From the NCBI RefSeq assembly GCF_902459735.1, contig NZ_CABPRV010000008.1, positions 124,001 through 188,000 of the forward strand: 64,000 bases of DNA, written 5' to 3'. Of this stretch, positions 1 to 64,000 are shown one piece after another. Origin of the DNA: Pandoraea capi. Its GTDB lineage: Bacteria > Pseudomonadota > Gammaproteobacteria > Burkholderiales > Burkholderiaceae. A program made the position numbers and the translations under genes. The notes beneath the pieces were generated by a model, which did no database searches, was not told where the DNA came from, and saw nothing but the letters and a program-made list of their open reading frames with translations. Within the stretch, counting starts at the first letter, position 1. The number at the start of each line of letters is the position of its first letter.

Positions 1-777
1 GGGATCGAGTTGCTTCCCAACGTCTGACAGGTCCTGCGGCATCACCTGCACATATTTTTCATCGGCGTAGTGAGCCGACAGGCAGCGGTGCAGCGTTTCG
101 CCGTCCACGCCCGGGGCCAGCAGACGCGTCTCCAGCGGAATCGTCAGCACGATCCCTTGCCGGTACGAACTGTACGAAGGGATGAACATTGGCCGGAACG
201 CCAGTCCCGAATGCTGCTGGATTTCAGGCACATGCTTGTGCACCAGTTCCAGGCCGTACACGCGGTGCTGCGAACGGCTTATCGCATTCGGTCCTTCGTG
301 CTCGTCGACGCCCGCACGTCCGCGACCGGAATACCCCGCCACGGCGTTGATGCTCACAGGGTAGTCGCGCGGAATCAGCCCGGCATCGAGCAACGGCCGC
401 AGCAGCCCGACAGCGGCCGTCGGATAGCACCCCGGGTTGGAGACGCGGCGAGCGCTCGCAACGAGTGACGCCTGCTCTCTCGTCAGTTCCGGCAGGCCAT
501 ACACCCACTCGGCGTGCGTGCGGTGGGCGGAACTGGCATCGATGACCCGCACACGCGGATTGACGATGGACGCCGCCGCCTCGCGCGCTGCGGCATCCGG
601 CAAACAAAGAATCGCGATATCGCAATCGTTGATCGCTTCGGCACGGCGTTGCGGATCCTTGCGATGCGCGTCCGGCAGCGTGACCAGTTGAATATCGGTG
701 CGCCCGCGCAGCCTGTCATGAATCTGCAAGCCCGTGGTGCCCTGATCGCCATCGATGAAAATCAGCGGAGAAGCCAT
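1..777 (-). CDS. argC: N-acetyl-gamma-glutamyl-phosphate reductase, 3' end cut by window
   Basis: Third step of arginine synthesis: NADPH-dependent reduction of N-acetyl-glutamyl phosphate to the semialdehyde, in the cytoplasm. The translation starts [19 protein letters not shown], a Rossmann nucleotide-binding start with the glycine-rich turn DGDQGTTG, and carries the active-site motif SNPGCYPTA with the catalytic Cys near residue 116, the place expected for the shorter, type 2 ArgC. The 259 codons seen run off the left edge, so most of the protein is present but its C-terminus is missing. It is divergent from the LysR gene at 902, sharing about 125 bp of promoter DNA. The start at 777 is the only ATG that keeps the nucleotide-binding strand. 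Family assignment is firm. Confidence 0.9.
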
Positions 778-901
778 GTCCGATTACCCCTATCTCTCGT
801 TCGTGAACCGTATCGAACTGTTATCTTCGCGCTGCGGGTAAAATAAAAAAAGTTGAATTTCATGAACCTGAAATTCCATTTTTCTGAATCAGGACATTGC
901 G

Positions 902-1786
902 ATGCGAGAGATCAGCCTGGACCGCTTGAAGACGCTCGTAGCCGTGGCCGACAGCGGCTCGTTTGCCGACGCCGCGCAGGCGCTGCATCTCTCGCCGCCG
1001 ACCGTCAGCCTGCACATCTCGGATCTGGAAGCCCGCGTGGGGGCGCAGTTGCTCTCGCGCAAGCGCGGGCATGTGCGGCCGACGTCCGTCGGCGAGGCGC
1101 TGGTCGAGCGCGCCCGGCGTTTGCTGGCCGACGCCGAGCGCACGCTGGAGGACATCGAGCGTCATGCACAGGGGCTGGCCGGACGCGTACGGATCGGCGC
1201 GTCCACCGGGGCCATCGCGCATATCCTGCCGCAGGCGCTCGAAACGCTGCGGCTGGATCATCCGGACATTGACGTCCAGGTCGCGATTCTGACGTCTCAG
1301 GAGACGCTCAGCCGTCTGCACCGCGGCGCGCTGGATCTGGGGCTGGTCGCCCTGCCGCAGCCGGAGGTCAAAGGGCTGACGATCCGGCAATGGCGACGCG
1401 ATCCCGTCATGGCCTTCCTGCCTGCGCACTGGTCCAGCCCGAAGACCGTGACGCCCGACTGGCTGGCCAGCCAGCCGCTCATCCTGAACGACAGCACCAC
1501 ACGCCTGTCGCGCCAGACAGCCGAGTGGTTTGCCGTGGCAGGCCATCGTCCGACGCCGCGTATCGAACTGAACTACAACGATGCGATCAAGAGTCTCGTC
1601 GCGGCTGGTTACGGCGCAGCCCTGCTGCCACACGAGGCCACGACACCCCATACCGACGAGCGCATTGCCATGCGTGCGCTACGTCCGGCGCTGTGGCGGG
1701 AGTTGGGCATCGCACACGCCACCGGCACGCTCGAACGCTCCACCCGGCACGTGCTCGACGCCCTGTGGGGACTACGCGTGCGCTGA
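902..1786 (+). CDS. LysR-family transcriptional regulator
   Basis: 294 residues, the usual LysR length. Residues 1-60 form the winged helix-turn-helix (FADAAQALHLSPPTVSLHISDLEARVG) and residues from about 92 on, starting GRVRIGAS, form the periplasmic-binding-protein-like effector domain. It is transcribed divergently from argC, so by the usual LysR arrangement it could act on that promoter, but nothing in the sequence ties it to arginine; this is inference. The gene ends against the chemoreceptor remnant on the opposite strand. Effector unknown. Confidence 0.9.
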   Translation: MREISLDRLKTLVAVADSGSFADAAQALHLSPPTVSLHISDLEARVGAQLLSRKRGHVRPTSVGEALVERARRLLADAERTLEDIERHAQGLAGRVRIGASTGAIAHILPQALETLRLDHPDIDVQVAILTSQETLSRLHRGALDLGLVALPQPEVKGLTIRQWRRDPVMAFLPAHWSSPKTVTPDWLASQPLILNDSTTRLSRQTAEWFAVAGHRPTPRIELNYNDAIKSLVAAGYGAALLPHEATTPHTDERIAMRALRPALWRELGIAHATGTLERSTRHVLDALWGLRVR

Positions 1787-1814
1787 CCTTCCTCTGCGCC
1801 TGCCAATCCCCCAT

Positions 1815-2285
1815 TCACGCCGCCGCGGCCACCGTGAACACGGCGACCGTGCCGCGCATGCGAGTGGCCTGCTCGTCGAGCGACTGGGAGGCTGCGGCCG
1901 CCTCCTCGACGAGCGCGGCATTTTGCTGGGTGACTTCTTCGATCTGCCCGATGGCCTGATGAATCTGCTGGATGCGGTGCCCCTGATCGTCCGACGCCGA
2001 GGCGATTTCGCCGACGATGCCCATGACACGCGTCACCGCCTGTTGCACCGACGCCGTCACCCGCCCGACTTCCTCTGCCTGTGAAGACCCCGCTTGCACG
2101 GTCACGACGGACTGTTCGATCAACCCCTTGATTTCCCTGGCAGCGCTCGACGAGCGCTGCGCGAGGTTGCGCACCTCGGCAGCCACCACGGCGAAGCCCC
2201 GTCCCTGTTCCCCCGCGCGCGCCGCTTCGACGGCGGCATTGAGCGCAAGGGCGTCGCATTGGCGGAAATCCCCGACTGCGGTCAC
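1815..2285 (-). pseudogene. Remnant of a methyl-accepting chemotaxis protein (C-terminal signalling tip only)
   Basis: From about residue 13 the frame reads [18 protein letters not shown] and continues through the highly conserved hairpin tip [15 protein letters not shown] and the usual receptor C-terminus [18 protein letters not shown]. This is roughly the last 145 residues of a receptor normally about 500-550 residues long. The sensor domain, membrane segments, HAMP domain and first half of the signalling hairpin are absent; upstream of about base 2262 the homology stops abruptly and becomes non-coding. It is therefore a 5'-deleted gene copy, unlikely to be expressed as a receptor. It lies tail to tail with the preceding LysR gene. 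Confidence 0.8.
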
Positions 2286-2316
2286 TTCCCGATGTGCTCG
2301 AATCCTGTGCTGATGT

Positions 2317-2348
2317 GGCAGACGCTAGAACGCTTTCAGACGTCTGCC
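2317..2348. terminator. Inverted repeat after the dioxygenase gene
   Basis: GGCAGACG and CGTCTGCC form 8-bp perfect arms around a 16-base spacer, starting 8 bases past the stop codon of the dioxygenase gene. There is no T-run, so a terminator role is only likely by position. Confidence 0.35.
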
Positions 2349-2355
2349 GAATCGC

Positions 2356-3246
2356 TCAGTGCCGCAGCGTAGTTTCCGGCGCGGTTTCCGACGAAGTTTT
2401 AGGCGCAGATTTCGAAGCCGTCGCAGGATTCAGAACGAAGTCGTAGTGCAGTGAATAGCTGCCGTCATCGCGCCGCACCCACGGCGCGATGAGCGAATGC
2501 CGCACGCCGAAGACGGCATCCGAATCGAGCCATTGATCGTCTTCCCGGAACACATGCGTGACGAGCGTCTCATAGCCCGTCGCTTCGATACGGAAGTGCA
2601 GATGCGCGGGACGCCACGGATGCCGCGCCGTCGCTGCCAGAAACTCGCCGACAGGGCCGTCGGTCGGGATCGGGTACGCCTCGGCCAGCACGCTGTGAAA
2701 GTGGTAACGCCCCTCGCTGTCGGCATGCAGCACGCCACGTCCCTGTGCGGCGTCGAGTTCGTCGCGCTGCACGTCGTAGAGACCTTGCGCGTCCGCTTGC
2801 CACACATCAATCTTTGCGCCCGCAATCGGACGCCCGGCCGGATCGAGCACGGCGCCGCTCACCTCGCAAGGCTCGCCCGCTGCGCCATTCGCCACGTCTG
2901 CGCCGTTATCGTAGTGCGGTGCGTCGTCGACGAAGAACGGTCCGAAAACCGTCGCTTCCGTGCATTGCGGCGGCTTGGCGTTGTTCATCGCAACGGTCAG
3001 CATCGATAGCCCCAGCACGTCGCTCAACAAGATGAACTCCTGCCGCTTGTCGTCGCACTTCTGACCGGTCGCGGTCAGGAAAGCGATGCCCTTGGCCCAT
3101 TCGTCTTCCGTCAGGCTCACTTCACGGGCGAAGTCGTGCAGATGGCGCACGAGACTGCCAAAGACCTCCTTAAGCCGAGGGTCCGGTGTGTCGGCGAGTC
3201 GGGCGATCACTTCCTGCGTGATCGTATGTTGGTCGAGGTTGCGCAT
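2356..3246 (-). CDS. Intradiol ring-cleavage dioxygenase, hydroxyquinol/catechol 1,2-dioxygenase type
   Basis: Non-haem Fe(III) enzyme that opens a catecholic ring between the two hydroxyls. The N-terminal helical dimerisation domain (about residues 1-100) precedes the catalytic beta-sandwich. The four iron ligands are visible: Tyr157 (QGLYDVQ), Tyr191 (EAYPIPTDGPVG), His215 and His217 (RPAHLHF). The spacing fits hydroxyquinol 1,2-dioxygenases at least as well as catechol 1,2-dioxygenases, and substrate cannot be fixed from sequence. The last 18 residues are a low-complexity Ser/Thr/Glu tail. AAGGA sits 6-7 bases before the ATG. It lies 24 bp behind the HxlR gene, so the two are probably one transcript. 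No muconate cycloisomerase or maleylacetate reductase gene is nearby, so the downstream pathway must be elsewhere. Confidence 0.88.
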   Translation of the reverse strand: MRNLDQHTITQEVIARLADTPDPRLKEVFGSLVRHLHDFAREVSLTEDEWAKGIAFLTATGQKCDDKRQEFILLSDVLGLSMLTVAMNNAKPPQCTEATVFGPFFVDDAPHYDNGADVANGAAGEPCEVSGAVLDPAGRPIAGAKIDVWQADAQGLYDVQRDELDAAQGRGVLHADSEGRYHFHSVLAEAYPIPTDGPVGEFLAATARHPWRPAHLHFRIEATGYETLVTHVFREDDQWLDSDAVFGVRHSLIAPWVRRDDGSYSLHYDFVLNPATASKSAPKTSSETAPETTLRH

Positions 3247-3270
3247 CGAATGTCCTTGAAATCGGAAGAG

Positions 3271-3687
3271 TTACTGCTTGTCGTACTGTTGTCTCGCCTC
3301 ACGAAACCCTTGTGCGTTGTCGATCACCCATCGCCACAGCGGCACCATGCCGGCGAGCAATCCGCGTCCGAGCGGCGTCAACTGATACTCCACACGCGGG
3401 GGCACTTCGCGGTAGTCGTGTCGCGAAATCAGACCGTCTCGTTCCAGTTGGCGCAACGTGCGTGTGAGCATGCGCTGCGTCACGCCGTCGAGCCGGCGCG
3501 CGATCTCCGCATGCCGCAGCGTGCCCGCCACGCCCAACGCATGCACGACGCCGAGCGACCAGCGGTTGCCCGCGTGGGTGAGGATCTCGCGCTTGAGGCC
3601 GTCGTCGTCGGCGCTGAGGGCATCGCACGCCTCGTGCGACTGCTGCAAGAGGGCGTCGAGCGAGGGAGTGTCCGGTGGCAGTATCAC
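3271..3687 (-). CDS. HxlR-family transcriptional regulator
   Basis: 138 residues with the HxlR winged-helix pattern: RWSLGVVHALG, then LRHAEIARRLDGVTQRMLTRTLRQLERDGLI and the wing VEYQLTPLG. Small cytoplasmic DNA-binding dimers of this family often control neighbouring aromatic or aldehyde detoxification genes. It is co-directional with the dioxygenase just downstream and divergent from the NmrA-type gene; the 64-bp region between them (3688-3751) holds GTTCG and CGCAAC half-sites in inverted orientation, a candidate operator serving both directions. Effector unknown. Confidence 0.87.
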   Translation of the reverse strand: MILPPDTPSLDALLQQSHEACDALSADDDGLKREILTHAGNRWSLGVVHALGVAGTLRHAEIARRLDGVTQRMLTRTLRQLERDGLISRHDYREVPPRVEYQLTPLGRGLLAGMVPLWRWVIDNAQGFREARQQYDKQ

Positions 3688-3751
3688 GCGTGTGCCTTCT
3701 TACCAAGGGTTCGTAACGTCACTATTATTCGCAACTTGACCGGAGTTGCAA

Positions 3752-4693
3752 ATGACCTATCGAATCCCCCACGACAATCACGTCCTCGTCCTCGGTGCCG
3801 GAGAACTCGGCGAATGCATGCTGCGTGAGATGGCCGTCCAGCGCGATGCGGGACGCGTCGCATCCGTTGCCGTTTTACTGCGTCCCGAGTCGGAAACGTC
3901 GTCGGATCGTCGCACGCGCCTCCATTCTGCGCTGCGCACGTGGCGAATCGATGTCGTCGAAGCCGATCTCGTGACGGCAGACGAAACGACGCTCGCCGAC
4001 ATCTTCCGCCCCTACACGCAGATCATCTGCTGCACGGGCTTCGTCGGTGGCCCGGGCACGCAGCGCAAGATCACGGGCGCTGTCCTCAAAGCCGGCGTCG
4101 CGCACTACATTCCCTGGCAATTCGGCGTGGATTACGACGTCGTTGGCCGGGGCAGTGGTCAGGACGTCTGGGACGAACAGCTCGACGTGCGCGACATGTT
4201 GCGCGCTCAGGACAAGGTGCGCTGGACCATCGTGTCGACGGGCATGTTCACGAGCTTCGTGCTGCTGCCGGCGTTCGGCCTCGTCGACCTCGATGCGGGG
4301 GTGGTGCATGCGCTGGGCGATCCCGACTTCTCGCTGACGGTCACAACGCCGCAGGACATCGGCCGCCTGACCGCGCTCATCGCCACCTCCCGGCCGGAAT
4401 TCGACGATCAGGTCGTACACGTGGCCAGCGACACGTTCACGTATCGCGAACTGGCGAGTACGCTGACGCAGGAACTCGGCAGACCGTTCACGCTGTCATG
4501 TTGCGATATCACGCAACTCAGGGCCGATCTGGCCGCGCATCCGGACAACACGATGCGCAAGTATCGGCTGTCGTTTGCACGCAAGGATGGCGTAGCATGG
4601 CCAGTGGCGCAGACGTTCAACGCGAAGGCAGGGATTGCGGTCACCGATCTCGCGGCATGGGTGCGCGAGTGGCGAACGGGACAGGAAGCGTAA
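3752..4693 (+). CDS. NmrA-like / isoflavone-reductase-type NAD(P)-binding oxidoreductase
   Basis: 313 residues. The N-terminus carries the NAD(P) loop VLVLGAGELGECML (GxGxxG around residues 15-20), and the body resembles atypical short-chain dehydrogenases of the NmrA/isoflavone reductase group, which reduce aromatic or phenolic substrates with NADPH or act as redox sensors. I took the ATG at 3752 rather than the TTG six bases earlier because GGAG at 3742-3745 stands six bases before it. Divergent from the HxlR gene, and so probably under its control. The true substrate is unknown; a link to the neighbouring ring-cleavage enzyme is inference. Confidence 0.8.
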   Translation: MTYRIPHDNHVLVLGAGELGECMLREMAVQRDAGRVASVAVLLRPESETSSDRRTRLHSALRTWRIDVVEADLVTADETTLADIFRPYTQIICCTGFVGGPGTQRKITGAVLKAGVAHYIPWQFGVDYDVVGRGSGQDVWDEQLDVRDMLRAQDKVRWTIVSTGMFTSFVLLPAFGLVDLDAGVVHALGDPDFSLTVTTPQDIGRLTALIATSRPEFDDQVVHVASDTFTYRELASTLTQELGRPFTLSCCDITQLRADLAAHPDNTMRKYRLSFARKDGVAWPVAQTFNAKAGIAVTDLAAWVREWRTGQEA

Positions 4694-4800
4694 TGAGGAT
4701 GAAGGCCGGGGACTAAAACCTGAACAACGACGAAGGCCAATCGAGCCGATTGCACCGGTTGATGCGAGACAACCAACGCATCGGCGCAAGGGCCGGTGCG

Positions 4801-4835
4801 GGTGCCACACGCGGAGATGACCCGCGTGTGGCACC
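4801..4835. terminator. Strong hairpin between convergent genes
   Basis: GGTGCCACACGCGG and CCGCGTGTGGCACC form perfect 14-bp arms around a 7-base loop. It lies between the 3' ends of the NmrA-type gene and the symporter gene. It has no T-run but is the strongest stem in the gap, so it may end transcription from both sides. Confidence 0.6.
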
Positions 4836-4905
4836 GAAAGCCGCGTGACACTTCACGCGACCTTGAGACGCTCAGGCAACCAGCGTCTCGGACATTTCAA
4901 GCCGT

Positions 4906-6399
4906 TCAGGCATTGCGCAGCGCCGGACGCGAGCCCTTGCCGAGCACCACGTTGGCGACCACGGCGACGACGATGTTCACCGCCAGCGCGATCAGGCCCG
5001 TGTACATCGAGTACTTGTCACCGCCGAGCGTGAACGTATGCACCGGCTTGACGCCGTCCGCAAACGCCAGCCAGCTGCCGCACACGATACCGAAGGCCCA
5101 GCCCGTGAGCAGTGCGCGTGCGCCGAACCAGCCCACGAACAGTCCGAACACCAGTGCCGGGAACGTCTGAAGAATCCACACGCCGCCGAGCAGTTGCAGG
5201 TCCAGCGCGAACTGCGTCGGCAGGAACAGGATGAACACCAGCGCGCCCAGCTTCACCACCAGCGACACGACCTTGGCCACCTTCGCCTCACCCTCGTTCG
5301 AAATATTCGGGTTGACGTAAGGCTTCCAGAAGTTGCGCGTGAAGAGGTTCGACGCACCGATGGACATCACCGCCGCCGGCACCAGCGCACCGATGGCGAT
5401 CGCGGCAAACGCAAAGCCTGCGAACCAGCTCGGGAACAGACCGTTGAACAGCGCCGGGACGACGTCGTTGTTGGTCGGCACCTTCACACCGGCAGCGTAG
5501 GCCATGAAGCCCAGCAGCGCGATCAGGCCGAGCAGCACGGTGTAGGCCGGCAGGAACACGGCATTCTTGCGAATCGTGTTGGCGTCCTTCGCGGCGAAGA
5601 TGCCGGTGAGCGTGTGCGGATACATGAACGCCGCGAGCGCCGAACCGAGCGCCAGCGTGGCGAACGGCAGGAACTGCGTCGGCTTGAGCGTCAGGCCCGT
5701 TGCACCGCCCTTGTTCGCGAAGACGTCGCGCGCCGAGTCGAACACCGCACCGTAGCCGCCCAGCTTTGCCGGCACCACGACCACGGCGACCAGCACCACG
5801 ATGTAGATCATCAGATCCTTGACGAACGCGATCAGCGCCGGTGCCCGCAGACCTGCCGAGTACGTGTACAGCGCGAGAATCACGAACGCAGCGAGCAGCG
5901 GCAATTCGCCCGTCAGCCCCAGCGCCTTGATCACGACTTCCATCCCGATCAGTTGCAGCGCGATGTAGGGCATCGTCGCGACGACACCGGTGAGCGCAAT
6001 CGCGAACTCCAGCGGACGCGACTGATAACGGCCGAAAACAACGTCGGCAGCCGTCACGTGACCGGCCTTGTGCGCCGCATGCCAGAGCTTCGGCATGATC
6101 AGGAAGACAATCGGATAGACGAGAATGGTGTACGGCAATGCGAAGAAGCCGTAAGCGCCGACCGCGTAGACCAGTGCCGGCACCGCGATCACGGTATAGG
6201 CGGTGTAGAAATCGCCGCCGACCAGGAACCACGTGATCCATGCACCGAAGTTACGTCCGCCCAGACCCCATTCGTCCAGATGGGCGCCTTTGTTCGACGG
6301 CCCGGCCATCCAGCGCGACGCCCAGAAACCCATGACGGTCACGAGGATGAAGAAAAATACGAAGACCGCGAGCGCGGTCCAGTTGATACCGGCGTCCAT
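4906..6399 (-). CDS. mctP: Sodium:solute symporter (SSS family), MctP-like monocarboxylate permease
   Basis: 497 residues with about 13 hydrophobic membrane segments and the SSS signature region GGRNFGAWITWFLVGGDFYTAYTVI near the N-terminus. SSS carriers bring solutes into the cell with sodium. The overall pattern, including the paired DUF3311 protein, matches MctP-type monocarboxylate (lactate, pyruvate, acetate-like) permeases, but substrate is a family-level guess. Its ATG immediately follows the TAA of the DUF3311 gene with no gap, so translation is surely coupled. A second pair of the same design lies at 7606-9299. Confidence 0.85.
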   Translation of the reverse strand: MDAGINWTALAVFVFFFILVTVMGFWASRWMAGPSNKGAHLDEWGLGGRNFGAWITWFLVGGDFYTAYTVIAVPALVYAVGAYGFFALPYTILVYPIVFLIMPKLWHAAHKAGHVTAADVVFGRYQSRPLEFAIALTGVVATMPYIALQLIGMEVVIKALGLTGELPLLAAFVILALYTYSAGLRAPALIAFVKDLMIYIVVLVAVVVVPAKLGGYGAVFDSARDVFANKGGATGLTLKPTQFLPFATLALGSALAAFMYPHTLTGIFAAKDANTIRKNAVFLPAYTVLLGLIALLGFMAYAAGVKVPTNNDVVPALFNGLFPSWFAGFAFAAIAIGALVPAAVMSIGASNLFTRNFWKPYVNPNISNEGEAKVAKVVSLVVKLGALVFILFLPTQFALDLQLLGGVWILQTFPALVFGLFVGWFGARALLTGWAFGIVCGSWLAFADGVKPVHTFTLGGDKYSMYTGLIALAVNIVVAVVANVVLGKGSRPALRNA

Positions 6400-6579
6400 T
6401 TACTCTTCCCCTTTCTTCAGACCATCGCGGAATACGATCCAGATCAGTAGCGAGGTCAGCGGCACCCAGGCGAACTGGTACCAGTAAAAGAAGGGAAAGC
6501 CCCAAAGGGACGGCAATTCACGGTTGTAGAACGGCACCCACAACAAACCGATGAACGGCAACAATAACAGTAACCGCAT
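6400..6579 (-). CDS. DUF3311 small membrane protein
   Basis: 59 residues, MRLLLLLPFIGLLWVPFYNR at the N-terminus followed by a second hydrophobic stretch, so two membrane segments and a short charged tail (RDGLKKGEE). DUF3311 proteins are regularly encoded directly before SSS symporters and are thought to be accessory subunits; their role is not settled. AGAGGAGA lies about 8 bases before the ATG. Its stop codon abuts the start of the mctP-like gene. Confidence 0.85.
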   Translation of the reverse strand: MRLLLLLPFIGLLWVPFYNRELPSLWGFPFFYWYQFAWVPLTSLLIWIVFRDGLKKGEE

Positions 6580-7018
6580 CTCAGCAGATCTCCTCTTGTT
6601 TTAATTCGACGAAGGCGCACATTAGCGACGCCTAAATACACTCTAGCCGAACGATGGTGGATTTGCCGGTGCGCCGGAAATCCCCATGAATCATGGGGTT
6701 TCACGAATGCGAAGCGATGTTGCGTGTATCGAAACCAATGCGCCGCGCCGCATTGTCGACGACGGTTTCAATGGCTGAAATGGACCACGATTTTCTTCGA
6801 TTTCATCGGGACTTACCTTGAAATATCAAGCACTGAATACGCACCACGAACAAGCGTGACGCACACAGATCACTGAAATACGTATTCAGCCTCGTTGAAT
6901 TTTTTGCGAAGAAAAATATTGACTTATTCTGATTCTTATCTACGTAGTGATACGTAGTCGGGTAAAACGCCCATCCGCCTGTCTCCATCCCGGCAGCTTT
7001 CGCCGTCGCAACACCGGG
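6580..7018. other. Non-coding gap between the ribH and DUF3311/mctP units
   Basis: About 440 bases, clearly poorer in GC than its surroundings, with no convincing gene. Two TACGTA palindromes stand exactly 10 bp apart (6941-6946 and 6951-6956), one helical turn, which could be a regulator site for the DUF3311/mctP transcript. I see no clear sigma-70 promoter or terminator. Confidence 0.5.
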
Positions 7019-7516
7019 TCATGTAAGACATGTCGCCGAGGTCGGCTCAGTCGGCCCGGTCGCCAGGTTCGCGAGCGCAAGCAGCATGCCGACGCAGGCG
7101 TCAGCGACTTCGCGGCCCTTGTGTCGCAGGTGCTCGCCGAAGAATGCGTAATGCTCGTCGTGCGAGTGAAAGTGATGCGGCGTGAGCGACATCGAGAAAA
7201 CGGGCACATCGGTGTCGAGTTGCACGCGCATCAGTCCGTCGACCACGGCTTGCGCCACGAACTCGTGACGATAAATGCCGCCATTGACGACCAGCGCGGC
7301 GCCGACGATCGCATCGTACTGTCCGCTTTGCGCGAGACGTCGGGCGAACAGCGGAATTTCGAACGCACCCGGCACATCGAAATGGCGGATGCATTCGGCA
7401 GGCACGCCCAGTTCGGCCATGCGTGACTGGAACGCGTCGCGGGCGCCGTCCAGCAGATCGGCGTGCCAGCCGGCCTGCACAAAGGCAATGCGGTGAATAT
7501 CGAGAGAATTCGTCAT
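7019..7516 (-). CDS. ribH: 6,7-dimethyl-8-ribityllumazine synthase, RibH2 type
   Basis: 165 residues. Penultimate step of riboflavin synthesis: condensation of the ribityl-aminopyrimidine with dihydroxybutanone phosphate. The motif VPGAFEIPL (about residues 48-56) and the catalytic-histidine segment LTPHHFHSHDEHYAFF are diagnostic; the PHHFH run with following acidic residues is the form seen in the second-type (RibH2) enzymes known from Brucella and rhizobia rather than the housekeeping enzyme. The ATG at 7516 aligns with the family start; the ORF is open for 22 further codons upstream but these show no family similarity. It stands alone among symporter genes, with no other rib gene in sight. 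A nested hairpin precedes it. Confidence 0.88.
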   Translation of the reverse strand: MTNSLDIHRIAFVQAGWHADLLDGARDAFQSRMAELGVPAECIRHFDVPGAFEIPLFARRLAQSGQYDAIVGAALVVNGGIYRHEFVAQAVVDGLMRVQLDTDVPVFSMSLTPHHFHSHDEHYAFFGEHLRHKGREVADACVGMLLALANLATGPTEPTSATCLT

Positions 7517-7528
7517 AACTAGTCTTTC

Positions 7529-7578
7529 GCGAGCCGCCCACGCCTGCCCGTCATGCGCCACTGGCGCAGGCGGCTCGC
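7529..7578. promoter_or_regulatory. Nested inverted repeat in the ribH leader / symporter 3' end
   Basis: Outer arms GCGAGCCGCC (7529-7538) and GGCGGCTCGC (7569-7578) are perfect over 10 bp; inside, TGCGCCA and TGGCGCA (7554-7560, 7562-7568) form a second perfect stem with a one-base turn. On the minus strand this lies after the symporter stop (7606) and ends 12 bases before the ribH start, right beside its GAAAG ribosome-binding sequence. It could be a terminator or a structure that gates ribH translation. Confidence 0.5.
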
Positions 7579-7605
7579 TCACTTCCTCATTTCATTGGCG
7601 ACATA

Positions 7606-9081
7606 TCACGAAGCGTCGGCCGACAACTGTGCTGCCCCCGCCGTGCGGCGCGTGAGCAGCGTTACGACCACCAGCGTCACCACGTTGAATGCCAGTGCGA
7701 CGATGCCCACGTTGAGATCCTTGAGCGCATCGGGCAGGAACGGGAACAGCGCGGCCACCGACTTCTTCGTGAGCGATACCCACGCCACCGTCGCTTCGCC
7801 GACGATGATGCTGGCGAACGCCGCCGGGCGCGTCACGAGGTTCTTGCCGATCAGGCTGGCCAGCAGCACCGGGAACAACTGTGTGACGAGGGCATACGCC
7901 ATGAGCAGCAGCGCGACGATGGTCTGCCCGCCCCCCAGCGTGAACAGCACCGCGAGCGCCATGATCGCCGGGGCGAGCCACTTCGCCACACGCGCCACGT
8001 GAGCATCGCTCGATTGCGGGCGCATCGGGCGGTACACATTGTTCGCCAGCAGCGTGGCCGACGTCATCAGAATCATCGAACCGGGCACCAGCGCCGTGAG
8101 AATCCCGGCCGCGCCGATCACGCCGACGAACCACGGATCGAACGTCTTGAGCGACACCTTGAACAGCGCCAGATCGATGTCGCCGCCTGTGAGCCCCGGC
8201 ACGGCCAGCACCGCCGAGAAGCCCACGAACAGAATGAACAGCAGCATCAACTGATAGATCGGCAGCACGAAGGCATTACGACGCAGCACCTCCTCTCGCT
8301 TGGCCGTGTACGTGGCCATGAACATGTGCGGCCACATATAGAAGCCCAGCGTCGACAGAATCACCGTGGAGACCATCCAGACCGGGCTTTCCCCCACGTC
8401 GCGCAGCGCCAGGAAACCCGGCTTGGCCTTCTCGATGGCCGCGAACATCTCGCCCACGCCACCGTAGTAGTGATACGGCAGATAGAGACCGAGGAAGACG
8501 GCGACGAACATGACCAGGGCATCCTTCACGACAGACGTCCAGGCCGAGCCGTGCACGCCGGACAACGCCACGTACACCGCCACCACGATGGCCCCGATCA
8601 GCACGCCCTGGTTCGACGAAATCGCCGAGTAGGACGACACGCTGACGATGATGCCCAGCCCCTTGAGTTGCAACACGAGGTACGGCACGAGCGCGGCAAA
8701 CCCGACGATGGCGACGAGCACGCCCAGCACCGGGCTGTTGTACTTCGCGGCGAAGAAGTCCGGCTGTGAGATCAGACCGCGTTCCTTGGCGTAGCGCCAG
8801 ATCGGCGGCAGAAGGAAGTACGACAGGATGAACGGCAGGCTGCCATATCCGAGCAGGTAGTACGCGCCCGCCCCGTGTCCGTACGCGTAACCGCTGCCGC
8901 CGAGAAACACGAACGTCGTATAGATTTCGCCCGCCATGAGCAGAAAGACGATGGCCGCACCGAAGCCACGACCGCCAACTGCCCACTGCTCCAGACTCAT
9001 GTCCTTGCCACGACGCGCGCGAATGCCGAGGAACAGCGCCAGCGCTACGGCCAGAAAGATGAAGATCAATGCGCTATTCAT
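7606..9081 (-). CDS. Sodium:solute symporter (SSS family), second copy
   Basis: 491 residues, about 13 membrane segments, starting MNSALIFIFLAVALALFLGI. The core motif GGRGFGAAIVFLLMAGEIYTTF corresponds to the substrate and sodium site region of SSS carriers. The open frame extends much further upstream (to 9480), but the ATG at 9081 has AAGGAG eight bases before it and is the only one consistent with the family. It follows the DUF3311 gene with a two-base gap. It is distinct enough from the mctP-like protein at 4906-6399 to be a paralogue of different specificity rather than a recent duplicate. Substrate unknown. Confidence 0.87.
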   Translation of the reverse strand: MNSALIFIFLAVALALFLGIRARRGKDMSLEQWAVGGRGFGAAIVFLLMAGEIYTTFVFLGGSGYAYGHGAGAYYLLGYGSLPFILSYFLLPPIWRYAKERGLISQPDFFAAKYNSPVLGVLVAIVGFAALVPYLVLQLKGLGIIVSVSSYSAISSNQGVLIGAIVVAVYVALSGVHGSAWTSVVKDALVMFVAVFLGLYLPYHYYGGVGEMFAAIEKAKPGFLALRDVGESPVWMVSTVILSTLGFYMWPHMFMATYTAKREEVLRRNAFVLPIYQLMLLFILFVGFSAVLAVPGLTGGDIDLALFKVSLKTFDPWFVGVIGAAGILTALVPGSMILMTSATLLANNVYRPMRPQSSDAHVARVAKWLAPAIMALAVLFTLGGGQTIVALLLMAYALVTQLFPVLLASLIGKNLVTRPAAFASIIVGEATVAWVSLTKKSVAALFPFLPDALKDLNVGIVALAFNVVTLVVVTLLTRRTAGAAQLSADAS

Positions 9082-9083
9082 GC

Positions 9084-9299
9084 TCAGGCTCCTTCGCCAC
9101 CGTGATCGGCCGATGCGAGCCGCGCCTGATCGGCATAGAAAATGATGGCCATCACGACGGACGTGAGCACCAGCGCCCCGGCCAGCCATGCCAGCAGAAA
9201 GGGCATGCCGAGCACGTACGGCGTGACGCGATTGACAAAGAACGGACCTACCAGAACCGCCAATACCGGTAGGAGTGCTAAAAGATATATGGACCGCAT
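9084..9299 (-). CDS. DUF3311 small membrane protein, second copy
   Basis: 71 residues with two hydrophobic segments (IYLLALLPVLAVLVGPF and LGMPFLLAWLAGALVLTSVV) and a short polar tail. Two ATGs compete: the first, at 9305, directly abuts GGAG, so the second, at 9299, with GGAG six bases away is preferred. It precedes the symporter at 7606-9081 exactly as the other DUF3311 gene precedes mctP. Probably an accessory subunit of the carrier; function unproven. Confidence 0.8.
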   Translation of the reverse strand: MRSIYLLALLPVLAVLVGPFFVNRVTPYVLGMPFLLAWLAGALVLTSVVMAIIFYADQARLASADHGGEGA

Positions 9300-9333
9300 G
9301 AACATCTCCAGGTTGTTCCCGTTTGCTTGTCGG

Positions 9334-9371
9334 GCCGAGCGGCGGATCGCGCAAGGCGATCGCCGTTCGGC
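9334..9371. terminator. Imperfect hairpin downstream of the aldehyde dehydrogenase gene
   Basis: A stem GCCGAGCGGCG...CGCCGTTCGGC with one bulge continues into GATCGC/GCGATC around a short loop. It begins about 60 bases past the dehydrogenase stop and before the DUF3311 gene, so it may separate the two transcripts. No T-run. Confidence 0.4.
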
Positions 9372-9431
9372 TCGTCACGAATGCGGTGAAGCGTGTCCCG
9401 TACGATTCCCCGCGCCGGATCCGTCGTCGGG

Positions 9432-10865
9432 TTACGCCGGATCCATCAGGTGAGAGATGCTCTTGACGTGCGTGTAGCACTCAAGTCCCTCGGCACCACC
9501 CTCCCGGCCGTAGCCGCTGTCTTTCACGCCGCCGAACGGGGTTTCCGAGACTGCCGAGACCAGATGATTGATGGCGAGGTTGCCGACTTCGAGTTCGTCG
9601 CCCAACCGGTAAGCATTCGCTGCCGAGCGCGTGAAGGCATAGCCCGCAAGACCATACGGCACGCTGTTGGCACGTGCGATGGCGTCATCCAGGCTGTCGA
9701 CCCGCACGATGAGCGAGAGCGGACCGAACGGTTCTTCGAGCATGGCGCGGGCATCCATCGGCACGTCCGCCAGTGCGGTGAAGGGGAAGACATATCCCGG
9801 CCCGTCAGTGCGTTCACCGCCGCAGATCGTGCGCGCGCCACGGGCGAGCGCGTCGTCGACCAGCGAGTGCAGCGCCGCCAGACGACGCGGGTTCACGACC
9901 GGTCCGATATCGCTCGACGACTCCAGCGCATGCCCCGCGCGAATCGCACCGCCGTGGCGGGCGAAGGCCTCCACGAAGGCGTCGTAGACCTTGTCGTGCA
10001 CGAAGAAGCGCGTGGGCGCCACGCAGACCTGCCCTGCGTTGTTGAGCTTGCCTTTGACGCAGGCGAGCGCGGCCGTCTCAGGGTCGGCGTCGTCGCACAC
10101 GATGACCGGCGCGTGACCGCCCAACTCCAGAATGGCCGGCTTCATGTGTTTGGCCGCCAATCCCGCGAGATGCTTGCCGACGGGTGTCGAGCCGGTGAAC
10201 GTGATGCCGCGCACGACCGGGCTGGCGATCAGATGCGACGAGATCGTCGCCGGGTCGCCGAACACGAGGTTGAACACCCCGTCCGGCAGACCGGCATCCT
10301 GAAACGCCTGCGCCATGAGCACCGCGCCGGCAGGCGTCTCCTCCGCAGCCTTGAGAATGATCGAGCAGCCGGCCGCGAGCGCCCCGCCGACCTTGCGGGC
10401 GGGCGAGCTCATCGGGAAGTTCCACGGCGTAAAGGCAGCGATCACGCCCACGGGCTCACGCACGACCGTATGACGCATGCCCGGCTCGGCGGGAATCACA
10501 CGTCCGTACAGACGCTTGCCTTCGTTGGCGTCCCATGTCATCAGGTCGCAGCCGCGCAGCACTTCGGCTCGGGCCTGCGCCAGTGTCTTGCCCTGCTCCA
10601 GCGAGATCGCGAAGGCGATGTTCTCCACCCGCTCCCTGAGCAAGGCGATGGCGCGCAGCATGATCTCGGTTCGCTGCGCGGGCGACGTGCGCCGCCACAC
10701 ACGAAACCCTTTCTCGGCGGCCAACAGTGCGGCGTCGAGATCGGTCAGCGTTGCCGTGGGCACCATGCCGATCGTCGTGCCCTCCGAGGGGTTCGTTACC
10801 GGCTGGCCCGGCGCACTGCGCCACTGACCGCCGATCAGCATCTTGATGTCAGGATAGGAATACAT
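9432..10865 (-). CDS. NAD(P)-dependent aldehyde dehydrogenase, succinate-semialdehyde dehydrogenase-like
   Basis: 477 residues of the ALDH superfamily, oxidising an aldehyde to its acid in the cytoplasm. Catalytic and cofactor residues are present: Asn149 in FTPWNFP, Lys172 (SIILKAAEETP), Glu247 in ELGGHAP and the nucleophile Cys281 in NNAGQVCVAP. The sequence is closest in style to succinate- or glutarate-semialdehyde dehydrogenases, but that class is broad. It ends the operon that begins with the NtaA-type monooxygenase at 14113 (gap of 60 bp after the MFS gene), so a semialdehyde or glyoxylate-type product of that monooxygenase is a sensible substrate. No strong ribosome-binding site is seen. 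Confidence 0.87.
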   Translation of the reverse strand: MYSYPDIKMLIGGQWRSAPGQPVTNPSEGTTIGMVPTATLTDLDAALLAAEKGFRVWRRTSPAQRTEIMLRAIALLRERVENIAFAISLEQGKTLAQARAEVLRGCDLMTWDANEGKRLYGRVIPAEPGMRHTVVREPVGVIAAFTPWNFPMSSPARKVGGALAAGCSIILKAAEETPAGAVLMAQAFQDAGLPDGVFNLVFGDPATISSHLIASPVVRGITFTGSTPVGKHLAGLAAKHMKPAILELGGHAPVIVCDDADPETAALACVKGKLNNAGQVCVAPTRFFVHDKVYDAFVEAFARHGGAIRAGHALESSSDIGPVVNPRRLAALHSLVDDALARGARTICGGERTDGPGYVFPFTALADVPMDARAMLEEPFGPLSLIVRVDSLDDAIARANSVPYGLAGYAFTRSAANAYRLGDELEVGNLAINHLVSAVSETPFGGVKDSGYGREGGAEGLECYTHVKSISHLMDPA

Positions 10866-10925
10866 GTCAACGTCTCAAATAAACGGGAAGTAGAGAACGA
10901 ACGCGATCCAGCGCGCAGCCATGCG

Positions 10926-12164
10926 CTAGCGCTTGCCGCCAGCCATCCGGCGCGATGCCGGGTGCTGACGCAACCGCCACATGGCAACGCAACCGAGCGC
11001 AGGGCCAATGGCCAGCATGCCCATGCCACCTGCCCAACCGAGATGCGCGACCACGACCGGTACCAGCCGGATGCTCGCCAGCGTGAGCAGGAACCCGGCG
11101 CAGGTCTGCGCGGTGAGCAACGTGCCGACCGACGTCGGGTCCGCCAACTCCGCGACAGCGGCCGAGAACTGCGCCGAATCCGCAATCACCGAGAACCCCC
11201 ACACGAACGCCACGGCCATGACCACCGCGATCGGGGCGCCGGGCAACCAGCCGATGACGGCGGCGCATGTCGCGCTCGTGGCCATCGCGCCGATGGTGAC
11301 GAGCGTTCTGCCGACACGGTCGGCGAGCAGTCCCCCGGTCCACGCGCCGAGCGCGCCGAACGCGATCACCGCGAAGGTCAGCACTTCGGCCTTCTCGTGA
11401 AAATCCGCCACGCCATGCAAGCTCAGCGTGTATTGCAGGAACAGGCCGAGCCACGCCCACATGGCATACAGCTCCCACATGTGACCGAGATAGCCGAGAT
11501 TCGCGAGGCGCACGGCCGGGTCGCGCCACGCTTGCGTGACTTTGGCGAAGTCGACACGTGCCGCTCGCTTGATATTCGGGCCGATGCCCGCGAAACCGAT
11601 CGCCACACCGGCCGCCAGCGCCAGCATCGCCGCAACGAGATACACCCAGCGCCAGTCGAGGCTCCGCCATCCGCTAATCAGATGCGGGCTTGCGGAACCG
11701 AGCGTGAGCGCCGCCACGAGCAAGCCGATCAGCAGCCCGAGGTCTGCTTTCGCCCAGGTCGTCACGAGCCGGATGCCGACCGGATAGACGCCCGCCATGC
11801 ACACGCCGGTGAGCAGGCGCAGAGCGATCGCCAGCGGGCCGGTCGGCGGCAGCACGGCCAGCGCGCCCGTCGTGAGCGCCGCCATCAGCGCCGACGCCGC
11901 GAAGATTCTGCGCAGGTCGTAGCGATCCGGCAGCGCGAGCGTGGCCGACACCACAGTGCCGATCACGAACCCGAGCTGTACGGCGCCGGTGAGCATCGCC
12001 TCATCGCCCGACGCAATCGCCTGCGTGCGCTTGATGAGGGCGACGGCCGCCGTCGACGAAAACCAGACGCCCATCGCCGCCACCTGCGCCAGCAGTACGA
12101 TCGCCAGCGATGCGCCCTTGCCGCGTGGCGCGCGAGGGTGGCGAACGGAGCTCAGAGATTCCAT
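10926..12164 (-). CDS. MFS transporter
   Basis: 412 residues, about 12 membrane segments, with MFS-like loops (the segment PDRYDLRRIF after helix 2 stands where the family motif A lies). I placed the start at 12164, where GAGGA precedes by about ten bases, rather than 13 codons upstream. It lies 13 bp behind the flavin reductase gene and before the aldehyde dehydrogenase gene, so it probably imports the substrate of the monooxygenase system. Export cannot be excluded from sequence. Confidence 0.82.
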   Translation of the reverse strand: MESLSSVRHPRAPRGKGASLAIVLLAQVAAMGVWFSSTAAVALIKRTQAIASGDEAMLTGAVQLGFVIGTVVSATLALPDRYDLRRIFAASALMAALTTGALAVLPPTGPLAIALRLLTGVCMAGVYPVGIRLVTTWAKADLGLLIGLLVAALTLGSASPHLISGWRSLDWRWVYLVAAMLALAAGVAIGFAGIGPNIKRAARVDFAKVTQAWRDPAVRLANLGYLGHMWELYAMWAWLGLFLQYTLSLHGVADFHEKAEVLTFAVIAFGALGAWTGGLLADRVGRTLVTIGAMATSATCAAVIGWLPGAPIAVVMAVAFVWGFSVIADSAQFSAAVAELADPTSVGTLLTAQTCAGFLLTLASIRLVPVVVAHLGWAGGMGMLAIGPALGCVAMWRLRQHPASRRMAGGKR

Positions 12165-12177
12165 GAAGCGTCCGTCC

Positions 12178-12693
12178 TCAGGCCGTTGCCGGCTGTGCGG
12201 CAATGCCCACGCGGTGAAATCCGCGGGCGAAGTAAATCAGGCCATCGAGCGCACCGGCCGAGCGAGCCGCCTTCACTTCGCAGAAGAAGACCGTGTGCGT
12301 GCCGACTTCCGTGATCGATGACACTTCGCAATCGAGCACGCTGACCGCACCGCGCAGCGCCGGCGCACCGGTATGCATCGTGTCCCAATCGCCGCTGGCA
12401 AAGCGCGTCTCGATGGAGAGATCCTTCGTCGCGAACTGCATGGCGATGTCGCGTTGATCGGCGCTGAGCACGTTCACGCACAGGCGGGCGTTCTCGCGCA
12501 TCACGGCGTTGTTGCGGCTCGCCCGGTTGATGCACACGAGCAACGTGGGCGGATCGTCGGTCACGGCACACACGGCAGACGCCGTGCATCCCGCCAGACC
12601 GCCGGGGCCATCGGTAGTGATGACGTTGACGGCAGCGCCGAGACCCGCCATCGCTTCACGAAAGATCGATTTGTCCACCGTGCTCTTGTCCAT
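12178..12693 (-). CDS. Flavin reductase, FMN-binding split-barrel type (monooxygenase partner)
   Basis: 171 residues from the ATG at 12693, which has GAGGTG nine bases upstream; the open frame further upstream only shadows the monooxygenase gene. The pattern FREAMAGLGAAVNVITTDGPGGLAGCTASAVCAVTDDPP is typical of the NADH:flavin oxidoreductases that feed reduced FMN to two-component monooxygenases (HpaC, NtaB, RutF group). Its place directly after an NtaA-type oxygenase gene supports exactly this role. Soluble cytoplasmic homodimer expected. Confidence 0.88.
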   Translation of the reverse strand: MDKSTVDKSIFREAMAGLGAAVNVITTDGPGGLAGCTASAVCAVTDDPPTLLVCINRASRNNAVMRENARLCVNVLSADQRDIAMQFATKDLSIETRFASGDWDTMHTGAPALRGAVSVLDCEVSSITEVGTHTVFFCEVKAARSAGALDGLIYFARGFHRVGIAAQPATA

Positions 12694-12748
12694 GTCCTTC
12701 ACCTCGTTCGATACGTGACGGTTGCGATTGCTGAGATGCACGTCAGGC

Positions 12749-14113
12749 TCACTTCCCGACCGAACGGTATTGCGCAGCGTTGTGCGTGTGCGGCAGACGG
12801 TCGTGGCCGAAGAGCTTCTTGCGGTACGTGCCCTCGCCGTAAGACGTCTTGTACGCACCGCGCTCCTGCAACAGCGGCACCACGTGGTCGATCACGTCTT
12901 CGAAGCATTCCGGCACCACCGTACGCGACAGGTTGAAGCCGTCGATGCCCGTGGCTTCGCTCCACGTCATCATCTGATCGGCGATAGCCTGGGCAGAGCC
13001 GACCCACGGCGTCTGGCGGCTGCCCAGCACCATCTGTTCGAGCAGTTTGCGACGCGTCCACTGCGGACCGGCGGCGCGGGTCATGGCCGTCACGTTCGAC
13101 ACGATGGCCTGACTCTTGCCCGTGTCGATCGGCTCGTCGATGTCGTACTTCGCGAAGTCGATGCCAAGCGACGCGGCGGCGTGAGCCAGCGCGCCTTCCG
13201 AGCTGACATAACGACGGTACTCTTCGAATTTCTCCTTCGCCTCGGCATCGGTACGACCCACGATGGGCGTGGCGCCCATGAAGACCTTGACGTCGCTGCC
13301 GCTGCGCCCATGCTCGACGGCCTGCGCGCGGATGGCGTCGACGATCTCCTTCACGCCGTCCATCTTCTGGCCGTTCACGAAGACGCACTCGGCATGCGTG
13401 GCGGCGAACTGGCAACCGCGCGGCGACGAACCTGCCTGGTAGAGCACCGGCGTGCGTTGCGGCGACGGCGCGCTCAGATGCATGGCGTCGACCTTGTATT
13501 GCTTGCCGTGGTGATGAATCACGCGCACCTTCGACGGATCGGCGTACACGCCGCCCGCACGGTCGGCGACCACGGCGTCGTCGTCCCAACTACCTTCCCA
13601 CAGCTTGTAGACGAGCGACATGTATTCGTCGGCAAGGTCGTAGCGATCGTCGTGCGCGATCTGGCCGTCGATGCCGATGGCACGCGCGGCGCTGTCGAGA
13701 TACCCGGTGACGATGTTCCAGCCGATGCGCCCGCCGGTCAGGTGATCGAGCGTGGACATGCGACGCGCGAACAGGAACGGTTGCTCGTACGTGAGGTTCG
13801 CCGTGACGCCGAAGCCGAGATGCTCCGTGGCGGCGGCCATCGCGGGGATGAGCATCAGCGGATCGTTGACCGGCACCTGCACGGCGTTGCGCAGCGCGGC
13901 ATCGGCGTTGCCGCCATAGACGTCGTACACACCGACCACGTCCGCGAAGAACATGCCGTCGAAAAGCCCCTTCTCCAGCTTCTTCGCGTAATCGACCCAG
14001 TAGCGAAGCTCGCCGTAGCGCGTGGATTGATCGCGGGGATGCGTCCAGAGACCTTGCTGAATATGACCCACGCAGTTCATCTCGAAAGCGTTCAGTCGAA
14101 TTTCACGGGGCAT
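12749..14113 (-). CDS. FMN-dependent monooxygenase, NtaA/SnaA/DszA family (LLM class)
   Basis: 454 residues. Members use reduced FMN from a separate reductase to hydroxylate or oxidatively N- or S-dealkylate small molecules; known relatives act on nitrilotriacetate, EDTA, pristinamycin precursors and dibenzothiophene sulfone. Family marks are the N-terminal MPREIRLNAFEMNCVGHIQQGLW, the region LDHLTGGRIGWNIVTGYLDSAARA and PVLYQAGSSPRGCQFAATHAE. AAGGAG six bases upstream fixes the start. It opens the operon monooxygenase, flavin reductase, MFS, aldehyde dehydrogenase. The absence of a second hydroxylase or sulfonate carrier argues mildly for a C-N bond substrate; the actual compound is unknown. 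Confidence 0.88.
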   Translation of the reverse strand: MPREIRLNAFEMNCVGHIQQGLWTHPRDQSTRYGELRYWVDYAKKLEKGLFDGMFFADVVGVYDVYGGNADAALRNAVQVPVNDPLMLIPAMAAATEHLGFGVTANLTYEQPFLFARRMSTLDHLTGGRIGWNIVTGYLDSAARAIGIDGQIAHDDRYDLADEYMSLVYKLWEGSWDDDAVVADRAGGVYADPSKVRVIHHHGKQYKVDAMHLSAPSPQRTPVLYQAGSSPRGCQFAATHAECVFVNGQKMDGVKEIVDAIRAQAVEHGRSGSDVKVFMGATPIVGRTDAEAKEKFEEYRRYVSSEGALAHAAASLGIDFAKYDIDEPIDTGKSQAIVSNVTAMTRAAGPQWTRRKLLEQMVLGSRQTPWVGSAQAIADQMMTWSEATGIDGFNLSRTVVPECFEDVIDHVVPLLQERGAYKTSYGEGTYRKKLFGHDRLPHTHNAAQYRSVGK

Positions 14114-14174
14114 GTTGACTCCTTGTCTGCACAGATTTGAAGGCGGAATCGACTGCTGTCGAATCGTCGTTACC

Positions 14175-14190
14175 GTTTACTATAGTAGAC
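14175..14190. promoter_or_regulatory. Palindromic operator candidate before the monooxygenase operon
   Basis: A 16-bp site with a perfect 10-bp core, TACTATAGTA (14178-14187), extended by GT/AC on the outside with one mismatch pair. A related GTAG-N8-CTAC element overlaps its right half (14185-14200). It sits 62 bases upstream of the monooxygenase ATG, between it and the XRE-cupin gene, so that regulator is the obvious candidate to bind. Confidence 0.5.
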
Positions 14191-14355
14191 GTTTGACTAC
14201 AATCAAAAATGTTTCAGATGGGGGTTAACGCGTAATTCGAGGGGAGATGCGAGGCGGGGGTCAGGCGGGAGTGAGGCGGGATCGCGCGGGGAGACGCCGG
14301 TAGGCGCACGCGTGGCTTGTATAATTTCGCAACCCGAAACCCTTGGAAATACAGC

Positions 14356-14922
14356 ATGACGCCCCCGATGGTCGATCCGACGCCGGCGATTTCGCATCGC
14401 ATCCGCATCGAACGCGAGTCTCGCGGCTGGTCGCTGGGCGATCTCGCCGAGCGCTCCGGCGTGTCGAAGGCGATGATCAGCAAGATCGAGCGCGGTGCCG
14501 CGTCGCCGACCGCTGCGCTGCTGGGGCGTCTGTCCGGCGCGTTCGGCCTGCAACTGTCGATGCTGCTCTCGCTCGCCGAGCAGTCGGGAGAGCGGCTGAG
14601 TCGCGCCGACGAGCAACTCGTCTGGCAGGACCCGGAGACCGGTTATCTGCGCCGTGCGGTATCGCCGCGCAATGGCGGCATGCTGGAACTGCTGGAGGTC
14701 ACGCTGCCGCCGGGCGTCAACGTGTCGTATCCGTCGTCGGCATTCACGTTCCAGCATCAGCAGATCTGGGTGCGTCAAGGCACGCTGACCTTCGAAGAAG
14801 GTGAGTTGACGTATGAACTCAAGGAAGGCGATTGCCTGCAACTCGGGCCGCCCGCGCCCTGCACGTTCCGCAATCCGAGCAAGCAGCCTTGCGTCTATGT
14901 CGTGGCGCTGGTGCGTCGATAA
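14356..14922 (+). CDS. XRE-family regulator with C-terminal cupin domain
   Basis: 188 residues. Residues about 12-65 form a lambda-Cro-type helix-turn-helix (LGDLAERSGVSKAMISKIERGAASPT) and residues about 105-185 a small cupin barrel ending DCLQLGPPAPCTFRNPSKQPC. Such two-domain repressors sense small catabolites in the cupin pocket. The ATG at 14356 is preferred over one 13 codons upstream because GGAA stands before it and the earlier codons carry no domain. Divergent from the monooxygenase operon, which it probably controls. Confidence 0.87.
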   Translation: MTPPMVDPTPAISHRIRIERESRGWSLGDLAERSGVSKAMISKIERGAASPTAALLGRLSGAFGLQLSMLLSLAEQSGERLSRADEQLVWQDPETGYLRRAVSPRNGGMLELLEVTLPPGVNVSYPSSAFTFQHQQIWVRQGTLTFEEGELTYELKEGDCLQLGPPAPCTFRNPSKQPCVYVVALVRR

Positions 14923-15062
14923 CCCGGCAGCAAGTAATGACTGGCGTCAGCCTTGTCCGTCACGATCACCGGCGGAAATTTCGTGATAGACGTTGCTCAC
15001 GTGCAGAGGCACATTGTGTGTCCGTTTCTCTCTCGCCCAAACACTTCGCACAAGGAGTTTTC

Positions 15063-15761
15063 ATGCGCACCATCGGCCTTATCGGCGGCATGAGCTGGCA
15101 GTCCAGCGCCGAATACTACCGCATCATCAACGAAACGGTTCAGGCCCGGCTAGGCCCCTTGCGCTCTGCTGAGATGCTGATGTTCAGCGTCGATTTCGGA
15201 CCCATCGAGCGCGCGCAGCACGAGGGGCGCTGGGCCGATGCAGGGGCGCTGTTGCAACAGGCGGCAAAGCGCCTTGAAGCGGGTGGCGCGGAATGCGTCG
15301 TGCTTTGCACGAACACCATGCACAAGCTCGCCGATATGATCGAAGACGCGGTTTCCATCCCCTTGCTGCACGTCGCCGATCCGGCGGGCGAAGCCGCACG
15401 CGCGCGCGGCTTGACATGCGTGGGCCTGCTCGGGACCGCATTCACGATGGAGCAGGACTTCATCAAGTCGCGGCTGAAAGAGAGGTTCGGTCTCGACGTA
15501 CTGACTCCCGACGCCCCGGATCGCGAGGTCGTCCACCGCATCATCTATGACGAGCTTTGCGTGGGCATCGTCAAAGACACTTCGCTTGCGGCGTATCAGG
15601 ACATCATGGCGCGACTGGCCTCGCGCGGTGCGCAGGCCATCATCCTCGGTTGCACGGAAATCTCGTTGCTGGTGAAGCCGGAGGACAATGCATTGGTTCT
15701 GCTCGACACCACCGCCCTGCATGCGCAGGCGGCGGTGGCGTTTGCGCTGGGGTCACACTGA
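15063..15761 (+). CDS. Aspartate/glutamate racemase family protein
   Basis: 232 residues, cofactor-independent two-cysteine racemase fold. Both catalytic cysteines are present: Cys82 in VVLCTNTMH and Cys197 in IILGCTEIS, with the N-terminal IGLIGGMSWQSSAEYY. That start is characteristic of the YgeA/RacX-like group, some of which racemise several amino acids. AAGGAG eight bases before the ATG at 15063 sets the start; the frame is open further upstream without similarity. It follows the XRE-cupin gene by 140 bp on the same strand but need not belong to it. Confidence 0.87.
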   Translation: MRTIGLIGGMSWQSSAEYYRIINETVQARLGPLRSAEMLMFSVDFGPIERAQHEGRWADAGALLQQAAKRLEAGGAECVVLCTNTMHKLADMIEDAVSIPLLHVADPAGEAARARGLTCVGLLGTAFTMEQDFIKSRLKERFGLDVLTPDAPDREVVHRIIYDELCVGIVKDTSLAAYQDIMARLASRGAQAIILGCTEISLLVKPEDNALVLLDTTALHAQAAVAFALGSH

Positions 15762-15779
15762 TCGGCCCGGCATCGACGA

Positions 15780-15804
15780 GGTCGCGCCATCACGCGGCGC
15801 GACC
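15780..15804. terminator. Hairpin between convergent genes
   Basis: GGTCGCGCC and GGCGCGACC form perfect 9-bp arms around a 7-base loop, between the racemase stop and the 3' end of the membrane protein gene. No T-run. Confidence 0.5.
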
Positions 15805-15829
15805 GTCCCCGCCAGCCCCCCCCTCTTCC

Positions 15830-16324
15830 TTACGCGCGGCTGCGCTGCGAACGCAACCACAAGAACTGTACGATAGACCCGACGACGAAAATGCCCAGCC
15901 ACGTCGCCAGCGCCCCGCGCACGAGCGGGGATTCGGGGCCGCTGGCGAGCGGATGACTCGCGGGCAGGCGGGTGAGCGTCTCGTTGATGCCCGGCACCAG
16001 CAGTAGGAAGAAGCTGAATCCGAAGGCGAACTGCGACAGGTACGGACGCACACGTCCCAGGAAATTGAGACTCGGGATCACGACTCCGGCCAGCGTCGCG
16101 AGCAATGCCAGAATGCCCAACGCATGGCCAACGTTGAAGCCGCCGGTACTCGACAGGCCAAACGACGTCAGCACCGAAATCAGCATGCCGACCAGATAAA
16201 CCCGGCCAGACCGACTGGCACTTTCAATGGTGCGATACCGGGCGAAGCTGACGAACCCGGCGGCAAACGTGACGAGACTGATCGCGGTGTGCGCCGCGCC
16301 CAACGTGGAAATGGGATGAGGCAT
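15830..16324 (-). CDS. Uncharacterised four-helix membrane protein
   Basis: 164 residues with four hydrophobic segments: near residues 8-28, 44-62 (VYLVGMLISVLTSFGL), 68-88 and 94-112, and a last one near 138-156. The loop SFARYRTIESASRSGRVY between the first two is basic. I do not recognise a named family with certainty; it recalls small DUF2306-like heme or quinone-type membrane proteins only in outline. GGAG lies nine bases before the ATG. The TetR-type operator at 16415-16430 stands about 90 bases upstream of its start, so it is probably controlled by the TetR gene next door. Confidence 0.65.
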   Translation of the reverse strand: MPHPISTLGAAHTAISLVTFAAGFVSFARYRTIESASRSGRVYLVGMLISVLTSFGLSSTGGFNVGHALGILALLATLAGVVIPSLNFLGRVRPYLSQFAFGFSFFLLLVPGINETLTRLPASHPLASGPESPLVRGALATWLGIFVVGSIVQFLWLRSQRSRA

Positions 16325-16414
16325 GGTGGAGACTCCGTTTGAAATGGCCCCGTTACGTCATCGCCATACGTAATGGCTCGGTGAACACGAGGCGAGAACT
16401 ACCGTCAAAAAAAC

Positions 16415-16430
16415 AACCAACTAGTTGGTT
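16415..16430. promoter_or_regulatory. TetR-type operator, perfect 16-bp palindrome
   Basis: AACCAACTAGTTGGTT is a perfect palindrome upstream of the membrane protein gene and just past the tetR stop. A 22-bp relative with the same ACTAGTTGGT half lies in front of tetR itself (17184-17205), which points to that regulator. Confidence 0.72.
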
Positions 16431-16510
16431 TGTTGCAAGCGTTAAAAAATTGGGCGCCTGGACGCCCACGTTGAGATTGCTGCCCTTACTGGATGCATGA
16501 CCTGCCGTAA

Positions 16511-17098
16511 TCAGTTCGACACACTCAGCTGACTGATCGCCACTTGCGATATCGACCGGAACGACTCTGCATCGCCCAGCGCGCGGGCCGTCAACATGGC
16601 GCCGTGCACCGTCGACATGAACGCTTGCGCCTCTACCAGCGCAGTACCGCAAAGGGTGAACTGCCCTTTGGCCACGCCCGCCTCAAGCACCGAGGCGATC
16701 CACGCCGTCAGGCCGTCGAAATAGCCCCGAACCTCGTCGGCAATGTCCTTCGGGATCATCGGCAGTTCGGCAGCGAGCATGGCGCAGATGCACATGGGCA
16801 TCGAACCATCGCGAATGCATTCAGCCCAGTAGTTCGTGTATGCGCCCAGTCTCGCCTTCGGATCTTCGACGTGCAGATCCAGCGCCGCCAACCCGTCCCG
16901 GGCTTGCTCCCGGTGACGCTTGACGACCGTCAGCACCAGTTCCGCCTTGCTTGGGAAATGGTGGTGAATGCTGGCCTTGCCGATGTTCACGCGCTCGGAC
17001 AAGTCTGCGTAGCTGAACCCGTGATACCCCCCCGCCGCTAGCAATTGCTTTGCGTGGTCGGCAATTTCGGTCGCTCGGGGAGACAGCTCGATGGTCAT
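16511..17098 (-). CDS. TetR-family transcriptional regulator
   Basis: 195 residues. The N-terminal helix-turn-helix is clear: GGYHGFSYADLSERVNIGKASIHHHFPSKAELVLTVV (about residues 23-58), followed by the all-helical ligand domain. The start at 17098 is the first ATG; a TTG five codons earlier is possible because AAGGA stands only two bases before the ATG. Its promoter region contains a palindromic operator and abuts a truncated SDR gene in the opposite direction. Likely an autoregulating repressor of the SDR and of the membrane protein gene downstream. Confidence 0.87.
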   Translation of the reverse strand: MTIELSPRATEIADHAKQLLAAGGYHGFSYADLSERVNIGKASIHHHFPSKAELVLTVVKRHREQARDGLAALDLHVEDPKARLGAYTNYWAECIRDGSMPMCICAMLAAELPMIPKDIADEVRGYFDGLTAWIASVLEAGVAKGQFTLCGTALVEAQAFMSTVHGAMLTARALGDAESFRSISQVAISQLSVSN

Positions 17099-17183
17099 GA
17101 TCCTTTGGCTCAATGTGGCCGGCGACTACCCGGAACGAGACTTCCGGGCACACCGCCGACGTTAATGCATGGGTACAATGGCG

Positions 17184-17205
17184 ACCAATCTACTAGTTGG
17201 TTGGT
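17184..17205. promoter_or_regulatory. TetR-type operator in the tetR/SDR promoter
   Basis: An imperfect 22-bp palindrome running from ACCAATC to GGTTGGT, symmetric at 18 of 22 positions, sharing the ACTAGTTGGT half-site with the perfect copy at 16415-16430. It lies between tetR and the SDR remnant. Confidence 0.68.
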
Positions 17206-17220
17206 TTTGTGTCAAGACCG

Positions 17221-17742
17221 ATGTTGAGATTCGGACCGGCAGACGCCCTCATCAACAACGCCGGGGTCATGCTGCTCGGCGATATCACGCGACAGGATCC
17301 CAACGAATGGGATCGCATGATCGACGTCAACATCAAGGGCGTGCTGAACGGGGTGCATGCCGTCGTCGACGGCATGGTCGAGCGCAAACGCGGCACGATC
17401 GTGAACATCAGCTCGGTGGCCGGACGCAAGACGTTCCCGAACCATGTCGCCTATGTCGGCACCAAATTTGCCGTGCACGGGTTGTCGGAAAACCTGCGCG
17501 AAGAACTCTCGCCGCACAACGTGCGCGTGGTGACGATTGCACCGGGTGCGCTCGACACCGACCTGCTCAGCCACACCACCGACGAGGCCATCAAGACCGG
17601 CTACGAAGCGTGGAAAACCGAGATGGGCGGCAAGGTGCTGTCGGCGGACGATGTGGCGAACGCCATCTATTACGCCTACGCTCAGCCCGCCGGCGTGTGC
17701 ATCCGCGAGATCGTGCTGGCAGCAACACGCCAGCAGGCGTAA
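17221..17742 (+). pseudogene. Short-chain dehydrogenase lacking its N-terminal NAD(P)-binding half
   Basis: The frame begins in mid-fold at RFGPADALINNAGVMLLGDI, which in classical SDRs is residue 75 or so, then keeps the active site Ser (VNISSVAG) and YxxxK (YVGTK) and the family C-terminus. The TGxxxGxG dinucleotide loop and first three strands are absent, and the DNA directly upstream is the tetR operator instead. A deletion of roughly 220 bp between promoter and gene body would explain this. The protein, if made from the ATG at 17221, could not bind cofactor in the normal way. The ORF is otherwise undamaged, so the deletion may be recent. Confidence 0.75.
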
Positions 17743-17799
17743 GCGTCGCTTGACGGGCGACGCCTCGCCATCGACGGCAGCGGGCATTCCCTGCCCGCT
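17743..17799. terminator. Two hairpins between convergent SDR genes
   Basis: GCGTCGC/GCGACGC (17743-17749, 17757-17763) starts at the last codon of the SDR remnant; AGCGGGCA/TGCCCGCT (17779-17786, 17792-17799) follows with a 5-base loop. Perfect 7- and 8-bp arms, no T-run. They separate two convergent genes. Confidence 0.5.
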
Positions 17800-17814
17800 C
17801 ACCCCGGCTCAAGC

Positions 17815-18570
17815 TCAGATGCCCTGCCCGCCGGACACTTCGATACGTTGCGCATTCACCCAGCGGTTATCGTCGGTCAGCAGGCTGGCGATCATGGGGC
17901 CGATGTCGTCGGCGACGCCTACACGGCCCAACGCCGTCATGCTGGCGAAGAAGCGGTTGAACTCCGGCGTATCGCGCACGGCGCCACCGAAGAAGTCCGT
18001 CTCGATAGCGCCGGGCGCGACGACATTGACCGCAATCTTGCGGTGACCCAACTCCTTGGCCATGTACACGGTCAGCACCTCGACCGCGCCCTTCACCGCC
18101 GCGTAAGCCGACCAGCCCTCGGCGCAAATGCGCGTCAAACCTGTGGAGAGATTGACGATGCGCCCGCCGTCGGCGAGCACCGGCAACAGCGTCTGCGTCA
18201 GGAAAAACACGCCTTTGAAGTGGACGTCGACCAGTTTGTCGAATGCAGACTCGTGCATTTCGGCAAGTGGTGCAACGTCGCCATGGCCCGCATTGTTGAC
18301 GAGATGGTCCAACGTATCGCGCCCCCAGGTGCGTTGCAGCGCGATCTTCAGGTGTTCGGCAAATGACGCGAACGTGGAGACATCGCCAACGTCCAGTTGC
18401 AGGGCAATCGCCTTACCGCCCGACGCTTCGATTTCGGAGACGACGGCGAGCGCGTCGGCTTCGCGCGACTGATACGTGAGAACAACATCGCCGCCATGAC
18501 GCGCGATCGACAAAGCGGCATTGCGGCCCAGACCACGACTGGCGCCGGTAACGAGAGAAATTTTGCGCAT
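17815..18570 (-). CDS. Short-chain dehydrogenase/reductase
   Basis: 251 residues, complete classical SDR: cofactor loop TGASRGLG (residues 8-15), NNAG motif (LVNNAGHGD), active-site Ser in NLSTGLTR and YxxxK as YAAVK, ending with the common INAQRIEVSGG-type tail. NADP(H) preference is suggested by the Arg in the loop. AAGGAG eight bases before 18570 fixes the start. It is divergent from the AraC gene at 18779, the common arrangement for AraC-controlled oxidoreductases. Substrate unknown. Confidence 0.88.
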   Translation of the reverse strand: MRKISLVTGASRGLGRNAALSIARHGGDVVLTYQSREADALAVVSEIEASGGKAIALQLDVGDVSTFASFAEHLKIALQRTWGRDTLDHLVNNAGHGDVAPLAEMHESAFDKLVDVHFKGVFFLTQTLLPVLADGGRIVNLSTGLTRICAEGWSAYAAVKGAVEVLTVYMAKELGHRKIAVNVVAPGAIETDFFGGAVRDTPEFNRFFASMTALGRVGVADDIGPMIASLLTDDNRWVNAQRIEVSGGQGI

Positions 18571-18778
18571 CGCGCACTCCTTGATGACTGAGAGGGAGCG
18601 ATCGATTCTGCGGCGCAACGCGACGATACCCTTTGCCTGATTCGCTTCGTCGTTGGCCTGTTTCTCCAAAGATCCTTGCGGGGCGATGCCACGAGTTGCC
18701 GAATGTCGTTACGATGCTCCGGTGCAACAACGACGACCGAAACACAGAGGAACCTCGGCTGAACGGCAGCATGACGAC

Positions 18779-19666
18779 ATGAACGACACCTTGCTTGCGG
18801 CGGTGCGCAGATACACCGAGACGTATGCCGACCCGACCGGTGTCGCCCGGCCGCCCGTGCGGGGGATGAGTCTCATCCGGGCCGCCCGGCCCAGCGGTAT
18901 CGACTATGCGATTTCCCGACCTGTGGTCTGCCTCGTCCTGCAAGGCAGCAAGCGCGTCGCCATGGGCACGCAGATGTTGTCGTTCTCCGCCGGCGACTCG
19001 CTGCTGATTACGTCCGACGTCCCCACCGTCAGTCAGATCACACACGCCAGCGCGAGCGAACCGTACCTCTCGCTGATTCTGGATCTTGATCTGAGCGCCA
19101 TCGCAGAACTTGCGATGGAAATGAAGCTGGCTCCGATGCCTCAGAGCGCCCACGTACAGGTCGAACCGTCCGATGAAGAGGTCGCCGATGCGGCGTTGCG
19201 TCTGCTGCGCCTCGTCGAACGTCCGGCGGCCTTGCCCGTGTTGCAGCCCCAGGCGTGGCGTGAGATTCACTATTGGCTGCTGGTCGGCAAGCATGGCCCG
19301 ATCATTCGTCAGCTCGGATGGCCGGAGGGTCACGCACAACGCATCGCCCGTGCCGTTGCGACGCTTCGCGCCGAGTTCACCCGCCCCATTCCGATGGAGC
19401 GCCTGGCCGATATCGCCGGCATGAGCCTCTCGTCGTTTTACAAGCGCTTTCGCCTGGCGACTTCGCTCTCACCTCTGCAATTTCAGAAGCAGCTACGCCT
19501 GATAGAAGCGCGGCGCCTGATGATCTCGGAAGCGATGTCGGCAAGCAGCGCCGCGTTTGCCGTCGGCTACGAAAGCGTTCAGCAGTTCACCCGGGAGTAC
19601 AAGCGGATGTTCGGGTTGCCGCCACAACAGGACGCCGACCTGACCCGAAATGTCGCTGGCAGCTAG
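18779..19666 (+). CDS. AraC-family regulator with AraC_N domain
   Basis: 295 residues. The N-terminal part (about 20-170: CLVLQGSKRVAMGTQMLSFSAGDSLLITSDVPT) is the cupin-like AraC N-terminal domain; the C-terminal 100 residues hold two helix-turn-helix motifs (MERLADIAGMSLSSFYKRFRLA and SAAFAVGYESVQQFTREYKRMFG). The start at 18779 begins right before the conserved domain; no good ribosome-binding site is visible. Probably activates the divergent SDR gene. Confidence 0.88.
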   Translation: MNDTLLAAVRRYTETYADPTGVARPPVRGMSLIRAARPSGIDYAISRPVVCLVLQGSKRVAMGTQMLSFSAGDSLLITSDVPTVSQITHASASEPYLSLILDLDLSAIAELAMEMKLAPMPQSAHVQVEPSDEEVADAALRLLRLVERPAALPVLQPQAWREIHYWLLVGKHGPIIRQLGWPEGHAQRIARAVATLRAEFTRPIPMERLADIAGMSLSSFYKRFRLATSLSPLQFQKQLRLIEARRLMISEAMSASSAAFAVGYESVQQFTREYKRMFGLPPQQDADLTRNVAGS

Positions 19667-19763
19667 CCGACACATCACGCCCCTCTATTCCGCCCGATTT
19701 CCGCTTCCACAAGCGATATGCGGCCGCCCTGCGCCGAATTCCTCCACGTCGAATTCCACATTG

Positions 19764-19788
19764 AATTTCGGACCAACAGACCGAAATT
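19764..19788. promoter_or_regulatory. Inverted repeat upstream of the TfdA-like dioxygenase
   Basis: AATTTCGG and CCGAAATT form perfect 8-bp arms around 9 bases, in the AT-rich 200-bp gap before the dioxygenase gene, followed by a run of seven A's. The run has the wrong polarity for a terminator of the upstream gene, so a regulator site is more likely. Confidence 0.4.
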
Positions 19789-19900
19789 AAAAAAACAATC
19801 TCAGAATTCTCTTGAAATAACGGCGTAAACCCGGATTTTCCACAAAATATTCAGAGCGTAATCTTAATTAATGGACACAACGTCCAGTTATGGAGATGCA

Positions 19901-20815
19901 ATGAAGCTGGAAATCACCCCCTGCAAGGCACGATTGGGCGCCGAGGTTCGCGGCATCAATCTGTCCCACCCCCTGACCACCGACGCGCGCACCGCGATCG
20001 AGACTGCCATTGCGGAGCATGCGGTGCTGGTGTTTCGCAACCAACCGCTATCGCAAGATGCGCAAGTGGCGCTCGCGCGCAGCTTCGGCCCGCTGGATCT
20101 CGGACTGAAACGCGTGAAGAAAACCGCCAGCCGGTTCCGCTACGACGAACTGCTCGACATCTCGAACGTCGGTGTCGACGGCGAAATCGCGGCACGCGAT
20201 ACACGACGGATTGTCGGCAATCTCGCCAATCAGTTGTGGCACAGCGACAGTTCGTTCCAGAATCCCGCTGCCCGCTACTCGCTGCTCTCGGCCATCACGG
20301 TCGCACCGAGCGGCGGCGACACCGAGTTCTGCGATCTGCGCGCCGCCTGGGACGCCTTGCCCGAAGACTGGAAGCGCGACGTCGAAGGCCGCGATGCGGT
20401 GCACTATGCGCTGCACTCGCGCTTCATGCTCGGGGACACCGATTACAACGAAGCGCAACGCGCGGAACTGCCGCCCGTCACATGGCCGCTGGTACGAACG
20501 CATCCGGATTCCGGACGCAAGCTGCTGTTCGTCGGCGCCCATGCGTGCGAGGTTTCCGGCATGACGCTCGCCGAAGGCCGCATGCTGCTGATGGATCTGC
20601 TGGAACACGCAACGCAACGCGAATTCGTCTATGTGCACAAGTGGCAACCCGGCGATCTGGTGATGTGGGACAACCGCAGCACGCTGCATCGTGGGCGCCG
20701 CTACGATTTGTCCGTGCGGCGCGAGATGCGTCGCACGACAACGCTCGACGTCGACGGCAGTCATGACGACGCAGACGATGTCACCAACGCCGCACGCTCG
20801 CCGCAACTGGCCTGA
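19901..20815 (+). CDS. TauD/TfdA-family Fe(II)/2-oxoglutarate dioxygenase
   Basis: 304 residues. These enzymes hydroxylate a substrate while decarboxylating 2-oxoglutarate; relatives cleave 2,4-D (TfdA), taurine or alkyl sulfates. Iron ligands His114 and Asp116 (LWHSDSSFQ) and His263 (DNRSTLHRGRRYD) are present, with the 2-oxoglutarate-binding Arg in SVRREMRRTT near 274-278. Numbering nearly matches TfdA, and the WHSDSSF/NRSTLHR forms are of the TfdA rather than the taurine type. The ATG at 19901 is chosen over that at 19871 because GGAG lies five bases before it. Followed 87 bp later by an MFS carrier gene on the same strand, likely its importer. Confidence 0.87.
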   Translation: MKLEITPCKARLGAEVRGINLSHPLTTDARTAIETAIAEHAVLVFRNQPLSQDAQVALARSFGPLDLGLKRVKKTASRFRYDELLDISNVGVDGEIAARDTRRIVGNLANQLWHSDSSFQNPAARYSLLSAITVAPSGGDTEFCDLRAAWDALPEDWKRDVEGRDAVHYALHSRFMLGDTDYNEAQRAELPPVTWPLVRTHPDSGRKLLFVGAHACEVSGMTLAEGRMLLMDLLEHATQREFVYVHKWQPGDLVMWDNRSTLHRGRRYDLSVRREMRRTTTLDVDGSHDDADDVTNAARSPQLA

Positions 20816-20902
20816 GCCTCCACAACAACGATGAGTGCCGCCGCCGACCGACGCTCGCGCAGGCTCGCACCACGCATCCCGTCAAGACGACAGGAGACAA
20901 CG

Positions 20903-22243
20903 ATGAACACACGTACCGGGCAGGCGGAGGTATTACGCATGTCGACGACGGGCGCACCACCGGCCGTCGAGGCGGCCGATCTCGATCGCATCGTCAGCAA
21001 GGCCGGGCGACGCCTGATGTGGTTTCTGGTCGCGCTCTATCTCGTCGCGATCCTCGACCGCAGCAACATCTCGTTCGCCGCGCTCACCATGAACAGCGAT
21101 CTGGGCCTGTCGCCAAAGGCGTATGGCATCGGTGTGGGGGCGATGTTCTTTACCTACGCGCTGTTCGAGGTGCCGAGCAATCTGCTGCTCGCACGCATCG
21201 GTGCGCGGGCAACGCTGACCCGCATCGCCATCGTCTGGGGCATCGTCACGATGCTGATGGCTTGCGCCGTCGGGCCGCTCAGCTTCTGGGGACTTCGCGC
21301 ATTGCTCGGCGCCGCCGAATCGGGGCTTTTTCCCGGTGTGATGCTGTTTCTGAGCTTCTGGTTTCCTTACGCCTGGCGTGCACGATATAACGCGGTGTTC
21401 AACCTCGCGGTGCCGATCGCCTACATCGTGTCCGGTGTCGTCTCCGGTGCCTTGCTCACGCTGAACGGCGCCTGGGGACTGGCGGGCTGGCAATGGCTGT
21501 TCATTCTCGAAGGGCTTCCTGCCGTGGCGCTCGGCGTGATCGGCGCGTTCTATCTGACCAACCGACCGTCCGAAGCCCAATGGCTCACGCCCGTCGAACG
21601 CCAGACGCTCCAGGCAGCGCTCGACGCGAACCCGCCATCGGCGAAGGTCATCGCACCCACGTCGATGCTCCGCGCGCTCGTCAACCCCGTCGTGCTGACG
21701 ATGGGCCTGTGCAACACACTGCTGTTCTGCGGCCTGACGTCGGCGCAAATCTGGCTGCCGCAGATGTTGAAGACCTATCATGCGTCGTACATGACGATTG
21801 GGCTGCTCGCCGCGATTCCGCCGCTCGCAGGCTTGCTCGGCATGCTCGCGCTCGGCCGCCTGTCGGATCGCTCTCAGCATCGCTTCCTGCACGCGTCGCT
21901 CGCGTTCGTGTTGTCGGCATGCGGTTTCGCGCTGGTCGCGATGTCGAACTCGCTGGCGACGATGCTGACCGGCTTCACGCTGGCGAGCGTGGGTGTGCTG
22001 GCAACGCAGGCGATTTTCTGGACGATTCCGCAATCGTTCCTGCATCGCTCGACGTCGGCCGGCGCTATCGGTGCGATCGGCATGATGGGCAGTATCGGCG
22101 GCACGGTCATGCCGATGATCGTGGGCGAGTTGCGTGCGCAAACGCATTCGTTCACCGCGGGCTTCACCGTCGTTGCCGTCGTTTGCCTCGTGGGCAGCGC
22201 ACTCATCGGTGTACTGCGTTCGATGATGACTTCGCAACGATAG
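20903..22243 (+). CDS. MFS transporter, anion:cation symporter (ACS) type
   Basis: 446 residues, about 12 membrane segments. The first loop LDRSNISFAALTMNSDLGLSPKAYGIGVGAMFFTYALFEVPSN is the hallmark of the ACS subfamily, carriers of organic anions such as tartrate, phthalate and hexuronates. AGGAGA five bases before 20903 fixes the start. It sits between the TfdA-like dioxygenase and an IclR regulator on the same strand and most likely imports the acidic substrate of that dioxygenase. Confidence 0.87.
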   Translation: MNTRTGQAEVLRMSTTGAPPAVEAADLDRIVSKAGRRLMWFLVALYLVAILDRSNISFAALTMNSDLGLSPKAYGIGVGAMFFTYALFEVPSNLLLARIGARATLTRIAIVWGIVTMLMACAVGPLSFWGLRALLGAAESGLFPGVMLFLSFWFPYAWRARYNAVFNLAVPIAYIVSGVVSGALLTLNGAWGLAGWQWLFILEGLPAVALGVIGAFYLTNRPSEAQWLTPVERQTLQAALDANPPSAKVIAPTSMLRALVNPVVLTMGLCNTLLFCGLTSAQIWLPQMLKTYHASYMTIGLLAAIPPLAGLLGMLALGRLSDRSQHRFLHASLAFVLSACGFALVAMSNSLATMLTGFTLASVGVLATQAIFWTIPQSFLHRSTSAGAIGAIGMMGSIGGTVMPMIVGELRAQTHSFTAGFTVVAVVCLVGSALIGVLRSMMTSQR

Positions 22244-22352
22244 ACATGCCCGGCGCGCCAACCGGCGGCGCCATTGAGGTAAGCTCGCACACGAACCTCC
22301 GGCGCGCGCTCCCCCAAAGGGACGCCGCCGGAAACGACGACTTCCCACGCCC

Positions 22353-23165
22353 ATGACAGCCACCACGCCCAAGGAAATCCGCCCGAAAGTCTCCGATGAC
22401 GACGTCTCCGCCCTGTCGCGCGGTCTCGCGCTGCTGGAGACCATCACGGCATCGGTCACCCCGCTGACGGTCAAGGAGCTTGCCGAACAGACAGGTCTGC
22501 CGCGCCCGACTGTCGCGCGTATCGCTTCGACCCTCGTGAATGCGGGGTATGTCCGCCAGCTCGAAGGCAAGGATCGCTACTTTCCGACCACCCGCTCGCT
22601 CGAACTCGCCAACACCTTCCTCTCGCACTTCGATATGCGCAAGGCGGTGCGGCCACTCTTGCGGGAGCTTGCGGAAGAGTGCGGCACAGCGGTTCACCTA
22701 TGCCTGCGCAACCGACTCGACATGGTCGTGATCGAATCGGTCCGGCCATCGGTCGGCCCGATCACCGTGCGGCTCGGACTGGGCGATCGGCTGCAACTCG
22801 CGCGCTCGGCGATTGGCCGCGCCCATCTCGCCAGCCTGCCGCCGGAAGAGCGCGACATGCTGCTCGAATCGCTTCGCATCTCCGGCGCAAACGAAGGCAT
22901 CGACCTGCGAGCCATGATGAAGAAGGCCGTGAACGAACTCAGCGAGAAAGGCTTCGTGAGCGCATTCGGCGACTGGCACAGCGACATCAACGCCGTTGCC
23001 GTGCCGCTGCAATCACCTTCCGGCGAGCGCTTCGCGATTAACTGCGGCGGCCCCGCCTTCCTCTGCTCGCCCGAGACCTTGCTCGAAGACATCGGTCCAC
23101 GCCTCGTCGACACAGCGCGAAAAGCACAAGCCTTGAGCGGAAAGGTCGTTCTGGGATCGGTCTGA
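22353..23165 (+). CDS. IclR-family transcriptional regulator
   Basis: 270 residues. Winged helix in the first 80 (LSRGLALLETI, then LTVKELAEQTGLPRPTVARIASTLVNAGYV) and the IclR ligand domain after it (LLRELAEECGTAVHLCLRN, then AIGRAHLASLPPEER). It follows the ACS carrier by 110 bp in the same direction and probably governs the dioxygenase/carrier pair. Its 3' end is only 15 bp from that of the convergent AraC gene. Confidence 0.9.
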   Translation: MTATTPKEIRPKVSDDDVSALSRGLALLETITASVTPLTVKELAEQTGLPRPTVARIASTLVNAGYVRQLEGKDRYFPTTRSLELANTFLSHFDMRKAVRPLLRELAEECGTAVHLCLRNRLDMVVIESVRPSVGPITVRLGLGDRLQLARSAIGRAHLASLPPEERDMLLESLRISGANEGIDLRAMMKKAVNELSEKGFVSAFGDWHSDINAVAVPLQSPSGERFAINCGGPAFLCSPETLLEDIGPRLVDTARKAQALSGKVVLGSV

Positions 23166-23179
23166 GGCGTCACGCGCCG

Positions 23180-24121
23180 TCAGTCGGTGCCGGTTCCGAT
23201 TCCGATTCCTGTTTCGGCGGCGGGCACGTCGCGGGAAGCATAGTGCGACGGCGGCATGCCGACGTGGCGCGTAAACGCCACGCTGAAAGCGCTCGCCGAG
23301 CGATAGCCGACGCGTTCGGCGATCGTCGCGACACTGGCCTTGTTCCTGCGCAGCAGACGTTTGGCAATCGCCATTCGCCATGACAGAAGATAGGTCATCG
23401 GCGCGATGCCGACGGCTCGGCTGAACCGCTCGAAGAACGAGGAGCGCGAGAGCGATGCCGCTTGCGCGAGTTGCGCGATCGTCCACGGCGCCGCCGGACT
23501 TTCGTGCATGCGGCGAATCGCATGGGCGAGACGGGTATCCGCCAGTCCCCGCACCAGACCGGGCGACGCACTCGTATCCGCCGAACGCAGCGCTTCGATG
23601 AAGATGACTTCCAGCAGCCTCGCAAGCAACACGTCGCGGGCCGGTCGATGCGCGAGCGACTCGTCGCGCAAAAGCCCGACGAGGGTTGCGAGGCGCGGTT
23701 CGTTGCGCACGCTCACCAGTTCCGGCAACAACGACACGAGCAGCGCCGCGTCCGGCGAATCGAACGCACACACGCCCGCGAGCCATCGCACCTGCGGTGC
23801 GCCCGAGATGTCGCCAAAACGAAGACTCCCATCAGGCAACTTGCTCGGCAGCGCATCCGCCTCGTCGTCACCCTCTGGCGCATCGAGGCTCGTCATCGCG
23901 AAACGAAACCCTTCCGGCACGAGCACGAAGTCATTCGCCTGAAGGGTGACCGGCGCCCTGCCATTCACGGTAAAACGGCACTCCCCATCGAGAATCACGC
24001 AGTAGAACGGCTCGCCGGAGAACGTGCGACTCGCGCGCCACTGCCCTGCCGCACCGAGGACCTTGGAGAACGTCAATGTCGGCTGGAGCAGCGTGACGAC
24101 TTCGGCAAGTGGGTCGATCAT
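23180..24121 (-). CDS. AraC-family regulator with N-terminal cupin (Cupin_6) domain
   Basis: 313 residues. N-terminal cupin starts DPLAEVVTLLQPTLTFSKVLGAAGQW; the C-terminal double helix-turn-helix includes IAQLAQAASLSRSSFFERFSRAVG and VATIAERVGYRSASAFSVAFTRHVG. The extreme C-terminus is a GIGIGTGTD repeat encoded by a GGNTCCGATTCC-like simple repeat, likely slippage-derived. A TATAAT-like -10 (minus strand, 24156-24161) lies about 35 bases before the ATG. Divergent from the SDR gene at 24221, its probable target. Confidence 0.88.
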   Translation of the reverse strand: MIDPLAEVVTLLQPTLTFSKVLGAAGQWRASRTFSGEPFYCVILDGECRFTVNGRAPVTLQANDFVLVPEGFRFAMTSLDAPEGDDEADALPSKLPDGSLRFGDISGAPQVRWLAGVCAFDSPDAALLVSLLPELVSVRNEPRLATLVGLLRDESLAHRPARDVLLARLLEVIFIEALRSADTSASPGLVRGLADTRLAHAIRRMHESPAAPWTIAQLAQAASLSRSSFFERFSRAVGIAPMTYLLSWRMAIAKRLLRRNKASVATIAERVGYRSASAFSVAFTRHVGMPPSHYASRDVPAAETGIGIGTGTD

Positions 24122-24220
24122 GACCGGACGATCTCGAATGAAACACGGACTTTAGATTATAGCGAGTCTGGCGCATGGCGACCTATGATGCGTTCACTGT
24201 CACCATCGATAGGAATCGAC

Positions 24221-24964
24221 ATGAAGACCGTTCTGATTACCGGCTGCTCATCCGGGTTTGGCGTGGAAATCGCGCGCTATTTTCTGGATCGCGGCTGGCG
24301 CGTGATCGCGACGATGCGCACCCCGCGCGATGACGTCTTGCCGCGATCCGAGCATCTCGCCATCCTCCCGCTCGATGTCAAGGACTCGCAAAGCATTCGC
24401 GCCGTCATCGACGCTGCCGGGCCGATCGATGTCCTCGTCAACAACGCAGGGATCGGCTTTCTGAATGCACTCGAAGGCACGCCGATGGATGCCGCACGCG
24501 ATCTCTTCGAGACCAACACGCTCGGCACCATCGCCATGGTGCAGGCGGTGCTGCCCCAGTTCCGGGAGCGTCGCGGCGGCGTGATCGTCAACGTCACGTC
24601 GAGCGTCACGATCCGGCCGCTGCACCTGTTGTCGGTCTATACCGCGAGCAAGGCGGCCGTGAACGCATTCAGCGCGTCGCTGGCCCTCGAACTCGAAGCC
24701 TTCGACGTGCGCATGCGCGTCGTACTGCCAGGGCGCGCCCCGTCGACGCGCTTCGGCGAGAACGCGCGCGCCCGCATGAAAGACGGCTTTCCCGCGCCGT
24801 ACGAAGCGATCGTTCAGCGCGTTTTCGCGAACTGGCAGAACGATACGTCCGTCACGCACGCAACGGACGTGGCCGAAGCCGTCTGGCGAGCCGCGACCGA
24901 CGCGTCGAGCCCGTTCACGATTCCCGCCGGGGAAGACGCCGTCGCCGGCTACAACGCGCGCTAA
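24221..24964 (+). CDS. Short-chain dehydrogenase/reductase
   Basis: 247 residues, complete classical SDR: TGCSSGFG cofactor loop (residues 7-14), VNNAGIG, active-site Ser in NVTSSVTIR and YxxxK as YTASK. AGGA six bases before the ATG at 24221; the much longer open frame upstream only reads through the divergent AraC gene. Likely an NADP-dependent carbonyl reductase under AraC control. Substrate unknown. Confidence 0.87.
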   Translation: MKTVLITGCSSGFGVEIARYFLDRGWRVIATMRTPRDDVLPRSEHLAILPLDVKDSQSIRAVIDAAGPIDVLVNNAGIGFLNALEGTPMDAARDLFETNTLGTIAMVQAVLPQFRERRGGVIVNVTSSVTIRPLHLLSVYTASKAAVNAFSASLALELEAFDVRMRVVLPGRAPSTRFGENARARMKDGFPAPYEAIVQRVFANWQNDTSVTHATDVAEAVWRAATDASSPFTIPAGEDAVAGYNAR

Positions 24965-25006
24965 GTTCCGTACTGTCGGTGGCGAGCGCAATACGTCATC
25001 CCGACG

Positions 25007-25984
25007 TTAGGCACCCGCCTCCGACGGCACCACTGCAATCGCGACTTTTCCTCTGACGCCATGGTTGGCGCCTTCGAGCCGCGCATGCGCAAGCGCAGTA
25101 TCGGCAAGCGAATACACCGCACCCACGTGGGGACGCAACTGTCCCCGCTCGACCAACGTGTGCAATTCGTCGAGCTTGCCCCGGTTCTGGCGCGTGAAAA
25201 CGAAGTGATAGCTCGCGTTCTTCCCCCACGCCTGAATCAGGTTTTGCGGCTTCGCAATGTCCACGATCGACACGACACGGCCGAGTTGCGCGAGCGCGTC
25301 CGGGCTGCGCGACAAGGTGTCGCCACCAATCGTGTCGAATATGACGTCGACGCCCTGCCCCTGCGTTTCGCGCAGAACCGCATCGACGTAATCCTCCAAC
25401 GCGTAATCGATGACCACGTCGGCCCCAAGGCTTTTCACGAAGTCGGCGTTGGCCTCGCGCACCGTCGTGAACACGCGCGCCCCCATCGCTTTGGCTAGCT
25501 GAATCGCCACATGACCCACGCCGCCCGCGCCACCGTGCACAAGCACGCTCTCCCCGACCCGAAGTGCTGCGCGGACCACCAGCGCCTCCCACGCGGTTCC
25601 GCCGACGAGCGTCAGACTCGCGGCTTCAAGATGGCTCAGCGAGGGAGGCTTCCTGCCGACGATCGCCTCGGCCGCGACGTGGTACTCGGCATAACTTCCC
25701 GGGCCGTCGAATATCTGCGGGGTGTACCAGACCTCGTCTCCCGGCGCGAATGCCGTCACGCCCGGACCGACGGCTTCGATAACCCCCGACACGTCGTGAC
25801 CGGTGATCGACGGCAGCGGCACCAGGTCCGGATAGTCGCCGCGACGAACCTGATAATCGAGCGGGTTGATGGACGTGGCGTGCACGCGCACGAGCACCTG
25901 CCCCGCACGCGGTATGGGTTTGGGCACCTCCCACACCTCGAACGATGCCGGTCCGCCGAATGACTTCAGTACGATCGCTTTCAT
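25007..25984 (-). CDS. Quinone oxidoreductase-like zinc-independent MDR enzyme
   Basis: 325 residues of the medium-chain dehydrogenase/reductase family: N-terminal GroES-like fold ([17 protein letters not shown]) and Rossmann domain with [23 protein letters not shown]. The catalytic and structural zinc cysteines of alcohol dehydrogenases are missing, as in QOR/enoyl-reductase-type members that reduce quinones or activated alkenes with NADPH. GAGAGG five bases upstream sets the start. It lies 63 bp behind the ArsR gene with an ArsR-type operator between, so it is the evident target; a redox or electrophile response is a reasonable guess. Confidence 0.87.
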
Positions 25985-26011
25985 GACAACCTCTCAATTC
26001 TAGAAAAAGGG

Positions 26012-26042
26012 ATATCGAGATTTGTCGATATATATCGACAAA
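26012..26042. promoter_or_regulatory. ArsR-type operator before the MDR gene
   Basis: Contains ATATCGAGATTTGTCGATAT (26012-26031), an ATATCG-N8-CGATAT element found again before arsR with two changes. It overlaps a perfect 22-bp palindrome at 26021-26042 whose half is TTTGTCGATAT. It lies 28-58 bases before the MDR start. Confidence 0.72.
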
Positions 26043-26047
26043 AAAAT

Positions 26048-26350
26048 TCACAGATCCTTGCCGATGATGTCGGCAAGCGCTGCGATGGTGGCTTCGTTGC
26101 GCTTGTAGTAAGTCCACTGACCGATGCGCCGGACTTCGACCAGCCCGGCGCGTTGCAACGTCGCGAGATAGTCGGACACCGTCGACTGCGACAGTCCAAC
26201 GCCTTCCTGAATGCTGCTCACGCAAACGCCGACCGTGTTCACATCCCCCTCGTCCTGGGGCGGAAAGTGCTTTGCCGGATCCTTGAGACCTTTCAGGATC
26301 TCAAGGCGCGTCCGGTTCGAGAGGGCTTTGAAGATGTCGAGCAATTCCAT
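26048..26350 (-). CDS. ArsR-family winged-helix repressor
   Basis: 100 residues, the size of a bare ArsR fold: FKALSNRTRLEILKGLKDP, then the recognition region VGLSQSTVSDYLATLQRAGLVEVRRIGQWTYYKRN. It lacks the CxCxxC arsenic site; only one Cys (VCVSSI) stands in the region before the recognition helix, so a metal or oxidant sensing role is open. The ATG has no Shine-Dalgarno sequence and lies only 9 bases past the upstream operator copy, so a short or leaderless transcript is likely. Same strand as and just before the MDR gene. Confidence 0.87.
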   Translation of the reverse strand: MELLDIFKALSNRTRLEILKGLKDPAKHFPPQDEGDVNTVGVCVSSIQEGVGLSQSTVSDYLATLQRAGLVEVRRIGQWTYYKRNEATIAALADIIGKDL

Positions 26351-26359
26351 CGCGCCATG

Positions 26360-26379
26360 ATATCGAGATTTTCCGATAT
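26360..26379. promoter_or_regulatory. ArsR-type operator before arsR
   Basis: ATATCGAGATTTTCCGATAT, identical in 18 of 20 bases and in orientation to the copy at 26012-26031. It ends 9 bases before the arsR start, fitting autorepression. Confidence 0.7.
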
Positions 26380-26410
26380 GTCAATGTGGCAATGGCCGAG
26401 GATTGAACGG

Positions 26411-27364
26411 CTAATCGGCGCGTGCGCGGGCGAGATGGCTTGCAAACAGACAGAGCATTTCGTACATCAGCGTCGCGCCGACCAGCGCCGTGTTGCCGCC
26501 AACGTCGTACGGCGGCGACACTTCGACGACATCGCCACCGGCCCACGCGATACCGTCGAGCGCACGCAGCAGCGCGAGCATCTCGCGGGTGCTGAGACCG
26601 CCCACCTCCGGCGTGCCGGTGCCGGGCGCATAGACGGGATCGAGCGCGTCGACATCGAGCGAGAGGTAGACCGGTCCGTCGCCCACCACCTGCCTGGCAA
26701 GCGCCGCCACCGTCGCGGCCCCCATCGCCTCGAATTCCTCGATGAACACCACGCGCATGCCCTGCGCCTGCGAATATCGCCAGCCTTCGTCGGAGCCCTG
26801 CGCGCCGCGAATCCCGATCTGGATCGAGCGATGCGGATCGATCAGACCCGCCTCGATGGCCCGCCGAAACGGGGCGCCGTGCGTAAACTTCGAGCCCTTG
26901 AAGGTATCCCACGTGTCGGTGTGCGCATCGATGTGCACGAGTCCGACGGGCTTCGCCGGCTGCATCGCCTGCAACACCGGGTAAGTGATGGAATGATCGC
27001 CACCGGCAATCAGCGGCAACTTGCCTGCCGCGAACAGCGGTGCGAAGAATTCCCGGATATCGGCATGGGCCAGCTCGACGTCGTAGAGATTCGAGAACGG
27101 CACGTCGCCCACGTCACCGATCCGGCACCCGTCGAACGGATTGAACCGCGTCACGTGATGGATCGGTCGCATCATGGTCGACATGTTGCGAATCTCGCGC
27201 GGCCCGAAGCGTGCGCCCGGACGTGCCGTCACACCGCCGTCGTAGGGCACGCCCGCCAGGGCGATGTCGAGCGACTGCCACGCCTGCACGAACGGCACGC
27301 GCATGAACGTGGGAATGCCGGCAAAGCGCGGCAATTGCATTTGCGATACATCGGTGCCTGACAC
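26411..27364 (-). CDS. Ureohydrolase: agmatinase / guanidino-acid hydrolase family
   Basis: 317 residues. Binuclear manganese (or nickel) hydrolase that splits urea from a guanidino group. Metal ligands are complete: His124 (GGDHSIT), Asp146, His148 and Asp150 (HIDAHTDTW), Asp237 and Asp239 (SLDVDALDP). The early segment GDVGDVPFSNLYD recalls guanidinobutyrase and guanidinopropionase as much as agmatinase, and guanidine hydrolases also belong here, so the substrate is open. GTG start at 27364; the AGGAG before it overlaps the XRE gene's stop codon, so translation is coupled. Last gene of the ABC importer operon. Confidence 0.85.
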   Translation of the reverse strand: MSGTDVSQMQLPRFAGIPTFMRVPFVQAWQSLDIALAGVPYDGGVTARPGARFGPREIRNMSTMMRPIHHVTRFNPFDGCRIGDVGDVPFSNLYDVELAHADIREFFAPLFAAGKLPLIAGGDHSITYPVLQAMQPAKPVGLVHIDAHTDTWDTFKGSKFTHGAPFRRAIEAGLIDPHRSIQIGIRGAQGSDEGWRYSQAQGMRVVFIEEFEAMGAATVAALARQVVGDGPVYLSLDVDALDPVYAPGTGTPEVGGLSTREMLALLRALDGIAWAGGDVVEVSPPYDVGGNTALVGATLMYEMLCLFASHLARARAD

Positions 27365-27377
27365 GATGAATGCGCTC

Positions 27378-28031
27378 CTAGAAGGTCGGTGGCGTATTGA
27401 TCCAGAGCACGCGGGTCACCGTCTCGCCGGGATTGCGATAGCTGTGCGGCAACGTGCTCGGGAAGTGAAACGAATCCCCGGCGCGCAGCACATGACGTTC
27501 CTCGCCGAGCATCAGTTCCAGCGTGCCCTCGATCACGTAGCCCAGCTCCTCGCCGATGTGTGATATCTGCTCATCGCTGCTCGTGTTGGGCTCGATGACG
27601 TGGATATCCCCTTGCAGCAGTTGCCCCTGCCCCGGTACGACCACGCGTTCAAGCATGATGGAGCCGCGATTGCGCTTGGTCGGAAAGCGCACCACCGGCC
27701 GCTGATCGCTGCGATGCACCGGTGACGACGTGAGATCGGGACCGGAGACCAGCTCACCGATATTCGTGTCGAGCGCGTGGGCGATGCGATGCAGCGTGGC
27801 CAGCGAAGGCGTTGCGTTGGCGCGCTCGACCTTCGAGAGCAGGCTCTCGGAACATCCGGCGAGTTCAGCAAGCGCCTTGAGCGTGAGTTGCCGCACGAGC
27901 CGCGCGTGCTTGAGCCGCAGGCCGAGCGAGTCGTTGGCCCCCGGGGCGCCGGCCGTCTTGCGGCCCGCGCCGCCGGAACCACTGGCGTGGCCCGGCGCGG
28001 CAGAAGATGAGGCGGATTGACGTTTAGCCAC
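27378..28031 (-). CDS. XRE-family regulator with C-terminal cupin domain
   Basis: 217 residues. A Ser/Gly/Ala-rich N-terminal 35 residues, then a helix-turn-helix (LRLKHARLVRQLTLKALAELAGCSESLLSKVERANATPS) and a C-terminal cupin (HIGEELGYVIEGTLELMLGEERHVLRAGDSFHFPSTLPHSYRN). GTG start at 28031 with no clear ribosome-binding site. This architecture resembles PuuR, the putrescine-responsive repressor, which suits a neighbour of a guanidino/polyamine hydrolase. It lies inside the operon, so autoregulation is expected. Confidence 0.87.
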   Translation of the reverse strand: MAKRQSASSSAAPGHASGSGGAGRKTAGAPGANDSLGLRLKHARLVRQLTLKALAELAGCSESLLSKVERANATPSLATLHRIAHALDTNIGELVSGPDLTSSPVHRSDQRPVVRFPTKRNRGSIMLERVVVPGQGQLLQGDIHVIEPNTSSDEQISHIGEELGYVIEGTLELMLGEERHVLRAGDSFHFPSTLPHSYRNPGETVTRVLWINTPPTF

Positions 28032-28101
28032 CGTGATTTATCGAATAGGGATGAATGCAGCAAACTCAGCGGGAAACCGCAGGAAAATCCGCGCAGGAAA
28101 A

Positions 28102-28815
28102 TCAGGCCAGCACCGTGAACTCGACTTCCACCGGGTTCAGGGCGTTGATCGGAATGATATCTTGCGGGCACGCCGACATCACGACCACACAATCCATCAC
28201 CGCACGAATGTCGACATAGTCGCCCGCCTTAGAGACCGGCGGCAGCCAGTCGATCGAGTAATCGGACTTGATCGGGATGTTCATCCACAGATTGAACGGC
28301 TGCGGCACTTCGCGCGCGCGCAGGCCGATGGCCTTGAGCGCGAGCCGCATGTTGTCGGCGCAGTTGTCGTGATAGCCCTCGACGCCAAGATTACGGTAGC
28401 GATACAGATCGCACGCGGCGATGAGCGTGTCGTGCACACCCGGCGACGTGTCGGTCACCAGCTCCGCAATCGGACGGCGATGGTTCGTCACGAGCGGATC
28501 GCCGGGATGCGGAATCACCTTGTCCAGATAGGCCCGCGTGTGCTCGAACGACAGAAACTCGTTGAGGTGCTCGGCGTTGAAGATCCACGTATCGCAGACC
28601 TGCGTGCCGTGAGGATTTGCAATGCGGATCGTCTGGCCCGCCTTCACGCGAACCGCGCGGCCGCTGCGGGCGGGCACGGTGTAGGTCTTGCCCGGTTCGG
28701 GGGTGCCGTCGGCGGAGATCGGTTCGGCCAGCGTGGCGTTCTCGCCCAGGGCGTTGCCGTTGTCGGGCGAGTGCGTGTGATCGTGCGTCTGGTCGTGGGT
28801 GTGGCTGTGCGACAT
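28102..28815 (-). CDS. DUF1989 (urea carboxylase-associated) family protein
   Basis: 237 residues. The core shows the family pattern TVPARSGRAVRVKAGQTIRIANPHGTQVCDTWIFN, then GYHDNCADNM and FNLWMNIPI. DUF1989 proteins include the two subunits of carboxyguanidine deiminase that act beside guanidine carboxylase; the single copy here may do something related. The first 17 residues are a His-rich repeat (HSHTHDQTHDHTHS), a likely metal-binding or storage tail. Start at 28815 has AGGAG about ten bases upstream. It sits between the amidohydrolase and XRE-cupin genes of the importer operon. Confidence 0.85.
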   Translation of the reverse strand: MSHSHTHDQTHDHTHSPDNGNALGENATLAEPISADGTPEPGKTYTVPARSGRAVRVKAGQTIRIANPHGTQVCDTWIFNAEHLNEFLSFEHTRAYLDKVIPHPGDPLVTNHRRPIAELVTDTSPGVHDTLIAACDLYRYRNLGVEGYHDNCADNMRLALKAIGLRAREVPQPFNLWMNIPIKSDYSIDWLPPVSKAGDYVDIRAVMDCVVVMSACPQDIIPINALNPVEVEFTVLA

Positions 28816-28832
28816 GGTTGGCAAACTCCTGT

Positions 28833-30173
28833 TCAGAAGGGATGACTGAGTGTCGTGATGCAGTGTGCGAGTGCCCGGGCACCGAGCACGAGATGAGCGT
28901 CGTCGGTAGCTTCGGCCGGATTGTGGCTGATGCCGCCCCGACTGGGGACGAACAGCATGGCCGTGGGGCAATGCTGTGCGAGGTACATGGCGTCGTGGAA
29001 TGCGCCCGAGGTCAGGCGAGGCACGGGGCCACAGACCGATGCGCAGGCCTGCTCGACGTGCCCGAGGACATCGGGATGAAACGCGACCGGCGCATGCTGG
29101 AACAGTGCGCGCGCCGACACGCCGTGCCGCACGACGCACTGCGCGAGTGCGTCGTCGAAACGCGCGAGCACTGTCGGATCGGGATGACGAAAGTCGACGG
29201 AGAACGTGACTTGCGAAGCAATCGTATTGATCGCGTTCGGCGTGACCGACCAGCGACCGAACGTCACACGCGTGTGTTCACCACCTAGCGACAACGCGAT
29301 CGCTTCGAGTTCGGCGCGCACGGCACAGGCCAGCGTCATGGCGTCGCGCCTTGCGGCCATCGGCGTCGTGCCCGCGTGCGCGGCCATGCCTTCGCAACGG
29401 ATGTCGTACCAGCGCACGCCCTGAATGCCGTCGACGATACCGAGCGGTGCGCCCGCCATCTCCAGCAAGGGACCCTGCTCGATATGCAACTCGACGAAGG
29501 CGCGCATCGGCGCTGCCAGCGAGCGCGCCGTCAGCCCCGGCAAGGCGCGTGTATGCGCATCGATCGCGTCGGCCAGCGGCACACAGTCTGCGTCGGTCAC
29601 CGGCAGATACTGCGCCAGACGAGAGGGCTCGACGTACGCGCTGGACCCCATCGCGCCGGGCTGAAACCGGGTGCCCTCCTCGTTGGTCCAGACCACCACG
29701 TCCACCGGATAATGCGTGCGGATATCGAGTGCAGCGAGCGTGGCCAGCACCTCCATGCCCGCCAGCACGCCATAACACCCGTCGAGCTTGCCGCCGGTCG
29801 GCTGGGTGTCGGCGTGACTACCGGTCACGACCGGCGGCACGTCGTGGGCGCCGGGGCGACGAAAGAACAGATTGGCGCACGCGTCGACATGCACCTCGCA
29901 TCCCAACGCGCTGGCGCGCTCGACCAGCCAGGCGCGCGCGTCGAGATCGACGGGACTCAGCGCCGGGCGATCGACACCGCCGTCGGCGCGCGCACCGAAC
30001 GACGCCAGTGTCTGGATGCTGTCGAGCAGACGCGCCGGATCGACATGGGCTGCGACCCGGTCCGCGATGTCGCGGGTAACGTCGTCCGCGAGATGCCGGA
30101 CATGACGATCAGCGTCGCCACTATCGACGCCGTGGTCCCCGGCCTGATGAGACGACATCGGTGAGGCGCTCAT
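28833..30173 (-). CDS. Zn-dependent amidohydrolase, M20 type (allantoate amidohydrolase / N-carbamoyl amino acid hydrolase)
   Basis: 446 residues. Metal-site motifs: GSHADTQPTGGKLDG, TNEEGTRF and ELHIEQG, with the C-terminal His in FHDAMYLAQH. This group hydrolyses ureido or carbamoyl C-N bonds (allantoate, ureidoglycolate, N-carbamoyl amino acids, beta-ureidopropionate). Its ATG overlaps the TGA of the ABC ATPase gene as ATGA, so it is co-translated with the importer. With a ureohydrolase and a DUF1989 protein in the same operon, a ureido- or guanidino-compound pathway is likely. Confidence 0.87.
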   Translation of the reverse strand: MSASPMSSHQAGDHGVDSGDADRHVRHLADDVTRDIADRVAAHVDPARLLDSIQTLASFGARADGGVDRPALSPVDLDARAWLVERASALGCEVHVDACANLFFRRPGAHDVPPVVTGSHADTQPTGGKLDGCYGVLAGMEVLATLAALDIRTHYPVDVVVWTNEEGTRFQPGAMGSSAYVEPSRLAQYLPVTDADCVPLADAIDAHTRALPGLTARSLAAPMRAFVELHIEQGPLLEMAGAPLGIVDGIQGVRWYDIRCEGMAAHAGTTPMAARRDAMTLACAVRAELEAIALSLGGEHTRVTFGRWSVTPNAINTIASQVTFSVDFRHPDPTVLARFDDALAQCVVRHGVSARALFQHAPVAFHPDVLGHVEQACASVCGPVPRLTSGAFHDAMYLAQHCPTAMLFVPSRGGISHNPAEATDDAHLVLGARALAHCITTLSHPF

Positions 30174-31027
30174 GATTGCCCCTCCACGAGACGCATGGCG
30201 GGCGACACAGGCGCGACCGGCGCGATTGAGGCGGCCTCGCTCCCCGGCAAACTGCGCTCGAACCACGGCTTGAGAAACTGTTGCAGACGTGGCGAGCGCG
30301 ACTGACCGAACAATTGCGCGGGCGCGCCGATTTCCACGACACGTCCGGCTTCCATGAACACGATCCGGTCGGAGATCTTCGCGGCGAAGCTCATCTCATG
30401 CGTGACCATCACCATGGTCATGCCGTCCTGACCGAGGCTGCGAATCACGGTAAGCACCTCTTCGACCAGTTCCGGATCGAGTGCAGACGTCGGCTCGTCG
30501 AGCAGCATGACTTCCGGCTCGATCGCCAGCGCCCGCGCGATGCCGACACGTTGCTGCTGACCGCCGCTCAGCCTCGACGGATAGACGTCCGCCTTGTGAT
30601 CCATGCCCACACGCCGCAGCGCGCTCATCGCCTTGGCGTGCGCCTCACGCTTGCCGATCTTTTTCGAGAGCACGAGCGGCGCGGCAACGTTCTCGACGAC
30701 TGTCATGTGCGGCCACAGGTTGAACTGCTGAAACACCATGGCGACCGGCCGCCGGACTTCCGCGATGGCTGCATCGCTGTCGCGATCGCGCTCGCTGCGT
30801 CCCGGCGAGTGATAGCCCAGCAACTGGCCTTTGATCCACACTTCCCCTTCGTCATAGGCTTCGAGGAAGTTCATGCAACGCAGCAACGTCGTCTTGCCGG
30901 AACCGGACGGGCCGATCAGGGTGACGATCTCACCGCGTGCGATATCGAGATCGATACCTTGCAGCACGCGCACGTCGCCATAGGACTTGCCGACGCCACG
31001 TAGCGAGAGAATCGGGAGTTGGCTCAT
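30170..31027 (-). CDS. Polar amino acid-type ABC importer, ATP-binding protein
   Basis: 285 residues. Walker A GPSGSGKTT, Q-loop FQQFNLWPHMT, signature LSGGQQQR, Walker B VMLLDEPTSALD and the switch His in MVTHEMSF are all intact. GlnQ/HisP-like. An acidic/basic insertion (RSERDRDSDAAIAEVRR) lies before the Q-loop, as in histidine-type ATPases. The C-terminus has a 30-residue Ala/Pro-rich extension. Operon order is binding protein, permease, permease, ATPase. Confidence 0.9.
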   Translation of the reverse strand: MSQLPILSLRGVGKSYGDVRVLQGIDLDIARGEIVTLIGPSGSGKTTLLRCMNFLEAYDEGEVWIKGQLLGYHSPGRSERDRDSDAAIAEVRRPVAMVFQQFNLWPHMTVVENVAAPLVLSKKIGKREAHAKAMSALRRVGMDHKADVYPSRLSGGQQQRVGIARALAIEPEVMLLDEPTSALDPELVEEVLTVIRSLGQDGMTMVMVTHEMSFAAKISDRIVFMEAGRVVEIGAPAQLFGQSRSPRLQQFLKPWFERSLPGSEAASIAPVAPVSPAMRLVEGQS

Positions 31028-31033
31028 GGACGT

Positions 31034-31690
31034 CTACCGAAGAAAAGGGATGAAACGCAGGGCACGGCGCGCCATCATCGCGACCGACTGCGTGAGCAGC
31101 CAGTAACCGGCGATGAGCAGCGCATACGGCAACACATAGGTGTACGTGGAGGACACGATGTCACTGGCGGTCATGGTGAGCTCGGGCACCGTGATGATCG
31201 ACGCGACCGCGCTTTCCTTGATGACGAGAATGACCTGATTGGCCAGCAACGGCAGCGCGAAGGCGAGCGCCTGCGGGCATTCGATCGCACGAAACACGGC
31301 CCAGCGACCAATGCCGAAGGCTTGCGCCGCCTCCCGCTGTCCGCGCGCGACGCTGTTCCAGCCCGCGCGGAAGATCTCCGCGAAGTAAGCGGCGGCGTAG
31401 ACTGCCAACGACACCACGGTGGCGTCGACCGCGTCGAGCGTGATGCCCAGCGCCGGCAGACCGAAGTACACGATCATCAGTTGCGAGAGATACGGCGTGC
31501 CGCGAATGAGCCACACGTACAGACGGTACGGCAGGCCCAGCGCACGCGGGAAACGCAGGCGTAACGCGTTCAGTACGAAGCCGCCCGCCATGCCGAGCAC
31601 CGCGGCAATCACACTGACCTCCAGCGTGACGAGCATCGCCGCGAGATAGCGTGGAATGAGCGGCAGCATCGCCGAAATGAGATCGTTCAC
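31034..31690 (-). CDS. Polar amino acid-type ABC importer, permease 2
   Basis: 218 residues, about five membrane segments with the permease coupling-loop motif EIFRAGWNSVARGQREAAQAFGIGRW. GTG start at 31690 with GGAG upstream that overlaps the end of the previous permease gene. Pairs with the other permease as a heterodimeric HisQM-type channel. Confidence 0.87.
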   Translation of the reverse strand: MNDLISAMLPLIPRYLAAMLVTLEVSVIAAVLGMAGGFVLNALRLRFPRALGLPYRLYVWLIRGTPYLSQLMIVYFGLPALGITLDAVDATVVSLAVYAAAYFAEIFRAGWNSVARGQREAAQAFGIGRWAVFRAIECPQALAFALPLLANQVILVIKESAVASIITVPELTMTASDIVSSTYTYVLPYALLIAGYWLLTQSVAMMARRALRFIPFLR

Positions 31691-31707
31691 GAGTCGAGGC
31701 TCCGGGC

Positions 31708-32394
31708 TCAGGTACGGCGCGCCATACGGCGTGCCCAGACGGCGCCGGCCGCCGACACCAGCGACGTGATGACCAGATAGCCGAGTGCGGCCATGGAATA
31801 CACCTCCAGGGGGCGGTACGTCGCAGACGCCAGTTGCTGCCCCACGCGCGTGAGATCCGTCACCGTAATGACCGACACCACGGCCGATGCCTTCACGACG
31901 TCGATCACTTCGGACACGAGCGCGGGCGACGTCAGCGCCGCGACCTGCGGCACTTCGATGCGCCAGAGCGTCTGCGAGCGCGTCAGGTTGAAGGTGCGCG
32001 CCGCTTCGATCTGACCGGCAGGAATGGCGCGAAAGCCCGCGCCGAGAATCTGCGACTGATAGGCCGCCGTGTTCAACGCAAGGCCGATCACGGCGGCGAT
32101 GCTGCCGGGCCAGGTCAGCCCCAGCGCCGACGGAATGAAGTAGCACACCAGCAACTGCGCGAGCACCGGAGTGCCGCGCACGATGCTGATGTAGATACGT
32201 GCGACCCGCGAGACGACACGGCCACCGCTCGTCTCGACGAGATACAGAAACACCCCGCCGAAGAAACCGAACACCACGGCCACCGCCGAGATCCACAAGG
32301 TCGTGACCGCGCCGTCGAGCATCTGCGGCAAGTAGCCGAGACATCGGGCAAGGAGATCGGGAACGATCGTGGGAGCAAGAGCGGCAGCGTTCAT
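31708..32394 (-). CDS. Polar amino acid-type ABC importer, permease 1
   Basis: 228 residues, about five membrane segments; the coupling loop reads QSQILGAGFRAIPAGQIEAARTFNLTRSQ, contacting the ATPase. Forty bp behind the binding-protein gene on the same strand. Forms the membrane pore with permease 2. Confidence 0.87.
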   Translation of the reverse strand: MNAAALAPTIVPDLLARCLGYLPQMLDGAVTTLWISAVAVVFGFFGGVFLYLVETSGGRVVSRVARIYISIVRGTPVLAQLLVCYFIPSALGLTWPGSIAAVIGLALNTAAYQSQILGAGFRAIPAGQIEAARTFNLTRSQTLWRIEVPQVAALTSPALVSEVIDVVKASAVVSVITVTDLTRVGQQLASATYRPLEVYSMAALGYLVITSLVSAAGAVWARRMARRT

Positions 32395-32433
32395 GGTGTC
32401 GGGGCTGGCGAGGGGTAGACGTGTCGGCCTGCG

Positions 32434-33300
32434 TTACATCGTGGGTTCGGGAACGGCGTCGGCCGGTACGTCCATCGTCGAGCCGAACCACTTCAGCTGG
32501 AGTTGCTTCATGGTGCCGTCACGGTTGGCACGGGCGATGCCGTCGCTAAAGAGTTTGACGAGCGCGGCGCTGTCGGCGTCCTTGCGTCCAACCCACGCGA
32601 AGTAGGTCTTCGGGCCGATCGTCTGCGACAAGATCGTGAACACACCGGGGCGTGCCTTCATCAGCGGTCCAAGATTGGCGACCGATTGCGCGACGGCATC
32701 GATGCGACCGACCGCGAGATCGGCGTAGGCTTCATCGAACGCGACGTATTGCTTGATCTGCTTGATGCCTGCACCGCCGTCGGCCTTGAGCTTCTTGTCC
32801 AGCGCGATGAGCGCCTGAAGCTGCGCCGAACCGGTTTGCGAGCCGACGGTCTTGCCGTTCAGATCGGTGGGCGTCGCAATGCCCTTGTCCCCTGCGCGCA
32901 CGAGCACGCCGGTCGTGGCATCGGCCACCGGCACGGTGAACGCGAAGTGACTCGCGCGGTCCTTGTTGATCGTGACCGCCGTGACCACGATGTCGAAGCG
33001 CTTCGCATCGAGACCGGGCAACAGCCCCTGGAACGGCAGGTCGAGTTGCTTGACCTTGACGTCCGGGAGCGCCTTGAGCACGTATTGCATGAGATCGGCG
33101 TCGTACCCGACGATCTTGCCGTTCTCTACCGACTCGAACGGCGCATAACGCGCTTCGGTAGCAATCGTGATTTCCTTGTTTGACTTGACTCGGGCGAGCA
33201 AGTCGGCGGTTTGCGCCCACCCCGATGTGGCCGTCAATAGCGCGACCGAGCCGGTCAGCGTGGCCACCAGAGTGCGAATGAGAGAGAACGACTTTTGCAT
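32434..33300 (-). CDS. Periplasmic substrate-binding protein of the amino acid-type ABC importer
   Basis: 288 residues. Signal peptide of about 29 residues ending SGWA before Q. The mature protein starts with the family-3 binding-protein pattern ITIATEARYAPFESVENGKIVGYDADLMQYVLKAL. The start at 33300 is set by AAGGAG five to six bases away; longer frames lack a signal peptide. First gene of the operon running to 26411. The ligand is probably a cationic amino acid or guanidino compound, by context only. Confidence 0.88.
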   Translation of the reverse strand: MQKSFSLIRTLVATLTGSVALLTATSGWAQTADLLARVKSNKEITIATEARYAPFESVENGKIVGYDADLMQYVLKALPDVKVKQLDLPFQGLLPGLDAKRFDIVVTAVTINKDRASHFAFTVPVADATTGVLVRAGDKGIATPTDLNGKTVGSQTGSAQLQALIALDKKLKADGGAGIKQIKQYVAFDEAYADLAVGRIDAVAQSVANLGPLMKARPGVFTILSQTIGPKTYFAWVGRKDADSAALVKLFSDGIARANRDGTMKQLQLKWFGSTMDVPADAVPEPTM

Positions 33301-33360
33301 GATGCTCCTTGTCAGGCCAGTACTGCCGAAGATCGGCTTTATGAAATAAACATGAAATCC

Positions 33361-33377
33361 ATTCAAGTCACTTGAAT
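33361..33377. promoter_or_regulatory. Palindrome upstream of the ABC importer operon
   Basis: ATTCAAGTCACTTGAAT: perfect 8-bp arms around one base, 61-77 bases before the binding-protein start. A good candidate operator for this operon, perhaps for its own XRE-cupin regulator. Confidence 0.5.
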
Positions 33378-33562
33378 ACGAGTCCATGAGCATGAACCGT
33401 GCCAACGTGACGGATGACGCACCGAAAGCCCCGCCGGTATTGGCTGAGGCAGACAAAAGCGACGGGCATTGGGAGATGGGCCGGCACGCAGGCGCGTGTC
33501 GACCGGGTGCGGACATGCACCTCACGCGTGCACGACGCACCGAAAACGGCACGATGCGTCAT

Positions 33563-33577
33563 ATAGATGGCATCTAT
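33563..33577. promoter_or_regulatory. LysR-type box before mdlB (copy A)
   Basis: ATAGATGGCATCTAT: a palindrome around a single central base with T-N11-A geometry, 155 bases upstream of mdlB. Differs by one base from each of the copies at 43439-43453 (reverse strand) and 45653-45667. Confidence 0.75.
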
Positions 33578-33731
33578 CCGGCGCAGAAAAACAGATGATT
33601 TGCCTTATCCGGACGCCGTCCTTAGCATGGGTCGCATCCGGGGCGCGACGACACGGCGAGGGGTGTTGCATCGCGCATTCGTGCCTTCGTGCATGCCGCA
33701 GCCCCGGCACTCATAAGAACAGGAGACAACG

Positions 33732-34856
33732 ATGGCCAGTCCGGTCAACGTCGACGATTTTCGAGAACTGGCGAGACAGCGGCTTCCCCGCATGGTGTTC
33801 GATTACATGGAAGGCGGGGCGGAAAGCGAAAGCGGGCTGCGACACAATCGCGACGTCTTCGAAGGCGTTCGCTTTGCGCCCCGGCGTCTGGTGGACATCA
33901 GCCGCCGCGCGATCGACACCACGCTCTTCGGCAAGCCGCTGCGCGCCCCGCTGCTGATCGCGCCCACGGGTTTGAACGGCATCCTCTGGCCCCACGGCGA
34001 CATCGTGCTCGCCAGGGCTGCCGAGCGATTCGGCATCCCCTTCATCCTGTCGACGGCGTCCAATGCGTCGATAGAAGATGTGGCGCGCGCCGCCGGTGGC
34101 GACCTCTGGTTCCAGCTCTACGTCGTGCATCGGCGATTGGCCGAGCGCATGGTCAAGCGTGCGCTGGATGCAGGCTACAGCACGCTGGTGCTCACGACCG
34201 ACGTTGGCGTGAACGGCAAACGCGAGCGCGATCTTCGTAACGGCTTCGGCGTGCCGGTCCGTTACACACCGCGCACGCTGCTCGACGGGGTGCGACACCC
34301 GCGCTGGTCCGTCGATCTATTGCGACATGGTGTTCCGCAACTGGCGAACTTCGTGTCATCCGACGCGAACGATCCCGAATTGCAGGCCGCGCTCATGAGC
34401 CGGCAGATGGATGCCAGCTTCTCGTGGGACGATCTGGCAAGACTGCGCGATCTCTGGCCGCATCGATTGCTCGTCAAAGGGCTGAGTCGGGTAGATGATG
34501 CGCAGCGGTGTGAAGCGATGGGCATCGACGGCGTCATTCTGTCCAATCACGGCGGACGTCAACTGGACGGTGCCATCGCACCGTTCGAGGTGTTACCGTC
34601 AACGCGCCGGGCCGTGAAGATGCCCGTGCTCATCGACAGCGGTATCCGGCGCGGTGCGGACGTGGTCAAGGCGGTGGCGTCGGGCGCCTCGGCCGTGCTG
34701 ATCGGACGGGCGACGCTGTACGGCCTCGCAGCGCTGGGCGGGCAAGGCGTGGATGCCGTGCTGGAACTCTTCCGGGACGAGATCGACCGCACGCTGGCGC
34801 AGATCGGCTGTGCCAGCGTGGCCGAGCTGGATGCGAGCTATCTGTGGGCGTCGTAA
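33732..34856 (+). CDS. mdlB: (S)-mandelate dehydrogenase, FMN-dependent alpha-hydroxy acid dehydrogenase
   Basis: 374 residues. Oxidises (S)-mandelate to benzoylformate, passing electrons to the membrane quinone pool. From memory, long stretches agree with Pseudomonas putida MdlB: the N-terminal LARQRLPRMVFDYMEGGAE, DLWFQLYV, LTTDVGVNGKRERDL, ALMSRQMDASF and LLVKGL. The catalytic His273 lies in SNHGGRQLD (His274 in P. putida), followed by Arg276. Residues about 176-214 correspond to the loop that anchors that enzyme to the membrane and include the shared HPRWS and QLANFVSS. AGGAGA stands before the ATG. A mandelate racemase gene 10 kb away and a shared operator box strengthen the call; other lactate-type substrates are less likely. 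Confidence 0.88.
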   Translation: MASPVNVDDFRELARQRLPRMVFDYMEGGAESESGLRHNRDVFEGVRFAPRRLVDISRRAIDTTLFGKPLRAPLLIAPTGLNGILWPHGDIVLARAAERFGIPFILSTASNASIEDVARAAGGDLWFQLYVVHRRLAERMVKRALDAGYSTLVLTTDVGVNGKRERDLRNGFGVPVRYTPRTLLDGVRHPRWSVDLLRHGVPQLANFVSSDANDPELQAALMSRQMDASFSWDDLARLRDLWPHRLLVKGLSRVDDAQRCEAMGIDGVILSNHGGRQLDGAIAPFEVLPSTRRAVKMPVLIDSGIRRGADVVKAVASGASAVLIGRATLYGLAALGGQGVDAVLELFRDEIDRTLAQIGCASVAELDASYLWAS

Positions 34857-34930
34857 CCCACGACGCCCCACAACTCCCCTTGATGGCGGCGTCGCTACCC
34901 GGCAGTACCTTCTGCCGGACGGCGACGCCG
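34847..34930. terminator. Hairpin pair between convergent mdlB and iorB
   Basis: GGCGTCGT/ACGACGCC (34847-34867) spans the mdlB stop codon. Then a nested stem follows: outer CGGCGTCGC/GCGACGCCG (34887-34895, 34922-34930), inner CCGGCAG/CTGCCGG with a 6-base loop. All arms are perfect. Likely stops transcripts from both sides. Confidence 0.6.
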
Positions 34931-34964
34931 TAGCACCGGCCTCAGACTCCGTGGCGCAACAGCA

Positions 34965-36521
34965 TCAGGCCCGCTTGGGATTGGGCGAGAAGCGAATCGG
35001 CCGGGCCTGAATCTCGGGCGCGGGAAGCCCAAGCGTCTTCGCCAGCGTACGGCTCTCGGGGTCGGCCAGCGCGGCACGCCGTGCGGCCTGCAGCCGCGTT
35101 ACCTGCTCGGCATTCGTGCGTGTACCGGGCTTCGTCACATCATCGAGAATGCTGCGCAAGTTGGCTCGCCCGCGAAGATGCGTCTGCCCGTAGCCCTTGA
35201 CGAGATTGCCGCACAGCGCCAGCTCGTACGCGAGCGCCGCCGAGCGCGGCAGTGCTGCGCGAATCGCCGCCAGCCATTCGCCGATCAGTGCCTGCTCTTC
35301 ATGAAAACGTGCCGAATGCCGTCGCCAGCGTCGCAGGCTGCGCAACGCAACCAGCATCGCGAACCCCGAAATGCTCGTCGTCTTCACGTGAAGGCCCACG
35401 TGGACGTCTGCGCCCCGACGCTGTCCCCAGCGGCGCACGAGACTCGCCATGCCCTTCGGCAGGACCGAACACAGCTCCTCGATGCCGGGCTTGAGATACT
35501 CGACCAGCATCACCGGTTCGTCCGGCTTTGCACCGACCTCCGCCCGCACGCGCTGAAGGCGTTCGCGCCGCGTCTTCAGATCGGCCACCCGGATCACGTC
35601 TTCGTAGCTCATCCACAAGGCGAGATAGCGCGCCGCCTCCAGCGACACGGGATACCCCGCCGCACCACCGCCAGCATCGCGCTCAAGGGCGACGATCTCG
35701 TCGACCCGGCCGAGATAGGTCTCGACGTAACGCGCGTCCTGATAGTCCCCGACCTGATCGATGCCCGCCGAGAGAATGGTGCGCAACGCCTGGGGATAGG
35801 CAGCCAACCGCGCGGACAGCTTGCCCTCGCGCGCCGGTGCGGCCCCCTGCTGCGCCGGCTTCGCGCTCAGCGTTGGTTGCCCGCCCGATACCGCGAGGGC
35901 GTAACCGGCGGCGAAGCCGGCCAGACTGGCCTGCACGGCCTTGCCGGTGCGACGAATGGCTTCCTCGCACGCGGCGCGCGACAGCGGCAGCGCACCCGCA
36001 CCGACCAGCGCCCCGAACATCACCGTATTGATGACCGTACCGTTGGCGAGCGCGAGGGCGCGCAAGTCGCCGAACACCGCCGTACGCGCGAGTTGTGTGG
36101 CGGCATCGACGATCGGTTGCGTGTCGTAACGACCGTCGCCCATGGCGGTCTTTTCGACCACCGCATACTCGCGATGGGTCGACGCGACCAGCGTGGTGCG
36201 CCCCGGCGTGACCCAGCCGCGCTGGATCGCACGCCCGGCTTCGACGATCTCCGACGCCACCACGGCGTCCACACTGCCCGGGCTGGGCGTGAGCGACAGA
36301 ATCGGTTCCTTGCCGCCGAGTTCGCTGCGAGGCTGCGGGAAAATTTCGACGTAGTAGGTCGTGGCCCCCGTGCGTTGCGCGACCCCGGGGATCGATGTGC
36401 TCTGCACCGGAAAGTCGTGCTGATTCGCCGCTTCGATCAGCCAGTCGGTCAACACGCCGCCGCCCTCACCGCCCAGTGCGGCGATCAGCACGGTGACGCT
36501 ACGCGTTTTGCTCACTGCCAT
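34965..36521 (-). CDS. iorB: Indolepyruvate-type 2-oxoacid oxidoreductase, beta subunit (gamma domain plus DUF6537)
   Basis: 518 residues. The first 190 residues are the pyruvate ferredoxin oxidoreductase gamma domain (ALGGEGGGVLTDWLIEAA, then QSTSIPGVAQRTGATTYY), which binds CoA and helps close the active site; the rest matches the extra helical domain found in long IorB proteins of proteobacteria. Overlaps the end of iorA by 10 bases, so the two are made together. IorAB enzymes turn aryl-2-oxoacids into aryl-CoA thioesters. Context (mandelate genes) suggests benzoylformate as substrate; that part is inference. Confidence 0.83.
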   Translation of the reverse strand: MAVSKTRSVTVLIAALGGEGGGVLTDWLIEAANQHDFPVQSTSIPGVAQRTGATTYYVEIFPQPRSELGGKEPILSLTPSPGSVDAVVASEIVEAGRAIQRGWVTPGRTTLVASTHREYAVVEKTAMGDGRYDTQPIVDAATQLARTAVFGDLRALALANGTVINTVMFGALVGAGALPLSRAACEEAIRRTGKAVQASLAGFAAGYALAVSGGQPTLSAKPAQQGAAPAREGKLSARLAAYPQALRTILSAGIDQVGDYQDARYVETYLGRVDEIVALERDAGGGAAGYPVSLEAARYLALWMSYEDVIRVADLKTRRERLQRVRAEVGAKPDEPVMLVEYLKPGIEELCSVLPKGMASLVRRWGQRRGADVHVGLHVKTTSISGFAMLVALRSLRRWRRHSARFHEEQALIGEWLAAIRAALPRSAALAYELALCGNLVKGYGQTHLRGRANLRSILDDVTKPGTRTNAEQVTRLQAARRAALADPESRTLAKTLGLPAPEIQARPIRFSPNPKRA

Positions 36522-38659
36522 GCCTGCCTCCGGGCGCTGCCCGCCATGCGATCGATCACGAAATTACGGAAACCGGCCGAAATACGATCCCATCGCGTCG
36601 GGTTCTGAATCACTTCGGCCTTGTAGAAAGACGGGCAAAGAATCGCCGCGTGCGAGACTTCACCGCAAAGACCGCAGCCCACGCATCCCTGATTGACGGT
36701 CGCGACGGGATCGGTCCGCAAGGCGCTCGGGTTGTCCTTGATCGTCAGCGACGGGCAGCCGGACAACCGTATGCACGAGTGATCGCCCGTGCACACGTCG
36801 TCGTCGATGCCGAAGCGGGTGCGCACCACGCGCTTTCCGCCCTTGAGCCGCGCGGCCTGTTGCGGCTTGATGCGACGCTGACGCTCCAACTGGCATTCGC
36901 CATCCGCAATCACGACCTTCAAACCGGGGGCCTGCGTCGTCACCGCGTCCGTCAGCGTCTTCACCATGTCGCCGACCTGATAGCTCGGCACCGTACGGAT
37001 CCAGTCCACGCCCACACCGCGCAGCGCCTTCTCGATGTCCAGCGACTTCGGAATTGCCTGGCTCGATACGGTGGACGGAATCTCCTGCGTACCTGTGGCC
37101 GACGTATAGCCGTTCTTCATGATGACGAGCACCGAATCCTGCTCGTTGTGGACCGCGTTGACGACACCCGAGGTGAACCCGTTGTGCCAGAAACCGCCGT
37201 CGCCCATGATGCTCACCACGCGGTTGCGCATGAGGGGCGCGACCCCGGACGAACTCGCCAGCCCAAGGCCATAGCCGAGCACCGTACTGCCGACGTTGAA
37301 CGGCGGCAGCGTGCCAAACGTGTGACAGCCGATGTCCGCACTCACATGCACCGCGCCGACCTTCTCCTGCATCAGCTTCATCGCCGCGAATACCGGCCGC
37401 TCCGGACAACCGACGCAAAAGCCCGGCGGACGGCTCGGCACCGGCGCCGCGCCCAGCGCCTGCGCCCCTTGCGTGCGCTGCGCCACCAGCGCTGCGCCGA
37501 GGTCGCCAACGCCCGCGACATCGAGGCCGGCCGGACGCGTCGCGTCGATGAACCGGGCAACGCCATCGACCAGCACCTCGCCCGTGTATTCGCCATAGGC
37601 CGGCAGCATGTCCTTGCCGTGAACGGCAGTCATCGCGCCCGAGCGCCGCAGAATCGCCTGAATCGCGTCTTCGATGTAGGCCGGTTGCCCTTCCTCGACC
37701 AGCAGCACCGACTGTTTGCCTTCGCAGAATTGTTCGATTTCGTCGGCAACCAGCGGATACACCACGTTGAGCACGTGAATCGGAATGTGCGGCTCGCCGA
37801 AGGCATCTGCGAGTCCGAGCTGTTGCATCGCGCGGATCAGGCCGTTGTAAAGGCCGCCCTGCACGATGATGCCGACGTCCTGACACCGCGCACCGGCAAA
37901 CGTCTCGTTGAGCTTTGCGCGACGAATGTAATCGACGGCTGCGGGCCAGCGGTCTTCGATCTTCTGCTTCTCGTGGACGTAGGTCGACGGCGGCAGACAG
38001 ATCTTGTCGTAGCTGACCTGCGCATCGTCGATCAGATGATCGCGCGAGATCGCGGGTGCGCGGTTGTCCTTGCTCACGAACGCGCCATGCACATGGCAAG
38101 CGCGAATGCGCAGTTGCAGCATCACCGGCGTGCTGCTCGCCTCCGACAGCTCGAAGCCCTGCTCCACCATGTCGACGATGGACGTCAGGTTCGGTCTCGG
38201 ATCGAGCAGCCACAATTGCGACTTCATCGCGAACGCATGCGTGCGTTCCTGAATGATGCTCGACCCTTCGCCGTAATCTTCGCCAAGGATGACGACCGCG
38301 CCGCCCTTGACACCGGCCGACGCCAGATTGGACAGCGCGTCGGACGCCACGTTGGTCCCGACCGTCGACTTCCACGTGACGGCGCCGCGCACGGGATAGT
38401 GGATCGAGGCGCCGAGCATCGCCGCCGCCCCCGCTTCGGACGCATTGTTCTCGAAATGAATGCCTAGCGAATCGAGCAGTTCACGCGCGTCGCCCAGCAC
38501 ATCGATCAGATGCGAGACGGGCGCGCCCTGATAGCCGCCGATATAGCTCACGCCCGATTGCAGCAGCGCCTTGGTGACGGCGAGGATGCCTTCGCCGTGA
38601 AAGACTTCTCCCGCCCCCATCGAGAGACTCTCCACCTCTCGCTTGAAAGACCGTTCCAT
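36512..38659 (-). CDS. iorA: Indolepyruvate-type 2-oxoacid oxidoreductase, alpha subunit
   Basis: 715 residues. Domains in order: pyrimidine-binding thiamine domain (YIGGYQGAPVSHLIDVL, with the catalytic Glu region FENNASEAGAAAM), transketolase-C-like domain, TPP pyrophosphate domain with GDGGFWHNGFTSGVVNA (the GDG...N metal motif), and a C-terminal iron-sulfur domain with two cysteine groups: VCTGDHSCIRLSGCPSL and GCVGCGLCGEVSHAAILCP. The start at 38659 follows GGAGAG; an ATG 12 codons upstream lacks one. It lies 71 bp behind livF on the same strand. Decarboxylates a 2-oxoacid and conserves the acyl group as a CoA ester while reducing an acceptor. Confidence 0.86.
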   Translation of the reverse strand: MERSFKREVESLSMGAGEVFHGEGILAVTKALLQSGVSYIGGYQGAPVSHLIDVLGDARELLDSLGIHFENNASEAGAAAMLGASIHYPVRGAVTWKSTVGTNVASDALSNLASAGVKGGAVVILGEDYGEGSSIIQERTHAFAMKSQLWLLDPRPNLTSIVDMVEQGFELSEASSTPVMLQLRIRACHVHGAFVSKDNRAPAISRDHLIDDAQVSYDKICLPPSTYVHEKQKIEDRWPAAVDYIRRAKLNETFAGARCQDVGIIVQGGLYNGLIRAMQQLGLADAFGEPHIPIHVLNVVYPLVADEIEQFCEGKQSVLLVEEGQPAYIEDAIQAILRRSGAMTAVHGKDMLPAYGEYTGEVLVDGVARFIDATRPAGLDVAGVGDLGAALVAQRTQGAQALGAAPVPSRPPGFCVGCPERPVFAAMKLMQEKVGAVHVSADIGCHTFGTLPPFNVGSTVLGYGLGLASSSGVAPLMRNRVVSIMGDGGFWHNGFTSGVVNAVHNEQDSVLVIMKNGYTSATGTQEIPSTVSSQAIPKSLDIEKALRGVGVDWIRTVPSYQVGDMVKTLTDAVTTQAPGLKVVIADGECQLERQRRIKPQQAARLKGGKRVVRTRFGIDDDVCTGDHSCIRLSGCPSLTIKDNPSALRTDPVATVNQGCVGCGLCGEVSHAAILCPSFYKAEVIQNPTRWDRISAGFRNFVIDRMAGSARRQAWQ

Positions 38660-38730
38660 ACTCTCTCCCACGAACCTCTGAACCCGCCGCATCACTGCCC
38701 CATCGGGCGAGCGTGCGGCGGAACGTTTGT

Positions 38731-39564
38731 TTACATCCCCAGATAAGCCTGTTTGACGCGTTCGTCGCCCAGCAACTCGCTACCGGTGCCCGACACCACG
38801 ATCCGGCCCAGTTCCATCACGTATCCGTAGTCGGCAATGGAGAGCGCCGCGTGGGCGTTCTGCTCGACAAGGAGGATCGGGATGCCGGACGCGCGCAACC
38901 GTTTGATGACGTCGAACACTTCCTGCACGAGCTTGGGTGAAAGCCCCATCGACGGCTCGTCGAGCAACATCAGCCGGGGACGGCACATCAGCCCCCGCCC
39001 GATCGCCAGCATCTGCTGCTGCCCGCCGGACAACGTGCCGGCCAGTGCCTGACGCTTTTCGACCAGCGCCGGAAAGATGTCGTACACGCGCGCCATTTCC
39101 ACGTCCCGGTCGGCGCTACCCAGGGTGTAGCCGCCCAGAATCAGGTTCTCCTCGACGGTGAGACCGGCGAAGACCTGTCGTCCCTCCGGCACGTGCGCCA
39201 TGCCCCGGGCGACGCGTTTGTCGGCACGCAGACGCGAGATGTCTTCGCCGTACAGACGCACGCCTCCCCCGGACGCCGACACCACGCCGGACAACGTGCG
39301 AAGCAGCGTCGTCTTGCCCGCGCCGTTGGCACCGACCAGCGTGACCAGTTGTCCCGACGTCACGGAAAAGTCCACGCCGAAGAGCGCCTGAATGCGTCCG
39401 TATCCTGCCGTCAGACCGCTCACCTCCAGCACCGGACGAGGCTGACTGCCCGCTGCGCCGTCGGGCGAGCCTGGCTTCGTCGGGCGCGTGTGCAGCGCGA
39501 CGTGCATCGGCTCGGCCGTGCGCGCCACGCCTTGCATTGGGGTATCCACTCTCGATACGTTCAT
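38731..39564 (-). CDS. livF: Liv-type ABC importer ATPase LivF
   Basis: 277 residues: Walker A GANGAGKTT, signature LSGGQQQM, Walker B LMLLDEPSMGL, HPEGRQ-type loop VPEGRQVFAG typical of LivF. A 45-residue N-terminal extension (MNVSRVDTPMQGVARTAEPM...) precedes the ATPase fold. ATG overlaps the livG stop as ATGA. Last importer gene before iorA. Confidence 0.9.
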   Translation of the reverse strand: MNVSRVDTPMQGVARTAEPMHVALHTRPTKPGSPDGAAGSQPRPVLEVSGLTAGYGRIQALFGVDFSVTSGQLVTLVGANGAGKTTLLRTLSGVVSASGGGVRLYGEDISRLRADKRVARGMAHVPEGRQVFAGLTVEENLILGGYTLGSADRDVEMARVYDIFPALVEKRQALAGTLSGGQQQMLAIGRGLMCRPRLMLLDEPSMGLSPKLVQEVFDVIKRLRASGIPILLVEQNAHAALSIADYGYVMELGRIVVSGTGSELLGDERVKQAYLGM

Positions 39565-40316
39565 GCCATGGCTCCCAGATACGCCGCGACGACCGCCGGA
39601 TTGCTGCGGATCTCCTGTGCATTGCCTTGCGCGAGCACCTTGCCGAAATCGAGCACGAGAATCCGGTTGGCAATCGCCATGACCATGTTCATGTCGTGCT
39701 CCACGAGCATGACCGTCACCCCTTCGTCGGCAACGCGCCGGATCAGCTCGCTGATCTGTGCGGTGTCGGTATGGTTCAGCCCGGCAGCCGGCTCGTCGAG
39801 CAGCAACAGGCGCGGGCGGGCCGCGAGCGCCCGGGCGATTTCAAGACGCTTGAGCGCACCGAACGGCAAGCCCTGTGCGGGCGAATCGGCGTACTGGCTC
39901 ACTCCGGCGAACTTCAGGCATTCGCGCGCATGATCGCGGGCTTCGGCTTCAGCACGCGCGAGCTTCCGTCCGTAGAACATGCCGGCCAGCACGCCGTGGT
40001 TCAGGCGCAGATGCGCGCCCAGCATCACGTTCTCCAGCACGCTCAGATTCATTGCGACCTGAAGGTTCTGGAACGTGCGGCTCATGCCGAGCCTGGCCAG
40101 TTGTTCGGGTGCCTTGCCGCCGATCTCACCGCCGTCCATGCGCACATGGCCGCTCGACGGGGTGTAGACACCGGTAATGACGTTGAACAGTGTGGTCTTG
40201 CCGGCGCCGTTCGGCCCGATGACGGCATGAATGTCTCCGGCCTGCACCGAGAAGCTCAGATCGTCGATGGCAGTCACGCCGCCGAAACGCATGCTCAGAT
40301 GGTCGACCTGTAGCAT
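39561..40316 (-). CDS. livG: Liv-type ABC importer ATPase LivG
   Basis: 251 residues: Walker A GPNGAGKTT, FQNLQ, signature-region LPFGALKRLEIARAL, Walker B LLLLDEPAAGL, switch LVEHDMNMVM. The canonical LSGGQ is replaced by PFGALKR, as usual in LivG. Start at 40316 overlaps the livM stop (TGATG) with GGGAGG five bases before; a GTG directly ahead is less well spaced. Confidence 0.9.
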   Translation of the reverse strand: MLQVDHLSMRFGGVTAIDDLSFSVQAGDIHAVIGPNGAGKTTLFNVITGVYTPSSGHVRMDGGEIGGKAPEQLARLGMSRTFQNLQVAMNLSVLENVMLGAHLRLNHGVLAGMFYGRKLARAEAEARDHARECLKFAGVSQYADSPAQGLPFGALKRLEIARALAARPRLLLLDEPAAGLNHTDTAQISELIRRVADEGVTVMLVEHDMNMVMAIANRILVLDFGKVLAQGNAQEIRSNPAVVAAYLGAMA

Positions 40317-41254
40317 CACGACCTCCCGCGCATGAAGCGATTGGCCAGCGTCGGGACGATGCCGCGCGGCAGGAAGATCATCGTGACCATCAGCACCAGA
40401 CCGAAGAGGATCAGCTCATACTCCTGAAGCCCGCCGAAGAGTTGAGGCAGCAACACGATGAGTGCTGCGCCGAGCACGACACCGAACGTCGACGCCATAC
40501 CGCCCACCACCACGATCGTGGCCAGTTGCACGGACGACATGAAGCTCGCGAGTTGCGGCGTAATGAAGCCGGTGTAATGCGCGAGCAATCCCCCTGCGAG
40601 ACTGGCGATCACCGCCGAGAGGACGAATACCCGCGCCTTGAATGCCGTGGCGTCGACGCCCATCACCCGAGCCGCCACCTCCGTGCCGTGCAGCGCCCGC
40701 AAGGCCCTGCCCGCCGGGGAGATGTACAGATTGAGCGACAGCACCACGACGATCACGAGCAGCACGGCCGCCGCGACATACCACGCCATCGGCGTTTCCA
40801 GCGTCAGCGAACCGATGCCGAACGGCCCGACCGCCATGCCGTCCGGGCCGCCCGTCAGCGCCCCCTCGTTGATGAGCACCAGATTGACGATGATGCCCAG
40901 ACCGAGCGTGGCCATGGTGAGCGAATGGCCGCGCAGTCGCAGCATCGGGCGCGCAATGATCCACGCGACGATGCCGGTCCCCACCGCACCGCACACCAGC
41001 GCGGCTGACGGCGGCAGGTTGTAGGTGGTGGTGAGAATGCCGCTCGCGTAGCCGCCCATCGCCACAAACGCTGCGTGGCCGATGCTGATCTGACCGGCGA
41101 AGCCCATGAGCAGATTCAGTCCCACGGCGATCATGCCCGCGAACAGAATGCGAATCGCCACGTCCAGCATGAACGCGTTCGGCAACAGCCACGGCAATAC
41201 GGCGAGTACGACGATGCCCAACCAGACGGAGCGGGCAAACAGATGGTTTTTCAT
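40316..41254 (-). CDS. livM: Liv-type ABC importer permease LivM
   Basis: 312 residues, about ten membrane segments, with the LivM pattern GLNLLMGFAGQISIGHAAFVAMGGYASGIL and GRALRALHGTEVAARVMGVD. ATG overlaps the livH stop as ATGA. The frame continues open upstream but only as a shadow of livH, so this is not a fusion. Confidence 0.9.
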   Translation of the reverse strand: MKNHLFARSVWLGIVVLAVLPWLLPNAFMLDVAIRILFAGMIAVGLNLLMGFAGQISIGHAAFVAMGGYASGILTTTYNLPPSAALVCGAVGTGIVAWIIARPMLRLRGHSLTMATLGLGIIVNLVLINEGALTGGPDGMAVGPFGIGSLTLETPMAWYVAAAVLLVIVVVLSLNLYISPAGRALRALHGTEVAARVMGVDATAFKARVFVLSAVIASLAGGLLAHYTGFITPQLASFMSSVQLATIVVVGGMASTFGVVLGAALIVLLPQLFGGLQEYELILFGLVLMVTMIFLPRGIVPTLANRFMRGRS

Positions 41255-42123
41255 ACGCGCTCCGTCAGTCGGCCGCCGAAGATGCCGCGCGGCATCAGCA
41301 GCAGGACACCGATGATCATGATGAAAGGCACGGCATCCTTGTAGGCAGACGACACATAGCCCGCGATCAGCGCTTCGAGCAGCCCCACCAGCAGGCCGCC
41401 GACGACAGCGCCCGCGCCGCTGCCCAGTCCGCCGAGCGATGCCGCAACGAACCCCTTCATCCCGAGCATCAGGCCGAGGTCGTACACGGTCGTCGTGATC
41501 GGTGCGGCGGTGATGCCGGCGATCGCGCCGAGCAGTCCCGCCAGCCCGAACGACAGCAGCGTCACCACATGCGCCGGAATGCCCACGAGTTGCGCGGCAG
41601 AGCGGTTCATCGCCACGGCCCGGATCGCACGACCGATCAGCGTCTTTTTGAAGAACAGCGCGACGAGCACCATCAGCACGGCCGCGACACCGATGATCCA
41701 CAGGCTCTGCGGCAGCAGTCTCGCCCCGGCGAACTCCAGCGGCGTGTCGCCGGAGAACGACGGCAACGTGTGCTGGTTCTTGCCGAGCAACAGTTGCGTG
41801 CCGCCTTGAATGAAGAGCGACGCCCCGATGGTGATGATGATCAGCGTGAGCGGATCGGCGCGGCCCGCCGGCGCAATGCCGAAACGTTCGAGCGCACCGG
41901 CGACACAGGTCGTGGCGACGATGGCAATGCCCGCAGCGAGCAGCGGATGTACCTGAAGCTGGATCAACGCCACCGTCACCATGCCGCCGAGCATGACGAA
42001 ATCGCCCTGTGCGAAGTTGATGACGCCACTGGCGTTGTAGACGATCGTGAAGCCGAGGGCCACGAGCGCATAGATCGCGCCCACGGTCACACCGGCCATC
42101 ACGAATTGCAGAAAGTCGTGCAT
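41251..42123 (-). CDS. livH: Liv-type ABC importer permease LivH
   Basis: 290 residues, about eight membrane segments: GAIYALVALGFTIVYNASGVINFAQGDFVMLGG is the LivH signature. GAGGA seven bases before the ATG. Second gene of the operon, 70 bp behind the binding-protein gene. Confidence 0.9.
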   Translation of the reverse strand: MHDFLQFVMAGVTVGAIYALVALGFTIVYNASGVINFAQGDFVMLGGMVTVALIQLQVHPLLAAGIAIVATTCVAGALERFGIAPAGRADPLTLIIITIGASLFIQGGTQLLLGKNQHTLPSFSGDTPLEFAGARLLPQSLWIIGVAAVLMVLVALFFKKTLIGRAIRAVAMNRSAAQLVGIPAHVVTLLSFGLAGLLGAIAGITAAPITTTVYDLGLMLGMKGFVAASLGGLGSGAGAVVGGLLVGLLEALIAGYVSSAYKDAVPFIMIIGVLLLMPRGIFGGRLTERV

Positions 42124-42193
42124 GACGCATTCCTCACGACGAACGCGAAGCGCAGCGCCACCGGGCAGCGCCTCGCGCGAGATTGGAGACGGC

Positions 42194-43354
42194 TTACCTG
42201 GCCGCGACGAAGCGGCCGCCGCGAATCTCGACCATCCGGAACGCGCTGCTGTTCAGGCCCATATGGTCCGTCGGCGACATGGTGTACACGCCGCTCACGC
42301 CGACGAAGTTTTTCGTCTGCTCAAGGGCGTCGCGTACCTTCGCCTTGTCGGTCGAGCCGGCACGCTTGATCGCATCGGCCGCCATCATCAATCCGTCATA
42401 GGCGTAGCCGCCGAACGTGGAGACGTCCTGCTTGTACTTCGTCTCGTAGGCGAGCTTGTATTCGAGGCTGACCTGCCGTTGCGGATCGTTCGTCGAGAGT
42501 TGCTCGGCGATCAGCAGTGCGGGCGACGGCATGCGCACCCCTTCGGCGGCTGCGCCGGCAATACGGATGAACTCCGCCGATGCCTGCCCGTGCGACATGT
42601 AAAGCGGCACGCTCAGACCGAGCTGATGGAAGTTCTTGGCAATGATCGCCGGAGCCTGACCGGTCCCGAAGACAAACACCGCTTGCGGATTGGCGGCGCG
42701 CGCCTTGGTGAGTTGCGGCGTCATGTCCGCATCGCGCTCCCCGTAGCTCTGGTCTTCGACGATGGTCAGTCCGAGCCGCTTGGCCGCCTTGATGGTTTCG
42801 TTGCGACCCGACTTCCCGAAGCCGCCCGTGTCGGAGAGCAGTGCGACGCGCGTGATGCCGTGCTGCTTCATGTCTTCGAGCACTTTCTCTGCCGCCATCG
42901 TGTCCGAGTGCGGGACTTTGAAGACGTAAGGCTTGACCGGATCGACGATGACCGTCGCGGCCGCCAGCGAGACCGTCGGCACCTTGTTGGCGCTCGAAAG
43001 CGGCGCCATCGCCATCGTCGAGCCCGTGGTGGACGCACCGAGAATCAGATCGACCTTGTCCTGCAGGATCAGTCGCTTCGCCATGGCATTCGCCGTGTTG
43101 GCGTCGCTGCCATCGTCATAAACCGTTAGGACAACTTGACGACCGAGAATGCCACCCGCGGCATTGATCTTATCCACGTACTGATTCAGCGTCTTCTGCT
43201 CGGGATCGCCGAGAAACGACGCGGCGCCGGTTGCCGAGACCACAGCACCGATGCGAATCGGATCGGCAGCGTGGCTGGGGGGTGCCAGGGAAAAGGCGAG
43301 AAAGGGAACCACGGTCGCAGCAACGCGCGACGTGAAAGTCGTCAAGCGGGGCAT
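42194..43354 (-). CDS. Periplasmic binding protein of the Liv-type importer (mandelate candidate)
   Basis: 386 residues. Signal peptide of about 29 residues (MPRLTTFTSRVAATVVPFLA...PPSHA before A), then the type-I binding fold beginning DPIRIGAVVSATGAASFLGDPEQKTL. Homologues bind branched-chain amino acids but also many aromatic acids such as benzoate or mandelate-like compounds. GGAGAC six bases upstream fixes the start at 43354. First gene of livKHMGF-iorAB; divergent from lysR with the shared box in between, so mandelate or a related hydroxy acid is the likely ligand. Confidence 0.87.
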   Translation of the reverse strand: MPRLTTFTSRVAATVVPFLAFSLAPPSHAADPIRIGAVVSATGAASFLGDPEQKTLNQYVDKINAAGGILGRQVVLTVYDDGSDANTANAMAKRLILQDKVDLILGASTTGSTMAMAPLSSANKVPTVSLAAATVIVDPVKPYVFKVPHSDTMAAEKVLEDMKQHGITRVALLSDTGGFGKSGRNETIKAAKRLGLTIVEDQSYGERDADMTPQLTKARAANPQAVFVFGTGQAPAIIAKNFHQLGLSVPLYMSHGQASAEFIRIAGAAAEGVRMPSPALLIAEQLSTNDPQRQVSLEYKLAYETKYKQDVSTFGGYAYDGLMMAADAIKRAGSTDKAKVRDALEQTKNFVGVSGVYTMSPTDHMGLNSSAFRMVEIRGGRFVAAR

Positions 43355-43408
43355 GTTGTCTCCAGGTTGTTCTGTTTTGTGAGGCGAGTATAGAAATCGC
43401 TCGACGCA

Positions 43409-43433
43409 CAAATCAAATCGATAATATGATTTG
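43409..43433. promoter_or_regulatory. LysR-type site between the importer operon and lysR
   Basis: CAAATCA-N11-TGATTTG: perfect 7-bp arms with an 11-base spacer, in the middle of the divergent promoter. It differs from the 15-bp box 6 bases away and could be the regulator's second contact or a site for another protein. Confidence 0.6.
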
Positions 43434-43438
43434 CAAAA

Positions 43439-43453
43439 ATCGATGCCATCTAT
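43439..43453. promoter_or_regulatory. LysR-type box before lysR (copy B)
   Basis: Read on the minus strand: ATAGATGGCATCGAT, one base different from copy A at 33563. It ends 8 bases before the lysR start, a position fitting autorepression, and about 85 bases before the importer operon start. Confidence 0.72.
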
Positions 43454-43461
43454 ACGACCAA

Positions 43462-44382
43462 ATGACGCGCGCTTCGACAGGAACGACCCGGCTGGATCTG
43501 AATTTGATTAGGGTTTTCGTTAGTATTTACGAGACGGGAAGCGTGACGGCAGCCGCCTCCCGAATGTTCGTGACGCAGCCGACGGTCAGTTACGGACTGG
43601 CGAAGTTACGCGAAGCCCTGCACGATCCGCTGTTCATTCGTACGGCCGACAAGATGGTGCCCACAGCGGTCGGCGAAGCCACGTATCGAAAATTCTCGAG
43701 TGCGCTGGTCACCATCGCCAGTGCGATCGAAGCACCGCAACAGTTCGACGCGCAGACCTCCACCCGACGCTTTCGGCTGGCGATGAGCGACATCGGCGAA
43801 TTGATTTTTCTGCCGCCGATTTATGCGCGCGTCGCGTCGGCAGCGCCGCAGGTTGAAATCGAGATCGTGCAGGCGACGATCGACGAGGCGGCCAAATGGC
43901 TCGCGGCCGGCAAGGTGGATCTGGTGATCGGCAACATGCAGCTCGCCGGCGAGGGCATCCGGCGCAAGGGGCTGTTTCGCGAGCATTACGAATGCCTGCT
44001 GCGCAAGGGACATCCGGCGGCGCGGCCGAAGCTCAGTCTCACGCGCTTCGTCGAAGCGCGCCACGTCATGGTGACCTCACCGTTCTCGGGGCATTCGCTG
44101 GTCGAGCATGCGCTTCGCCAGCACAGCGTGAGCCGCCGTATCGTCATGCAGATCCTGCATTTCACGATCCTGCCGCAGTTGCTCGCGTCGAGCGATCTGA
44201 TGGCGACGGTGCCGTCGCGCGTGGGACAGTATTTCGAACAGCTCGCACCGCTGCGCTCCGTGCCGCTACCCATCGAGATCGAACCGTTCGAAGTCGGCAT
44301 GTACTGGCACGAATTTCAGGATGACAACCCGGCGCATGCCTGGATGCGCGATCTCGTCGACGACGCCCTCTCGCGCATCTGA
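43462..44382 (+). CDS. LysR-family regulator of the mandelate genes
   Basis: 306 residues. Helix-turn-helix in residues about 12-70 (LDLNLIRVFVSIYETGSVTAAASRMFVTQPTVSYGLAKLREALHDPLF), of the NodD/LeuO-like type, then the effector domain (RRFRLAMSDIGELIF). ATG at 43462 is preferred to one 12 codons earlier, which would place the operator box inside the coding region. Divergent from the importer-iorAB operon and convergent with mdlA. Three copies of a T-N11-A box at lysR, mdlB and mdlA make it the likely regulator of all three, responding to mandelate or benzoylformate. Confidence 0.85.
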   Translation: MTRASTGTTRLDLNLIRVFVSIYETGSVTAAASRMFVTQPTVSYGLAKLREALHDPLFIRTADKMVPTAVGEATYRKFSSALVTIASAIEAPQQFDAQTSTRRFRLAMSDIGELIFLPPIYARVASAAPQVEIEIVQATIDEAAKWLAAGKVDLVIGNMQLAGEGIRRKGLFREHYECLLRKGHPAARPKLSLTRFVEARHVMVTSPFSGHSLVEHALRQHSVSRRIVMQILHFTILPQLLASSDLMATVPSRVGQYFEQLAPLRSVPLPIEIEPFEVGMYWHEFQDDNPAHAWMRDLVDDALSRI

Positions 44383-44486
44383 CCTCGACGGCCTTCGCGG
44401 GATGGTCGCAACATCCAGTCATGACGCCCCGTCACGACGGCCGTCCGCGACGGTCGGCGGCCCCGCTGAGGCCCATCACCTGAGCG

Positions 44487-45569
44487 TCAGACGCTGTACC
44501 TCTCGACCGCGTCTTCCTTCCAGACGAAGCCCGCGCCGGGCCTGTCGCCGATGTGAGCATGACCGTCGCGGAACGTCAGCGACGAGTCCACGACCGGCCC
44601 CGCCAGATCCATGCGTTCGAGCCAGTGACACGTTGGCGTAACCGCCAGCAGATGCGCGCTGAACTCCTGGAAGATATGGCTCGACATCGGCAGACCGTGA
44701 CACTCGGCCAGCGTGCGTGCACGCAGCCAGCCGCTTACCCCGCCGATCTTCATTAAATCCGGCATGCACAGATCGCACGCCTGCGCCTTGAGTGCGAGCG
44801 ACATCTCCTCGACACCGAACCAGTTCTCGCCCATCTGCACCGGCGTGGCAATCGCTTCGCGAATCTTGCGATGACCGTCGTAGTCGTGCTGTAGCGTCGG
44901 CTCCTCGATCCAGCCGAGCCCTTCGGACGCGAGCGCCCGGGAACGCTGTATCGCTTCGGGCACGCTCAGTCCCTGGTTGTAGTCGACCAGAATCTCCACG
45001 TGGTCGCCGACCGCGTGACGAATGGCGCGGATGACGTCCAGATCCTGCGCCAGACTGGCGTATCCGATTTTGGTCTTGATCGCGCGATAGCCGGCGTCGC
45101 TCGCGTCGTGCGCGCGACGCACCGCGAGGTCCACGCCGTCCATGCTGTGACTGTCGTACGCCGGAATCGGGCGCGCGCGGCCGCCGAGCACTTCGACCAG
45201 CGGGGCGTTCAGTGTCTTTGCGTAGGCGTCCCAGATCGCCATGTCGAGTCCCGCGCTGGCCATCCGGATCAGGCCCGTGTTGCCGACCAGCCGGAAACGC
45301 GCTTGCAGCAGTTGTTCGATGGTGTGGGGCGACAGCGGCTGCCCGGCCACGAGCGGAGCCAGCGCATCGATCATGGCCTGCGTCGCCTTGAGCGCCAACG
45401 GCGTGTAGGTGAACACATAGGCGTGACCGACGACACCGCTGTCCGTCTCCAGATCGATCAGCACCAATGGCGCCGTCGCCACCACACCGACCGCCGTAAT
45501 CACCGGGTATTGCAGGGGTACATTGACCGCGCGCGTCCGAAGACCGGTCATCCGGATATCCGATTCCAT
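44487..45569 (-). CDS. mdlA: Mandelate racemase
   Basis: 360 residues (359 in P. putida). Interconverts (R)- and (S)-mandelate by proton abstraction at the alpha carbon; Mg-dependent, enolase superfamily. The N-terminal [16 protein letters not shown] matches the P. putida enzyme, as recalled, nearly residue for residue. All catalytic residues are in place with numbering shifted by one: Lys165 and Lys167 (AIKTKIGY), Asp196 and Asn198 (VDYNQ), Glu222 ([11 protein letters not shown]), Glu248 (MGENW), His298 (SSHIFQE) and Glu318 (WLERMDLAG). The ATG at 45569 gives the family length; ATGs 11 and 20 codons upstream are possible but unsupported. The LysR box lies 84 bases upstream. Confidence 0.93.
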
Positions 45570-45652
45570 CGATGTCGTCCCGACTGTGAAAGTGGGCTTC
45601 ATCCTATGAGCCTGCGCGGCGAGAGGCAAATCGACAGATTCGCGATGGCCGG

Positions 45653-45667
45653 ATAGATGGCGTCTAT
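45653..45667. promoter_or_regulatory. LysR-type box before mdlA (copy C)
   Basis: ATAGATGGCGTCTAT: one base different from copy A, same palindrome and T-N11-A geometry. It stands alone between the flavin reductase stop and mdlA, 84-98 bases before the mdlA start. Confidence 0.75.
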
Positions 45668-45733
45668 ATGACGAGGGCGCCGGTCTTCGTGAGATCTCCG
45701 CGCCCCCTACCGCGTGATTACCATTGGGGGCAC

Positions 45734-46369
45734 TTACATCTCATCGACCGCCGTCGTGGCCGTGGGCTGACCGTCTTGCTGTTCCAGCGAGAAGCGATTG
45801 CGGGTATCGACGTAGAAGCTCGCGCCAAAGCGGCCCACGGGGAAATAGTTCTGCAAACGCACTCGCCAGGTCTGCGTGTCGATCAGCTCTTCGCGTGCGT
45901 GCATACGCTCGACGCGTCCAATGAAGATATGGCGGCTCGGTGTCTCCAGCGTCTCCCACAACGTGCATTCGAACGCCACCGGCGCCTCGGCGATGCGGGG
46001 CGGCGCGACGAGACTGCTCGGTACCGGCGTGAGCCCCGCGTGCGCCAGTTCACTCTCGCTCGGCGGCAGACGCTCCCCGCACGCGTGCATGCGGGCGGTC
46101 ATCGCCTCGTCCGTCAGGTGCACGACATACTCCCGGTCGCGCAGGATGTTTGTCGCCGTGTCCTTGAGCGTGTCGTCGTCGAGCCGGTTGATCGAGAGCA
46201 TCACGATCGGCGGTTCTTCGCCGAGCATGTTGAACATCGAAAACGGTGCGGCGTTGACGGTGCCCCCGTCGTTGATCGTGGTGACGAGCGCAATCGGACG
46301 CGGCACGATCAGGCTCGCCATCAGTTTGTAACGCTGGTACGCCGTGATTTCGCGGAAGTCGATTTCCAT
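45734..46369 (-). CDS. Flavin reductase family protein (FMN-binding split barrel)
   Basis: 211 residues. [50 protein letters not shown] is the flavin-reductase-like pattern of the branch that includes proteins of unknown role beside oxygenases and hydrolases. GAGGAGA precedes the ATG; nine bp behind the GntR gene, so in one operon with it and the deacetylase. No flavin-dependent oxygenase is encoded next to it, so its partner is unclear. Confidence 0.83.
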
Positions 46370-46378
46370 GCGATCTCC

Positions 46379-47161
46379 TCAGGCACGCTTGCGGCCAGCG
46401 CGTTTGACCGGGGGCGCGGACGGGGACGATGAAGGGGACGACGAAGGGGAAGGAGGCGACATCGTGTCCTGCGCTGCCGCGACCTCCGGCAAGCCGAGCA
46501 ACGACGCCAGGCTCTTCTGCCCGCGCATCCGGGTCGTCTCTATACGACGCTCTAGCTCTTCGAGATGCGACTGCATCCGGGCAATGGCGCCGGGGGCATC
46601 GCGCTGCTCGATGCACGCCACGATGGCGGTGTGTTCGTCGTGCTCGCAGGGCGCGTAACCGGGCGGCTCGTATAACCCCACGATCAGCGAGCACCGCGAG
46701 ATCAGCTCGGTGAGATAACGCAGCAACACGGCATTGCCCGCAAGCGCCGCCACACGCAGGTGAAAATCGCTCGCCAGACGCGCCCACGACGGCTGATCGA
46801 AACGGTGCATGGCTTCGTGCTCGGCGTCGAGCTGACGGCGCAGCATGGCGAGATCGTCGTCGGTCACCCGCGAGACTGCCAGTTCAACCAGCGAACGCTC
46901 CAGCGCACGCCGCGCTTCGAAAATCTCTCGTGTTTCCTCCGGCGTCGGCTCGGCGATCACAGCGCCCTTGTTCGGCCTGAGCGTGACAATGCCGTCGTGC
47001 GCCAGACGCTCCAGCACCCGCCGCACCACCGCGCGTCCGACGTCGAACAGCTGGCAAAGCTCCGGCTCGGGCAGCTTCGTGCCGGGCGTGAGGCGATGCG
47101 CGAGCACGCCGTCGACGATGGTGCGGTAGATGTGCGTCTCGATGCGCGTCTCGGCGCTCAT
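46379..47161 (-). CDS. GntR-family regulator, FCD (FadR) type
   Basis: 260 residues from the ATG at 47161. Winged helix (THIYRTIVDGVLAHRLTPGTKLPEPELCQLFDVGRAVVRRVLERLAHDGIVTLRPNKGA) then the FCD helical ligand domain with its metal-site region (DFHLRVAALAGNAVLLRYLTELISRCSL and CEHDEHTAIVACIEQRD). The C-terminus is a Ser/Pro repeat ending KRAGRKRA. The frame stays open for 83 more codons to a GTG at 47410 with YCPACPDCGK, but third-base composition there is unlike the gene body, so I take the shorter form. Likely repressor of this operon and the divergent importer. Confidence 0.8.
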   Translation of the reverse strand: MSAETRIETHIYRTIVDGVLAHRLTPGTKLPEPELCQLFDVGRAVVRRVLERLAHDGIVTLRPNKGAVIAEPTPEETREIFEARRALERSLVELAVSRVTDDDLAMLRRQLDAEHEAMHRFDQPSWARLASDFHLRVAALAGNAVLLRYLTELISRCSLIVGLYEPPGYAPCEHDEHTAIVACIEQRDAPGAIARMQSHLEELERRIETTRMRGQKSLASLLGLPEVAAAQDTMSPPSPSSSPSSSPSAPPVKRAGRKRA

Positions 47162-47416
47162 CGCCTCATCGTTCGCGACCGGCAGGTGCAACGAGAGAAG
47201 ACGGGTTTCGGTGTCACCGTCGTGGACCGTAGTGGCAGTGGTGGCAGTAGGGGCAGTGGGGGCCGCTGGGCGGCGCGCACGGGAAACAGGCTTGTCTGCT
47301 GGCATGACGGGCGTAGTGGGCAAGGACGATGAAGGCACTGAGGGCACTAAAGGAAGTAGAGACAACTTTCCACAGTCGGGACACGCCGGGCAATAGGATT
47401 TGAGTGTCACGCTGGC

Positions 47417-48421
47417 TCACCCCATGACGGCATCTGGCTCGGCGACACTGACGGACGCCACGTGCGCGGCGATGTCGCCCGGCGTCGCCACCCAGATCTC
47501 GCCGCGCTGCGCAGCCTGCGCGATGGGCGTGAGCACGCGTCGCAGATGCCGCAGGCGGTAAGGCTGCCCGACCAGATACGGGTGCAGCGCAATGCCCATG
47601 ACCAGCGGCTGGCCTCGCGTCGGATGCTCCGCCTGAGCGTACATCTCGTCGAAATTGTCCGCGATCATGTCGGCAAACGCTGCGCCGTCCATCTGACGGC
47701 CGATGATCATCGGAATATCGTTCACCTCCTGCGGATAGGGCACCGACCACAGGGTCCCGTGCGCCGTACGCATGCGCACCGGACGGTCGTCGTGACACCA
47801 GTTCAGCGTATAGCCATAGCCGGTGCGCACCAGCAGGTCCGGCGTGTGGTGCGTCTCCGAGATCCATGGCGAAAGCCACCCCGACGGCGTGTAGCCCGTC
47901 GCTTCCGTCAATCGCGATCGGCAATGTGCCAGCAGCTCCCGCTCGTGCGCGCACTCGAAATCGCTTTGCCGATGCGCGTTGGTGTGACCGTGACCAATCA
48001 GCTCATCGCCGCGCGCCACGCAGGCATGCACGAGTTCGGGACAGTGATCGAGCAGCGCCGTGTTGAGCACGACACCCGCGCGCATCGCGAGATCACCGAA
48101 CAGATCGAGGCATCGCCATGCGCCGACCCGGTTGCCGTACTCGCGCCAGCTGTAGTTGAGCACGTCGGGCTGCGGCGAGACCGGGCCGAGATTCGCGCCC
48201 AGCCCTTCCCCGAACGCGAAGTGCTCCAGATTGAAGCCGAGATAGACGGCGAGTCGCGCGCCGTTGGGCCAGCGATACGTATCGCGCGCCGTGATCGGCA
48301 GATAGTCGAAGCGATCGTGCGAACGCAATGCGCCGAAGCGAACGTCGGGCACATCGTGCACGTCATGTACGTCGGTGGTCGCGAAATCGTCAGGTGATGA
48401 AAGCGGCAGGGTCAGAGTCAT
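47417..48421 (-). CDS. Polysaccharide deacetylase family protein, PuuE/allantoinase-like
   Basis: 334 residues of the NodB-type metal hydrolase fold. The chain ARLAVYLGFNLEHFAFGEG, GDELIGHGHTNAH and the late LVMGIALHPYLVGQPYRL resembles the cofactor-poor allantoinase PuuE group, which opens ring amides rather than acting on polysaccharides. An acidic repeat DVHDVHDVPDV lies near the N-terminus. The start at 48421 has only a weak AAGACG. First gene of the operon deacetylase, GntR, flavin reductase; divergent from the fused ABC importer. Confidence 0.82.
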   Translation of the reverse strand: MTLTLPLSSPDDFATTDVHDVHDVPDVRFGALRSHDRFDYLPITARDTYRWPNGARLAVYLGFNLEHFAFGEGLGANLGPVSPQPDVLNYSWREYGNRVGAWRCLDLFGDLAMRAGVVLNTALLDHCPELVHACVARGDELIGHGHTNAHRQSDFECAHERELLAHCRSRLTEATGYTPSGWLSPWISETHHTPDLLVRTGYGYTLNWCHDDRPVRMRTAHGTLWSVPYPQEVNDIPMIIGRQMDGAAFADMIADNFDEMYAQAEHPTRGQPLVMGIALHPYLVGQPYRLRHLRRVLTPIAQAAQRGEIWVATPGDIAAHVASVSVAEPDAVMG

Positions 48422-48488
48422 CGTGTGTCGTCTTGAAACATTCGCGCACCGCCACAGTGCGGGCGCGTTCCGAGTTGGCGCAAAACGC

Positions 48489-48543
48489 ATCGTCAACGAA
48501 CGTCATACCAGATCGTTCGCAATTTCGATGCCAGATCGTCAAC
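48489..48543. promoter_or_regulatory. Direct repeats in the divergent promoter
   Basis: CCAGATCGT occurs at 48508-48516 and 48531-48539, and ATCGTCAAC at 48489-48497 and 48535-48543, all in the same orientation in the 298-bp gap between the deacetylase gene and the importer gene. Possible sites for the GntR regulator. Confidence 0.45.
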
Positions 48544-48719
48544 ACCTTGGCGTGCATATCGTGTGACGCCATTCATTCGAAATGTCGACGAGGTGGCATG
48601 CCTCTTGCGTACGGCGGGGACATAGCGGGTCGTGCCCGTTGCCGGGATGCCCGACCATCCCTTCCCTTCGCATCCGACGTGTCGCTCTGACATGTCACAT
48701 GTCATTACGGAGATTGCTC

Positions 48720-49982
48720 ATGCTTGCCTCTGCCCGTCACAACGCCGTCTGCGCCACCACCTCATCCGCCCCCTCCACCCCCTCGCGCCGTCGCTGGCTT
48801 CGTGTCGGCGCCGTCGCACTGGCGGCTGCGGGCATGTTCGTGAGCGCAGCGGGCTACGCCGCAGACACCATCAAGATCGGTCTCGTCACGGCGCTCTCCG
48901 GGCAATCGGCACGCGCCGGTGAAGCCCTGACGCGCGGCATGACCATCGCCATCGACGAAATCAATGCGAGCGGCGGCGTGCTCGGCGGACGCAAGCTCGA
49001 ACTGGTGCGTCGCGACGACGAAGGCAACCCCGCCAAGGGCGTGCTCGCCGCGCGCGAACTCATCTACAAGGACAAGGTGGCCGTGCTCTTCGGCGGTCTG
49101 GATACGCCGGTCTCCATGGCCATCGTGCCTATCGCCAATCAGGAGAAAGTCCCGTTCATGGGGCCGTGGGCCGCCGGCACGCCGATCACCCACAACGGCG
49201 CCAATCCGAACTATGTGTTTCGCGTGTCGGCTGTCGATGAAATCGTCGACGGCGCCATGGTGAACTACGCGCAGCAGAACTTCGGCGCGAAGAAGCTCGG
49301 CCTGATTCTCGTGAACAACCCTTGGGGGGAGTCGAACGAGAAAGGCATCGTCGCGGCACTGGCGGCGAAGGGCATGAAACCGGCCGCCGTCGAGAAATTC
49401 GAGGCGACCGACGTGGACGTCACGCCGCAACTTGGGCGCCTGAAGGCCGCCGGGGCCGACACCCTGCTGATGGTGGGCAACGTCGGGCCGTCGGCACAGG
49501 TCGTGAAGTCGCTCGACCGCATGGGCTGGAAGGTGCCCATCGTCTCGCACTGGGGTCCGGCGGGCGGACGCTTCACCGAACTGGCCGGCCCGAACGCGAA
49601 GACCGTGCATTTCGTGCAGACGTATAGCTTCTTCGGCGCGACGTCGCCAGTCAGCACGCGTGTCGTCGCTGCGCTCAAGGCCAAGTATTCGGACATCAAG
49701 GGACCGGACGACATCACGCCGGCCGTCGGTGTCGCCAACGCGTACGACGCCATGCGTCTCACGGCCCTGGCCATCGATCGCGCAGGCTCGACCAATGGCG
49801 ACGCCATTCGCACCGGCTTCTACAAGATCGACCGCTACGAAGGTCTCATCAAGACGTACGTGAAGCCCTTCAGCGAGCAGCAGCACGACGCCCTGTCCGC
49901 GCAGGACTACGTGTGGGCGCAGTTCATTGACAACCGTATCGTGCCGGTGGCACCGACGGGCGCGAAGGTCGCCGCGAAGTAA
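48720..49982 (+). CDS. Periplasmic binding protein of the second Liv-type importer
   Basis: 420 residues. Long N-terminus with SRRRWLRVGAVALAAAGMFVSAAGYAA, a cleavable signal with a twin-arginine-like start, then DTIKIGLVTALSGQSARAGEALTRGMTIAIDEINASGGVLGG, the type-I binding-protein fold. GGAG eight bases before the ATG at 48720. First gene of a transcript running to the gamma-glutamyltransferase homologue. Ligand unknown; not closely like the mandelate-linked binding protein at 42194. Confidence 0.88.
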   Translation: MLASARHNAVCATTSSAPSTPSRRRWLRVGAVALAAAGMFVSAAGYAADTIKIGLVTALSGQSARAGEALTRGMTIAIDEINASGGVLGGRKLELVRRDDEGNPAKGVLAARELIYKDKVAVLFGGLDTPVSMAIVPIANQEKVPFMGPWAAGTPITHNGANPNYVFRVSAVDEIVDGAMVNYAQQNFGAKKLGLILVNNPWGESNEKGIVAALAAKGMKPAAVEKFEATDVDVTPQLGRLKAAGADTLLMVGNVGPSAQVVKSLDRMGWKVPIVSHWGPAGGRFTELAGPNAKTVHFVQTYSFFGATSPVSTRVVAALKAKYSDIKGPDDITPAVGVANAYDAMRLTALAIDRAGSTNGDAIRTGFYKIDRYEGLIKTYVKPFSEQQHDALSAQDYVWAQFIDNRIVPVAPTGAKVAAK

Positions 49983-50076
49983 GCAGGGCATCAGCAAAAC
50001 ACATCGACCGGACGAATTCGTCACACGACACCGGCAATGAACGGGCGCCACGGTGTGGCGTCCCGGAGGACATCTC

Positions 50077-50955
50077 ATGCAATGGATCTCGGCGCTCGTC
50101 GCCGGCCTTGGGCTCGGCAGTATGTACGGCCTCATGGCGCTCGGCTTTCATCTGACGTTCGCGGTGAGCGCAACGGTCAATTTCGCGCAAGGCAGCTCGA
50201 TGATGCTGGGCGCCGTGCTCGCCTACACGTTCGCGCAGACGCTCGGGTGGCCGATGCCGCTGGCCATCGTTGCGGCGCTGGCGCTTTGCGCCGTCTACGG
50301 ACTGGTGGTCGAACGGCTTGCCGTTCAGCCGTTCGTGCGGCGCGGATCGAGCGCGTGGCTCATGGCGACGGTGGCGCTGGGCATCGTGCTCGATAACGTG
50401 GTCATGCTGACGTTCGGGACGGAACCGCGCAGCCTGCCCTCGCCGCTCGCGCAAAGCTCGCTGCACATCGGCGATGCCGGTCTCGGCGTCTATCCGCTGC
50501 AATTACTGATCCCGGTGGTCGGTCTGGCGCTCGCGGCATCGCTGCATTACGTGTTGCGCCGCTCGCGCTGGGGTGTCGCCATGCTCGCCGTGGTGCAGAA
50601 CCGCGACGCCGCTCGGCTCATGGGCATTCCCATCCAGCGCACGATCGCGGGCGCGTTCGCCGTCTCGACGTTGCTCGCCGGTATCGCCGGTGTGCTGATC
50701 GCGCCGCTCTTCAACGTGCAGGCCGATATGGGCACGGTCTTCGGTCTCAAGGCATTTGCAGTGGCGATTCTCGGCGGATTGTCGAGCGCCTGGGGGGTGA
50801 TGATCGCCGGTCTGCTGTTCGGCGTGACAGAAGCGATGATCACGGCAACGCTCGGGTCGAGCTACACGCAAATCATCACGTTCGGTCTGGTCATCGTGTT
50901 GCTGGCGATGCGTCCCGACGGCATGTTCGGTCGCGCGGAGGTGCGTAAGGTATGA
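50077..50955 (+). CDS. livH: Liv-type ABC permease LivH
   Basis: 292 residues, about eight membrane segments, with GLGLGSMYGLMALGFHLTFAVSATVNFAQGSSMMLGA. GGAGGA seven bases before the ATG. Its stop overlaps the start of the fused gene as ATGA, so the two halves of the pore are made together. Confidence 0.9.
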   Translation: MQWISALVAGLGLGSMYGLMALGFHLTFAVSATVNFAQGSSMMLGAVLAYTFAQTLGWPMPLAIVAALALCAVYGLVVERLAVQPFVRRGSSAWLMATVALGIVLDNVVMLTFGTEPRSLPSPLAQSSLHIGDAGLGVYPLQLLIPVVGLALAASLHYVLRRSRWGVAMLAVVQNRDAARLMGIPIQRTIAGAFAVSTLLAGIAGVLIAPLFNVQADMGTVFGLKAFAVAILGGLSSAWGVMIAGLLFGVTEAMITATLGSSYTQIITFGLVIVLLAMRPDGMFGRAEVRKV

Positions 50956-53603
50956 GCGATTCTTCTTTGCGGCTGGCATCGCAATCCTCGCCGGTGTCGG
51001 CAACGACGGGGCGCCGGTCGTCGCGCGACGCTCGCGACGGTCTGGCCCTCGGCGCCGCACTCGCTGTCGCGCTGCTGGCGATGGCCGGTGCCGCCTGCGT
51101 GGTGAACGGTTACTTCGTCGTGGTGATCGCCGGCGTCGCCCTGCTCGCCATCTGCGGCGTCGGTCTGAATCTGTTACTCGGACTCACGGGGCAGGTGTCG
51201 TTCGGCCACGTCGGGTTCTATGCCATCGGCGCCTATGCGGTGGCGACTCTGACCACGCAGGCGGGCTGGCCGTTCTGGCCGGCATGGCTCGCGGGGGGTG
51301 TGATCGCGGCACTCACCGGCGGTCTGCTGGCGCTCCCCGCGCTGCGTGTGCGCGGGCCGGGACTGGCCATGGTGACGATCGCCTTCGGGTTCATCGTGGA
51401 GCACGGCGCGGTCGAGTGGCGCGGTCTGACGGGCGGTCAGAACGGGTTGATGGGCGTGATGCCGCCGGGCATCTTCGGTATCGCAGGCAGCGAACGTGTC
51501 GTCGCCGTCGCCGCGCTGGCGGTGCTTGCGGTGGCGTTGCTGGTCTACGCACGCGTGTCTCGTGGTGCCTGGGGGGCCGCCATGCGCGCCGTGCGCGACA
51601 GCGAAACGGCAGCGGCCTCGATCGGGGTCAATCCCCTGGTCGTGAAGGCGGTAGCGTTCGCGTTCTCCGCCGCACTGGCGGGTCTCGCAGGCGGTCTCTT
51701 CGCGCCGTTGCAGGGCATGGTCACGCCGGGCATGTTCTCCTTCCTGCAATCGATCCTGTTCGTCCTCGTCGTGATGATCGGTGGCGCGGGCACGATTGCC
51801 GGGCCGGTCGTCGGCGCGGTGATCGTCGGACTGCTGCCCGAATTTCTCGCGAGCCTGGAGAACCTGCGTCTGCTGTGTTTCGGCGTATTGCTGCTGGTCG
51901 TGTTGTGGGGGGCGCCCAATGGCGTGATCGGTGTGCTCGGGAAATGGTGGACGTCGCGGCGCGGTGGCCCGTCGGACGACAGGGATGTCGGCGTGACGTC
52001 GGCATTGACCTTGCCGGTGCTGGCAACGTCACAACGCAAAGGCCTTGCCGCGCATGGTCTGGCGATGACGTTCGGTGGCGTGAAAGCCGTTGCCGATCTC
52101 TCCTTCGAACTGCCGCCCGCACAGGTGACAAGCCTGATCGGCCCGAACGGGGCCGGCAAGTCGACCGTCCTCAATATGCTCTCGGGCTTCTATCGGCCGC
52201 TGTCGGGCACCCGCGCGCTGGGCACAGACGATCTCCCGGCCAAGGGCGCCTGCGACAGCGCACGGCACGGCGTAGCGCGCACGTATCAGACGTCGCAACT
52301 GTTCGGCGGCATGAGCGTGCTCGATAACGTGACGCTGGCGTTGAGCGCAGGGCGGCTTGGCGGGTTGCTCGGCGTCGCGCGCATGCAGGGCAAGGCGCAC
52401 CGCGACGAGGCACGAGCGCTGCTGCGGGCGTGCGGCTATCACGGCGACGTCGATCTGATGGCCGCCGATCTCGCGCACGTCGACCGACGTCTCGTGGAGA
52501 TCGCACGGGCGCTGGCAACGCGCCCGAGTGTGTTGCTGCTCGATGAACCCGCCGCCGGGCTGTCGACGCAGGACAAGGCGCAACTGGGCAGATTGCTGCG
52601 GCAAATCGCGGAGAGCGGCGTGGCCGTCGGTCTCGTCGAACACGATATGTCGCTGGTGATGGGCGTGTCGGACGGGATCGTCGTGATCGACGCGGGGCGC
52701 TTCCTCGCGCAAGGCACGCCGACGGCGATTCGTCACGACGAGCGCGTGCGGCAGGCGTATCTCGGTGCCGCCGCGACACCGGTGGCGGACGCAGCGCAGA
52801 CCGACACACCGGACGAGCCGATCGAACGAAGTGCATCGACCTCGCCCGAAGTCCTCGGCGTTGGCAAACTGACGGCGGGCTATGGCGCAGCGCCGGTACT
52901 GCACGACGTCTCGATTCAGGTGCGTGACGGTGAACTCGTCGCGCTGCTCGGCGCCAACGGCGCGGGCAAGTCGACCCTCATGCGGGCGCTGGCCGGACTG
53001 CATCGCCCGGTGAGCGGCGGCATCACGTTCAACGGGCGCGACCTGTCGCGTCTGGAGGCTGCGAAGATCGCCGCATTGGGGGTCGTGCTCGTGCCTGAGG
53101 GACGTCAGGTCTTCCCGGAGCTTACCGTGCTCGATAACCTGCGGCTCGGCGCATTTCCGTGCGGGCGTCTGCCACGCGCGGCGCTCGACGCCCGCATCGA
53201 ACAGATGTTCTCGCGCTATCCGCGTCTTCGAGAACGTCAGCACCAGCGGGCAGGGCTGCTCTCCGGCGGCGAGCAACAAATGTTGGCGATTGCCCGGGCG
53301 TTGATGTCGTCGCCTCGCGTGCTGCTGCTCGACGAACCCTCGCTCGGCCTCGCCCCGAAGGTCATCGCCGAGTTGTTCGCGTCGCTCGACGCCTTGCGAC
53401 GCGAATCGCTGTCGATGCTGCTCGTCGATCAGATGGCTACCATGGCCCTGTCGATTGCCGACCGGGGATACGTGCTCGAAGAGGGGCGTGTGACGGTGGG
53501 CGGCCCGGCGAGCGAGCTGGCGGGCGATGCGCGTCTCGCAGCAGCGTATCTTGGCGGCGGGCACGAAGCAGACGTCTCAGGCATGGCAGGAGCGGCGGCA
53601 TGA
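50952..53603 (+). CDS. Triple fusion: LivM permease + LivG ATPase + LivF ATPase
   Basis: 883 residues in one uninterrupted frame. Residues about 30-330 are a LivM permease (GLNLLLGLTGQVSFGHVGFYAIGAYAVATL); about 362-610 a LivG ATPase (Walker A GPNGAGKS at 397-404, Walker B VLLLDEPAAGL, switch LVEHDMS); about 640-870 a LivF ATPase (Walker A GANGAGKS near 668, VPEGRQVFPEL, LLSGGEQQM, VLLLDEPSLGL). In LivG the usual LPYGxQR segment is LAHVDRRLVEIARAL. The linkers are Ser/Thr/Asp-rich. Normally these are three proteins. The complex would then be LivH plus this chain plus the binding protein. Confidence 0.9.
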   Translation: MSDSSLRLASQSSPVSATTGRRSSRDARDGLALGAALAVALLAMAGAACVVNGYFVVVIAGVALLAICGVGLNLLLGLTGQVSFGHVGFYAIGAYAVATLTTQAGWPFWPAWLAGGVIAALTGGLLALPALRVRGPGLAMVTIAFGFIVEHGAVEWRGLTGGQNGLMGVMPPGIFGIAGSERVVAVAALAVLAVALLVYARVSRGAWGAAMRAVRDSETAAASIGVNPLVVKAVAFAFSAALAGLAGGLFAPLQGMVTPGMFSFLQSILFVLVVMIGGAGTIAGPVVGAVIVGLLPEFLASLENLRLLCFGVLLLVVLWGAPNGVIGVLGKWWTSRRGGPSDDRDVGVTSALTLPVLATSQRKGLAAHGLAMTFGGVKAVADLSFELPPAQVTSLIGPNGAGKSTVLNMLSGFYRPLSGTRALGTDDLPAKGACDSARHGVARTYQTSQLFGGMSVLDNVTLALSAGRLGGLLGVARMQGKAHRDEARALLRACGYHGDVDLMAADLAHVDRRLVEIARALATRPSVLLLDEPAAGLSTQDKAQLGRLLRQIAESGVAVGLVEHDMSLVMGVSDGIVVIDAGRFLAQGTPTAIRHDERVRQAYLGAAATPVADAAQTDTPDEPIERSASTSPEVLGVGKLTAGYGAAPVLHDVSIQVRDGELVALLGANGAGKSTLMRALAGLHRPVSGGITFNGRDLSRLEAAKIAALGVVLVPEGRQVFPELTVLDNLRLGAFPCGRLPRAALDARIEQMFSRYPRLRERQHQRAGLLSGGEQQMLAIARALMSSPRVLLLDEPSLGLAPKVIAELFASLDALRRESLSMLLVDQMATMALSIADRGYVLEEGRVTVGGPASELAGDARLAAAYLGGGHEADVSGMAGAAA

Positions 53604-55249
53604 CAGCGCGCGACGAAGTCCCCATCGGGTTGACGGCATCGACGGGATCCGCGAGCGGGCGCGCCGGACTGGTGACGAGTCCGCAAACGCTGGCCAGCGC
53701 CGCCGGTCGCGACGTGCTGCAACAAGGCGGCAACGCCATCGAAGCCGCGATCGCCATTGCGGCGATGCTGTGCGTGACGATGCCGCATTTCACCGGGCTG
53801 GGTGGCGACGGCTTCTGGCTGGTCGCCGACGGCACGTCAGACGCCGCAGCACCGCTCGCCATCTCCGGTATCGGGCAAGCGGCACGACATCTGCCACCGG
53901 CCTTGTGTCGGGGCGATGCGATCCCCGTGCGCGGGCCGGCTTCCACATTGACGACGGCAGCCACGGTCGCTGCATGGGAGGCCGCTTACCGGGTGAGCCG
54001 CGAACAATGGGGCGGCACGTTGACATGGGCCGCCCTGCTTGCACCTGCCATTGCAGCAGCCGAAGACGGCTTCCCCACCAGTCGCTCGCAGGACTTCTGG
54101 TACACGTATCGTGCCGACGAGATGCGCGACGCGTCGACATGGCATGGCTTCGCGCCGACATTCCTGCCAGACGGTCGCGCACCGGCCGCCGGGCAACGGT
54201 TTCGGCAGCCAGCGTTGGCGTCGACATTACGACAACTCGCCGACAGCGGGCCACGAGAATTCTACGAAGGTGAGCTGGCCGCGCGTCTGGCCGACGGCTT
54301 GCAGTCGGCAGGCTCACCACTCACGCGAGAAGACCTCGCCGCCACACGCGTGCACGTCTCGCCCGCACTCATGATGCCCTATGGCGACGGTGCGCTGGCG
54401 ACACTGCCCCCGCCCACACAAGGCGTGACGACACTCCAGATCATGGGGATCGTCGCGCGTCTTGGCCTGAAGGACTGCCCGCATGGCAGCGCGACGTACT
54501 ACCACCGTCTGGTCGAGGCGGTGAAACAGGCGTTCCTCGATCGCGACCGATACGTCGCCGATCCGGCATTCGTGGACGTGCCACTCACGACGATGTTGTC
54601 GGACGAACATCTTCGTGCAGCGGCCTCGCGCATCGACGATCACAAGGCACTCGAATGGCCCCATCGGTTTCGCGAAGGCGATACCGTGTACTTCGCCGCG
54701 ACGGATGCAGCCGGTCGCGCCGTCAGCGTGTTGCAGACGATCTATTTCGACTGGGGCAGCGGTGTGATGGCCGGAGATACCGGTGTGCTGTGGCACAACC
54801 GCGGGGCCGCATTCCGGCCCTCCGGCAGCGCTCACCCCAATGCCCTGATGCCCGGCAAGCGGCCGTTCCACACGCTCAATCCCGGCATGTACCTCAAGCA
54901 CGGCCGGGCACGGTTGCTCTACGGGACGCAGGGTGCAGACGGTCAGCCGCAGACGCTGAGCGCCTTGCTCACACGACTGATCGACTACGGGATGACGCCG
55001 CACGAGGCGCTATCGCATCCTCGCTTCCTGCTGGGCAGGACGTTCTCCGACAGCCGGGACAACCTCAAGCTGGAGAGCGACGCCGGGGAGTCCGTCTTCG
55101 AGGCGCTGACTGAACTCGGGCACCTTCTGGCGCCGTTGCCCCGTCACAGTCCGCTCGCCGGTCAGGCCGGTGTCATTGCCATCGCCGACGACGGCCTCGC
55201 TACCGGCGCACACGACCCGCGCAGCGACGGGGCCGCGATGGCGGCGTAG
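53600..55249 (+). CDS. Gamma-glutamyltransferase family Ntn hydrolase
   Basis: 549 residues. N-terminal part LVTSPQTLASAAGRDVLQQGGNAIEAAIAIAAMLCVTMPHFTGLGGDGFWLV is the GGT pattern. The self-cleavage and nucleophile Thr is in GDTVYFAATDAAGRAVS (normally DTTHFSVVD), followed by TIYFDWGSGV and the pocket region. No signal peptide is seen, unlike periplasmic GGT, so it probably acts in the cytoplasm on the imported compound, perhaps as an acylase. ATGA overlap with the fused ABC gene couples it to the importer. Confidence 0.85.
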   Translation: MTARDEVPIGLTASTGSASGRAGLVTSPQTLASAAGRDVLQQGGNAIEAAIAIAAMLCVTMPHFTGLGGDGFWLVADGTSDAAAPLAISGIGQAARHLPPALCRGDAIPVRGPASTLTTAATVAAWEAAYRVSREQWGGTLTWAALLAPAIAAAEDGFPTSRSQDFWYTYRADEMRDASTWHGFAPTFLPDGRAPAAGQRFRQPALASTLRQLADSGPREFYEGELAARLADGLQSAGSPLTREDLAATRVHVSPALMMPYGDGALATLPPPTQGVTTLQIMGIVARLGLKDCPHGSATYYHRLVEAVKQAFLDRDRYVADPAFVDVPLTTMLSDEHLRAAASRIDDHKALEWPHRFREGDTVYFAATDAAGRAVSVLQTIYFDWGSGVMAGDTGVLWHNRGAAFRPSGSAHPNALMPGKRPFHTLNPGMYLKHGRARLLYGTQGADGQPQTLSALLTRLIDYGMTPHEALSHPRFLLGRTFSDSRDNLKLESDAGESVFEALTELGHLLAPLPRHSPLAGQAGVIAIADDGLATGAHDPRSDGAAMAA

Positions 55250-55261
55250 TCTGCGGGTGTA

Positions 55262-55287
55262 TCCGAACGGCTCGCGCACCGTTCGGA
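55262..55287. terminator. Hairpin between convergent genes
   Basis: TCCGAACGG and CCGTTCGGA form perfect 9-bp arms around 8 bases, between the GGT-like gene and the small gene at 55297. No T-run. Confidence 0.5.
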
Positions 55288-55296
55288 CAGACCGGA

Positions 55297-55563
55297 TCAG
55301 GCGCGATGCTTGCCGGGGTTGCCAAGGCTGCCCAGGGCGGCCTTCTGACCAAACCCCAGCAACCATTTTTCCGCGTAGCTTTGCCCGTGGGCGCGGGCAT
55401 CGCTGCGCGTCGCAAACACCTGGCCGTAGAGCTCCTGGCGATGGCACGACTCTCGGGATCCAATGCGCCGCACCACCACGTCGGCACGATAACGCCCGTC
55501 TCGAAGCGGGATCGAAAAGACAGTCACGTGGAAATCGCCCGTCACATACTCATGCTCTGGCAT
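55297..55563 (-). CDS. Small conserved hypothetical protein
   Basis: 88 residues. VFSIPLRDGRYRADVVVRRIGSRESCHRQELYGQVFATRSDARAHGQSYAEKWL has the look of a small soluble alpha/beta protein family common in Burkholderiales genomes, but I can assign no function. GAGGGGG about seven bases before the ATG supports translation. Single gene, convergent with the GGT-like gene. Confidence 0.7.
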   Translation of the reverse strand: MPEHEYVTGDFHVTVFSIPLRDGRYRADVVVRRIGSRESCHRQELYGQVFATRSDARAHGQSYAEKWLLGFGQKAALGSLGNPGKHRA

Positions 55564-55975
55564 ACGTTTTCCCCCTCGAACATCGCATCTAAGAACGACT
55601 TCTCCCTACTGCGCTGCCAGCATCGCGCTGACACCCGTCCGAGCGCCCCCCTCCCGCCCGTCAGTCCGTTGACGACCTTCGATTACTCCGGATTCTAGTC
55701 AATACCGCATACAGGTCAATATTGACCGACGATCGACCGTCCTGAGCGCGCCGTCCCACCCGGATCGCTTCGCCCCCAAACGTTTCCTGCCATCGCGCCG
55801 TTGCCTGCCGATGATCCACAGATCGTGGACGATCGGTGTACACCCCGGCCGTTGTTCCTCCCCTCGCTGCGCCGTATCGTCCATCCACGGTGTTGCCCCG
55901 TCGTCTGCCCGGCAGGCAAACGGCGCGCAACGGCGCTTTGGATTGACAAGGATTCGGAAGACACGAGGATTGAGC
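55564..55975. other. Non-coding gap before the enolase-superfamily gene
   Basis: About 410 bases with no convincing gene. It includes the palindrome at 55714-55727 and two GTCAATA direct repeats. Open frames through it are GC artefacts of the downstream gene. Confidence 0.5.
55714..55727. promoter_or_regulatory. Palindrome upstream of the enolase-superfamily gene
   Basis: GGTCAATATTGACC, perfect over 14 bp; a further GTCAATA lies 16 bases to its left. About 250 bases before the start at 55976. Probably a GntR- or LysR-type site. Confidence 0.45.
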
Positions 55976-57130
55976 ATGAAAATTGAATCGGTTGAGATCA
56001 TCCCGCTCGACATGGCACTGGAGGAAGTGTTCAAGGGCGGCACGTATCAGGTGGCGTCGCGCCCGACGATCGTCACACGCGTGTATCTGGAAAACGGCAT
56101 CGTCGGGGAAAGCTACGGTGGCGACGAGTTCCACACGCAGACCGAGATCGTCAACGTCGTACGCGAACATCTGTCGCCCCTGCTCATCGGTCAGGACGTT
56201 CGCGACTTCCAGCGACTCTGGGAGGCGATGTTCCATGTGAACGTGGATCTGGGCAATCGCGGGCTGCACCAGTTGGACATGCATCCGCGCGGCATCCTGC
56301 TGCAGGCCGTAAGCTGTCTCGACAACGCCATGTGGGACGCCCGCGGCAAGCTTTACGACACGCCGGTCTACAAGCTGCTCGGCGGCGTGCGGGACCGCGT
56401 GCCGGTCATCTCCATCGGTGGGTACTATCCGAAGGATGGCAAGGATTCATGCGTTGCCATCGCCGAGGAAGTGGCGATGGTGCGCGAGACCGGTTGCATC
56501 GGCATCAAGATGAAAGTCGGCCGCGCGTCGCTGGAAGAGGATCTGGAGCGCGTGCGCGCAGCTCGCCGCGCCGGCGGCAAGGACTTCGTGGTGACGGTCG
56601 ATGCCAATCAGGGCTGGGACCCGCTCGACGCCGTCAAATTCTGCGTCGCCATGGAGAAGGCAGACCTCGACGTGCGATGGATGGAAGAACCCGTGAAGTG
56701 GTATGACCAGACCGACGGCCTGGCGCTTCTCGCCATGAAGACGTCGATTCCGGTCAACGTCGGTCAGGGCGAGATCACCGGCCGCGCATGCCGCGACCTC
56801 ATCACCAAAGGCCATGTGTCCATCCTGAACCTCGACTGCACGCTGTGCGGCGGTGTGACCGAATGGCAGCGCGTTGCCGACATGGCCAAGCTGATGAACG
56901 TGGAGATGGCGCACCACGAAGAGCCGCAAGTCGCCGTCCACCTGATCGCGGCCAATCCGCACGCGCTGTTCGTCGAGATCTTCGCCAACAAGGTGCGCGA
57001 CCCGCTGCTGTGGCAGTTGCCCGACGGTTTCCCGGAAATTCGCGACGGCTACATGACGGTGCCGCAAGGTCCGGGCTTCGGTATCCGTCTCAAGCCGGAG
57101 GTGATCGAGCAATACCGCATCGATCGCTGA
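55976..57130 (+). CDS. Mandelate racemase/muconate lactonizing enzyme family protein (sugar-acid dehydratase type)
   Basis: 384 residues, enolase superfamily. Catalytic set: Lys178 and Lys180 (GIKMKVG), metal ligands Asp209 (VDANQGW), Glu237 (WMEEPV) and Glu266 (GQGEIT), and His313 in MAHHEEPQ. The capping domain starts VFKGGTYQV. This residue set fits dehydration or racemisation of an acid; the specific substrate cannot be read. It lacks the mdlA-specific features, so it is not a second mandelate racemase. GAGG eight bases before the ATG at 55976. Followed by an ACS carrier gene 96 bp later. Confidence 0.87.
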   Translation: MKIESVEIIPLDMALEEVFKGGTYQVASRPTIVTRVYLENGIVGESYGGDEFHTQTEIVNVVREHLSPLLIGQDVRDFQRLWEAMFHVNVDLGNRGLHQLDMHPRGILLQAVSCLDNAMWDARGKLYDTPVYKLLGGVRDRVPVISIGGYYPKDGKDSCVAIAEEVAMVRETGCIGIKMKVGRASLEEDLERVRAARRAGGKDFVVTVDANQGWDPLDAVKFCVAMEKADLDVRWMEEPVKWYDQTDGLALLAMKTSIPVNVGQGEITGRACRDLITKGHVSILNLDCTLCGGVTEWQRVADMAKLMNVEMAHHEEPQVAVHLIAANPHALFVEIFANKVRDPLLWQLPDGFPEIRDGYMTVPQGPGFGIRLKPEVIEQYRIDR

Positions 57131-57226
57131 TCTGCGCGACAGATCGACGGCACCCCTCGACAATACGAACAAAACAACAGGGGCGCGCGCGGTTCAGGCG
57201 CGCCTCGTCAGCAGGAGACACGCAGT

Positions 57227-58522
57227 ATGAATTCGTCTGTTCCCAATGGGGAGGGAATCGCGCGGGAGCGCTGGTTCATCATCCTTCCGGCCACCTTCAT
57301 CATGTACACGATCTCGTTCTTCGATCGTGCCAACATGGGCATGGCGCTGCCCCACATCACGCAGGAGCTTGGCCTCTCGCCGATTCAGGCGGGCTGGATC
57401 GGTGCAGCGTTCGCGTGGGGCTACGCGGTCACCCAACTTGGCGGCGGCATCATCGCGCTGCTGTTCAATCCCCGGCGACTGATCGGCGTTGCGCTGCTGC
57501 TGTTCGGGCTGGCGGCCGTCGCCACCGGGTTTGCGCGGACCTACCATGAGCTGGTCGCCTTGCGCGTGCTGCTCGGGCTGGCCGAGGGGCCCATCTACGC
57601 GGCCGTTTCGCTGTTCCTCGCGCAATGGTTCGTGAAGGCCGAGCGAGGCCGGGCGTTCGGCATCTGGAATCTCGCCATTCCGGCCGGCGGTTTTCTCGCA
57701 GGCCCGATTTCCGGCGCGATTCTCGCCCATTACGACTGGCGCGTCATGATGATCGCCGAGGGCCTGCCCGCCTGGATCTTCTGCGCGATCTGGTTCCTTG
57801 CGATCCCGCGTAGCCTCGAAAGCGCGCGCTGGCTGTCGCAAACCGATCGCCAATGGCTGCAACGTGAGCTGAACGCCGAACAGGCGTCGCACAAGAAGCC
57901 CGAAGTCGATCCGTGGTGGAGCGTGCTGACGGAACCGACGGTCTGGTTGCTGACGGCCGGCTTCGCACTGAACGGCATTCTGATGTACGGCGCGACGCTC
58001 TGGCTGCCGACGATCATGCGCACATACGGCACGCTCGGCGACTTCTATATCGGCGTGTTTTCGGGCCTGCCGTTCATCGCCTCGATGTTCGGGATCTTCT
58101 ACATCAGCCGACGCTCGGACAAACACGGGCAGGAACGTCGCTGGCATGCCGCGCTGCCGACCGCATTCACCGGTTTCGTGATGATCGGCGCAGCGCTGGT
58201 CCCCGCCAATCTCTACTACCTGCAAATCATCCTGTTCATGGTGCTGGGCTTCACGCTGAAGATGCTGAACCCGCTCGTGTTCGCCTGGCTCACGGAAATT
58301 CTGCCGACGCGCAAGGCGATTCCGGCAGTCGCCATTGTCAGCGGGGTGGGCAACCTCATCGGGCAGTCCGCCGGGCCGCTGCTGGTAGGTTACGTGAAGT
58401 CGGTGTCGAACAGCTTCGTGCCGTCGCTGCTGGTATTGGCCGCCTGCGCGATTCTCGGCGGCGTCGCCATCGCCATGTCGGGACGCAAGACGCCGCGAGA
58501 ACCCGCCGTCGTCACGGCCTGA
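57227..58522 (+). CDS. MFS transporter, anion:cation symporter (ACS) type
   Basis: 431 residues, about 12 membrane segments; loop YTISFFDRANMGMALPHITQELGLSPIQAGWIGAAFAWGYAVTQLGGG is the ACS hallmark. Encoded just after the enolase-superfamily gene on the same strand, so it most likely imports that enzyme's acid substrate. The start at 57227 follows AGGAGA. Confidence 0.88.
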   Translation: MNSSVPNGEGIARERWFIILPATFIMYTISFFDRANMGMALPHITQELGLSPIQAGWIGAAFAWGYAVTQLGGGIIALLFNPRRLIGVALLLFGLAAVATGFARTYHELVALRVLLGLAEGPIYAAVSLFLAQWFVKAERGRAFGIWNLAIPAGGFLAGPISGAILAHYDWRVMMIAEGLPAWIFCAIWFLAIPRSLESARWLSQTDRQWLQRELNAEQASHKKPEVDPWWSVLTEPTVWLLTAGFALNGILMYGATLWLPTIMRTYGTLGDFYIGVFSGLPFIASMFGIFYISRRSDKHGQERRWHAALPTAFTGFVMIGAALVPANLYYLQIILFMVLGFTLKMLNPLVFAWLTEILPTRKAIPAVAIVSGVGNLIGQSAGPLLVGYVKSVSNSFVPSLLVLAACAILGGVAIAMSGRKTPREPAVVTA

Positions 58523-58579
58523 GCGACACAGCCCTGTTTGATCGAGCTATCGACGGGGCTATCGACGAGGGAATCAGCA

Positions 58580-58605
58580 GAGGGTCAACGGTGACGTTGA
58601 CCCTC
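58580..58605. terminator. Hairpin between convergent MFS and LysR genes
   Basis: GAGGGTCAACG and CGTTGACCCTC form perfect 11-bp arms around GTGA. It lies between the convergent 3' ends and probably serves both. Confidence 0.65.
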
Positions 58606-58628
58606 CCCGCATTCCGGCATTCAGACAT

Positions 58629-59573
58629 TCAGGGCGACAGCGGCGCCGTGGCCTCGAATTCGCTGGCAAACCAGTTTTGCAGAAACTCCACGCACACGCG
58701 CACCTTGGCCGAGGCGGAAAGACGCGCCGTCGTCACCGCATAGATATCGGCAGGCCAGTCATATTCCGGCAGCACACGAATCAACTGCCCCTGCTGGAGG
58801 CTCTGCGCACAATCCCACGCCGATGCGCGCATGATGCCGTGCCCGCCCAACGCCCACGTCCAGATGATGTCGTTGTTGTTGGACGACAGCGAGCCGCCGA
58901 CCTTGATCGTTGCGACGTCCGCCTCAGCCTCTTTCCCTGCGGTCCTGTTTCGCAGCCGCCACGTGCCGAACGGCTGGTCTCGCTCGCGGAACACGAGGCA
59001 CGAATGCGTCAGCAGGTCGTCAGGCGTCTGCGGCATGCCACGGCGCGCCAGATAGTCGGCCGACGCGCACAGCACACGTGTGCTGGCCGCCAGTTTGTGC
59101 GCAATCAGATGGGGCTCCGACACCTTGCCGATGCGAATATCCAGGTCGATCGACTCCGCGATGAGATCCACCGGCCGGTCCATCACGATCAGCGAGATGT
59201 CCAGACGCGGGTATCGGCTCGATAGCTGCGAGAGCGCGGGCGCCAGCAGATTGCGTCCCAACCGGAAGCTTGAACTGATGCGCAGATCGCCACGCGGCTC
59301 GGTCTTGATGTCCGACACCGCGTCATGCATTTCCGTCGCCGCGTCGAGCATGTAGACGGACCACTTCAGAATCGCCTCGCCGTCCTCGGTCGGCGTCACC
59401 CGTCGCGACGTGCGATGCAACAGCGTCGCGCCCATCTCGCGCTCCAGCATGTGAATGCGCTTGCTGATATACGACGTCGACGCGCCAAGCTCGGTCGCCG
59501 TCTTGGCGAAGCTGCGCAGCCGGCAGACCACGCTGAAGATCTGCAAATCGCGAAGATCGGGGAAATTCTGCAT
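58629..59573 (-). CDS. LysR-family transcriptional regulator
   Basis: 314 residues. Helix-turn-helix in LQIFSVVCRLRSFAKTATELGASTSYISKRIHMLEREMGATLLHRTSRR; effector domain from about residue 95 (RGDLRISSSFRLGRNLLAPAL). Placed beside the ACS carrier and near the lacI gene, it may govern the first sugar-acid unit. Effector unknown. Confidence 0.88.
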   Translation of the reverse strand: MQNFPDLRDLQIFSVVCRLRSFAKTATELGASTSYISKRIHMLEREMGATLLHRTSRRVTPTEDGEAILKWSVYMLDAATEMHDAVSDIKTEPRGDLRISSSFRLGRNLLAPALSQLSSRYPRLDISLIVMDRPVDLIAESIDLDIRIGKVSEPHLIAHKLAASTRVLCASADYLARRGMPQTPDDLLTHSCLVFRERDQPFGTWRLRNRTAGKEAEADVATIKVGGSLSSNNNDIIWTWALGGHGIMRASAWDCAQSLQQGQLIRVLPEYDWPADIYAVTTARLSASAKVRVCVEFLQNWFASEFEATAPLSP

Positions 59574-59598
59574 GTTTATCCGGGAGTGCGTCGCTCAA

Positions 59599-59654
59599 CG
59601 AAGCTTTTAGCGAAGCTTTTAGCGAACCTTTTAGCGAACCTCTTAACGAACCTT
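59599..59654. repeat. 12-bp tandem repeat over the 3' end of the lacI gene
   Basis: Four full units and part of a fifth with consensus CGAA(G/C)CTTTTAG, from 59599. Read on the minus strand, in frame with lacI, each unit encodes (K/E)(V/L)R followed by a stop codon, so the gene's last codons and stop are repeated four more times in tandem. Confidence 0.85.
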
Positions 59655-60710
59655 GTCGGCACGGCGCTGCACCGACGTGCCCGACGGCGCGCCGCAACTC
59701 GCGCGAGACTCGAACCACGTCGGCAGGCTCACCGATTCTGGCGTGCCCGGCGTTTCGATGTGCGTGAGCACCAGTTGCGCCGCGCGCGCGCCAAGTTGCT
59801 CGGCGTCACGCATGACCGTGGCGATCGGCGGTTGATGAAAGCGGCACAGAGGCACGTCGTCGCAACTCACGAGCGACAGGTCCCGGCCGAGCTGAAGCCC
59901 CCGGCGGTGGATGGCCTGCAATGCGCCTTCGAGCAACTGATTGCCGCCCAGCACGATCGCGGTCGGGGGATCGTCGTCGGCGAGCATTTCCTCGATGGCC
60001 ACCTCGCCGTGATCCGACGACAGCGTGCCGCGATGCACGATGAGATCGCGCGGCAAACCGAGCCGGTCGTAGGCGTCTTCCATCGCCCGGACACGCTCGC
60101 GCGTCGGGCGCACATCACGCCCCACGACGAGGCCGATACGGCGATGTCCCTTGTCGAGCAATGCACGCGCGGCATCACCCATGCCCTGATAGTGATCCGA
60201 CAGGACATAGTGCGCGGGAATATCGGCGGGAAAGGCGCGGTCGATCAGAACGACAGGGCACTTGGTATTGCGCAGCGCGAGCAGCGTGGCCGGGTCGTCT
60301 TCGAGCGTGGGCAACACGATGAGACCGTCGACTTGCCGGTGCATCAGCACCTCGATGCGCTCGGCGTCTACGCTCGGCACGCCGCCCGAATTCGTCAGCA
60401 GCACGGAAAACCCGGCGACCGTGAGCACGCTTTCCGCGCCGCGCACGATGGACGCGATCAACGGGTTGGTGATGTCCGATCCCACGAAACCAATGGAACG
60501 CGTCGCGCGCCGGCGCAGCCCCTGCGCGAGCGCGTTCGGCGCGTAACCGAGCGTGCGCGCAGCTTCCAGCACCCGTTGCGTGAGTTGCGGGCTCGATCCG
60601 GGTTGCCCGGACAGCACGCGCGACACGGATGCGATTCCCACGCCAGCCAAGGCGGCCACCGCCTTGATTCCCGGCCGTCCCTTGGGATCGCCCGGCAAGT
60701 TGTCACTCAT
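59643..60710 (-). CDS. LacI-family transcriptional regulator
   Basis: 355 residues. Helix-turn-helix and hinge: IKAVAALAGVGIASVSRVLSG, then LGYAPNALAQGLRRRATRSIGFVGSDI; the rest is the sugar-binding-protein-like effector domain (GLIVLPTLEDDP, GHRRIGLVVGRD). The ATG at 60710 has GAGGAG nine bases before it, whereas the ATG at 60719 abuts it. A 34-bp double palindromic operator lies just upstream and is shared with the divergent MFS gene. The final codons form a tandem repeat. Likely a repressor relieved by a sugar acid. Confidence 0.89.
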   Translation of the reverse strand: MSDNLPGDPKGRPGIKAVAALAGVGIASVSRVLSGQPGSSPQLTQRVLEAARTLGYAPNALAQGLRRRATRSIGFVGSDITNPLIASIVRGAESVLTVAGFSVLLTNSGGVPSVDAERIEVLMHRQVDGLIVLPTLEDDPATLLALRNTKCPVVLIDRAFPADIPAHYVLSDHYQGMGDAARALLDKGHRRIGLVVGRDVRPTRERVRAMEDAYDRLGLPRDLIVHRGTLSSDHGEVAIEEMLADDDPPTAIVLGGNQLLEGALQAIHRRGLQLGRDLSLVSCDDVPLCRFHQPPIATVMRDAEQLGARAAQLVLTHIETPGTPESVSLPTWFESRASCGAPSGTSVQRRADKVR

Positions 60711-60751
60711 CGATCTCATCTCCTCTTGACGCGCCAGTTTACAACGATTAT

Positions 60752-60785
60752 CTTTTGGAAACGTTTCCGGAAACGTTTCCAAAAG
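60752..60785. promoter_or_regulatory. LacI operator, double palindrome
   Basis: A perfect 34-bp palindrome containing two identical abutting 12-bp palindromes GGAAACGTTTCC (60757-60768, 60769-60780) flanked by CTTTT/AAAAG. The core fits LacI/GalR-type sites. It stands between lacI (42 bases to its start) and the MFS gene. Confidence 0.8.
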
Positions 60786-60908
60786 TGAAGTGCCGGCAAA
60801 CGGAATCACAGGAGGACCGCGACGACAGCTAATGCGTCGCGGCGACCGTCATGGAGAGAGACAAGTGCGCCGGCTCGCGAGCGAGCGGCGCACATGAAGG
60901 GGTCATAC

Positions 60909-62282
60909 GTGAATACCGAAGGACAAATGACGCCGGAAGTTCGGCAAGCAATACGCAATGCGATCCTGAGCGCGATCGTGGGCACGGCGATGGAGTGGTA
61001 CGACTACTACCTCTACGCCACAGCCGCCGCCACGCTCTTCAACCATCTGTTTTTCCCGTCCTACGACCATCTGACCGGCACGTTGCTCGCCTATGCGAGC
61101 TTCGCCATCGGCTTTTTCGTGCGTCCGGCCGGGAGTGTGATCTTTGGACGACTCGGTGACCGGATCGGCCGCAAGTCGGTGCTCATCATCACCTTGCTGC
61201 TCATGGGCGGGTCGACGACGTTGATGGGCTTACTCCCGACGTATGCGTCCATCGGTGTCTGGGCGCCGATCCTGCTATGCGTACTACGCGCGGCGCAGGG
61301 GCTCGGGTCGGGTGCCGAATACGCCGGCGCCGTGCTCATGGTGATCGAATATGCCCCGGCGAAACGCCGTGGGCTCTACGGCTCCCTGCCGTACATCGGG
61401 GTGGCGCTCGGGCTGTTGATGTCGCTTGCCACCTTCCATCTGTCGTCATCGATGTCCAAAGAGGGCTTCGAAGCGTGGGGCTGGCGCATTCCGTTTCTGC
61501 TGAGCGCCGTGGTCGTTGCGCTCGGCGTGCTGTTACGCAGTCAACTCAAGGAGACGCCGGTCTTCGAAGCGTTGCGCCGCAAGAACGCCGTGGTGCGCGC
61601 CCCGCTCACCGAGGTCTTCCGCCACTCGCTGCGTCCGATGCTTTGCGCCTGGGGCGCCCGCCTGGGCGACAACTCGCTCGCGTACATCTACGAATCGTTC
61701 GTCATCGTCTATGTGACGCAGCAACTGCACATGTCGCGCGACGTCATCGTCACGGCGCTGATGTGGAGCACCGCGCTTCAGTTCATTACCGTGCCGCTGT
61801 TCGGCTGGGTCTCGGACAAGGTCGGTCGCAAGCCGGTGTACATGGGCGGCGCCCTGCTCTCCGGCATTGCCGTATTCCCGTTCTTCCGGATGTTGCAGAC
61901 GGGCGAGGTCCTATGGATTTACGTCGGCCTGTTCCTGGTGTCGTCGATCGCGAAAACGATGATGACGTCAGCGCAAAGTCCGTGGCTTGCCGAGATGTTC
62001 CCCTCACGCGTGCGCTACACCGGCTTCTCGCTCGCACGGGAAGTCACGTCGCCGATCTCGGGCGGGATTGCACCGATGATCGCCGTGGCCCTGCTCTCGG
62101 CCGGTGAGGGCTCGCCACACCTCGTGGCGTGGTACGTGGTCGCGCTCGGTGTCATCACCGCGATCTCGGTGGCGCTCGGCCCGGAAACACGCGGCCGCTC
62201 GCTCAATGACGACATGCACGACGGCACTCACGACGACGCGCACACCGCCCCGGCACGTCCCATCGCCCATCAGTCCCGTTAA
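60909..62282 (+). CDS. MFS transporter, metabolite:H+ symporter (MHS) type
   Basis: 457 residues, about 12 membrane segments: AIVGTAMEWYDYYLYATAAATLFNHLFFPSYD and GRLGDRIGRKSVLIITLLLMG are the MHS family pattern (KgtP, ShiA, ProP relatives that bring in organic acids with protons). Acidic/His-rich C-terminus (DDMHDGTHDDAH). GTG at 60909 is preferred with AAGGGG six bases before; an ATG five codons upstream is also possible. Controlled by the LacI operator and followed by an enolase-superfamily gene. Confidence 0.87.
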   Translation: MNTEGQMTPEVRQAIRNAILSAIVGTAMEWYDYYLYATAAATLFNHLFFPSYDHLTGTLLAYASFAIGFFVRPAGSVIFGRLGDRIGRKSVLIITLLLMGGSTTLMGLLPTYASIGVWAPILLCVLRAAQGLGSGAEYAGAVLMVIEYAPAKRRGLYGSLPYIGVALGLLMSLATFHLSSSMSKEGFEAWGWRIPFLLSAVVVALGVLLRSQLKETPVFEALRRKNAVVRAPLTEVFRHSLRPMLCAWGARLGDNSLAYIYESFVIVYVTQQLHMSRDVIVTALMWSTALQFITVPLFGWVSDKVGRKPVYMGGALLSGIAVFPFFRMLQTGEVLWIYVGLFLVSSIAKTMMTSAQSPWLAEMFPSRVRYTGFSLAREVTSPISGGIAPMIAVALLSAGEGSPHLVAWYVVALGVITAISVALGPETRGRSLNDDMHDGTHDDAHTAPARPIAHQSR

Positions 62283-62352
62283 TCCCCTCAATCCCGTGAA
62301 TGCATTGAACGCATTCCCGACAGTTACACAGTCTTTCCACGAAGGAGTCACG

Positions 62353-63516
62353 ATGAAAATCACGAAGGTCGAGCCGCTTCACGTCGGCCAGTTCATGTTC
62401 GTTCGCATTGACACGGACGAAGGCATCACCGGCTATGGCGAAGCCGGTATCTGGGGCCATATCGAAGCGGCAGGAACGGCCATCAAACGCTTTGCCGAAT
62501 ATCTGGTCGGCAAGCGCGCGTTCGATATCGAGCACCATTGGAACGTGATGCATCGCTTCAGCTACTTTCAGGGGCTGGCCATCAACGCGGCGATTTCCGC
62601 TATCGACATCGCGCTGTGGGACATCAAGGGCCGCGCACTGAACGTGCCGATCTATGAGCTGCTCGGCGGGCCGGCGCGCAAGAAGGCGCGTATCTATGGC
62701 CACATCTACGAAAGCAACATCGAAAAGGTGCTGGAGGAATGCCAGCGCAAGATGGAAGCGGGTTTCAATGCTTTCGGGCACATCAATCCGTTCCTCGACG
62801 AGGGCAACGACAAGGTCTACTTCAAGACCCACATTCGCAAGATGCACGATGCGATCGACAACGTTCACCGGATGCGTGAGGTCGTGGGCGACCGCGTCGA
62901 TCTACTCATCGAACTGCATCGTCGTCTGACGCCGGCGGAAGCCGTGACATTTACGAACGGCATCGAGCAGGACACGCCGATGTTCGTCGAGGATCCGATC
63001 CGCCCGGAGAATGCCGACGCCATGGCGCGCGTCGCCGACCGCATCCGCGTGCCGATCGCCACGGGTGAGCGCTTCTGCACCATCTACGAATTCCAGGCGC
63101 TGCTCGCACGCAACGCGGTGGAGTACGCGCGTATCGACGTGGCTGTCTGCGGCGGGATCACCGGCGCGAAGAAGGTCGCGGCGATGGCCGAGGCCCATCA
63201 CGTTCAGGTCGTGCCGCATAACCCGCTCTCCCCGATCGGGCTGGCCGCGTGCCTGCAAGTGGCCGCAGCGATTCCGAACTTCGCTGTGCAGGAATATGCG
63301 ACGGGGTTCGAAGCCGGCGTGTTCGAATCGACGGGCACCCATCTGGGCAGCGATATCGTCGACAAGGTCCCGCTGCCGGATCAGGGCTTCGTCGACATTC
63401 CCGACGGCCCGGGCCTCGGCATGGCATTGCTGCCCGATGCGCAGAGGATTCGCCCGCCGCTGGTGAAGCCGATTTCGATGCGTCCGCACTACGATGGCTT
63501 CGTGGTCGATCAGTAA
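62353..63516 (+). CDS. Mandelate racemase/muconate lactonizing enzyme family protein, atypical second-strand lysine
   Basis: 387 residues, enolase superfamily, related to galactonate/gluconate-type acid sugar dehydratases. Metal ligands are Glu187 (IELHRR), Glu213 (FVEDP) and Glu239 (TGERF); catalytic His289 (VVPHNPLSP) and His189 are present. The KxK or KxD motif of the second barrel strand is replaced by GHINPF (residues 142-147), so the usual Lys base is missing. AAGGAG upstream of the ATG at 62353. Co-directional with the MHS carrier (70 bp). Confidence 0.86.
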   Translation: MKITKVEPLHVGQFMFVRIDTDEGITGYGEAGIWGHIEAAGTAIKRFAEYLVGKRAFDIEHHWNVMHRFSYFQGLAINAAISAIDIALWDIKGRALNVPIYELLGGPARKKARIYGHIYESNIEKVLEECQRKMEAGFNAFGHINPFLDEGNDKVYFKTHIRKMHDAIDNVHRMREVVGDRVDLLIELHRRLTPAEAVTFTNGIEQDTPMFVEDPIRPENADAMARVADRIRVPIATGERFCTIYEFQALLARNAVEYARIDVAVCGGITGAKKVAAMAEAHHVQVVPHNPLSPIGLAACLQVAAAIPNFAVQEYATGFEAGVFESTGTHLGSDIVDKVPLPDQGFVDIPDGPGLGMALLPDAQRIRPPLVKPISMRPHYDGFVVDQ

Positions 63517-63557
63517 CCCCTTACGCCCTTCAGCCATCAAGCCCTGAGCATCGAACG

Positions 63558-64000
63558 TCAGGGGGCGGACGCCACGCCCCCGACGACTTCGAGCAACGTG
63601 GCCGCAAAGCGCTGCGCCAGCAGACTTTGCGGCCACGTGCTGCGGTCGCAGCAGATGGGTGGCGAACAGCACGTCCGGCGCGAACGGCCGATAGTCCAGC
63701 CCCCGGCCGACGTACGCTTGCGCCACCGCGCGGCTCACGATGCTCACGCCGAGCCCGCTGGCGACCATCGCACACACCGTCGCTTCGTAAGGCGTTTCCA
63801 GTTCCTTGTGACGCAACTCGATGCCCGCCTCGCGAAAGCGCTGATCGATCTTCATGCGTGTGCCGTCGACCAGCGACAACGCGATGAAGGGCTCGTATTC
63901 CAGGTCGGCCGGCGTCACGACATCGAGCATCCCCAGCCGATGCCCCGTGGGAAACGCGCACACGCCCGCGATCTCGCAGATCTTTGTCGCCTCGATACCC
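63558..64000 (-). pseudogene. LysR-family regulator, cut by window edge and frameshifted near its 3' end
   Basis: The visible frame from the right edge is an effector domain of a LysR protein: ATKICEIAGVCAFPTGHRL, then ELETPYEATVCAMVASGLGVSIVSRAVAQAYV and PDVLFATHLLRPQHVAAKS. After that the current frame turns into RAGAALCGHV-like nonsense and runs on past 63000, antisense to the enolase gene. The +1 frame instead gives LLAQRFAATLLEVV and a stop at 63558, just what a LysR C-terminus looks like. One extra base at about 63624 (A on the plus strand) explains this. It may be a real mutation or a sequencing error. Its N-terminal DNA-binding half lies outside the window. Confidence 0.7.

Follow-up and report, generated by a model that had tools for sequence, protein, structure and literature searches.

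The window, a 64,000-nucleotide stretch of Pandoraea capi DNA, seems to carry a mandelate regulon of three transcription units governed by one LysR-type regulator, and it is probable that its phenylglyoxylate is directed through IorAB to benzoyl-CoA and from there into the box pathway. The importer would take up mandelate or a close arylacid, after which MdlA, judged by close homology, would interconvert (R)- and (S)-mandelate and MdlB would oxidise (S)-mandelate to phenylglyoxylate. IorAB, an enzyme with ThDP and iron–sulfur clusters that is named after indolepyruvate, would then convert phenylglyoxylate and CoA into benzoyl-CoA and CO2 by oxidative decarboxylation; from its context, this is most likely how MdlC and MdlD are substituted, and the benzoyl-CoA could be passed to a box pathway whose genes are present elsewhere in the genome. 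Such a reaction would replace benzoylformate decarboxylase, benzaldehyde dehydrogenase, and the ATP-using benzoate-CoA ligase. The assignment of IorAB to phenylglyoxylate draws on the common operator, the exchange of mdlC for iorAB among mdlA loci, the clade of IorA, the isatin hydrolase genes beside a sister class, the presence of box genes without BenA, a BoxR-like neighbour in genome G341, and the response of Paraburkholderia hospita MdlR as given in passages of PMC10204090.

All of the genes named in the first-pass annotation correspond to open frames in the window (Table 1), and these frames, together with homology, bear out its view of a racemase, a dehydrogenase, a Liv-type importer, iorAB, and a LysR gene in one cluster, as well as its reading of the racemase, dehydrogenase, importer, and regulator as parts of a mandelate pathway. 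That reading gave IorAB no role and missed the common operator, two copies of which form with their outer edges the very limits of the cluster, 33563 and 45667. Between mdlB and mdlA lie, in order, the genes for IorB, IorA, LivF, LivG, LivM, LivH, the binding protein, and LysR. The Liv/HAAT-type ABC importer is complete, with a binding protein, two permeases, and two ATPases matched by family models (below their cut-offs for LivG, LivM, and LivH), or, for LivF, by likeness to other loci. No aldehyde dehydrogenase that might serve as MdlD appeared among the cluster proteins scanned against family models.

Table 1. Features of the mandelate cluster (positions in the window)
Feature	Position	Strand	Remarks
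Operator 1, palindrome ATAGATGGCATCTAT	33563..33577	.	first base 169 bp upstream of mdlB start
mdlB, (S)-mandelate dehydrogenase homologue, 374 aa	33732..34856	+	FMN_dh domain (PF01070); best PDB 6bfg; mdlC-linked clade
iorB, 2-oxoacid oxidoreductase subunit (POR + DUF6537), 518 aa	34965..36521	-	NF006179; PF01558, PF20169
iorA, ThDP-binding subunit, Cys-rich end	36512..38659	-	TIGR03336 (below cut-off); PF02775; ior-mdl clade; conserved columns; open frame from 38695, start placed at conserved MERSF
livF, importer ATPase	38731..39564	-	open frame; 61-64% to matching stretches of other ior-mdl loci
livG, importer ATPase	39561..40319	-	274.5 bits with the LivG model (cut-off 362, not reached)
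livM, importer permease	40316..41254	-	163.2 bits with the LivM model (cut-off 366, not reached)
livH, importer permease	41251..42123	-	147.8 bits with the LivH model (cut-off 379, not reached)
Importer periplasmic binding protein, 386 aa	42194..43354	-	PF13458; nearest PDB Liv-like receptors, e.g. 3ukj
Operator 2, ATCGATGCCATCTAT	43439..43453	.	99 bp upstream of the binding protein gene, with LysR on the other side
LysR-family regulator, 306 aa from second ATG	43462..44382	+	PF00126, PF03466; open frame from 43426
mdlA, mandelate racemase homologue, 360 aa from ATG 45569	44487..45569	-	PF02746, PF13378; best PDB 3uxk; open frame from 45629
Operator 3, ATAGATGGCGTCTAT	45653..45667	.	98 bp upstream of mdlA

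MdlA aligns without gaps to the P. putida mandelate racemase 3uxk (E 2.7e-148, residues 22-379), and the numbering offset of one claimed earlier holds with Met1 at 45569. At the positions checked, whose roles we take to be those of the P. putida racemase, the catalytic and metal-binding set is complete, as had been said, with 9/9 residues identical (K164, K166, D195, N197, E221, E247, D270, H297, and E317), and 17 of 19 positions agree overall, the exceptions being L298, which is Ile, and L319, which is Met. MdlB likewise fits the (S)-mandelate dehydrogenase 6bfg without gaps (E 3.9e-159, residues 5-371), so that the alignment covers the region presumed to be the membrane segment of the P. putida enzyme. 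The dehydrogenase hallmarks attributed to it, including the membrane-loop region, are thus recovered: nine of ten presumed active-site positions are identical, and the tenth (K231, a numbering that is off relative to the full-length chain) finds its counterpart in the Lys of LVKGL, which is conserved in the 6bfg alignment. Both proteins are close homologues of the enzymes of P. putida, whose gene order is presumably mdlABCD, whereas the window has no linked mdlC and contains iorAB and a Liv-type importer instead.

A 15-bp palindrome precedes mdlB, mdlA, and the importer-iorAB operon, that is, three out of three promoters, and no further copy was found in the window. The three sites, read on both strands, give six matches at up to 3 mismatches, compared with 0.41 expected and a maximum of three in 100 shuffles. 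Moreover, the same site (at most 2 mismatches) is located 89-103 bp upstream of mdlC in all 23 mdlC loci examined, a spacing comparable to the 98 and 99 bp that separate the operators from mdlA and from the binding protein gene. The window LysR is 43-47% identical to the LysRs beside mdlC in Burkholderiales and 37-40% to those in Rhizobium, and it is not placed within the starred clade formed by 17 mdlC-linked rows, an observation that is counted against the IorAB route. A mandelate cluster under a LysR regulator is also found in P. hospita, where, according to passages of PMC10204090, the MdlR of an mdlC-type cluster responds to S-mandelate and phenylglyoxylate; the likeness of the operators refers to the pre-mdlC sites of relatives, the P. 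hospita locus itself having been left unaligned, and that of the regulators to the mdlC-neighbour LysRs of Burkholderiales. Mandelate gene expression in B. terrae is dealt with in passages of PMC5209427.

Across 35 mdlA loci, mdlC is linked in 23, iorAB is present without mdlC in five, including the window, and seven have neither or are incomplete. Intact iorAB was linked to none of the 23 mdlC-type loci. When the incomplete loci L047 and L204 are left out, linked iorAB occurs in 0/23 loci with mdlC and in 5/10 without it, at a p of 0.001 that is no fair probability because the loci share ancestry (K84, L023, L024, and L025 are almost copies of one another); a smaller table of 19 and 7 loci had given 0.0003, and the added loci weakened it. 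An MdlC of at least 66% was detected in 16/16 mdlC-type genomes and in 0/9 other genomes or records. Two observations on these loci are counted against the IorAB route: five mdlA loci (L020, L021, L206, L208, and L217) have neither linked gene, and BoxB, tried as a discriminator of the two locus types, gave 6/6 versus 8/16 (p 0.051), which is not significant.

The view that the layout is a one-off has to be given up, since iorAB, the binding protein, livHMGF, mdlB, and mdlA occur together in four further loci, three of Variovorax and one of Bordetella; one of the four, L028, comes from a metagenome-assembled genome and gives split matches for iorB and livG and a short one for livM. The related proposal of independent assembly stands in part. 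In trees, both enzymes group as their names would have it: MdlB falls with the mdlC-linked dehydrogenases (starred, 100), and a tree that unites it with the ior-type MdlBs is rejected (p-AU 0.0226), and MdlA falls with the racemases of mdl loci, apart from homologues of 42-50%. IorA is of the ior-mdl type, in a starred clade (100) with the IorAs of ior-mdl loci and that of G341. MdlA lies beside the mdlC-type racemases with an unstarred support of 83/89, and its joining to the ior-type racemases is not rejected (p-AU 0.244), so it is not decisive as a sign of mixed origin. A mixed descent of the cluster genes seems, therefore, to be supported in part, the firm support coming from MdlB.

IorB exceeds the cut-off of NF006179, the indolepyruvate oxidoreductase beta subfamily (580.7 bits, cut-off 348), and IorA matches TIGR03336, the indolepyruvate:ferredoxin oxidoreductase subunit alpha equivalog, below its cut-off (292.7 against 650.9 bits); a PDB sequence search returned no significant relative of either. 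In the sister IorAB class, an isatin hydrolase-like gene is present in 10 of 13 regions, and genes like those for a thioesterase or salicylyl-CoA 5-hydroxylase in 5 of 13, as well as in annotated plasmid regions. The product of isatin hydrolase is 2-aminophenylglyoxylate, and the substrates of thioesterase and salicylyl-CoA 5-hydroxylase are aryl-CoAs. In G341, a BoxR-like gene comes after the mdl-type iorAB, in addition to the one at the box genes of that genome; the same genome has no MdlA match at E<=1e-100, which is counted against the IorAB route.

The two-subunit family also includes IadA/IadB of the indole-3-acetate (iad) loci, a likeness by family, the published IadA sequence having been left unaligned, and the passages of PMC9613470 concerned assign these proteins no step. 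The IorAs of iad-like loci are 55% (L130) and 61% (L196) identical to that of the window, L130 falling in another clade of a tree that did not include L196, and their iorAB adjoins ring-oxygenase genes and, in L196, also isatin hydrolase-like genes, not mdl genes. According to passages of PMC12633357, the iadC-K2 genes alone restore anthranilate, so that the sister IorAB would not be essential there, a result also counted against the IorAB route.

The rest of the genome encodes boxA, boxB, boxC, a BoxR-type regulator, a semialdehyde dehydrogenase, and a benzoate-CoA ligase, all over model cut-offs, and no BenA over the cut-off; this aerobic benzoyl-CoA pathway is, however, unlinked to the cluster (contig C4 versus C8). 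The best homologue of MdlC in the genome has 44% to the MdlC of K84 and is found on another contig. It is the main item of counter-evidence to the IorAB route: this unlinked benzoylformate decarboxylase homologue (G000:C3:352665-354227) attains 844.5 bits with NF005485 (cut-off 493; K84 MdlC, 825) and adjoins an aldehyde dehydrogenase gene. Classical chemistry with scattered genes could thus be envisaged, in which this decarboxylase would form benzaldehyde, the neighbouring dehydrogenase would oxidise it, and IorAB would serve arylpyruvates, as its best matches, indolepyruvate oxidoreductase models, might suggest. Nevertheless, we consider this unlikely: the 16-kb stretch around the decarboxylase gene contains no mandelate operator, full-length homologues of 43-46% (one with an internal stop) are also found alongside a true mdlC in three genomes, which suggests another job for the unlinked protein, and IorAB is under the common operator and present in five loci without mdlC.

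Less likely still is that the same architecture handles a ring-substituted mandelate, such as hydroxymandelate, yielding a substituted benzoyl-CoA. The L298I and L319M replacements of MdlA could be read in this way, and substrate range cannot be given by sequence alone, but the identity of MdlA at all nine catalytic positions, and at 17 of the 19 checked, speaks for mandelate, and the CoA-level ring pathway found, box, is that for benzoyl-CoA. A side reaction of IorAB, for instance the conversion of scavenged phenylpyruvate into phenylacetyl-CoA in the presence of mandelate-type acids, is very improbable: a related IorAB of a Phaeospirillum genome adjoins PaaG (392.9 bits, cut-off 345.15), so some relatives may make phenylacetyl-CoA, but that IorA falls outside the ior-mdl clade, and PaaG has no match in the stretch 20001-60000 of the window.

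The reaction proposed for IorAB is that of the phenylglyoxylate:NAD+ oxidoreductase of Azoarcus evansii, likened here by description, an anaerobic enzyme whose several subunits are separate proteins and include an NADH-linked flavin subunit. If the IorAB route is correct, the textbook pathway for mandelate, a plant acid, would have a second form in which the energy of oxidative decarboxylation is kept as a thioester, toxic benzaldehyde is avoided, and, from the general energetics of both routes, the ATP of benzoate activation is saved. It would also provide an enzyme of two subunits that turns arylglyoxylates into aryl-CoA, and a function for widespread proteins annotated as indolepyruvate oxidoreductase, including IadA/IadB of auxin-degradation loci. 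On a wider view, whose chances appear evenly balanced, these proteins might constitute an overlooked arylglyoxylate:acceptor oxidoreductase class in aerobic bacteria, mislabelled as indolepyruvate oxidoreductase, with a phenylglyoxylate clade and a sister 2-aminophenylglyoxylate clade of isatin and auxin breakdown, and the CoA-thioester mandelate pathway, skipping benzaldehyde and free benzoate, might have been assembled on more than one occasion, from mdl genes that differ in ancestry. No description of an IorAB/benzoyl-CoA mandelate pathway or of this layout was found in a search of open-licence papers, nor any mention of mandelate by text search in PMC6449761. Wider IorA relatives occur in 43 of 399 genomes of the order at E<=1e-200, the window's alone reaching 70% identity, and 15 stretches around them, some ending at contig ends, contained no mdlA or mdlB match. 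Within the genus, MdlA (E<=1e-60) is found in one of 32 genomes, the window's own.

The source genome of the window comprises 5.85 Mb in 31 contigs, and its mandelate cluster lies on contig C8, where it can be read as three transcription units and one regulator gene (see table). The nearest solved relatives of MdlA and MdlB are the mandelate racemase and the (S)-mandelate dehydrogenase of P. putida, respectively, both with gapless alignments over nearly the full length, and MdlA keeps all nine of the racemase catalytic and metal positions checked. In the trees, MdlB falls inside the starred clade of mdlC-linked dehydrogenases and MdlA is placed among racemases from mandelate loci. The cluster is almost certainly a pathway for mandelate; the first-pass annotation had described a mandelate cluster with racemase, dehydrogenase, importer and LysR gene, an observation that is confirmed here and whose reading is extended. 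Co-transcription of the genes directly before mdlA with mdlA itself is doubtful, since an operator separates them from it.

Features of the mandelate cluster, in gene order, its neighbourhood and some compared loci
Feature	Stretch	Position	Strand	Remark
Operator 1	window	33563 (start)		15-bp palindrome
mdlB	window		+
iorB	window		-
iorA	window		-
livF	window		-
livG	window		-
livM	window		-
livH	window		-
Periplasmic binding protein gene	window		-
Operator 2	window	43439 (start)		15-bp palindrome
LysR gene	window		+
mdlA	window		-
Operator 3	window	45653 (start)		15-bp palindrome
Flavin reductase-like, GntR/FCD and deacetylase-like genes	window	45734-48496	-	mdlA's strand, directly before mdlA
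Binding protein	window	48582-49982		before the 883-aa fusion frame
Permease-looking open frame	window	50053-50955		follows that binding protein
883-aa open frame	window	50952-53603		Liv-type permease fused with two ABC ATPase domains
Second enolase-superfamily (MR_MLE) gene, then MFS transporter gene	window	55811-58522		MR_MLE gene ~28% identical to mdlA
Split mdlD, then partial IorB match	L012	11202-13430		P. ultramafica; after mdlCBA; mdlD matches in three pieces, different frames
BoxR-like gene	L088	8078-8998		genome G341, directly after mdl-type iorAB
AAATTTTC-type palindromes	L020	7540-7680		strong, before binding protein gene
AAATTTTC-type palindromes	L021	7590-7730		strong, before binding protein gene

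LysR sites are typically of the T-N11-A type, to which the palindrome belongs, and we infer that the LysR protein of the window binds it. A scan of the window for the first copy, allowing three mismatches, finds these three palindromes and nothing more (100 shuffles gave a mean of 0.41 matches and a maximum of 3). The distance from palindrome start to gene start is 99 bp for the binding protein gene, 98 bp for mdlA and 169 bp for mdlB, and depends on the start codons chosen. Genome-wide, exact copies of the 14-bp pattern TAGATGNCNTCTAT stand only before mdlB and mdlA; allowing one mismatch brings in the LysR site plus six dispersed positions (two for the reversed control). All 19 mdlC loci tested have the site ahead of mdlC, with its start 89-103 bp from the MdlC match and at most two mismatches (11 are exact). 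It also stands 89 bp before mdlC, exact, in a twentieth locus (L007) and 92-93 bp before it, with one or two mismatches, in L207, L212 and L213. The 19 mdlC loci contain 24 matches in 392,802 bases, against 2 in 553,951 bases of control sequence (32 stretches around other iorAB genes, some of which overlap), both directly before LysR genes. Palindrome variants with one or two mismatches also stand upstream of iorA in the other mdl loci of the iorAB type and in G341. According to excerpts of PMC10204090, MdlR/PmdlC of P. hospita responds to S-mandelate and phenylglyoxylate, and not to R-mandelate. In L020 and L021, the AAATTTTC-type palindromes adjoin a divergent, HTH regulator-like open frame, a control that differs from the ATAGAT palindrome.

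Apart from the window, the survey of MdlA homologues (at least 56% identity) covered 34 loci: plasmid and genome collections supplied 27 (L007 and L022 being one record) and family genomes another seven (out of 14 retrieved stretches, of which the other seven were identical to loci already covered). With the window included, the 35 loci divide into 23 where mdlC adjoins mdlB and mdlA, five with iorAB, five with neither and two incomplete. The four other iorAB loci (three Variovorax, one Bordetella) carry iorAB, binding protein, mdlB, livHMGF and mdlA, with no mdlC. Among the loci with neither, those of Terasakiella and Phaeospirillum have binding protein, mdlB and mdlA; L206 and L208 have mdlA with no linked mdlB, mdlC, iorAB or operator site, and a second MdlA-like match (26%); L217 has mdlA and part of mdlB, with no mdlC, iorAB or operator site found linked. 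The incomplete loci are L047 of P. elongata, with iorB beside mdlB and mdlA remnants, and L204, at a contig end. At the genome level, all 16 mdlC-type genomes have an MdlC (at least 66%), as against none of nine other genomes or records. L012, counted among the mdlC loci, is an imperfect case for this division: after its split mdlD comes an incomplete IorB match (38%, covering half of IorB), a pattern suggestive of a past switch from one pathway type to the other. The plasmid stretch of R. rhizogenes K84 (L008) carries mdlCBA, an aldehyde dehydrogenase gene and annotated benzoate and catechol dioxygenase genes.

IorA scores 292.7 bits against the indolepyruvate equivalog model, far under the cut-off of 650.9, and groups in a starred clade with the four other mdl-linked IorAs and that of G341. 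IorAB is predicted, from its genomic context, to be a phenylglyoxylate oxidoreductase, which we consider likely. The swap of mdlC for iorAB is somewhat weakened, since five of the ten complete mdlC-less loci also do without iorAB; the operator and the finding that no locus has both mdlC and iorAB still stand, so the assignment is held at that level. Counting against the assignment, an unlinked benzoylformate decarboxylase homologue is found side by side with an aldehyde dehydrogenase on contig C3. The mandelate operator was not found in the stretch around it, and three mdlC-type genomes have full-length homologues (43-46%) on top of their true mdlC, but such genes could even so serve mandelate.

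The sister class of IorAB is widespread: of the 398 family genomes searched, 46 contain an IorA match at E<=1e-100, at about 55-66% identity except in the window and G341. Among the 13 regions of this class that were fetched, 10 contain a cyclase-family gene with the isatin hydrolase metal motif; the one product compared with the PDB (L091) is closest to solved isatin hydrolases (5nmp, E 8.5e-137). The other three are L095 (thioesterase and hydroxylase genes), L097 (contig end) and L092 (neither), and thioesterase or salicylyl-CoA 5-hydroxylase-like genes occur in 5 of the 13. Isatinate is 2-aminophenylglyoxylate, with the formula C8H7NO3, and the sister class would act on an arylglyoxylate. 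Such proteins are listed as IadA/IadB in auxin loci, with no step given in the passages of PMC9613470 covered. The iadC-K2 construct would, by its name, be without iadAB; strains overexpressing it accumulate C8H7NO3 and, in the same extract of PMC12633357, still form anthranilate, so the arylglyoxylate role is itself something we infer. Three stretches of the same order (L189, L191 and L198) have two close same-strand iorA matches (59-62% and 62-67%) and a single iorB match.

Regarding the fate of the benzoyl units, boxA, boxB, boxC, the semialdehyde dehydrogenase, benzoate-CoA ligase and a BoxR-type regulator are found over cut-off in the genome; BenA is not (best score 111.6 vs 780.95). Judging by these searches, the benzoyl units would have to go via benzoyl-CoA. 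BoxB is present in all six whole mdlA-bearing genomes of the iorAB or binding-protein type vs 8 of 16 of the mdlC type (p 0.051), as well as in G341 and G403, and was not found on plasmid W01. In G341, which has no MdlA match at E<=1e-100, the BoxR-like gene after iorAB scores 360.3 bits (cut-off 204), and another lies at the box genes.

MdlB of the window shares 69-75% identity with the mdlC-type MdlBs of Burkholderiales and 45-51% with those of the iorAB and Terasakiella types, and grouping it with the latter two is rejected (p-AU 0.0226). Its mdlA perhaps shares this descent, the MdlA grouping test not being decisive. IorA, in contrast, is 74-77% identical to its counterparts in the mdl loci of the iorAB type and in G341, and the cluster is therefore best read as mdlB of one descent combined with a module of different descent that comprises the binding protein, liv and ior genes.
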